A stretch of DNA of 32,808 bases. Source: an uncultured Holophagaceae bacterium (GTDB taxonomy: Bacteria > Acidobacteriota > Holophagae > Holophagales > Holophagaceae). The stretch's first letter is position 1; every line of letters begins with the position of its first letter. The position numbers were made by a program, and so were the translations under genes. Location of the stretch: positions 1-32,808 of the forward strand of contig CAIOFF010000039.1 of assembly GCA_903857495.1 (NCBI GenBank), read 5' to 3'. The notes under the pieces were generated by a model. The model saw only the letters and a list, made by a program, of their open reading frames with translations. It was not told the origin of the DNA and made no database searches. This document shows positions 1-32,808 of the stretch, piece by piece.

Positions 1-128
1 CCCTTCCGGGCTCAAACTTCCCTTCGGCCATCGCGTCCTCCATGGTTGGTGGTTTTGAACGCGATCAACCTACCGGACTCGGTGGCCACCTTCTACTTCA
101 AGTCACCAAGCCGGACTTACAGACACTT

Positions 129-530
129 TTATACACAGCCGCTTCCAACGAGGGTGCCTCTGCAGCCTTCCTGCTCCACGCCGCGGCCCTTGTGGCCGCG
201 GTCCACGAGGTGCCGTCTCGGCATCATGCCCGTGAGCCGCTCGATCTGCTCCAGTTGCTCCTCCAGCGTGTGTCCCTCATACGGGCCGCCCGGGAGGGAC
301 ACCGCACCTGGTCCGAAGCCACACCAGGGCGTTGGTGTGGCCAGACTGGTCTTTACCCCGAACTCGTAGGGCTTGTGGGCCTTCCTCTTCGCGATGCACT
401 CCCCCTCGGGCGCATGCATCGAGTAGACCTTTCCCTTCGTGTGCTTCGCCTGCGACAGCACCCGGTTCGCGAGAATAATCGTCCCCTTGTGCTGTTCCCA
501 GTGGGGGTTGCCTACGCTGGAGTTAGGGAT
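129..530 (-). pseudogene. IS5-family transposase remnant, central part
   Basis: The minus strand reads as the middle of an IS5-type DDE transposase. Going downstream it shows HWEQHKGTIIL, then GKVYSMHAPEGECIAK, then AHKPYEFGVK, then LPGGPYEGHTLEEQLEQIE, then VDRGHKGRGVE. This order (Lys-Val-Tyr-Ser-x-His-Ala-Pro-Glu, then Pro-Tyr-x-Gly-His-Thr-Leu, then Val-Asp-Arg-Gly-x-x-Gly) is typical of IS5-group transposases. The open frame has no start codon of its own. It stops at 129, before the C-terminal part that normally follows, and the bases at 1-128 do not continue the match in any frame. The same family appears again, inverted, at 2032-2735. I regard this as a dead fragment. Whether more lies to the left of the window cannot be seen. 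Confidence 0.75.
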
Positions 531-792
531 CGCACGAGAAGAATCCGCGAAGTCAGAAAAACTTCCTTCTTGGAGGTTCCATTATTCATTATCGTCCTAG
601 AGCGAGATATCATGGTTTTCGGACGTCAATGGTTTAGATCAGAAGCATCGCAAAAATATTCGAACTAGTGGGAGTTGTTTTATCTCATCTCGGAGCCGGG
701 GAAACATGGATACAGTAACTCGACTTCATTGATTAACCCATAAATCATAATAGCTATGCCCAGTAAATTATCCATTCATCGGAGTGAGTGCC
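531..792. other. Intergenic tract before first glycosyltransferase
   Basis: No gene is supported here. The tract is moderately AT-rich and separates the transposase remnant from the glycosyltransferase. A CATAAT hexamer at 746-751 could be a -10 element for the downstream gene, but I see no convincing -35 at the right distance. GGAG at 781-784 is the probable ribosome binding site of the next gene. Confidence 0.4.
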
Positions 793-1779
793 TTGAATAC
801 AACTGGTCCCAAAGTATATTTGGTAGTCCTAAATTACAACAACTGGAATGACACCATCGATTGCCTGAATTCTATTCAAAAATTGAATTATAATAATTTT
901 GGAATCATACTGTGTGACAATAAATCGACAAATAATTCCGAAGCTCAATTGTTGACCTATGCAAATGAATATTTTAATACATCTGTTTTCGATTTCAACG
1001 GGATCAGTTTTTCCCCACGCCAGAGCAATTGTTTAATTGGAAACGAAAAAACATCTTTATGCTATATTCAAACAAATAATAATAAGGGATACGCATACGG
1101 AAATAACATCGGAATTCGATTTCTTTACGACCAAAAACTATCCTTTCAATTTGTATGGTTACTCAATAACGATGCATTACCCAGTAGTGACTCACTTAAT
1201 GCGCTTGTGGGAAAAGGCCTTCAAGATGAAAAGGTAGGGCTATATGGATCCACAATCATCGATTCTACGACAAACATGGTCCAATGTCTCGGTGGGTCGC
1301 GCTACCTAGCCTGGACCGGGAGAATGAAACCCCTCTACGGAGGGATTTCTCAAGCCGAGCTTACTCGACGGCTAGAAACAAGGGATCCACCCCAAATTTA
1401 CTGTGTGGACGGCGCCGCAATTTTTGTCCGCAAATCATTTATTGACGAAGTAGGCCTCATGTACGAAAAATATTTTTTATTTTTTGAAGAAGCGGACTGG
1501 TGCATTCGTGGGAGAGCATGCGGGTTCAAGATTGACGTGGCACCAGCCAGCACTGTGATTCACAAAGGTGGAGCTTCTACCCAGCACAGCCTTTTTTCTC
1601 AATACTTTTTATGCCGGAATCATTTTATTCACTTAAATAGATATGCAGGATGGAGGAAATATTATTTGATTCCCGCAGTGGGCCTCATTAAAATTTTTAA
1701 ATATTCTACTAAAAACAAATTGGAAGGCGCTAAAATGGTAGCAAGGGCTCTGTATGATGCCCTTAAATTTATAGATTAA
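793..1779 (+). CDS. GT2-family glycosyltransferase (rhamnosyltransferase-like)
   Basis: This is a family 2 glycosyltransferase of the WbbL/COG1216 type. It probably adds one sugar from a nucleotide-sugar donor to a lipid-linked glycan on the cytoplasmic face of the inner membrane. The N-terminus has the GT-A strand VVLNYNNW (residues 12-19), then CDNKS for nucleotide binding. NNKGYAYGNN precedes the metal-site region WLLNNDA (about residue 122). The acidic FFEEADWC motif around Glu232-Glu233 is where the catalytic base usually lies, followed by the VIHKGGAS type of ending. I place the start at TTG 793 because GGAG at 781-784 is correctly spaced for it; an in-frame GTG at 784 overlaps that GGAG. 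The gene is much more AT-rich than the housekeeping genes to the right and lies between two transposase remnants, which suggests acquisition by transfer. The donor sugar cannot be read from the sequence. Confidence 0.85.
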   Translation: MNTTGPKVYLVVLNYNNWNDTIDCLNSIQKLNYNNFGIILCDNKSTNNSEAQLLTYANEYFNTSVFDFNGISFSPRQSNCLIGNEKTSLCYIQTNNNKGYAYGNNIGIRFLYDQKLSFQFVWLLNNDALPSSDSLNALVGKGLQDEKVGLYGSTIIDSTTNMVQCLGGSRYLAWTGRMKPLYGGISQAELTRRLETRDPPQIYCVDGAAIFVRKSFIDEVGLMYEKYFLFFEEADWCIRGRACGFKIDVAPASTVIHKGGASTQHSLFSQYFLCRNHFIHLNRYAGWRKYYLIPAVGLIKIFKYSTKNKLEGAKMVARALYDALKFID

Positions 1780-2031
1780 ATAGTCGTTTCCGACAAATGC
1801 ATATACTGCTCAATAGCCACTAATTAAGGTAACAAATGGGTTACTCGAGACACCAGAATGGTGGGGACTTGCCCGCGATAATTGGTATACGGATCTGGCC
1901 AAGAAAGAAGCAGATGGCCGACCAACAGTCCCTGATCGGCGCCAGATGGCTGCACCGGATGCTGAAATTGGAACACGAACCGAACCGTTGGGCGGAGGCC
2001 AGCAACTGGCCCTCATTGGTGCAGGCTGCTC

Positions 2032-2735
2032 CGAAAAGGCGTTTCCCACCTGCTGCGCCTGGCGGAAGCCGCGGAGACGAAGCTGCCGCAGGGCAAGTGG
2101 AGACTGAGGGAGTCCGTATTTCTTTTGCCTGGGCGCTACATGAAGGCCAAGCAATTCAACCGAGTGACAAGGACAGATGCCGGGCCTGTGCAGCGGGATC
2201 TGAAGAAGAGCTGCGACGAAGCCTGGGAGAAGCACAAGGGAACACTGCTCCTCATGTGCCTGTTGCTGACGCGGGAGTAGAAGTGCAAGGGCAAGGTCTA
2301 CTTGATGCCTACGCTGGAGGCGGAGTGCCTCGCGCAGGGGCTGCCGCGCGAGCTCTGAGTAAGTCCAGAGCAGGAGCGGAGGCCTACCGTCGAGCAGCGA
2401 TGGCCCGCAGGGTGGCGTATGGGAGGTGTGTCATAAGGACCAGCCTGGCCGCGTCGGAGTGGGGCGAATTCGCCCTCGTTGCGAGATCTCTCCCAGGCAT
2501 ACCATTCGACGGTCATACGCTGGAAGCGCAACGGGACAAGGTCGTTCGACTTGCAGGCATGATGCTCGAACGGTGCCATGTGGACTGCGCCTACAACGGC
2601 CAGGGCATGGGTTCCAAAGGTTGCCGAGTGATCGTAGCCGGTAGCCTAAAGGGCATCAGCAAGGCCATCAAGAAAGAGACGAAGCTTAGAGCAGCAATCG
2701 CCCCAGAGGTAGGCCACCATAAGGTAGGCAACTGG
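2032..2735 (+). pseudogene. IS5-family transposase remnant with frameshifts and stops
   Basis: Pieces of an IS5-type transposase can be followed along the plus strand in more than one frame. LPGRYMKAKQFNRV is near 2125-2165 and WEKHKGTLLLM near 2226-2260. After an in-frame stop comes KCKGKVYLMPTLEAECLAQG near 2281-2340. In another frame follow LPGIPFDGHTLEAQ near 2490-2530, GCRVIVAG near 2620, and GISKAIKKE then RAAIAPEVGHHKVG up to about 2735. The WE-x-HKGT, GKVY and GHTLE-x-Q segments match those of the remnant at 129-530, so the two are the same family. Frameshifts and stops show it is inactive. A 371-codon open frame at 1836-2951 crosses this area but is not a gene; only part of it coincides with transposase sequence. 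Confidence 0.75.
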
Positions 2736-2970
2736 TTGGGGACAAATGGCAGAAGGGCGTGCTACGTGATACCCAGAACGCCGCCCTCTGTGCCCCAGAC
2801 CACAACCCGAGAAAAATCCTCACTCACCTCAGGCGAAAAAATATCTACCTCTGGGTTTGGCTCACTGCTGCCTTCGATCCACTACTTAGCATTCCCGGCA
2901 ATCTGGAATCCGTCGCGTGAGGTCAAACACCACTGTTCTAGGACGGACTAAATATGCAAAGGAGAAGCAA

Positions 2971-4068
2971 ATGACCGTCGTCACTTTCATCGCGCCAGGT
3001 CTTCATGGAAATAGAGGTGGTGAGCGAGTAATACATCACTATGCAAGTGCCCTTTCAAGGCTGGGTTTAACTGTAAATATAATGGTACCAAAAGGTACAT
3101 GCGCACTCCCCAAAGATCCATCAATTGGGCTCATTGAGTACAAACCTCTATTGACGAATTTCCTAAGTCACCATTTAGGCTATATTGATTCGTTGGTCAG
3201 CGTGGTTAAATTATTACCTAAAGACACAGATATCGTGGTTGCAACTTATATCCCACAAGCGGTACTCGGGATTTTATTAAAATTATTTTATAAAAAAATC
3301 GAAATAGTCTTATACAATCAAGATTTCGCAGAAATGTTTAAATGGAGGCCGGATAGATTTCTATATTTTTGTGTTTATCCTAGATTCTTTAAAAGAATAA
3401 TTTCCATATCAGAATTTTGCCGAACGCAGTTGGTTAAATATGCTGGTCGCGATTCAGTGGTAATTAACTGCGGTCTCGAAAATGAATTTCATCAGTCTCC
3501 TATCCCAACCTATCAAACAGAGGAGAGAAGTGGCATCTTCTGGCTAGGAACTAACAATCGCCACAAGGGTTTCAAAACCTTTCTAGAAGCAATTAAGATT
3601 GTTCGAAAAACCTACCCGGACATAAGGGTTAAGATATTAGGCGGCGGATTCCGTCTAGAAGAATCCATGGAGTTCGTTGGCAAATCAGGTAGACTCGATT
3701 CAATTAAAGAAATATACAATAGTTCTGAAATTTTTGTATGCTCCAGTCTCAAAGAAGGATTTGGATTGCCCGGTCTTGAGGCAATGGCATGTGGGTGTCC
3801 CGTGGTGACCACTGATACAGGCGGTTGCAATGAGTACGCGATTGATCAAGTGAATGCTTTTATTGTTACGCCTAAAGATTCACAATTCCTCGCAGCAAGG
3901 ATAATTGAAATTCTTGGTTCACCGGAATTGAAGAGTAAATTCGCTCTCGCTGGCCTGGCGACTGCAGCCAAATTTCAGTGGGAAATTAGAGAAGAACTTT
4001 TCAAAAATTCGGTAATTGGCAGTCCTTTATCGGGGTCGACTAATAGGCCCTCAAGTGTTATAGATTAA
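2971..4068 (+). CDS. GT4-family glycosyltransferase
   Basis: This is a retaining GT-B fold glycosyltransferase of family 4 (RfaB/PimA-like), expected to add a sugar to a surface glycan precursor in the cytoplasm. The N-terminal half opens with a Rossmann strand and glycine loop, VVTFIAPGLHGNRGGE (residues 3-18). The C-terminal half has FWLGTNNRHKGF for donor binding, then KILGGG. The family signature E-x7-E is formed by Glu262 and Glu270 in EGFGLPGLEAMACGCPVV, followed by TTDTGGCNEY. The ATG at 2971 is chosen because AGGAG lies just upstream with good spacing; the in-frame ATG at 2917 is in transposase debris. Base composition is AT-rich like the other island glycosyltransferases. Donor and acceptor are unknown. 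Confidence 0.9.
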   Translation: MTVVTFIAPGLHGNRGGERVIHHYASALSRLGLTVNIMVPKGTCALPKDPSIGLIEYKPLLTNFLSHHLGYIDSLVSVVKLLPKDTDIVVATYIPQAVLGILLKLFYKKIEIVLYNQDFAEMFKWRPDRFLYFCVYPRFFKRIISISEFCRTQLVKYAGRDSVVINCGLENEFHQSPIPTYQTEERSGIFWLGTNNRHKGFKTFLEAIKIVRKTYPDIRVKILGGGFRLEESMEFVGKSGRLDSIKEIYNSSEIFVCSSLKEGFGLPGLEAMACGCPVVTTDTGGCNEYAIDQVNAFIVTPKDSQFLAARIIEILGSPELKSKFALAGLATAAKFQWEIREELFKNSVIGSPLSGSTNRPSSVID

Positions 4069-4140
4069 ATCAAATATAATTTCTGGTGACTAGGTGTTAA
4101 GTGTTCTAGAGAAAGTTCTTGCCAAATATGGGAGTTTTCA

Positions 4141-4959
4141 ATGGAAAAAATTAAATATAACTCACTAGAAAACATTCTTTCTATCTCTATCGTCTATCAC
4201 AATAATGATGATTATCTTGAAACCGTGCTCGCACAGGTGCTTCCGATTTTTAGGGAGGCTCAGATTCACGTCTTTCTTATCGATAACGCATCGACAGACC
4301 AGACTTCCAAAATTCTTGATCGCTTGGTTTTGGTGGATGACCCGTGGATTACTAGAGTTCTATCGCAACAAAATCTTGGGTTTGGTCGGGCACACAACTT
4401 AGTGCTCGATCGGATTCACAGTCGGTATCACCTTATCTGCAATCCAGACATCCTTCTCGAAGATGTGTCGCCACTTACCGAATGCCTTGCCTTCATGGAC
4501 GGAATGCCAGACGTGGGCTTGTCAACCGTGCGCCTCCTGAACCCGGATGGGTCCTTGCAGCCAGCGAACAAACGCTATCCTAACGTTTTGGACCACTTCC
4601 TGCGCCGCTTCTGTAAAGGAATCCAATGGCCTCTGGTTCGGCGCCGCATGGAGAGTTACGAAATGAGAGACGTCGGCTACGATATGATCGTAGATGTTCC
4701 ACAGGCTACTGGTGCTTTCATGATGGTGCGGACAGACCTTTTGAAATCTGTGGGGGGGTTTGATCCTAGATACTTTTTGTACTTTGAAGACGCGGATCTT
4801 TGTCGAAAAATTCAACAGACTCATAGGACGGTCTATTACCCTTATGCATCTGCCATTCATTTCTGGGGCAGGGCTGCCCACAAGCATCTCAAGACTGGAA
4901 AGATATTTGTCGAGAGTGGGATTCGCTATTTTAATAAATGGGGTTGGAAATTCATATAA
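4141..4959 (+). CDS. GT2-family glycosyltransferase
   Basis: This is a second inverting GT-A glycosyltransferase of family 2, close in type to the gene at 793-1779. Visible motifs are ISIVYHNND near the N-terminus, FLIDNASTD, the LGFGRAHN loop, CNPD at residues 100-103 as the DxD-like metal site, and YFLYFEDADLCRK toward the C-terminus with FWGRAAHKH after it. At 272 residues it is short but complete for this family, with no membrane anchor apparent. GGGAG about seven bases before the ATG supports the start. It lies 72 bases after the GT4 gene and 46 bases before the methyltransferase, so the three probably form one transcript. It is expected to extend a polyprenyl-linked oligosaccharide; the specificity is not readable. 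Confidence 0.88.
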   Translation: MEKIKYNSLENILSISIVYHNNDDYLETVLAQVLPIFREAQIHVFLIDNASTDQTSKILDRLVLVDDPWITRVLSQQNLGFGRAHNLVLDRIHSRYHLICNPDILLEDVSPLTECLAFMDGMPDVGLSTVRLLNPDGSLQPANKRYPNVLDHFLRRFCKGIQWPLVRRRMESYEMRDVGYDMIVDVPQATGAFMMVRTDLLKSVGGFDPRYFLYFEDADLCRKIQQTHRTVYYPYASAIHFWGRAAHKHLKTGKIFVESGIRYFNKWGWKFI

Positions 4960-5005
4960 AAATTGGCAATGCAATACCTAGATACCATCATTCACGAGGT
5001 GCATC

Positions 5006-5737
5006 ATGAGCAAATATACAGATAAATTAGAAAAAATTGCTAACGTCCATCTCGAAAAACACCCAGCTCATATTGTCGACAGTACGGCATTGGCGTTTGA
5101 CAGAGAAAAAATGCTTGTGCATGTCAAAGGGCCAACAATTTTAGAACTGGGGTACGGCGATGGGGACTGGACGACGCGTTTGATCGAGTTGTTTGGAAAG
5201 TCCTATGTTGTTGATGCATCGGAAAAATTGCTGAAGCATGCTGTGGAAACGCACGGAATGAAAGTAACCGTTTTCCACAGCCTATTTGAAGAGTTCACGC
5301 CCCCAATGGGTATGAAATTTAATACCATTGTTGCTACCCATATATTGGAGCATGTCGACGACACTATCAGAGTTTTGAAACGCTGCAAAGAATGGATCAC
5401 TCCCGATGGTGTCGTGATTATCATTGTGCCCAATGCAACATCCTTGCATCGTCAACTTGCAGTCATGATGGGCATTCAAAAGACAGTATACGACTTCAGC
5501 CCAAGAGATCATGAAGTCGGTCATCAAAGGGTTTATGACTTGCCCGCATTGCGGCGAGATGTCGCTCTAGCGGGGTTTGAAATTACATATGAGCGCGGTC
5601 TTTTCTTAAAAATCCTTCCGAATTCTATGATGACAGAGTTTCCCAACGCACTGATCAAGGCCCTAGTGGACATATCTGACCAGTTGCCCGCGGATTTGAT
5701 GGCCAACTTGGCTTTAGTCATCAAGCCTATCGTATGA
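5006..5737 (+). CDS. Class I SAM-dependent methyltransferase
   Basis: This is a Rossmann-fold methyltransferase (Methyltransf_11/23-like). The SAM-binding motif I is ILELGYGDGDW, with the acidic start at Glu47. Motif II is VVDASEK, with the acidic residue that usually contacts the ribose. The segment FNTIVATHILEHVDD corresponds to motif IV and the following helix. The late part, GVVIIIVPNATSLH, is the usual fifth strand. Methyltransferases of this type are common in O-antigen and capsule clusters, where they methylate or cap a sugar. That role here is inferred from its position behind three glycosyltransferases. GAGGTG precedes the ATG. The gene is followed by a long non-coding tract. Confidence 0.85.
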   Translation: MSKYTDKLEKIANVHLEKHPAHIVDSTALAFDREKMLVHVKGPTILELGYGDGDWTTRLIELFGKSYVVDASEKLLKHAVETHGMKVTVFHSLFEEFTPPMGMKFNTIVATHILEHVDDTIRVLKRCKEWITPDGVVIIIVPNATSLHRQLAVMMGIQKTVYDFSPRDHEVGHQRVYDLPALRRDVALAGFEITYERGLFLKILPNSMMTEFPNALIKALVDISDQLPADLMANLALVIKPIV

Positions 5738-6499
5738 TTTCCCCATAATATAGTTGTGAGATTGGCCTTAGGGCAAAATCATAGGGATATAATGAGAAGC
5801 CTCTTTAGCAAAAATTTAACCCTGGAGCGTAAAACTCCGCATAACCACTGACTCATCTGGCCACAGCGATGCCATCGGCTGTGGTCAGGTGATATCCGAA
5901 CCCGGCCCTCTGGCGACACGAAAACGGACCCCCTCACTAGGGAGGAGAGATGCTTCACAAGGGGGATTGCCCGAAACGCGTTCAGGGGCTGGATTCCAGA
6001 CGGTGTCGGCCGGCATTACTGTCGGCCAGTAAGGTTCCCCCTATTGGCGGCGCGTAGCCCCGGCTTGGAGGGGAACGGCTCCTCGTCGGGGTCTGGAATG
6101 GAGATGTCCACCGCCAGGAACCAGCGGCCCGAGGGGTGGTGCCAGCCTTCACGCTGTCAACCGGGCTCTGAGAAACCCCTCCAACAGTGCCTGTGGATGG
6201 CCAGCCTGGCCGAGATCTCTTTGAAACCCCGCATCGCAGCCAAACGCAGGTGTACTTTGGAGAAACGTAACTCTAGATCGGAGTCGTTCAGCAGAAACAC
6301 TATCTATTCGTGGCCACGCAGGGACTCTTCCTGCGGGTCTTTACCATAGCGTTCGGCTCTGGGAGGTAGAGGGACTGGAGCGCTGGCCTTGTAGGCACCA
6401 TCCACCATTCCAGTCGTGTCCCTGGACAGCCTCTCCAAGCGCTTGTTGACCGCCTCATTCTCGAACCTTCTCCCGAATTCGGAATTGATATCCTACGGG
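5738..6499. other. Gene-free tract, possible mobile-element debris
   Basis: About 760 bases between two convergent gene groups carry no gene I can support. A strong hairpin lies at 5857-5888. The stretch GGCGACACGAAAACGGACC from 5912 resembles terminal sequences I recall from IS21-type elements; this is only a recollection. On the minus strand, pieces of open frame with a plausible protein texture (for example NEAVNKRLERLSRDTTGMVD, about 6458-6399) are broken by stops down to about 6040. They look like a decayed gene, but I do not recognise the family. Base composition is higher in GC than in the flanking glycan genes. Confidence 0.35.
5857..5888 (+). terminator. Hairpin downstream of the methyltransferase
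   Basis: An 11-base arm CTGGCCACAGC pairs with GCTGTGGTCAG, with one G-U pair and a 10-base loop that can itself fold (GAT with ATC). It is about 120 bases after the methyltransferase stop and could end that transcript. It lacks a T tract, so a factor-independent terminator is uncertain. Confidence 0.35.
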
Positions 6500-7090
6500 T
6501 TAGGGCTCTGATCTGATTGCAGGATTGCATTGACATGGTTCAATTTTCAAGGGGTTGCCGAGCAGGCGAGCATATTTTAATAGCAACCTTTCGATGGTTT
6601 GCTTTCGGATAACATAGAACTTTTGAACATCTGTCTCATCTACCAGTTCAGCCGAGAAAAAGTTCTCATGAAAGTTACAAACATCCTTATTTTCTATATA
6701 TACATCAATTCTGGCCTCCTCAAACCCTAAATGCCTGCCATAGGCGTAAATCAATAAAGCCGACTCGATGGATGCCATCGGTGGCAATCCGTTAATCATC
6801 AACCAGGAACCCCAACAATAACTATTCTCGATCTGATCATACATTCGTATACAGCCAAGCCGTCTTTCATGCTTATCGCAAATGACGAAGTAGGCCTGAT
6901 CAGTGTTGGTTTGATAGGATCTAATCCATTCGATTTGATCTTCTAATTTATTAGACGTGGCTGACAAATATCGATTTTTTAATGGATCGAGTCTCAGATT
7001 GAGTATGAATTCAGCATCATCTACCCGGATATCTCGTAGGACAAGATTAGAGCCAGTAATGGCTTTGGCCTTTTTTATAATAGGGTACAT
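6500..7090 (-). CDS. GNAT-family acyltransferase
   Basis: This is a 196-residue protein with the GNAT acetyltransferase layout. LVLRDIRVDDAEFILNLR at the N-terminus is the typical RimJ/RimL-like opening, DQAYFVICDKHERRLGCIRMY forms the central strands, and ARIDVYIENKDVCNFHEN is the usual acceptor-side C-terminal segment. GNAT proteins in glycan clusters (PseH is one example) acylate the amino group of a sugar. It is the last gene of the ACP-reductase-ligase operon, and its ATG directly follows the ligase stop codon with no gap. No strong ribosome binding site is visible, so it is probably translationally coupled. I infer that it transfers an acyl group supplied by the three upstream genes to a sugar. 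Donor (CoA or ACP) and acceptor are not known from sequence. Confidence 0.7.
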   Translation of the reverse strand: MYPIIKKAKAITGSNLVLRDIRVDDAEFILNLRLDPLKNRYLSATSNKLEDQIEWIRSYQTNTDQAYFVICDKHERRLGCIRMYDQIENSYCWGSWLMINGLPPMASIESALLIYAYGRHLGFEEARIDVYIENKDVCNFHENFFSAELVDETDVQKFYVIRKQTIERLLLKYARLLGNPLKIEPCQCNPAIRSEP

Positions 7091-8386
7091 TTAATTTCGC
7101 TTAAATCGATGTCCCACATTGACATCCTCAATTAGGATGCGCTTGGGAACCATGTGTGGCTGAAGTTTGGACCTGAGGAAGGCCATGAATGAATCCTTAT
7201 CAACCATACCAGCGGTGGTTGGTTGAACCACAAGTTCAACGTGCTGCCCGGTGAAGGGATTCTGCTTGGCATGGGCTTTAACGAACGTAACATTCGGATA
7301 GTCCAACGCGACCCGCTCGACCTCTGATGCCATAAACTTCAAGCCACCGACATTTATAACGTCGCTGATTCGACCAACCACTTTATAATAATCGCCCTTT
7401 GACTCCACGACATCTTTGGTGTCGTACCATCCCTCAGGATCAAAGGGTGAGGAAGCATTGAGATAGCCGAGCATGCGAGATTCTGAACGAATCTGCAGGA
7501 TATTGTCTACCACTCTTGTCTCGACCCCTTCGCCACCGATTTTCATAAATAGGCTATTGCATGCCTCAGACTTGACACGGACGATACCGAGCTCCGACAT
7601 GCCAAAGGTTTGGCGAAAATCAATATGCGGCAATAGCAGGCATAAGTCATCAAGAGTCGGTTGATCCATGCGTTCCGTTCCATACGTGATGACCTTTAGA
7701 CAGGACGGAACCTTGTCGGGCACGGCCCCGCTCATAAGCATCATTCGCAAAAACGTTGGCGTGGTGGGTAGGGCCTCGACTTCATATTTTCGGCAGGTCT
7801 CCAGGACGGAATCTACGGTTCTGGCCTCTGGTGCGACGACAACACCTTTGTTGAACAACGTGTGAAGCAGTGTGTTGATCCCACCGATATGATCAAACAG
7901 GAGAAAGTTGATCGTTCTGAGGGTAGGCCGCGGCGTTTCGAAACGCTTAAGAAACAGGGTCAGGTCGTGCAGGATAGCTTTGGGTCGTCCGGTCGTGCCC
8001 GTCGAAAACAGGACTAGTCCAGCATGGTTTTTAGATCTTAAAAATTCGATGTATTCATGTGTTTTATCGTGCTGTCGACGGGTGGCTATCCCACCCCTAA
8101 TGATTACATCAACCAGGGCCGAGTCAAAAAAATACTCGTGTTCATTTGCGGTTTCAACTGTCAAAGGGACAATAATAACCTTTAGATCAATGAGCCTTAA
8201 AAGGGTAAGTATGGAGGAAGGGTTGAAGTCGCCTACTAGGGCGACGACATCTCCAGATTTTATAATGTTTAAATCAATTGAATGTTGAGACGCTATTTGT
8301 GAAAAACGCAGTTCACAATCTTCATGAATTAGAAAAGGATAATCAACGCGTTCCCATATCTCATTTAATTTTTCAAGTAATTTCAT
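7091..8386 (-). CDS. AMP-forming acyl-activating enzyme (acyl-CoA/ACP ligase)
   Basis: This is a member of the ANL adenylating superfamily. It activates a carboxylic acid as an acyl-adenylate and passes it to a thiol, either CoA or a carrier protein. The phosphate-binding loop is FSTGTTGRPKA (residues 127-137). The conserved TFGMSELG comes later, then the GWYDTKD motif and GRISDVINVGGLKF as hinge and C-terminal core. The C-terminal lysine region ends as HRFKRN, so a Lys is present near the usual catalytic position. At 431 residues it is shorter than the usual 500 or more, mainly in the N-terminal domain. ATG at 8386 overlaps the reductase stop (TGATG) and has AGGTGG upstream; a TTG three bases earlier is possible. 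Its place beside an ACP suggests it loads that carrier. Confidence 0.85.
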   Translation of the reverse strand: MKLLEKLNEIWERVDYPFLIHEDCELRFSQIASQHSIDLNIIKSGDVVALVGDFNPSSILTLLRLIDLKVIIVPLTVETANEHEYFFDSALVDVIIRGGIATRRQHDKTHEYIEFLRSKNHAGLVLFSTGTTGRPKAILHDLTLFLKRFETPRPTLRTINFLLFDHIGGINTLLHTLFNKGVVVAPEARTVDSVLETCRKYEVEALPTTPTFLRMMLMSGAVPDKVPSCLKVITYGTERMDQPTLDDLCLLLPHIDFRQTFGMSELGIVRVKSEACNSLFMKIGGEGVETRVVDNILQIRSESRMLGYLNASSPFDPEGWYDTKDVVESKGDYYKVVGRISDVINVGGLKFMASEVERVALDYPNVTFVKAHAKQNPFTGQHVELVVQPTTAGMVDKDSFMAFLRSKLQPHMVPKRILIEDVNVGHRFKRN

Positions 8387-9063
8387 CAAACACCACCTAC
8401 ATGCAGTACTTGACCAGACAAAGAGGCGCTTTTCTCATCCAGCAGTAGTTCTACTAAATCGCTCACATCCTCGGTGGTAAATTGTCTAGAGATGATTTGC
8501 TGAGCAATGATTTTATCTATTTGATGAGAGGTGATTCCTTTAAGGAGATTTGTATCAATAGGTCCGGGTGCTATACAGTTCACCTTGATATTGAAATCAG
8601 ACATCTCACGTGCAAATGCTCGCGTGAATCCTTCAACTCCGGCCTTTGACGCCGCATAAATCGATTCACCCTTCAACCCTAATGCAACCGCAATCGTGGA
8701 GAAATTGATGATTGAACCCGTTCTGTTCCTGATAATCAATGGAGCCATCTGTTGACAGCAGTAAATGGTTCCAAGCAGATTCGTATGAACAATACTCTGT
8801 GATACTTTGGGTGGGGTAGTAAGTGCTAGATTCATTGAAGCTATTCCGGCGGCATTAATTAATCCTTCAATCTTGGCACCCAATTTTTTTAATCGTTGCA
8901 CAACAGCTTTAATATCCTCATAAGATGAAACATCACATTTCATTGATTGAAAGTCTATTGCGTCGATGTTCCGTGCAAGTCCAAAGACTTCCATGTTTTT
9001 GGAAATAAGCCTTTCACAAATTGCCCGGCCTATCCCTCTGCTTGCGCCAGTAACAACTATCAT
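8386..9063 (-). CDS. Short-chain dehydrogenase/reductase, FabG-like
   Basis: This is a classical SDR oxidoreductase of 225 residues, probably an NADPH-dependent 3-oxoacyl reductase. The cofactor motif TGASRGIG spans residues 5-12. The structural motif appears as INAAG at 69-73. The catalytic triad is Ser122, Tyr136 and Lys140 in the IYAASKAG segment, and the later IAPGPIDT is the standard segment. The gene overlaps the ACP stop by four bases (ATGA) and the next ATG by one base, so translation is coupled along the operon. In this context it most likely reduces a 3-oxoacyl group on the operon's own carrier protein to a 3-hydroxyacyl group. Housekeeping FabG is an alternative, but the neighbours argue for a specialised role. 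Base composition is AT-rich, as in the rest of the island. Confidence 0.88.
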   Translation of the reverse strand: MIVVTGASRGIGRAICERLISKNMEVFGLARNIDAIDFQSMKCDVSSYEDIKAVVQRLKKLGAKIEGLINAAGIASMNLALTTPPKVSQSIVHTNLLGTIYCCQQMAPLIIRNRTGSIINFSTIAVALGLKGESIYAASKAGVEGFTRAFAREMSDFNIKVNCIAPGPIDTNLLKGITSHQIDKIIAQQIISRQFTTEDVSDLVELLLDEKSASLSGQVLHVGGV

Positions 9064-9347
9064 TTTTTTGTATCCAATTGATGGATAAATTCGGAAGCCA
9101 AGGAGCCTGCTGTTCTGAACATGCTTCGAGATTTTGACATCGCTGCATCTGAAGTCCAGTCAAACTCAAAACCAAGTTCAGAGGCCTTGTCCTCAAGGGC
9201 CAAGCAAAGCTCAACCAACTTCATCGAGTTCAGTAGACTGCCATCACCAATGAGCGGTGTTTCCTTTGAGATCTGAATGGATTTATCATCAAGGAGGTTG
9301 CTAATCGCCATAAAAATTTCAGGCTCAATTAGGTTATTGCTAGGCAT
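9060..9347 (-). CDS. Acyl carrier protein-like protein
   Basis: This is a 95-residue acidic protein with the ACP helix II pattern, LLNSMKLVELCLALED. Ser41 lies where the phosphopantetheine-bearing serine is normally found; the usual Asp-Ser-Leu is Asn-Ser-Met here. Lack of the Asp before Ser is a departure from housekeeping ACPs and fits a specialised carrier. I choose ATG 9347 because GAGGGG lies a few bases upstream and the promoter at 9391-9419 would start transcription near 9384. That makes the TTG at 9386 impossible and the ATG at 9374 unlikely. It is the first gene of the ACP-SDR-ligase-GNAT operon. Its proposed role is to hold the acyl chain while the SDR reduces it and the GNAT transfers it. 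Confidence 0.72.
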   Translation of the reverse strand: MPSNNLIEPEIFMAISNLLDDKSIQISKETPLIGDGSLLNSMKLVELCLALEDKASELGFEFDWTSDAAMSKSRSMFRTAGSLASEFIHQLDTKK

Positions 9348-9390
9348 GGTCCCCTCGGCATTGTTCTTGGTCATGTGACCAAACAATCAT

Positions 9391-9419
9391 ATTTTACTTG
9401 GTCTTGTTTCATTCAACAA
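9391..9419 (-). promoter_or_regulatory. Candidate sigma70 promoter of the acyl operon
   Basis: On the minus strand TTGTTG (9419-9414) and TAAAAT (9396-9391) are separated by exactly 17 bases. The -10 matches five of six consensus bases and the -35 matches three. The predicted start near 9384 gives a leader of about 37 bases to the ACP ATG. Confidence 0.5.
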
Positions 9420-9496
9420 CACCGAAGCTGATCTCCCGATTGAAAACTTTAGCGCAGAGTGCTGTGGTCCCCCCCCAGCGCATGCCTCGAGTGGAC

Positions 9497-9634
9497 CTAA
9501 GCTCGAGTCGGCAGATTTTCCGATCCGCTCCTCAACCGGCGAAGTGAGGCCAGAATCTGCTGAAGGGTTCCCAATGCCCACCCGGCTATCTGCAGATCAG
9601 ATTTGAGTCGCGCCAGCTCATGGCTGTGGCGCAC
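9497..9634 (-). CDS. Possible small ORF, 45 residues, very strong SD
   Basis: A short frame on the minus strand starts with GTG at 9634 and ends with TAG at 9497-9499. It is preceded by AAGGAGGTGAT (9647-9637), an eleven-base complement of the 16S rRNA 3' end, at good spacing. The product begins MRHSHELARLKSDLQIAGW and looks like one amphipathic helix rich in Leu and Arg, with no signal peptide and no family I recognise. It lies between the WecA-like gene and the acyl operon, all on the same strand. It could be a real small protein, a leader peptide, or the surviving 5' end of a gene that lost its remainder. The evidence is only the ribosome binding site and the frame. Confidence 0.35.
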   Translation of the reverse strand: MRHSHELARLKSDLQIAGWALGTLQQILASLRRLRSGSENLPTRA

Positions 9635-9775
9635 GTATCACCTCCTTGAATGTTGGGCTGGTGCTTAACCTCGCCATGTCCAAGAAGCCTTATTTTATCG
9701 ATTTACGCTGGCTATTCCCGAACAGGCTGGCGCTGGCGCGCTCCTTCATCGCTGCGGAACGCAACTTCATTCAAG

Positions 9776-10813
9776 CTACCGAAATAGGGCACTCTGCTCA
9801 AACAGTGATTTTCGATTGAGCAGGATGAGGCCCATTGCATAGAGTATTCCTTGGACCAATGGCAACCACGCATGTCCCGAGAATAAAACAAATCCCGCTG
9901 AGTTTAAGATGAGGATGGGGGTAGCGATCAGCACACGTCCACCTGTCAGGTTCAGCAGGTGATGCGGGCAGGTGGCACGATCCGCCGTGAAGAAGCTCAT
10001 CCGGAGCCTTCTCCGCCGGATCAAGCCCATGGCCACATCCAGGGAGATGGGCGCGGTGAAGGCCAGGGCCATGACGGGATGGGCCAGTCCGCCCCCGCGC
10101 AGGATGGCTTCGGCCAGCAGGAAGCCACAGCCGAAGCTGCCTGCGTCACCCATGAAGTGCTTGGCTCTGGGCCAGTTGAGCAAAAGGAAGCCCACGAGGG
10201 CCCCCAGGGCGATCCGCGTATCCACTCCCCGCAGGCAGAGGGCGAGCAGCACGATCCAGGTGTAGCCCCCCATGTAGCCGTTGATGGCGTCCTCGATGTT
10301 CACGGCATTGGGCACGGCCATGAACCAGAAGGTGAGGAGGGCGAAGGCCGCGATGAGCAGCATGGGGGAGGCCAGCCACCCCTGGGGGAGCCAGGGCACC
10401 CCGGATGCTTGCAGGACCAGGACCCAGGGCCAGGCCGCCAGCGCCGACAGGGAGATGAGGCTGACCACCTTCTCCCGTGGGTGAAAGCTGAACCGGTCAT
10501 CCAGGACCCCCACGGTGGTGAAGCCCAGGCCTGCGAGCCAGGTCTGCCAGGGGAGCGCGGGCCAAGGCAGCCAGCCGAGGGCCACGGACGCGAGGAACAC
10601 CAGGCCACCGCCCAGCACCATGGCCAGTCCGCCGGTTCGCGGGGTGGCCTTGGTGTGAACCTTCCGGGGATCCGGGTGGTCGATGAAGCCCCAGGCCTCG
10701 GCCTCGCGAACAAGCAGGAGCCCCGCGGCCAGGGTGGTGACCGCAGACAACAGGGGGAGCAGCAATCGATGCATTCCAGCAGAGCTTTCAGCAGAGGACA
10801 GTGGAAAGTCCAT
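9776..10813 (-). CDS. WecA/MraY-family polyprenyl-phosphate sugar-1-P transferase
   Basis: This is a multi-pass membrane enzyme of the PNPT family. Such enzymes start a glycan by moving a HexNAc-1-phosphate from its UDP donor to undecaprenyl phosphate. Of its 345 residues most are hydrophobic helices. Family motifs are HTKATPRTGGLAMV (53-66), the metal-binding Asp pair in GVLDDR (Asp105-Asp106), MGDAGSFGCGF (221-231) and a CPHHLLNLTGGR (282-293) that corresponds to the HIHH loop. The segment NAVNIEDAINGYMGG (169-183) takes the place of the usual N-x-x-N-x-x-DG-x-DG motif, keeping one Asp but not the DG repeats. The start is uncertain: ATG at 10774 would remove 13 residues that look unlike a membrane segment, and neither start has a clear ribosome binding site. 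It probably initiates the repeat unit that the island glycosyltransferases extend. Confidence 0.82.
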   Translation of the reverse strand: MDFPLSSAESSAGMHRLLLPLLSAVTTLAAGLLLVREAEAWGFIDHPDPRKVHTKATPRTGGLAMVLGGGLVFLASVALGWLPWPALPWQTWLAGLGFTTVGVLDDRFSFHPREKVVSLISLSALAAWPWVLVLQASGVPWLPQGWLASPMLLIAAFALLTFWFMAVPNAVNIEDAINGYMGGYTWIVLLALCLRGVDTRIALGALVGFLLLNWPRAKHFMGDAGSFGCGFLLAEAILRGGGLAHPVMALAFTAPISLDVAMGLIRRRRLRMSFFTADRATCPHHLLNLTGGRVLIATPILILNSAGFVLFSGHAWLPLVQGILYAMGLILLNRKSLFEQSALFR

Positions 10814-10858
10814 GGTAGCCCGTGGCTGGGGCCAGCACGAATGGCTTTCCTGGACACC

Positions 10859-10886
10859 GAAGGAGCCCCGGTGAGGGGGCTCCTTC
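10859..10886 (-). terminator. Strong hairpin after pnp
   Basis: GAAGGAGCCCC at 10859-10869 pairs perfectly with GGGGCTCCTTC at 10876-10886 across a six-base loop. It sits between the pnp stop codon and the start of the WecA-like gene. There is no T tract on the minus strand, so it may be an attenuator, an RNA 3'-end stabiliser or a weak terminator. Confidence 0.5.
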
Positions 10887-10905
10887 GGGTTCGTGAAGAA
10901 ACGGC

Positions 10906-13086
<2,181 letters not shown>

Positions 13087-13306
13087 GAGGTCTCCGGGGC
13101 CCTCGGGCCCTCAGGGGGCTCCCCCGGATCCCGGGCACCGGCCCGGTTCTCCTGCGATCGCTCCATGAAACCCGTCCGCCAAATCCTGAACCAGGAGGGG
13201 AGGTGGGCTTCCTGCAGAGGTCGCCGCCGAGGGAGAGCAGATGTAATCGGCCTCATCAGCATAGCACAGGCAGAAAACCGCGCTCTCGTCCCCCGAAAGG
13301 AGGGGG
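13087..13306 (-). promoter_or_regulatory. pnp leader region with GC-rich hairpins
   Basis: The 220 bases before pnp contain no gene. Just below the CapD-like stop codon a CCCCC/GGGGG hairpin could stop or weaken read-through. Nearer to pnp the minus strand has CCGGGC-CGGT-GCCCGG (about 13145-13130) and a GGGCCC-containing stem close to the start codon. In Escherichia coli PNPase controls its own mRNA through a structured leader. A similar role here is only inferred, because GC-rich DNA forms such stems easily. Confidence 0.35.
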
Positions 13307-15265
<1,959 letters not shown>

Positions 15266-15595
15266 GGACAGATCCTGGCATGCGCCAATCTAGCAATAGC
15301 TTGGTCAATTCTGCGAACTATTATGACCAGGACAAGGACTAAGACGCGGGGCTGGTCCATGAACAGCGCTCTGCAGATCCAGGAAGTGCCCGGGGGCAGG
15401 GCCGGGTTGGCGTTGCGAGTGTTCCTTCCGGCGCCCCCACGGGGACTGTCCAAGGGGTTAAAACCCGACTCAGCCCAATTACTTAGACCTTGCTATGATT
15501 GGCGATTACACGGACCACCAACTTCGGGGATTCCCTGGACCCTTTTCGGGGCTGGTGGTGATCCAATGGACTGATGTCCTTTGCATGAGGAACCA
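15266..15595. promoter_or_regulatory. Divergent promoter region, capD-like / SLBB gene
   Basis: About 330 bases separate two divergent glycan genes. For the plus-strand gene an extended -10 element, TGCTATGAT, lies at 15491-15499, about 100 bases before the start codon, without a clear -35. For the minus-strand gene I see only weak candidates, such as TTGACC near 15305. The tract is locally AT-rich and holds no open frame worth calling. It is a sensible place for shared regulation of sugar synthesis and export. Confidence 0.4.
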
Positions 15596-18349
15596 ATGAT
15601 GCGGCTGATGATGCGTGTGGGGTTGCTGTTCGCCTGTCTGCCGCTCCTGGCCCAGCTGCCCCAGGGCCTGGACCTGCAGGCGCTGAAGCAGGCTGCTACC
15701 GCCCAGGGGGCGGGTGTCCCGGATGCTGTCCCGACCAAGGCCAACGCGGCTCCAGCCGCTGCGCCGGATGAGGCCGCCCGGCAGCGCCGGGAGGATGAGA
15801 AGCTGGACGAGGAGATCAAGGCCCTGAAGGCCCGGGAGAAGGGGCCTCGCCGCTTTGCTGCGGACCTGTTCCAGGTGCGGCAGGCGGGCTCGGCGGCCAC
15901 GGAAGGGGGCATCGCCGAGGACTACGTGCTGGGCACGGGGGACCGGCTGAACCTCAACGTGTTCGGCAGCGCCACCTTCGATCTGCCCGTGCAGGTGGAC
16001 GGGCGGGGTGAGATCGTCATCCCCAAGGTGGGCACGGCCAAGGTGGGCGGACTCAGCCTGGGCAAGGCCAAGGCCGCGGTGCAGAGCCTCGTGAGCCGCA
16101 ACTTCTCCCGGTCTTCGGTGGATCTGCAGGTGATCAAGCTGCGCGAGGTGCGCGTCTTCGTCCTGGGCGAGGTCTACAAGCCCGGCAGCTACCTGGTCTC
16201 CAGCCTCAGCTCCCTGGTGAACCTGCTGAGCCTAGCCGGCGGCCCCACGGCGGTGGGCAGCTATCGTGACGTCCGCGTCATGCGCGGCGGCCAGAAGGTC
16301 CACGGGCTGGATCTCTACCCCCTGCGGGCCGAGGGCCTGGGCAATCCCAACGTGGCCCTGCAGAGCGGCGACACGGTGTTTGTGCCCCTGGCGCAGAATC
16401 AGGTGCTGCTGGAAGGCGCCTTCCAGCGGGTGGTGGGCCAGGTGGCCGACCTCCCCAAGAAGGGCGAACGCCCGGCGGAAGACTTCGAGTTCGATCCCCT
16501 CAAGGACCAGCGGGAGCGGATCCAGCGTGAGCTCAAGGCCCTCGAGGATCAGCTGGCTCCCCGGGCTGAGCCCGCGGCTCCCGAGTTCGCGGCCGATGGC
16601 CGGCCCGTGACGCTGGTGGCGCCCGTGGCCCCGCTGCCCTTGGCAGAGCGCGCGGCCCTCGAAGACCGCCTGTCTTTCCTGAAGCGGCAGCAGCTTTCCC
16701 TGAAGGGCAACCGCCTTGGCGACCATCGCCTGCGCCTGAATCCCGAGACGGGCCGGCCCTTCGTCGACGCTGCCGAGCCCGATGCCCTCCAGCCCGAGTG
16801 GCTGCGCCGCTGGGAACAGACCGGGGTGGCGCCCCTCATGCAGTTCGAGCTCCGCAGCGGGGAGACCGCTGCCGATGCCCTCCGGTTCGCCGGGGGCTTT
16901 GCGCCCGAGGCGGGCCCCGGGACGCTGTCCCTGCGGCGCCGGGAGGCCTCCGGCATCCAGAGCGGCCAGGACGTGGCCCTTGACGCGGCGGGTCGTACGC
17001 CCCTGCAGCGCGGGGACCTGCTATCGGCGCTGCCCCAGCGGGAGCGCACGGGTCCGGTGGTGGAGATCACCGGCTGGGCGCGAGTGCCGGGCGCCTATGC
17101 CCGCACCTCAGGCATGCGGGTGGCCGACCTGCTGAAGCGCGGGGATCAGATCCTGCCGGACACCTACCGGGCCCGGGGGGAAGTGGTCCACAAGGCAACG
17201 GATGGCACCACCCGCTTCCAGAGCTTCGATCTGAACCAAGCCCTGGCGGGAGACCCGGCGCACAACCTGCTTCTGGAGGACCGGGACCGGGTGGAGCTGT
17301 TCCGCATGGAGGACCTCCGACTGACCCGCACCGTGACGGTGCTGGGCCCCGTGAAGAGGCCCGGGCAGTTTGCCTTCCATGAGGGCATGCGGGCCTCGGA
17401 TCTGGTCTTCCGCGCGGGTGTGCCCCACAAAGCAGCGGATCGCTTCGTGGCGGAGCTGGCCCGCACCAAGGATGGGAAACCCAGCGAGGTCCTCAAACTG
17501 GACCTGGCCCGGCTGCTCTCCACGGAGGCCGCCAGCCCCGTGGCGCTGCTGGATGAGGCGGTGAACCCCCGCATCCAGCCCGACGATCAGCTGAGCCTCT
17601 TCGAGCGGCCGGACTACAAGGTGCATCGGACGGTGACCCTCATCGGGCAGGTTCTTCGACCCGGGCCCTATGTCCTGGATTCGGCCAAGCCGACCCTGAG
17701 CAGCCTCATCCAGCGGGCCGGAGGGCTGACCTCCGAGGCCATGCCCAAGGCGGGCGTGTTCCTCCGCCGCATGGGTAGCCAGGATGCGGCCCTGCAGCGG
17801 GTGGCCGAGGAGACGGGCATTGCCCAGAAGGACCCCACCTCCAAGGGCATCAACGAGATCCTGGAGCGCATGAACGAGACCAAGCGGCAGACTGCCACTG
17901 GGCAGCTGCTGAAGACGCCCATCCTGCATGGTCTGCTGGCCAACAGCCTGAACCGCATGGTCGTTAACTTCGACATGGCACTGAAGGGGAACAACGGGAT
18001 GGACGTGGAGTTGCAGGACGGGGACGAGATCATCATCCCCCGGTCCACCGAGGCGGCCTACGTGGTGGGTGAGACGGCCAGCCCCTTCGCCACCTACAAG
18101 ATCCAGGCGGGCATGAAGGTTTCGGACCTGCTGCGCATGGCGGGTGGCACCACCCGCAACGCGGACACCTCGCAGATGCGCCTCCTGAAGGCCGATGGCC
18201 GGATCCTGGATTCGTGGTTGGAGGGCAAGGCGGTGGAGCCCGGTGATACCGTGCTGGTACCGCAGCGCATCCGTCGCGATTCCAACTGGCAGGAGAACCT
18301 GACGGCCTTGACGCCCATCGCGGTCATGCTGAGCGTGCTGAAGCTCTAG
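15596..18349 (+). CDS. Polysaccharide export protein with five SLBB domains
   Basis: This is a large (917 residues) secreted Wza-type protein, expected in the periplasm and outer membrane as the exit channel for a polysaccharide. The N-terminus MMRLMMRVGLLFACLPLLA is a signal peptide without a lipobox. A poly-export domain begins near residue 108 with EDYVLGTGDRLNLNVFG. SLBB beta-grasp domains follow near residues 185 (VFVLGEVYKPGSY), 488 (ITGWARVPGAY), 580 (VLGPVKRPGQF), 679 (LIGQVLRPGPY) and 820 (YVVGETASPF). Between the first two lies a charged helical stretch around LKDQRERIQRELKALEDQ, possibly a coiled coil. Canonical Wza has about 380 residues and fewer SLBB domains, so this is an expanded form. 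GAGGAA precedes ATG 15596; the next ATG at 15599 is equally possible. No Wzc-type kinase is adjacent. Confidence 0.9.
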   Translation: MMRLMMRVGLLFACLPLLAQLPQGLDLQALKQAATAQGAGVPDAVPTKANAAPAAAPDEAARQRREDEKLDEEIKALKAREKGPRRFAADLFQVRQAGSAATEGGIAEDYVLGTGDRLNLNVFGSATFDLPVQVDGRGEIVIPKVGTAKVGGLSLGKAKAAVQSLVSRNFSRSSVDLQVIKLREVRVFVLGEVYKPGSYLVSSLSSLVNLLSLAGGPTAVGSYRDVRVMRGGQKVHGLDLYPLRAEGLGNPNVALQSGDTVFVPLAQNQVLLEGAFQRVVGQVADLPKKGERPAEDFEFDPLKDQRERIQRELKALEDQLAPRAEPAAPEFAADGRPVTLVAPVAPLPLAERAALEDRLSFLKRQQLSLKGNRLGDHRLRLNPETGRPFVDAAEPDALQPEWLRRWEQTGVAPLMQFELRSGETAADALRFAGGFAPEAGPGTLSLRRREASGIQSGQDVALDAAGRTPLQRGDLLSALPQRERTGPVVEITGWARVPGAYARTSGMRVADLLKRGDQILPDTYRARGEVVHKATDGTTRFQSFDLNQALAGDPAHNLLLEDRDRVELFRMEDLRLTRTVTVLGPVKRPGQFAFHEGMRASDLVFRAGVPHKAADRFVAELARTKDGKPSEVLKLDLARLLSTEAASPVALLDEAVNPRIQPDDQLSLFERPDYKVHRTVTLIGQVLRPGPYVLDSAKPTLSSLIQRAGGLTSEAMPKAGVFLRRMGSQDAALQRVAEETGIAQKDPTSKGINEILERMNETKRQTATGQLLKTPILHGLLANSLNRMVVNFDMALKGNNGMDVELQDGDEIIIPRSTEAAYVVGETASPFATYKIQAGMKVSDLLRMAGGTTRNADTSQMRLLKADGRILDSWLEGKAVEPGDTVLVPQRIRRDSNWQENLTALTPIAVMLSVLKL

Positions 18350-18370
18350 CTGGCAGGCTGAGATACACTG

Positions 18371-18400
18371 AAAGGCCCTGCACCCGCGGGGCCTTTCTGT
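18371..18400 (+). terminator. Intrinsic terminator after SLBB gene
   Basis: AAAGGCCC at 18371-18378 pairs with GGGCCTTT at 18389-18396, with a ten-base loop and TTTCTGT at the end. It lies 21 bases after the SLBB stop codon and just before queD. Confidence 0.7.
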
Positions 18401-18410
18401 CGTGAGTGCC

Positions 18411-18758
18411 ATGATCCTGCGCAAAGAATACTGGTTCGAAGCCGCCCACTTCATCTACAACCACCCGGGCAAGTGCCGGAACCTGCATGGCCACAGCTAC
18501 AAGCTCTTCGTGCTGATCGAAGGCACGCCGGACCCGGCCACGGGGATGATCATCGACTTCGACGACCTATCCAAGGTGGTGACCGAGAAGGTGCTGTCCA
18601 GGCTGGACCACCACTTCCTCAACGACCTGATCCCCCTGTCCACCGCCGAGAACATCGCCCTCTGGATCTGGGAACAGCTGAAACCCGCGCTGCCCCCGCT
18701 CTGCCAGATCGAAGTCTACGAGACCACCGACAACTGCGTGATCTACCGGGGGGAGTGA
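18411..18758 (+). CDS. queD: 6-carboxy-5,6,7,8-tetrahydropterin synthase
   Basis: This is a QueD/PTPS-family enzyme of 115 residues. QueD turns 7,8-dihydroneopterin triphosphate into 6-carboxytetrahydropterin in the pathway to queuosine, the modified base of certain tRNAs. Zinc is bound by His13, His26 and His28 in AAHFIYNH and CRNLHGHSY, with Cys22 as the catalytic thiol. The second catalytic part is LDHHFLND (Asp66, His67), and the STAEN segment and the Glu of VYETTDN complete the active site. The length suits bacterial QueD. I use ATG 18411; a GTG at 18402 would add three residues, and no strong ribosome binding site favours either. No other queuosine gene is nearby. A pterin role as in PTPS cannot be excluded, but the CxxxHGH form is that of QueD. 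Confidence 0.9.
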   Translation: MILRKEYWFEAAHFIYNHPGKCRNLHGHSYKLFVLIEGTPDPATGMIIDFDDLSKVVTEKVLSRLDHHFLNDLIPLSTAENIALWIWEQLKPALPPLCQIEVYETTDNCVIYRGE

Positions 18759-18800
18759 GGCCGGCCCTGTTGCCGACCGCCCCTAAGTCACAGGTGAACC

Positions 18801-19088
18801 ATGATCCCAACCCATCGCGCCCCAACTCACCCCGGCGAAGTTCTGCTTGAAGAGTTTCTGACCCCGCTGGGTATCACCCAGGTCCGTCTAGCTGCCCATA
18901 TCGGCGTGCCGGTTCAGCGGGTGAACGAATTGATTCGTGGCAAGCGGGGGGTGACTCCCGAGACGGCCTGGCTCCTCAGTCGGGCCTTCGACACCACCCC
19001 AGAGTTCTGGTTGAACCTGCAGGCGATCTGCGACCTTTATCAGAGCAGGCCAAAGCGGGTCATACACCCGCTCCCCAAGGTCAGCTGA
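18801..19088 (+). CDS. higA: HigA/VapI-type XRE antitoxin, without visible toxin
   Basis: This is a 95-residue helix-turn-helix protein of the HigA type. It opens with HPGEVLLEEFLTPLGITQ, the standard start of HigA/VapI antitoxins. The XRE helix-turn-helix is in RLAAHIGVPVQRVNELIRGK (about residues 29-48). The C-terminal PEFWLNLQAICDLYQ is also standard. HigA normally binds its promoter and blocks the HigB mRNA-cleaving toxin encoded just upstream. Here only 42 bases separate it from queD, so no HigB gene can fit upstream, and the next gene downstream is an unrelated envelope protein. AGGTG lies five bases before the ATG. It may be an orphan regulator or a remnant of a former pair. Confidence 0.85.
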   Translation: MIPTHRAPTHPGEVLLEEFLTPLGITQVRLAAHIGVPVQRVNELIRGKRGVTPETAWLLSRAFDTTPEFWLNLQAICDLYQSRPKRVIHPLPKVS

Positions 19089-19115
19089 AAAGCATTTGCC
19101 GATGATGGTGGAGAC

Positions 19116-19649
19116 ATGATGCGATTTAGGAGGAGACTTCAGGCTGTGCTGATAGCTGTAGCTGCCACGGCTCTGGTCGTGCTGCCCCTGGGCTGCAGCG
19201 CCCTCAATCCGGCGCTGCGCTATGAGGAGGCGGCGCGGCAGCTGCGGTTCTCGCTGGACCGGGTGGAGCCGAAGCTGGAGCTGGCCTTTCCTTTGGAGCA
19301 GAGCCGGCTACGGTTGCGGCTGGAGGTGGGCGTGGAGAACCCCACGGACCAGCGCCTGCGCACCCGCAAGGTGAGTGGGGATCTGCGGCTCAAGGTCGGC
19401 GATCAGGACCACGCCATCGGGACGGCGGCCTTCCCGGAGGGGGCCGACATCACCGCCAAGGGCCGCACCACTCTCAAGGTGGAGCTGCTCTTCAGCCAGA
19501 AGGATCTGAAGGCGGCCTGGGGCCCACTGTCCCGCGCCGTGCTTCGGCATGACCCCGCCACCTGGACGATCGCAGGCGAGGCCCGCTTCGAGGTGCTGGG
19601 CATCGAGTTCGGCGTCCCCTTCCGGGCGCGGCGGGAGAGCGGAGAATGA
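19116..19649 (+). CDS. LEA14-like envelope protein, probable lipoprotein
   Basis: This is a 177-residue exported protein. A basic N-terminus and hydrophobic helix lead to LPLGCSALNP, where Cys could be lipidated. The residue at -3 is Pro, so the lipobox is not ideal. The rest resembles a single LEA type 2 (WHy/LEA14) beta-sandwich, with LRLRLEVGVENPTDQ, the Asn-Pro turn typical of the family, and a later KGRTTLKVELLF strand. LEA14-like proteins in bacteria are small envelope proteins of unclear role, sometimes linked to desiccation or stress. GGAG precedes the ATG pair at 19116 and 19119. It lies between higA and a HAD hydrolase with short gaps, possibly in one transcript. Confidence 0.65.
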   Translation: MMRFRRRLQAVLIAVAATALVVLPLGCSALNPALRYEEAARQLRFSLDRVEPKLELAFPLEQSRLRLRLEVGVENPTDQRLRTRKVSGDLRLKVGDQDHAIGTAAFPEGADITAKGRTTLKVELLFSQKDLKAAWGPLSRAVLRHDPATWTIAGEARFEVLGIEFGVPFRARRESGE

Positions 19650-19689
19650 TCCTGGCCCCCCGCAACCGGCCCTTTGCCCCAAGGCCCTC

Positions 19690-20370
19690 ATGATCCGCGC
19701 CGTCGTCTTCGACCTCTGGAACACGCTGGTGTTCAGCCCGGCGGGCAGCCCCTTCCAGCGGATGAAGGAGCTGCTGCGCCCCGAGCAGCTGGGCACCTAT
19801 CCCGCCTTGGTGCGGGACGGAATGATCCGGCCCTATGCCTCGGTGGAGGCGTTCCTGGAGGCCTGGCGCGTGCCAGCGGGCCTGGATGACCCGCAGCTTG
19901 CGGCCATGGCAGCGGCCTTTCAGGAGGCCGGCGGTCAGGCCCAGTGCTTTCCGGGTTCGGCGGAAGCGGTGGGGGCGGTGCGGGATCTGGCGCGGGTGGC
20001 CCTGCTTTCGAACACCCAGACCTTTGGTCTGGAACTGCTGGATCGGCTGGGCATTCCGGAGCGGATCCGCACCCGCCTCCTGAGTGCCGAGATCGGGGCC
20101 CTGAAGCCCGAACCCGCGGCCTACGAGGAGGTCCAGCGGCGGCTGGGTGTGTTCCCCGGCAACCTGATCATGGTGGGGGACAGCTGGACCGATGACGTCC
20201 TGGGCCCCGTGGCGGCGGGCTGGACGGGCGTCTGGGTGAACCGCGAGAAGGCCCCCCGGCCGCCCCACGATCCCGACGCGTCCATCTACGAGATCCGCAG
20301 CCTGGACCACCTGCCCGAGCTCATCCGCAGCCTGCAGGAAGGCCAGCGCTGCCCAACCTGTCTTGGCTGA
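19690..20370 (+). CDS. HAD-superfamily hydrolase
   Basis: This is a 226-residue haloacid dehalogenase-type hydrolase, subfamily IA, with a helical cap. Motif I is VVFDLWNTLVF; the first Asp is the expected nucleophile, and the second Asp of a classical phosphatase is replaced by Trp. Motif II is in ALLSNTQ, motif III is the Lys of GALKPEPAAYEE, and motif IV is GDSWTDDVLGP. The Trp form occurs in many uncharacterised HADs and leaves phosphatase versus other hydrolase activity open. The start is ATG 19690, where the domain begins; AAGG lies eight bases upstream. A longer in-frame start at 19549 would overlap the previous gene and adds no conserved sequence. The end contains a CPTC pair. Confidence 0.85.
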   Translation: MIRAVVFDLWNTLVFSPAGSPFQRMKELLRPEQLGTYPALVRDGMIRPYASVEAFLEAWRVPAGLDDPQLAAMAAAFQEAGGQAQCFPGSAEAVGAVRDLARVALLSNTQTFGLELLDRLGIPERIRTRLLSAEIGALKPEPAAYEEVQRRLGVFPGNLIMVGDSWTDDVLGPVAAGWTGVWVNREKAPRPPHDPDASIYEIRSLDHLPELIRSLQEGQRCPTCLG

Positions 20371-20441
20371 TGCCCGGCTATGGGCTGGTCAGATGAATCC
20401 TGCAAATTGGCAATTCAATCTTCAATTTGTACAATCACTGA

Positions 20442-20777
20442 TCACCCAGCCTTGTGTTTTCCGGCCCACTCAAGCAAGGCATTCCGCATGGCAGCGTGCA
20501 GCGTGAGGCCGGCCTCTTGTGCCTGAGCCTGAAAGGCGTCCCAGAACTCAGGAGGCATCTTCACGGCCTTGACCTGCACAGGAGCTTCTTCGCCCTTGGG
20601 TGGGCGTCCAGGGACTATCCGGATTCGGACCGCCCTCGCGAGGGATTCCTTTCGATGAGCCTCCGCCCAGGCCACGTCTGCGGCATGCCGAGCTTTGAGA
20701 GTCTCGAGGGGTTCGCCTGTGCCAAGTGACACTAGGAACTCTTTTTCGGTCATTGTCTTGAGTCGCTTCTTGGTCAT
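20442..20777 (-). CDS. BrnA-like antitoxin
   Basis: This is a 111-residue protein directly downstream of, and overlapping by four bases (ATGA), the BrnT-like gene. The N-terminal half is charged and helical. The C-terminal part, VKMPPEFWDAFQAQAQEAGL then HAAMRNALLEWA, has the strand-helix-helix pattern of ribbon-helix-helix DNA-binding antitoxins. In BrnTA systems the antitoxin neutralises BrnT and represses the operon, and the toxin gene comes first, as here. The sequence is not a close match to the BrnA I remember, so the assignment rests on context and the ribbon-helix-helix look. It converges with the HAD gene across about 70 bases. Confidence 0.6.
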   Translation of the reverse strand: MTKKRLKTMTEKEFLVSLGTGEPLETLKARHAADVAWAEAHRKESLARAVRIRIVPGRPPKGEEAPVQVKAVKMPPEFWDAFQAQAQEAGLTLHAAMRNALLEWAGKHKAG

Positions 20778-21022
20778 GTACGTCTCCTCTTTCGGGCAAT
20801 GCGGAAAGCTGTGGTGATGCGGAGGCCATCCGGGAAGGTTTTTGAGAAGGCGACCCGATAGAGTTTGCCCTCGACGGTGCCTTCCGCAGTCCAGCGGTTA
20901 TGGATGGTTGGGTGAGGCTGAAAGCCGAAGTCATCGGCATAGAAGACAGCCTCTGCCGTAGCCCTATCCACCTCATGGGCAAAGATCTCGGCCTCGTTGA
21001 CCTCGTCCCAGAAGAAGATCAT
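20774..21022 (-). CDS. brnT: BrnT-family toxin
   Basis: This is an 82-residue protein with the BrnT (RelE-like fold) pattern. IFFWDEVNEAEIFAHEVD is the usual WDE-x-K-x5-HG-like opening, AEAVFYADDFGF follows, and the C-terminal half has GKLYRVAFSKTFPDGLRI then FRIARKRRR. BrnT is an mRNA-cleaving toxin kept inactive by BrnA. The opening normally has Lys-His-Gly after the first helix; here it is His-Glu-Val, so it is a divergent member and activity is unproven. I start at ATG 21022, where homology begins and a GAGGG box lies upstream. The longer in-frame start at 21052 would overlap the promoter palindrome. Confidence 0.65.
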   Translation of the reverse strand: MIFFWDEVNEAEIFAHEVDRATAEAVFYADDFGFQPHPTIHNRWTAEGTVEGKLYRVAFSKTFPDGLRITTAFRIARKRRRT

Positions 21023-21041
21023 CCCTGCCCTCGGGAATAAA

Positions 21042-21067
21042 GGTAATACCATTTACTGAACTGTCAA
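21042..21067 (-). promoter_or_regulatory. BrnT/BrnA promoter with palindromic operator
   Basis: On the minus strand a perfect -35 TTGACA lies at 21067-21062. The nine-base palindrome GGTATTACC (21050-21042) follows at the expected -10 position, where TACCTT would sit 16 bases away. The overlap fits repression by the antitoxin complex. Confidence 0.5.
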
Positions 21068-21079
21068 GCAGAGGGTCGC

Positions 21080-21104
21080 GCCCTAGCGGCCAGGCCGTTA
21101 GGGC
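21080..21104 (-). terminator. Hairpin between rng and brnT
   Basis: GCCCTAGCGGC (21080-21090) and GCCGTTAGGGC (21094-21104) form an 11-base stem with one mismatch and a three-base loop. It lies downstream of the rng stop and upstream of the brnT promoter, so it may isolate the two units. It has no T tract. Confidence 0.4.
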
Positions 21105-21181
21105 GTAGCTCTGCCTGGAGGACAGAGTGCCTTGGCGGATCCGCGACCCGCGATAGCCTTGGCACAGACTGAGGTTTGGCC

Positions 21182-22711
21182 TCAGGCGCTGGCGCTGTTC
21201 TGGCCGGCCATCTGGATGTCGAGGACGACGCTGTGGCGGGGATTGTCGGCCCGCTCGATCCACTGGACGCGGGCACCGAGGAGGCGGGTCAGCTGGATGA
21301 GGCCTTCCCGGGCTTCCTGGTTGAGGGCGCTGGACAGCTCTGGGTGCAGGGTCAGGCGCACCTCGGCGCCGCGGAGGCGCTCGCCCAGGCGCACCAGCTC
21401 GCGGTAGGCCTTGAGCAGTGCGGTCTCGGAGTTCTGGGTGCGGCCCACGCCGTTGCAGGTGGGGCAGGGCTGGGTGAGCTGGCGCTCCAGGGAGGGGCCG
21501 GTGCGCTTGCGGGTGAGCTCCACCAGGCCGAACTCGGAGATGCCGCCGGCGCGGGCGTGGTTGCGGTCGCGCTTGAGCTCATCCTGGAACCGGGTCAGCA
21601 CCTCGTCGCGGTGGGCGGGGTCCACCATGTCGATGAAGTCGATGACCACGATGCCGCCGAGGTTGCGCAGGCGCAGCTGGCGCACGATCTCGGGGATGGC
21701 CTCCAGGTTGGTGAGGTAGACCGTCTCCTCGAGATCCTTCTTGCCGACGAACTTGCCCGTGTTCACGTCGACGCTGACCAGGGCCTCGGTCTGGTTGAGC
21801 ACGATGGAGCCGCCATGCCGCAGGAAGACCTTGGGCTGGCGGGCGGAGTCGATCTCGGCCTCGATGCCGAAGGCCTCGAAGATGGGCAGGTCCGAGGTGA
21901 AGTGCTTCACCCGGTTGGCCCACTCGGGATGCAGCTTCTCGACGAAGGCCAGCACGTCGCAGTGGGCTTCGGCGTCATCCACCCAGAAGGTGGACACTTC
22001 TTCGCGGAAGATATCGCGCAGCACCTTCTGGAGCAGGCGCAGGTCCTGCCAGACCAGGCCCGGGGCGGGGACGGTCGCGGCCTTGGCCTGGATCTCCTGC
22101 CACATCTGCCGTAGGAAGGCCACGTCGCTGACCAGGTCCTCGTCCTTCTCCCCGATGGCGGCGGTCCGGACGATGAAGCCCTCACCGGGCTGGGCATGGC
22201 TGCGGATCAGGTCGCGCAGGCGGTCCCGCTCGGCGGGGTCGGTGATCTTGCGGGAGATGCCGATGTGGTCGATGCCCGGCATGAAGACCAGGAACCGGCC
22301 CGGGAAGCTCAGGTGCCGGGACAGGCGGGGGCCCTTGGAGCCGATGGGATCCTTCACCACCTGGACTAGGGTCTCTTCACCCTCCTTGAGGGGGGGCAGG
22401 GGCGGGGGGGGTGGCGGCAGCTCCTCGGTTGGGGTCTCCTCGCCGTCTTCCTCGGTGGCCAGGTCCGCGCCCATGCGCTGGGCGACGGGATCGTCCAGGT
22501 AGAGGAACCCGTCCTTGACCCCACCGATGTTGACAAAGGCGCTCTGCATGCCCGGCAGCAGCTTCGCGACCCGGCCTTTGTAGATGTCTCCCACCTGGCT
22601 TTTGTTCATCGTCCGTTCGAGGAACAGCTCACAGAGCTGACCGTTCTCAAGCAGGGCGATGCGCGTCTCCAGGGGGGTCGAATTGACCACCAGGGACTTG
22701 CGGACTTCCAT
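21182..22711 (-). CDS. rng: Ribonuclease G/E family endoribonuclease
   Basis: This is a 509-residue single-strand-specific endoribonuclease involved in rRNA maturation and mRNA decay in the cytoplasm. It has the RNase G length and lacks the long C-terminal scaffold of RNase E. An N-terminal S1 domain begins near GDIYKGRVAKLLPGMQSAFV (about 41-60) and is interrupted by an acidic and proline-rich insert, ELPPPPPPLPPLKEGEE (about 97-113). The catalytic DNase I-like domain has VSVDVNTGKF, LRLRNLGGIVVIDFIDM with the metal-binding Asp, and DELKRDRNHARAGGISEFGL. The zinc-link CPTCNGVG, used for dimerisation, is present. The protein ends with DIQMAGQNSASA. A second RNA-decay enzyme, pnp, is 8 kb away in this window. 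Confidence 0.95.
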   Translation of the reverse strand: MEVRKSLVVNSTPLETRIALLENGQLCELFLERTMNKSQVGDIYKGRVAKLLPGMQSAFVNIGGVKDGFLYLDDPVAQRMGADLATEEDGEETPTEELPPPPPPLPPLKEGEETLVQVVKDPIGSKGPRLSRHLSFPGRFLVFMPGIDHIGISRKITDPAERDRLRDLIRSHAQPGEGFIVRTAAIGEKDEDLVSDVAFLRQMWQEIQAKAATVPAPGLVWQDLRLLQKVLRDIFREEVSTFWVDDAEAHCDVLAFVEKLHPEWANRVKHFTSDLPIFEAFGIEAEIDSARQPKVFLRHGGSIVLNQTEALVSVDVNTGKFVGKKDLEETVYLTNLEAIPEIVRQLRLRNLGGIVVIDFIDMVDPAHRDEVLTRFQDELKRDRNHARAGGISEFGLVELTRKRTGPSLERQLTQPCPTCNGVGRTQNSETALLKAYRELVRLGERLRGAEVRLTLHPELSSALNQEAREGLIQLTRLLGARVQWIERADNPRHSVVLDIQMAGQNSASA

Positions 22712-22940
22712 GGAACCAACCTTTCAGAACTTTGCGGAGGGACGCCTTGCCCCGAACGCGGGCCCCAAGGCCGTACCGGGCCGAAGGGTGACTTATTTCT
22801 ACCATAATCCTTGGATGCCGTGCCACCCGGCAAAGTTTCCAAAAATGCGTTCAATTCGATCAGGGGTGGGATGCTGCGCAGCCATAAGCCCCTCCCGAGG
22901 TTTTTTCAGGTGACCTTCCAGCTTGACGCGCCAGGTCAAT

Positions 22941-22958
22941 GGTATAACATTGTTATAC
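22941..22958 (+). promoter_or_regulatory. Extended -10 promoter within a perfect inverted repeat
   Basis: GTATAAC (22942-22948) and GTTATAC (22952-22958) are perfect inverted arms with a three-base centre. TGGTATAAC contains an extended -10 element, and TTGACG at 22923-22928 could act as a short-spaced -35. The repeat ends just before the ribosome binding site of the antitoxin gene, the expected place for an autorepressor operator. Confidence 0.6.
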
Positions 22959-22969
22959 GGAGGTTATTC

Positions 22970-23200
22970 ATGCGTAAGACTTTGAGCCGTCACGGGAACT
23001 CATACGCCCTGGTCCTGGAGCGGAGTCTGATGGAACTCCTTCACATCACGCCTGACACGCCCCTGGAGATTCAGACGGATGGGAAGTCGTTGACGATCAC
23101 GCCCCAGACCCTGCGCCAGATCACTCCGGATGAGCTGGCCGCGCATGCCCTTCTTGCTGAAGCCAAGTACGGACCCGTCTTCGAGGCGCTCAGCAAATGA
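22970..23200 (+). CDS. AbrB/MazE-type antitoxin
   Basis: This is a 76-residue protein with the swapped-hairpin AbrB fold at its N-terminus. RKTLSRHGNSYALVLERSLM matches the usual arrangement with Gly-Asn-Ser in the loop, and then LLHITPDTPLEIQTDGKSLTI gives the second pair of strands. The C-terminal tail, LAAHALLAEAKYGPVFEALSK, would be the part that binds the toxin. GGAGG seven bases upstream fixes the start at 22970. Its stop overlaps the Doc start by four bases. It most likely neutralises the Doc toxin and represses the pair through the inverted repeat at 22942-22958. Confidence 0.82.
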   Translation: MRKTLSRHGNSYALVLERSLMELLHITPDTPLEIQTDGKSLTITPQTLRQITPDELAAHALLAEAKYGPVFEALSK

Positions 23201-23586
23201 GCGCCCTGGTCATCCACGGTGTCGAGGACGTCCTGGCGCTGCAACGCCGCCAGATCGCCCGCTGGGGCGGTGCCGAGGGCATCCATGACCTTCCTGCGAT
23301 CGAGGCCGCCTGCGCGGCTCCCCGCCAGGTGCTCCGCTACGAAAACGGGGATGTGGTGGACTGTGCTGCGGCCCTGATGCGGCACCTCTGCGCGGACCAC
23401 GGGTTCCGGGACGGTAACAAGCGAGTCGGCACAGTGGCCGGCCTTGTGATGCTCTCCGCCAATGGCGTGGCCCTGCCCGATGACCCGGGCTTTCAGGCAG
23501 AGCTCATCCAGCTGGTGATGAGGACCGCTCAGGGTGAGACGACCCGCCAGGAGGTCGCTGCGTTCCTGCGGCAGAGAATGCTTTGA
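23197..23586 (+). CDS. doc: Death-on-curing (Doc/Fic) family toxin
   Basis: This is a 129-residue Fic-fold protein of the Doc type. Doc of phage P1 phosphorylates elongation factor Tu and stops translation. The active-site motif is HGFRDGNKR (residues 68-76), with His68 as base, Asp72 for the metal and Asn74-Lys75-Arg76 for nucleotide contact. Doc normally has Ala where Gly73 stands, so the motif is slightly nearer to that of Fic proteins. The start of the domain, DLPAIEAACAAPRQ, is also typical. The gene overlaps the antitoxin gene (ATGA). The partner is of AbrB type rather than the Phd of phage P1. Its stop codon directly abuts the stop codon of the convergent panD gene. Confidence 0.88.
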   Translation: MSALVIHGVEDVLALQRRQIARWGGAEGIHDLPAIEAACAAPRQVLRYENGDVVDCAAALMRHLCADHGFRDGNKRVGTVAGLVMLSANGVALPDDPGFQAELIQLVMRTAQGETTRQEVAAFLRQRML

Positions 23587-23985
23587 TCAGCCAGCGAAGG
23601 CGTCCACGCAGATCGGCGTCCGCTCCTGGGTGCGCTTCTCGGTGATGCGGTTGCGCTCGTCCACGAAGACCACCTTGGGGGCCACGGTCTCGGCTTCTTC
23701 GGGGCTCATCCAACCGTAGGCGGCGATGATCACCAGGTCGCCCTTCTGGACGAGGTGGGCGGCGGCGCCGTTGATGCCGACCTCGCCCGAACCCGGCACC
23801 CCCGGGATGACATAGGTCGACAGGCGCGACCCGTTGGTCACGTCGTAGATGTCGATCTTCTCGTTCTCCATGAACCCGGCTGCTTCGATCAGCAGCGGAT
23901 CCAGGGTGATGGAGCCCACATAGTCGAGATCGGCCCGGGTTACTGTGGCGCGATGGATCTTACCAAGCAAGAAGTGGCGCAGCAT
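23587..23985 (-). CDS. panD: Aspartate 1-decarboxylase
   Basis: PanD makes beta-alanine from L-aspartate for pantothenate and coenzyme A. It is a pyruvoyl enzyme formed by self-cleavage of a proenzyme. The cleavage site Gly24-Ser25 is seen in DYVGSITLD, with Lys9 in [27 protein letters not shown] contains the conserved Tyr and Arg of the active site, and [21 protein letters not shown] follows. The length of 132 residues suits the family. GGAGG five bases before ATG 23985 fixes the start; the longer frame from 24042 is not needed. It faces the doc gene with no base between the stops. panC and panB are 1.5 kb upstream on the same strand, separated by a secreted protein and a toxin-antitoxin pair. 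Confidence 0.95.
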
Positions 23986-24082
23986 GCATCCTCCGGTCCA
24001 GGCTCCTCGGGAGTCCCGGCCAACGGTTAAGCATGCCCCCACGGCTACCCGGGGTCCATCCTCGATCTTTTCCTGGGGTGCC

Positions 24083-24562
24083 TCAGTTGAACAGCACCAC
24101 GTGCAGGTTCAGGCCCAGGTGAGGCGGGGGCACGGGCGGCGCAACCATGGGCAGGCGGAAGGCACCCTCCAGATCCAGGCGGGCCCGGGGGTCACGCACC
24201 TGGCGTAGGAGCCAGCGGCCTTCGATGAAGACATACATCCGGGAGGGGTCGCCGGGAACCAGAGCCACGTAGCGCCGGGACTCGCCGGCGCGCCAGTAGC
24301 TGTTCATCCAGGGCGGCGGGATCGGACGGCGGCCCTGGTCATGGCGCTCGTCCTCGAAGTAGCGGTGGGGCTGATGTCCGCGGGCTTCCCGCTTCTGTTC
24401 CTTCCAGTAGTGTTTCTCCCGCTGGTCGTGCTCCTTCCAGGCGCGGCGGTCTTCCTTGTCATCGCGGCGTTCCTGGCGGTGGTCATCGGGGCGGGCCAAG
24501 GCGCCCTGGGGGGCCAGGACGAAGGCTGCCAGCAGCAGGGGAGAGACGAGGCGGCGGATCAT
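24083..24562 (-). CDS. Small secreted charged protein, function unknown
   Basis: This is a 159-residue exported protein that I cannot assign. A clean signal peptide ends with GALA before Arg-Pro-Asp-Asp. The mature protein starts with a very hydrophilic stretch dense in Arg, Lys, Asp, Glu and His (for example [20 protein letters not shown]). It then has [20 protein letters not shown] and a more ordered region, [13 protein letters not shown] and [11 protein letters not shown]. The mix of charged repeats and a short beta-rich end recalls RcnB-like periplasmic proteins, but this is a weak resemblance. AAGGAG precedes ATG 24562. It lies between panD and the PIN toxin on the same strand and is probably a separate unit. 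Confidence 0.65.
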
Positions 24563-24716
24563 GGGCGCTCCTTCAGGTGCAACCTCAGACTAGGGCCGAA
24601 AGCTAACGCCGACCATACGCCTTGTGGTCTATTTCCGGCCTTTCGGTCGGGAGCGCTTCCGCACAACTTCCAGGCCGTGGTGAGTCCGGGCACGGCTTGG
24701 CTGAGCCCGTCCGGGT

Positions 24717-25160
24717 TCAGGGACGCGAGATGAGGTTGAGCGCGGCGGCAGCGATCTCGGGCGGAAGAATCTGCAGATCTTCGATGCGTCCAAAGTCCTT
24801 GGGATCCCGGGTGACCAACACGGGAATGCCTGCCTCGAGGGCTGCTCCAGCCTGGATGCCGTCCTCTAGGTCTTCCAGGTCCAGGTTGAGGGCGCGGTCG
24901 ATGGCTCCGACTCCAACCTCCGCCAGACGCAACCGGTGAAGCAGCACCTGGATCTTGGCGAGGGCCTTCTTCTTGGTGTCGTGCTTCCTGATGAGGTAGT
25001 AGAGGGTCGATACCGAGTTGGCAGCGATATAGAGATCCACCTTCTCCTGGCGCTCGGCGAGGAAGAGAGCCTTGGCATCCAGATACCAGGGCTGGCGCTG
25101 CTGGAGGTAGTCCAGGACCACATTGACATCGAGCAGGTAGCGCGGCTTGGCGGGCGTCAT
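24717..25160 (-). CDS. PIN-domain (VapC-like) toxin
   Basis: This is a 147-residue PIN-domain protein, probably a metal-dependent RNase acting as a toxin. The first acidic residue is Asp11 in YLLDVNVVLDYLQ, followed by the helix SVSTLYYLIRKH. The later acidic cluster is DLEDLEDGIQAGAALEAG, and VLVTRDPKDF is the final strand with an acidic residue. These positions are those of the VapC active site. The start codon overlaps the stop of the antitoxin gene (ATGA). The target RNA is unknown. Confidence 0.85.
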   Translation of the reverse strand: MTPAKPRYLLDVNVVLDYLQQRQPWYLDAKALFLAERQEKVDLYIAANSVSTLYYLIRKHDTKKKALAKIQVLLHRLRLAEVGVGAIDRALNLDLEDLEDGIQAGAALEAGIPVLVTRDPKDFGRIEDLQILPPEIAAAALNLISRP

Positions 25161-25432
25161 CGGGCCAGTCGCCGTTCGTGCTGCTCCTTCCGGAGGGCCT
25201 TTTTATCGAGTTCTGGCCAGCCTGCGAGCATGCCATCGAGAGGATCGTCGCTGGAGGAGGCGATCGAACCGGAGGGCACGGATCCTTCGAGCGCTCCCAG
25301 GAGGTCTTCCACCACCTGGGACAGGGACGTCTGATGCGCTCGCGCAAAGCGCTGCCCAAACTGTAGCCGCTCAGCACTCAGGCTCAGGTTGGCGGGGCGT
25401 TTCCGCTTCTGCTCAGGGAGAGAGGCAGGCAT
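25157..25432 (-). CDS. DUF6364-like antitoxin
   Basis: This is a 91-residue partner of the PIN toxin. NLSLSAERLQFGQRFARAHQ then TSLSQVVEDLL has the strand-helix-helix form of ribbon-helix-helix antitoxins of the DUF6364 type, which usually precede PIN genes. The C-terminus, ELDKKALRKEQHERRLAR, is basic. ATG 25432 with AGGAG five bases upstream is the start. The longer frame from 25474 would run through the promoter and operator. It is expected to bind the toxin and the 32-base inverted repeat at 25443-25474. Confidence 0.72.
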   Translation of the reverse strand: MPASLPEQKRKRPANLSLSAERLQFGQRFARAHQTSLSQVVEDLLGALEGSVPSGSIASSSDDPLDGMLAGWPELDKKALRKEQHERRLAR

Positions 25433-25442
25433 GGGTTCTCCT

Positions 25443-25479
25443 ATGCGTATGAATATAAACCTATTCATGCGCATGGCAA
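25443..25479 (-). promoter_or_regulatory. Promoter and inverted-repeat operator of the PIN pair
   Basis: Minus-strand TTGCCA (25479-25474) and TATATT (25457-25452) are 16 bases apart, each with five of six consensus matches. Arms of 13 bases, ATGCGCATGAATA and TATTCATACGCAT (25474-25443), match at 12 of 13 positions around a six-base centre and cover the whole spacer and the -10. Confidence 0.7.
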
Positions 25480-25503
25480 GGCCGATCGGCTATGGTGTTC
25501 AGG

Positions 25504-26367
25504 TCAGGCGGTTCCCGCCGGGGGAGTCAGGATGATGTTGTCGATGAGGCGGGTGCTGCCCAGGTAGGCGGCCACGCAGAGGGCGGCGGTACGGTCCACG
25601 GCACCCTGGATGGGTTCGAGGTTCTGGGTGTCGACCAGCTCAAGGTATTGGACCGAGTCCGCGTCGGAGAGCGGGGCACGGGCGAGGTTGAGCAGCTGCT
25701 CGGCCTGGCGCTCGCCCTTCTCGAAGGCGGCCTTGGCGGCCAGCAGGCCCTTGCTGAGGCTGAGGGCCCGGCGCCGGGCATCTTCGTCCAGGTAGGTGTT
25801 GCGGCTGCTCAGGGCCAAGCCATCGGTCTCGCGCACGGTGGGCACGACCACAACATCCACGGGCAGGTTCAGGTCCCGGGCCATGCGGCGCACGACCACG
25901 GTCTGCTGGAAGTCCTTCTGGCCGAAGAAGGCCAGGTCCGGCTGGACCATGCTGAAGAGCTTCGCCACCACGGTGGCCACGCCGCGGAAGTGCCCAGGCC
26001 GGAAGCGCCCGCAGAGCGGCTCGGCCAGCCTGCCGGGTTCGATGTGGGTCTGGAAGCCCGTGGGATAGATCTCACTGACCTCGGGCAGGAAGAGCACCGT
26101 GGCCCCGGCGTCCAGGCAGAGGTTCTGGTCCCGCTCCAGGTCGCGGGGGTAGCCCGCCAGGTCCTCGCGGGGACCGAACTGGGTGGGATTGATGAAGATG
26201 GAGACTACGGTGGCATCGCAGCGGGCCGCGCTCTGGCGGATGAGGGCGCCGTGGCCCTCGTGCAGGAAACCCATGGTGGGAACGAAGCCGATGCGCTTGC
26301 CTTCCTCTCGGAGGGGACGAAGCAGAGCACGCAGGTCAGCGATGGTACGGACAACTCTCATGGACAA
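25504..26367 (-). CDS. panC: Pantothenate synthetase
   Basis: PanC joins pantoate and beta-alanine with ATP, by way of pantoyl-adenylate, the last step to pantothenate. The 287 residues fit the family. FVPTMGFLHEGH holds the HIGH-like nucleotide motif, followed by VVSIFINPTQFGPREDL and the pantoate-binding DAGATVLFLPEVSEIYP. FRPGHFRGVATVV, PDLAFFGQKDFQQ and the KMSKS-like SSRNTYL complete the active site. TTG at 26367 has AAGGA eight bases upstream and gives MSMRVV; the ATG at 26361 is too far from that site, so the TTG start is plausible. It lies 46 bases downstream of panB in an operon. Confidence 0.95.
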   Translation of the reverse strand: MSMRVVRTIADLRALLRPLREEGKRIGFVPTMGFLHEGHGALIRQSAARCDATVVSIFINPTQFGPREDLAGYPRDLERDQNLCLDAGATVLFLPEVSEIYPTGFQTHIEPGRLAEPLCGRFRPGHFRGVATVVAKLFSMVQPDLAFFGQKDFQQTVVVRRMARDLNLPVDVVVVPTVRETDGLALSSRNTYLDEDARRRALSLSKGLLAAKAAFEKGERQAEQLLNLARAPLSDADSVQYLELVDTQNLEPIQGAVDRTAALCVAAYLGSTRLIDNIILTPPAGTA

Positions 26368-26413
26368 AAACGGAATCCTTCCTGGAGGACCAGTCGACGT
26401 GCCAGGGGTGGAT

Positions 26414-27277
26414 TCAGGGATGCCACTGGCTCAGTGCCGAACGAAGGCCTTCTGGAAGGGTATAGGATTCCCGGCCATCCGGGAACCCTCCCCCCCGCAC
26501 ATCCTCGGCCCAGGCGGCCAGGGCAGCGCGCAGATCCTGGAATCCCTCGGCATAGCGTCGAACGAATTTGGGCGAGGTGCCGGGCAGCAGACCCAGCACA
26601 TCGTGGAAGACCAGCACCTGACCCGAGCAGTGGGGACCGGCGCCGATGCCGATGGTGGGGATGCTCACCGTCTCGGTGACCCGGGCGGCCAGATCCGCGG
26701 GGATGCCCTCCAGGACCATGCCGAAACAGCCCGCGTCCTGCAGCCTCTGGGCGTCCTCCAGCAGCTGCAGGGCATCGGCCTTGTGCTTGCCCTGCACCTT
26801 GAAGCCGCCCATGGGGTTCACGCTCTGGGGGGTGAGGCCCAGGTGGCCCATGACCGGGATCTCCGCATCGATGAGGGCATGGATCATGGGCAGGCGCTTG
26901 GCGCCGCCCTCCAGTTTCACAGCCTGGGCGCCCCGCTGCAGGAAGCCGCCGGCGTTGCGGAGGGTGTCCTCCACGCTGAGGTGGAAGCTCAGGTAGGGCA
27001 TGTCCGCCACCAGCAGGGCCGTGGGCCGGGTGCGGGCCACCGCCTCCAGGTGGTGGTTCATCATGGCCATGCTGACCGGCAGGGTGTTGTCGAAGCCCAG
27101 GCAGACATTTCCCACACTGTCGCCCACGAGGATGACATCTACGCCCGCGGCGTCGGCGATGCGGGCTGTGGCGGCATCGTAGGCGGTGACCATGACCAGC
27201 TTCCGCCCCGCGTGGTGCCAGGTGTGCAGCTGGGGCAGGGTGACATGGGTGCGCGTTTCGGCGGGCTGGTGGCTCAT
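26414..27277 (-). CDS. panB: Ketopantoate hydroxymethyltransferase
   Basis: PanB transfers a hydroxymethyl group from methylenetetrahydrofolate to 2-oxoisovalerate, giving ketopantoate. It is a cytoplasmic TIM-barrel enzyme. Metal and substrate motifs are visible: VMVTAYDAATARIADAAGVD, VGDSVGN, ADMPYLSF, VKLEGG, GHLGLTPQSVN and the catalytic Glu in MVLEGIP. TIGIGAGPHCSGQVLVFHD then LPGTSPKFVR ends the family core. ATG 27277 has GGAG six bases upstream; the longer frame from 27361 adds a non-conserved tail. The 287-residue length is slightly above average. It is the first gene of the panBC operon. Confidence 0.95.
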   Translation of the reverse strand: MSHQPAETRTHVTLPQLHTWHHAGRKLVMVTAYDAATARIADAAGVDVILVGDSVGNVCLGFDNTLPVSMAMMNHHLEAVARTRPTALLVADMPYLSFHLSVEDTLRNAGGFLQRGAQAVKLEGGAKRLPMIHALIDAEIPVMGHLGLTPQSVNPMGGFKVQGKHKADALQLLEDAQRLQDAGCFGMVLEGIPADLAARVTETVSIPTIGIGAGPHCSGQVLVFHDVLGLLPGTSPKFVRRYAEGFQDLRAALAAWAEDVRGGGFPDGRESYTLPEGLRSALSQWHP

Positions 27278-27996
27278 GGGGTCTCCGCTGGGGGGGTCGA
27301 AGCCGTAGGGGACCATGAGAACACCAAATGCCGGGGGAATGAACCACTGGCCTCCGGACACGGGTCCCGAAGAACGGCGACAGGGCTGGAGCAGGTGGAA
27401 CGCTGGCTCTTCTCCCCACAGCCTCCCCTGAACCGTTGCAGGAAGGCTGCCTCACTGCTTTCGCTTAGAGTCGGTTCAGGCCATTAGCCGGGATTTTCTC
27501 CTCGCCACGGGGATCATAACTATTGAAATTGATGAATTTGAAATATTTAACAGCTTGGGACGGGTCGGAATTGCCGGATTGGGACTCGCTCGGTTGGTCA
27601 AGGGCGTCTGTCCGCACAAGTACAATCCACCGGCCGGATTGAACCCCAATCACCAGCAAAAAGGAATGCCCCTAACTGATGCCAGACCGTGTGATTTAGA
27701 TCAACATGACTACATTTTGTATTAATCATTTAGAGATAATCTATGCCTATTTTTTGCCAAGAATAGGGAGATTCTCTTGAGCTTGCAACGAGGCGTTGGG
27801 GGTTCTAAGTAAAAATACGTAAGTTATTCTACTGACTGGACTAACGATTCGGTGCACCCCAGTATCATCAAACCGCCAAAAGTGATGGTGGTTCCTGTGG
27901 AGGGTCCGCTTCGTCTTGCGGAGCCCTGCCCAAGGGTTGCTGAACACTGATCGCAAAGAGATGAATCTGCTGTTTTTAGAATTGTTGAGGTGCCGT
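27278..27996. promoter_or_regulatory. Long AT-rich intergenic tract, panB / multicopper oxidase
   Basis: About 720 bases between divergent genes hold no credible open frame. The part from about 27500 to 27800 is far richer in AT than the genes on either side. Within it I see a nine-base inverted repeat, CCTGAACCG with CGGTTCAGG (27427-27435 and 27472-27480), and an FNR/CRP-like site at 27691-27704. TCCGC-x8-GCGGA and ACCGCC-x9-GGTGGT hairpins lie just before the oxidase gene (27870-27940). Possible -10 elements include GATAAT at 27735-27740. The length suggests complex control or a long leader. Confidence 0.45.
27691..27704 (+). promoter_or_regulatory. FNR/CRP-like binding site
   Basis: GTGATTTAGATCAA matches the FNR consensus TTGAT-N4-ATCAA at nine of ten specified positions, and TGTGA-N6-TCA matches most of a CRP site. 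It lies about 300 bases before the oxidase start, so control would require a start site well upstream of the gene. Confidence 0.35.
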
Positions 27997-30900
27997 ATGA
28001 GCAAGATTGTCAGGCAATTGATGGGGCTGACTGCAGCCCTGTGCGCTGGAGTGGGCCTGTTCGCCCAGTCCACTGAGGTGCCGAACCGCACCGCCGCTCC
28101 GACCGTGGGCGGCGACAAGGGCGTCATCATGGAGCGGGCCACCCGCCGGGCCGTGCTGAACAATGCCCGGGCGGCGGCGGCGGCGCGGACCAAAGCTGCG
28201 CTCCAGGCCAAGGGTGGCAAGGTCGATCCCGCCAGCCTGGGGGTGAACCCCGCGGTCCGGAATACGGCCTTGGCCGGCAAGGTCATCTCGCCAGAAGGGG
28301 CGCAGGCGGTGGCCGGCCCCGGCTTCCAGCTGGCGCAGCCCGACTACATGTTCGGGACGGCCAGCAACTGGCACAACACCAAGCCCATCAGAAAGTTCGT
28401 GGACACGCTGCCCGGCCTGGGCGCGGCCAATAAGAACAATCTGGGGAACTTCATCCCCGTGGCTCAGCCTGACACGGCCACCTATCCTGGCTCCGACTAT
28501 TACCAGCTGGGCGTGGTGCAGTACACCCAGAAGCTGCACTCTGAGCTGAACGCGACCAGGCTCCGGGGCTACAAGGACATCGGCCCAAAGGCCGAGAACA
28601 CGGCCAATGGCGCCAACAGCTCGAACTACCTCGGGCCCCTCATCATCGCCCACCGGGACCGCCCCGTGCGGGTGAAGGTCACCAACCAGCTGCCCAAGGG
28701 CACGGCGGGGGATCTGTTCATCCCCGTGGACACCACCATGATGGGCGCTGGCTACGGTCCTCTTGGCAACAAGGCCACGGGGACGAAGCTCTACACCCAG
28801 AACCGGGCTGAGCTTCACCTGCACGGTGGGCTCAACCCCTGGATCAGCGATGGCACCCCCCACCAGTGGTTCACGCCTGCGGGCGAGAACACCAGCTACC
28901 AGAAGGGCGTCGCCTTCCAGAACGTGCCCGACATGGGCGCGGGTTCGGCTGGCGATGGCATCGGCACCTACTACTACACCAACCAGCAGAGTGGGCGCCT
29001 GCTCTTCTACCACGACCACACTTTCGGGCTCACCCGCCTCAACGTCTACGCTGGCGAAGCCGCAGGCTATCTCATCGTGGACCCGGTCGAGGACAAGCTC
29101 ATCAACGCCGGAATCCTGCCCAACAACGGCGGCGGCGTCTACAACTACGGCATCCCCCTCATCATCCAGGACAAGACCTTCGTCGATACCACCACCCTGG
29201 GCACCCTTGGCGTGCAGGGTGGGACCGATCCCACCTGGGACGTCAACAAGTACGGCGGTGATGGCGCCCTCTGGTATCCCCACGTCTACATGGTGAACCA
29301 GAACCCCGCCGACCTGTCTGGCGCCAATGCCATGGGCCGGTGGGACTACGGCCCGTGGTTCTGGCCCCCGCTGACCGCCGCCGCGGGCCTGGTGCATGGC
29401 GCCGAGCCCATCCCTGGCGATCCCAACGGGACCGAGATCCCCGGCACGCCCAACCCCTCGCTGGTGCCCGAAGCCTTCCTGGACACCCCTGTGGTGAACG
29501 GCACCGCCTATCCCAAGCTCACCGTGCTTCCCCAGGCCTACCGGTTCCGGATCCTAAACGCTTCCAATGACCGCTTCTGGAACCTGAGCTTCTTCAAGGC
29601 GGACTCCACGGGCACCGAGGTGGCCATGGCCCCCGCGGCTCCGAGCTCCAACCCCAACTGGCCCGCCAACTGGCCCACTGATGGCCGCGCCGGCGGGGTG
29701 CCTGTGCCCTGGACTGCGGGGCCCTCTTTCATCCAGATTGGCACCGAGAGCGGCTTCCTGCCCGCTCCCGTGGTGGTCGCTCCTCAGCCCGTGAGCTACA
29801 ACTACAACCGCCGCGACATTGTGGTGCTGAATGTCGCGGACCATGGGCTGTTCCTCGGAGCCGCCGAGCGGGCGGACGTGATCGTGGACTTCTCGAACTA
29901 TGCCGGCCAGAAGCTCATCCTCTACAACGATGCCGGCGCTCCCGTGCCAGCCTTCGACCCCCGCCTCGACTACTACACCGGCTGCCCCGACCAACGCGAC
30001 TCCGGCGGCGCCAACACCACGCAGCCGGGTTACGGCCCCAACACCCGCACCATCATGCTCTTCGAGGTGGCCCTGACCACTCCCGCAGCGCCCTTTGACC
30101 TGGCTGCCCTGGAGCGGGCCTTCACCACCACGGCATACTCCAACGGCGCCTTTGCCGAAGCCCAGCATCCTCCCATCGTGCCTTCTTCCGCCTTCGACAC
30201 AGCCTACAACAAGAGCTTCACGGATGAGTACGTTCGCATCCAGGACCAGCAATTCCGCCGCCCCTATGCCTCCACAGAGAATGGCGATCCGGTTCAGCCG
30301 ACCCTGGAGCCCAAGGCCATCCAGGAGCTCTTCGAGCTGGACTACGGCCGCATGAACGCCACCCTCGGCGTGGAGCTGCCCTTCACCAACTTCAACATCC
30401 AGACGACCATCCCTCTCGGCTACTCGGATCCTGCGACCGAGACCCTGGTCGATGGCACCACCCAGCTCTGGAAGATCACCCACAACGGTGTGGACACGCA
30501 CCCCGTCCACTTCCATCTCTTCGATGTGCAGATCGTCAACCGCGTGGGCTGGGACGGCGCTGTGCGCTTCCCGGATGCCAACGAGTTCGGCTGGAAGGAA
30601 ACCGTCAAGATGAACCCGCTGGAAGACTGCATCGTCGCCTTCCGGCCCCTGTCCCCCCGCCTGCCTTTTGCCCTGCCGAACAGCCTGCGCACACCGAATG
30701 TTGTTAGTGCGACGAACGCTCCCATCAGTGTGACCGACCCCCTGAGCGGCAATCCCATCACCGTCACGAACAGCGTGGTGGACTACGGCTGGGAATACGT
30801 GTGGCACTGCCACATTCTCGGCCACGAAGAGAACGACTTCATGCGGCCCATGATCCTGAATGTGGCCAGAACGGTACCGAGCGCCCCCTCGACCTTGACG

Positions 30901-32376
30901 GCCAAGGACATCAACGCCACCCGTCTGGATCTGGCTTGGAAGGACAACTCCACCGATGAAACCGGCTTCTCCATCCAGCGTCGGGCCGGTGGCAGCAGCA
31001 ACGACTGGGTCCAGATCGGCGCCGTCGTGCCGAACGTCCGCAGCTTCAGCGACTTCACCGTGACCAACGGTTCCAGCTATGACTACCGCGTCGTGGCCTA
31101 CAACCAGGCCGGGGACTCCGCCCCCAGCAACATCGCCACGCTTGGCGTTTCCACGGTGAGCGTTACGGGCACCGTCACCAGTGCCGGTGCGCCTACCCAG
31201 GACATCCTCATCAGCATCAGCAATGGTCAGACCGTCCCGACCGATGCCAGTGGTGTCTACACCTTCTCCGTCCCCGTGGGCTTCACGGGCACGGCCACAC
31301 CGATCACGAGCAGCTACGTCTACACCCCCGCCCGGAGGACCTATACGGCGCTGGCCGCTGATCAGACCGGCCAGAACTACACGGCCGCCACGGTGATCAC
31401 CGTGTCCGGCAAGGTCGCCGTCGGAGCGACGGCCCTGGCCGGCGCCACGGTCACCTTCAGCACCGGCGAGACGGCCACCACCGATGCCAGTGGCAACTAC
31501 AGCAGGGTCCTCTTCTCTCCCTACACCGGTTCCTTCAGCGCCACCAAGGCGGGCTACTACATCACTCCGTTCAGCGTTGCTCTGGTCAGTGCCACCACGG
31601 ACCTGCCCGGCCAGAACTTCAGCGCCGTCACCGGGTTCAGTGTCTCCGGTCGCGTGACCGCCAATGGCACCGGCGTAGCTGGTGTCGCGGTGGCCTTCGC
31701 CAGCGGTGCCACCCCTGTCACCGACGCAGCCGGCAACTTCAGCGCCATGGTTCCCAGTCGCTACAGCGGCACCATTACGCCGTCCAAGGCGGGCTACACC
31801 TTCACGCCCACCAGCATCACCCTGAACCGCATCGCCGCCAACACCACGGGCCAGAACTTCACGGGCCGTGCGGTCTGGCCCGTCACGGGCACCGTCACCT
31901 CCGGAGTGACGCCCCTGGCCGGCGTCACCGTGACCTTGAGTGGCACCGGCGGCGGCTCGGCCACCACCACCGCTGCCGGCACCTACACCTTCAACGCCAA
32001 TGCGGGCTGGAGTGGCACCATCACCCCCACCCTGCGGGGAACGCTCTTCCTGCCGGCCAGCGTCACCGTGGCCAACCTCGCTGCGGCCAGGGCCCAGAAC
32101 TTCAGCACAGCCCAGACCCTGGCCGGAACCACCCGGCTGGCCAGCAACAACAGCAGCGTCAATGGGGTAACGCTCACTGCCACGGGCACGGTTGGCGGGG
32201 CTCCCTTCACGGCCACAGCCACCTCCAGCGGCACCGGAACCTTCACCCTCACCGTACCCACGGGCTGGGTGGGCACCGTCACCGCCACGAGCGCGGGTCG
32301 CACCTGGACCACGACCACCGTCATGCCCATGACCGTGAATGCGAACGTCACCACCCTCGCCTTCCTCGGCCGCTAG
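27997..32376 (+). CDS. Secreted multicopper oxidase with FN3 and five C-terminal repeats
   Basis: This is a 1459-residue exported enzyme of the CotA/laccase type, expected to oxidise a metal ion or organic substrate and reduce oxygen. The signal peptide ends AGVGLFA before Gln-Ser. The four copper-ligand motifs are present: HLHGGLNPW (His274), HDH (339-341), HPVHFH (835-840) and HCHILGHEENDFM (937-949). Cys938 and His943 are type 1 copper ligands. Where CotA has axial Met, Phe948 stands here, with Met949 next. An FN3 domain runs from about 961 to 1050. Five repeats of about 80 residues (1054 to the end) follow, of the carboxypeptidase-regulatory or Ig-like type, with TTDASGNYS and GQNF signatures. 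GAGGTG just before ATG 27997 sets the start. Large putative multicopper proteins on the outer surface are known in Geobacter (OmpB); likeness in role is inference. Confidence 0.92.
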   Translation: MSKIVRQLMGLTAALCAGVGLFAQSTEVPNRTAAPTVGGDKGVIMERATRRAVLNNARAAAAARTKAALQAKGGKVDPASLGVNPAVRNTALAGKVISPEGAQAVAGPGFQLAQPDYMFGTASNWHNTKPIRKFVDTLPGLGAANKNNLGNFIPVAQPDTATYPGSDYYQLGVVQYTQKLHSELNATRLRGYKDIGPKAENTANGANSSNYLGPLIIAHRDRPVRVKVTNQLPKGTAGDLFIPVDTTMMGAGYGPLGNKATGTKLYTQNRAELHLHGGLNPWISDGTPHQWFTPAGENTSYQKGVAFQNVPDMGAGSAGDGIGTYYYTNQQSGRLLFYHDHTFGLTRLNVYAGEAAGYLIVDPVEDKLINAGILPNNGGGVYNYGIPLIIQDKTFVDTTTLGTLGVQGGTDPTWDVNKYGGDGALWYPHVYMVNQNPADLSGANAMGRWDYGPWFWPPLTAAAGLVHGAEPIPGDPNGTEIPGTPNPSLVPEAFLDTPVVNGTAYPKLTVLPQAYRFRILNASNDRFWNLSFFKADSTGTEVAMAPAAPSSNPNWPANWPTDGRAGGVPVPWTAGPSFIQIGTESGFLPAPVVVAPQPVSYNYNRRDIVVLNVADHGLFLGAAERADVIVDFSNYAGQKLILYNDAGAPVPAFDPRLDYYTGCPDQRDSGGANTTQPGYGPNTRTIMLFEVALTTPAAPFDLAALERAFTTTAYSNGAFAEAQHPPIVPSSAFDTAYNKSFTDEYVRIQDQQFRRPYASTENGDPVQPTLEPKAIQELFELDYGRMNATLGVELPFTNFNIQTTIPLGYSDPATETLVDGTTQLWKITHNGVDTHPVHFHLFDVQIVNRVGWDGAVRFPDANEFGWKETVKMNPLEDCIVAFRPLSPRLPFALPNSLRTPNVVSATNAPISVTDPLSGNPITVTNSVVDYGWEYVWHCHILGHEENDFMRPMILNVARTVPSAPSTLTAKDINATRLDLAWKDNSTDETGFSIQRRAGGSSNDWVQIGAVVPNVRSFSDFTVTNGSSYDYRVVAYNQAGDSAPSNIATLGVSTVSVTGTVTSAGAPTQDILISISNGQTVPTDASGVYTFSVPVGFTGTATPITSSYVYTPARRTYTALAADQTGQNYTAATVITVSGKVAVGATALAGATVTFSTGETATTDASGNYSRVLFSPYTGSFSATKAGYYITPFSVALVSATTDLPGQNFSAVTGFSVSGRVTANGTGVAGVAVAFASGATPVTDAAGNFSAMVPSRYSGTITPSKAGYTFTPTSITLNRIAANTTGQNFTGRAVWPVTGTVTSGVTPLAGVTVTLSGTGGGSATTTAAGTYTFNANAGWSGTITPTLRGTLFLPASVTVANLAAARAQNFSTAQTLAGTTRLASNNSSVNGVTLTATGTVGGAPFTATATSSGTGTFTLTVPTGWVGTVTATSAGRTWTTTTVMPMTVNANVTTLAFLGR
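31156..32373 (+). repeat. Five tandem 80-residue repeats inside the oxidase gene
   Basis: Repeat units begin near 31156, 31396, 31633, 31873 and 32119. Each has a V-x-G-x-V start, an A-G-V-T-V-like strand, T-D-A-S-G-N-Y or a variant, G-x-I-T-P-x-K-A-G-Y, and ends with G-Q-N-F or similar. The first four are clearly alike; the fifth is diverged and ends the protein. Confidence 0.75.
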
Positions 32377-32384
32377 ACTCCTCA

Positions 32385-32414
32385 CCCCGGGCGCGATCAG
32401 CGCCCGGGGTTATT
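32385..32414 (+). terminator. Intrinsic terminator of the oxidase gene
   Basis: CCCCGGGCGC (32385-32394) and GCGCCCGGGG (32400-32409) form a perfect ten-base stem with a five-base loop GATCA, followed by TTATTT. It starts eight bases after the oxidase stop. Confidence 0.88.
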
Positions 32415-32574
32415 TCATAATTGTTGAGAATTAATGATTTATCTGTTAACGCATTCATGATTTTTACAGGGGAGGGACGCGTCCCTCCCCTCCGCATTTA
32501 CCGATATATCCATCTCCACCGCCTTCTCCAGATCCAAGCCGGGCCTCTGCCCGCGCGTCGCACGGGAGTCCGTC
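32415..32574 (+). promoter_or_regulatory. AT-rich leader with a 22-base perfect palindrome
   Basis: An AT-rich stretch, 32415-32466, could hold a promoter (TTGAGA then TAACGC with 17 bases between is one weak pair). It is followed at 32469-32490 by a perfect palindrome whose arms GGGGAGGGA and TCCCTCCCC surround CGCG. The palindrome lies about 85 bases before the lipoprotein start and could be a leader hairpin or a protein-binding site. Confidence 0.4.
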
Positions 32575-32808
32575 ATGCCGAGTTCAAGACGCCAGCAACA
32601 TGAATCGCCATGGGCGCTTCTCCTGGGGCTGCTCGCCCTGCTGGGCCTGGTCCTGCAATTCGCCTGTGGCGGCAGCCACTCCAACCCGCCGCCACCGGCG
32701 CCCGTGGCGACGAGCCTGGTGGCCGCGACGAATCCCGTGCCCTTCGGCGGCACCACCAGCATCACGCCGACCTTCAGCAACGGGTCCGGCAGCGTGGACA
32801 ACGGCATC
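32575..32808 (+). CDS. Lipoprotein with Ig-like region, partial (3' end outside window)
   Basis: An open frame of 78 codons runs from ATG 32575 to the window edge. GGGAG lies seven bases upstream. After a short polar start, a hydrophobic helix LLLGLLALLGLVLQFACGG ends in a Cys that is probably lipidated, although the -3 residue is Gln. The mature part begins with a Pro-rich linker, then SLVAATNPVPFGGTTSITP and TFSNGSGSVDNG. This is the style of bacterial Ig-like domains in repeated surface proteins. It follows the oxidase in the same direction but behind a strong terminator, so it is a separate transcript. Confidence 0.7.
   Translation, partial: MPSSRRQQHESPWALLLGLLALLGLVLQFACGGSHSNPPPPAPVATSLVAATNPVPFGGTTSITPTFSNGSGSVDNGI

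Follow-up and report, generated by a model that had tools for sequence, protein, structure and literature searches.

In the laccases compared in a 2026 paper, the type 1 copper site of the bacterial enzymes is Cys-His2-Met and that of the fungal enzymes is without the Met (PMC13323077). The axial residue of Trametes villosa laccase is Phe463 (PMC3918160), and potentials of 760 to 790 mV are reported for Trametes enzymes with axial Phe (PMC6487685). Replacement of Leu by Met in a Botrytis laccase is reported to lower the potential by 140 mV, and a gap of 250 mV is described between two fungal laccases that share axial Leu (PMC4220974). Among bacterial enzymes, the Met460Phe mutant of lacTT is reported to have a type 1 potential of 416 mV, compared to 357 mV before the change, without a gain in kcat (PMC6487685), and in CotA, according to a paper citing the work, Met502Phe raised the potential and left ABTS turnover at about 1% of that of the wild type (PMC3918160). 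In SLAC, Met298Phe is reported to lower the potential relative to 366 mV, with the ring rotating into a thin neighboring pocket and water near the copper, and the same paper describes fungal-like single mutants of bacterial enzymes as failing in this way, the Phe ring swinging away and water entering (PMC13323077).

OmpB and MofA are described as extracellular oxidases for which links to the reduction of Fe(III) oxide and the oxidation of Mn(II) are reported; OmpB has a fibronectin domain, and the reported neighbors of ompB and mofA encode SCO1/SenC, a cytochrome-plus-binding-domain protein, and a peptidyl-prolyl isomerase (PMC5566968). The role of mofA in Leptothrix ochracea has been described as unclear (PMC11412304). 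Here we analyze a stretch of 32,808 nucleotides (the window) from an uncultured Holophagaceae bacterium that carries the gene of a large multicopper oxidase with Phe in the place of the axial Met.

The oxidase gene and the register of its axial residue

The open reading frame as listed (P0001) spans 27916-32376 on the plus strand and has 1,486 residues from a TTG start. The ATG at 27997 is the likely start and the TTG the less likely one, because a GAGGTG-like ribosome site, recognized by eye, lies 5' of the ATG and a signal-peptide-like stretch follows it. The gene of an exported multicopper oxidase would then run from 27997 to 32376 (plus strand), with 1,459 codons. Residue numbers are those of P0001, so that Phe975 is Phe948 when counted from the ATG. 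A putative Sec signal peptide, MSKIVRQLMGLTAALCAGVGLFAQ, read by eye from the translation (27997-28068, plus strand), suggests that the oxidase is exported. A three-domain CotA-like core (residues 150-990; 28363-30885, plus strand), supported by a predicted model and by the match to CotA, is followed by a fibronectin type III domain (residues 989-1074; 30880-31137, plus strand; PF00041, 30.1 bits with a cut-off of 25) and by four repeats of about 80 residues (31162-32121, plus strand), which begin with V(S/T)G(T/K/R)V at residues 1083, 1163, 1243, and 1323 and give a partial match to PF13715 that lies under the cut-off of that family. The PhsA, CueO, and FtsP equivalogs of NCBIfam scored 103.3 of 950, 57.6 of 525, and 26.7 of 581 bits, respectively, all far under their cut-offs. 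A single ELFE at residue 804 was left unused as an EXXE sign of iron binding.

A terminator-like hairpin of 11 pairs lies 3' of the gene (32384-32410, plus strand); five such sites occur in the window and a mean of 3.0 in shuffled sequences, so that shuffles give about as many. Within the window, no Rfam family and no tRNA were found, and RNA and repeat scans added nothing. Upstream of the oxidase gene lie panB and panC. Downstream, the start of a lipoprotein gene (32575-32808), recognized by eye from its lipobox-like FACG, is ended by the contig edge and, again by eye, looks like the gene that follows the oxidase at locus L036 (6137-10183). Farther away, positions 784-18349 hold polysaccharide-type genes, which encode glycosyl transferases, a Polysacc_synt_2 protein, and a 922-residue SLBB/Poly_export protein, together with a gene for PNPase, and the gene of an RNase E/G lies after these, at 21182-22711.

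All eleven copper ligands, ten His and Cys965, are present in the pattern HxH, HxH, HxxHxH, HCHxxxH, and none of them varies in any of the 67 aligned members. They are spread over four motifs on the plus strand: HLHGG with His301 and His303 (28816-28830), YHDH with His366 and His368 (29008-29019), HPVHFH with His862, His865, and His867 (30499-30516), and HCHILGHEENDFM (30805-30843), which holds the type 3 ligands His964 and His966 and the type 1 ligands Cys965 and His970, followed by Phe975 and Met976. Translation of 30805-30843 confirmed the run given in the original prediction, with Phe and a Met after it.

The best solved relative in a phmmer search was CotA of Bacillus subtilis (E value of 2.6e-40). 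HMMER places P0001 residue 981 on CotA residue 508, and the alignment runs back through the motif without a gap (VWHCHILGHEENDFMRPM versus VWHCHILEHEDYDMMRPM), which puts Phe975 (codon TTC, 30838-30840, plus strand) on CotA Met502. A model of residues 150-990, predicted from 67 aligned relatives, had a mean pLDDT of 85.7 and a pTM of 0.91, and both Foldseek and VIA-align 2 ranked CotA-type chains at the top. The best VIA-align 2 row was CotA (7y8b_A; Z score of 32.8, rmsd of 2.3, 476 residues, 38% identity), and the bilirubin oxidase of Myrothecium reached a Z score of about 26.7. Judged by the model, the core is of the three-cupredoxin CotA fold. At its end the structural alignment sets model residue 835 on CotA residue 511, which brings model residue 826 (P0001 residue 975) onto CotA residue 502 if, as we infer, no gap lies between. 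Alignment and predicted model thus bear out the assignment of this Phe to the axial place of CotA. The axial Met of the CotA and bilirubin oxidase ligand set is missing here, and in the sequence register a noncoordinating Phe stands at the axial place, as Phe or Leu does in high-potential laccases, the class with type 1 potentials of about 700 mV or more. Overall, it is highly probable that a noncoordinating Phe975 fills the type 1 axial position.

Distribution and origins of axial Phe

Of the 182 unique large-oxidase family members that were read, 126 carry Met at the axial place, 54 Phe, and 2 Leu; the codon is ATG for every Met, TTC (52 members) or TTT (2 members) for Phe, and CTG for both Leu. 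The 182 were kept from 214 family frames on the basis of an open frame of more than 300 residues, a summed score of at least 350 bits, and a stretch of 350 or more residues ahead of the motif; these filters left out one Phe row, L058_1318, which was put back for a 93-row tree. Two other trees held 132 rows (the first tree) and 79 of 162 rows. The loci came from a genome-contig scan (79 loci) and from searches of relatives and of other groups, and their sampling is biased to Holophagaceae and the Geobacter order, since the queries originated there.

The nearest named relatives are Holophagaceae and Geothrix records (Acidobacteriota). In the first tree, each of the 27 rows that make up the Holophagaceae clade has Phe, and the adjoining row, from Anaeromyxobacter (L075), has Met. 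Five genes of the same genome match Cu-oxidase_2: the window gene, a close paralog on contig C20, which is 70% identical to the window protein over the whole length and has the same Phe motif, and three genes with Met at the corresponding place. The idea that Phe is an oddity or an error of the window gene is rejected by its presence in this paralog and in 27 of 27 clade rows; on the aligned sequences, Phe975 is a clade-wide residue. It would be wrong to say that all large oxidases of the genus Geothrix have Phe, as a genome of the same genus has a Met-type member (L021) in another part of the tree. Any match at all was found in 18 of 36 genomes of that genus, in some of them only to short oxidases or to the repeat tail. 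A tblastn search against plasmids gave 58 records, the best listed being 25 to 30% identical and not close relatives.

Axial Phe also occurs in a main and a second group of the Geobacter order, in Lentisphaeria, in a single Geobacter-order row (L202), and in Phycisphaerae (L058_1318 and L276), and a gammaproteobacterial Phe row (L347) sits inside the second Geobacter-order group. A Geobacter-order class of 1,304 to 1,325 residues (L175, L176, two members in L178, and L179) has axial Met. In one Holophagaceae genome, three large Phe-type oxidase genes lie in a row within 19 kb (L038/L043; CAIMFT010000142.1, G035:C142 3832-22743). Two genomes of the Geobacter order have neighboring copies with axial Met and axial Leu (L193 and L194; G374:C5 and G420:C157) and, at a separate locus, a copy with axial Phe (L169 and L157, respectively), so that all three axial residues occur naturally within a single cell.

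Trees for counting changes were built without the axial codon. The minimum number of changes between Phe and other residues was five in the 79-row tree and six in the 93-row tree; many inner branches are modestly supported, and the counts do not separate gain from loss. A single origin of Phe was rejected: a tree constrained to keep all 30 Phe rows in one group fell 346 log-likelihood units lower. A constraint that joined just the Holophagaceae and main Geobacter Phe groups was not rejected (22.8 units, P = 0.097), and these two groups may therefore share one origin, perhaps by transfer. Phe appears to be an old, clade-wide state that has arisen several times in the large-oxidase family. In the titles and abstract openings of the open-licence papers surveyed, we found no description of natural axial Phe in bacterial oxidases, which is weak evidence.

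Residue 864 and the type 1 potential

When 652 alignment columns were scanned for separation of Phe from Met rows, with the Phe groups weighted equally, the axial column was perfect and column 864 came next, with a balanced accuracy of 0.93; only these two columns reached 0.9. Column 864, picked after looking, is the variable position (x) of the HPxH motif and lies between His862, a type 1 ligand, and His865, a type 3 ligand; in the window protein it is Val864 (30505-30507, plus strand), a second-shell residue in the place of CotA Ile421. At this place CotA has Ile (HPIHLH in the alignment). In fungal laccases the HPxH residue is typically bulky and aromatic. In the 182-member set, the 54 Phe rows have Val (53) or Leu (1), the 126 Met rows have Ile (103), Met (12), Val (8), or Leu (3), and both Leu-axial members have Ile.

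A prediction was fixed before the other classes were read, and the two new Phe rows of the family had Leu (L276) and Val (L347). The 18 new, nonduplicate Met rows of at least 350 bits had Ile (15), Val (2), or Leu (1). With L058_1318 (Leu) included, Val or Leu is found in 57 of 57 Phe rows of the family. L347 groups with the Phe/Val clade already known and L276 with L058_1318, so that only L276, together with L058_1318, is a separate new origin. Outside the family, a distant, shorter oxidase from the search of Myxococcota (L336; G1247:C89, 138 bits) has axial Phe (HCHILDHEDNEFM) with Met at the x of its other motif, HPMH. On the 93-row tree, the well-supported branches give five pairs that differ in the axial residue; in three to five of these pairs Val or Leu accompanies Phe, and no pair shows the opposite (P = 0.0625 to 0.25). 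Coupling of Val/Leu864 with Phe is therefore suggestive and not significant, because the independent origins are too few. In the group of L202, relatives with axial Met (L132, L167, and L170) have Val or Leu at the place of residue 864, a pattern that would fit a permissive first step, as if Val or Leu had preceded Phe. From its place two residues away from a type 1 His, we infer that Val864 contacts Phe975.

The association could instead reflect shared ancestry and a general exchange among hydrophobic residues, without any contact between residue 864 and Phe975. To this we assign a substantial, though minority, share of the probability: the independent origins are few (five pairs, counted on well-supported branches), Val or Leu likewise stands beside axial Met in 11 of 126 rows, and the column was chosen after looking. 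However, no pair runs in the opposite direction, column 864 leads all 651 other columns, and the one new separate origin fits.

In the published mutants the potential rises with axial Phe (lacTT and CotA) or falls (SLAC), so that in a bacterial scaffold the sign of the shift depends on the pocket. A type 1 potential above that of the Met-type sister enzymes would be a likely effect here, with chances that we see as about evenly divided. The original prediction had moved from axial Phe to a possibly raised redox potential; its Phe stands, but the step to a raised potential is not secured by Met-to-Phe swaps that go either way.

Comparable weight to that given to shared ancestry belongs to the view that Phe is tolerated rather than selected, the potential being unchanged or lowered as in SLAC and the clade-wide state being due to drift or packing. 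The SLAC M298F mutant, reported to lie under the wild type with water near the copper (PMC13323077), the CotA M502F mutant, reported to hold about 1% of ABTS turnover (PMC3918160), and the reported difference of 250 mV between laccases with the same axial residue (PMC4220974) all speak for such tolerance. The recurrent changes on the tree speak against it, as does the strict retention of Phe throughout the Holophagaceae clade (27 of 27 rows) together with one accompanying residue.

Possible role and comparison with known systems

The paralog in the same genome (L195, G000:C20 4980-13972) is preceded by genes for proteins of 220, 576, and 636 residues. Their homologues at a related locus (L037; 88 to 96% identical) are, by Pfam, SCO1/SenC, a cytochrome c with a periplasmic-binding-like domain, and a kelch lipoprotein; in the second of these, the cytochrome c match is over the Pfam cut-off and the binding-like domain just under it. 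The SCO1/SenC and cytochrome-c/binding-protein genes are absent beside the window copy and present beside this paralog. A cytochrome-type neighbor was found at 9 of 31 loci with a Phe oxidase versus 0 of 48 loci with Met oxidases only, a biased comparison, since the queries came from Phe loci (L195 and L083, two of the nine, supplied them) and the flanks were often cut. Loci of the Geobacter type have an FKBP isomerase in addition. Because the neighbors of the paralog resemble those reported for ompB and mofA, we regard the oxidase as a possible surface or secreted oxidase of metals or phenols. In the manner proposed for OmpB and MofA, it may oxidize a substrate outside the cell, for example Fe(II), Mn(II), Cu(I), or a phenol or humic compound, a suggestion that we would place slightly short of an even chance.

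A part in the reduction of Fe(III) or Mn(IV) oxides, as in OmpB, is a good deal less probable. Geothrix records fall in the clade of the host, the Geobacter order contains the other large Phe group, and both a requirement for OmpB and its fibronectin domain have been reported (PMC5566968), a domain that the window protein also has; against such a part, all ligands of the trinuclear center are kept. Extracellular oxidation is the role that we prefer.

It is very improbable that Met976 turns in and binds the copper to give an ordinary Met site with a shifted ligand: the Met after the axial residue is kept in 182 of 182 unique members (the first set), but equally so beside axial Met, Phe, or Leu, and four further Met-axial members (L321, L323, L324, and L342) have Leu in place of the second motif Met (DMLRAE), so that Met976 is neither a compensation for Phe nor indispensable, and the register with CotA is gapless. 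The original prediction, too, had not taken this Met, numbered 949 from the ATG, as the axial ligand, and as a poor substitute it is rightly passed over.

The explanation that we somewhat favor as a whole is that of an exported oxidase of the CotA fold with a Phe-capped type 1 site, accompanied by Val or Leu at residue 864, that carries out extracellular oxidation. The type 1 copper would be held by His862, Cys965, and His970, and electrons would enter there and pass through the Cys-His relay to the trinuclear center, as the conserved ligands suggest by comparison with other such oxidases. In the SLAC mutant the Phe ring swings away and water enters, and Val/Leu864 is therefore proposed as a natural change of the pocket: with about equal chances of being right or wrong, we suggest that a pocket reshaped by Val or Leu lets the larger Phe ring sit over the copper without admitting water. 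A more far-reaching proposal, which we regard as rather unlikely in its full form, is that one bacterial family of large extracellular oxidases holds several independent, fungal-like, three-coordinate type 1 sites, in which the paired changes of Ile to Val or Leu and of Met to Phe pack the ring over the copper, keep water out, and raise the potential.

If this far-reaching proposal is true, nature would already have a second-shell solution, one that SLAC and CotA mutants with the Met-to-Phe change alone do not have. Bacterial enzymes that naturally carry axial Phe, from several lineages and with one recurrent partner, offer ready comparisons for testing what sets the type 1 potential. Should the pair work as proposed, it would provide a simple rule, with two residues to change, by which the potential of CotA-type oxidases could be raised, and extracellular oxidases of bacteria of the Geothrix and Geobacter types would be tuned upward, with a bearing on the part of these bacteria in iron and manganese cycling.

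Among described enzymes, CotA of Bacillus subtilis and the Bacillus bilirubin oxidases are like the window protein in fold (Z score of 32.8), in ligands, and in the register of the HCHILxHE motif. CotA differs in its axial Met502, where the window protein has Phe, and in its length of about 505 residues, compared to a core of 841 residues, enlarged through insertions, to which the fibronectin domain and the repeat tail are added. In the high-potential laccases of Trametes, Phe is likewise reported as the axial residue (Phe463 in the Trametes villosa enzyme), whereas the scaffold of the window enzyme is of the bacterial CotA type. OmpB of Geobacter sulfurreducens and MofA of Leptothrix are, in the published description (PMC5566968), likewise exported large oxidases with fibronectin III, a likeness by description. 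Of the gene clusters reported for them, SCO1/SenC and the cytochrome-c-plus-binding-domain protein are also found beside relatives and beside the paralog in the same genome, in some cases with an FKBP isomerase, but the cluster is absent beside the window copy. The reported SLAC M298F, lacTT M460F, and CotA M502F mutants carry the same axial change of Met to Phe in a bacterial enzyme. What appears new here is that, in natural bacterial enzymes, the axial change recurs and is coupled with a second residue: in the mutants the change is a single one without a second-shell partner, whereas the natural enzymes pair Phe with Val or Leu at the place of residue 864.
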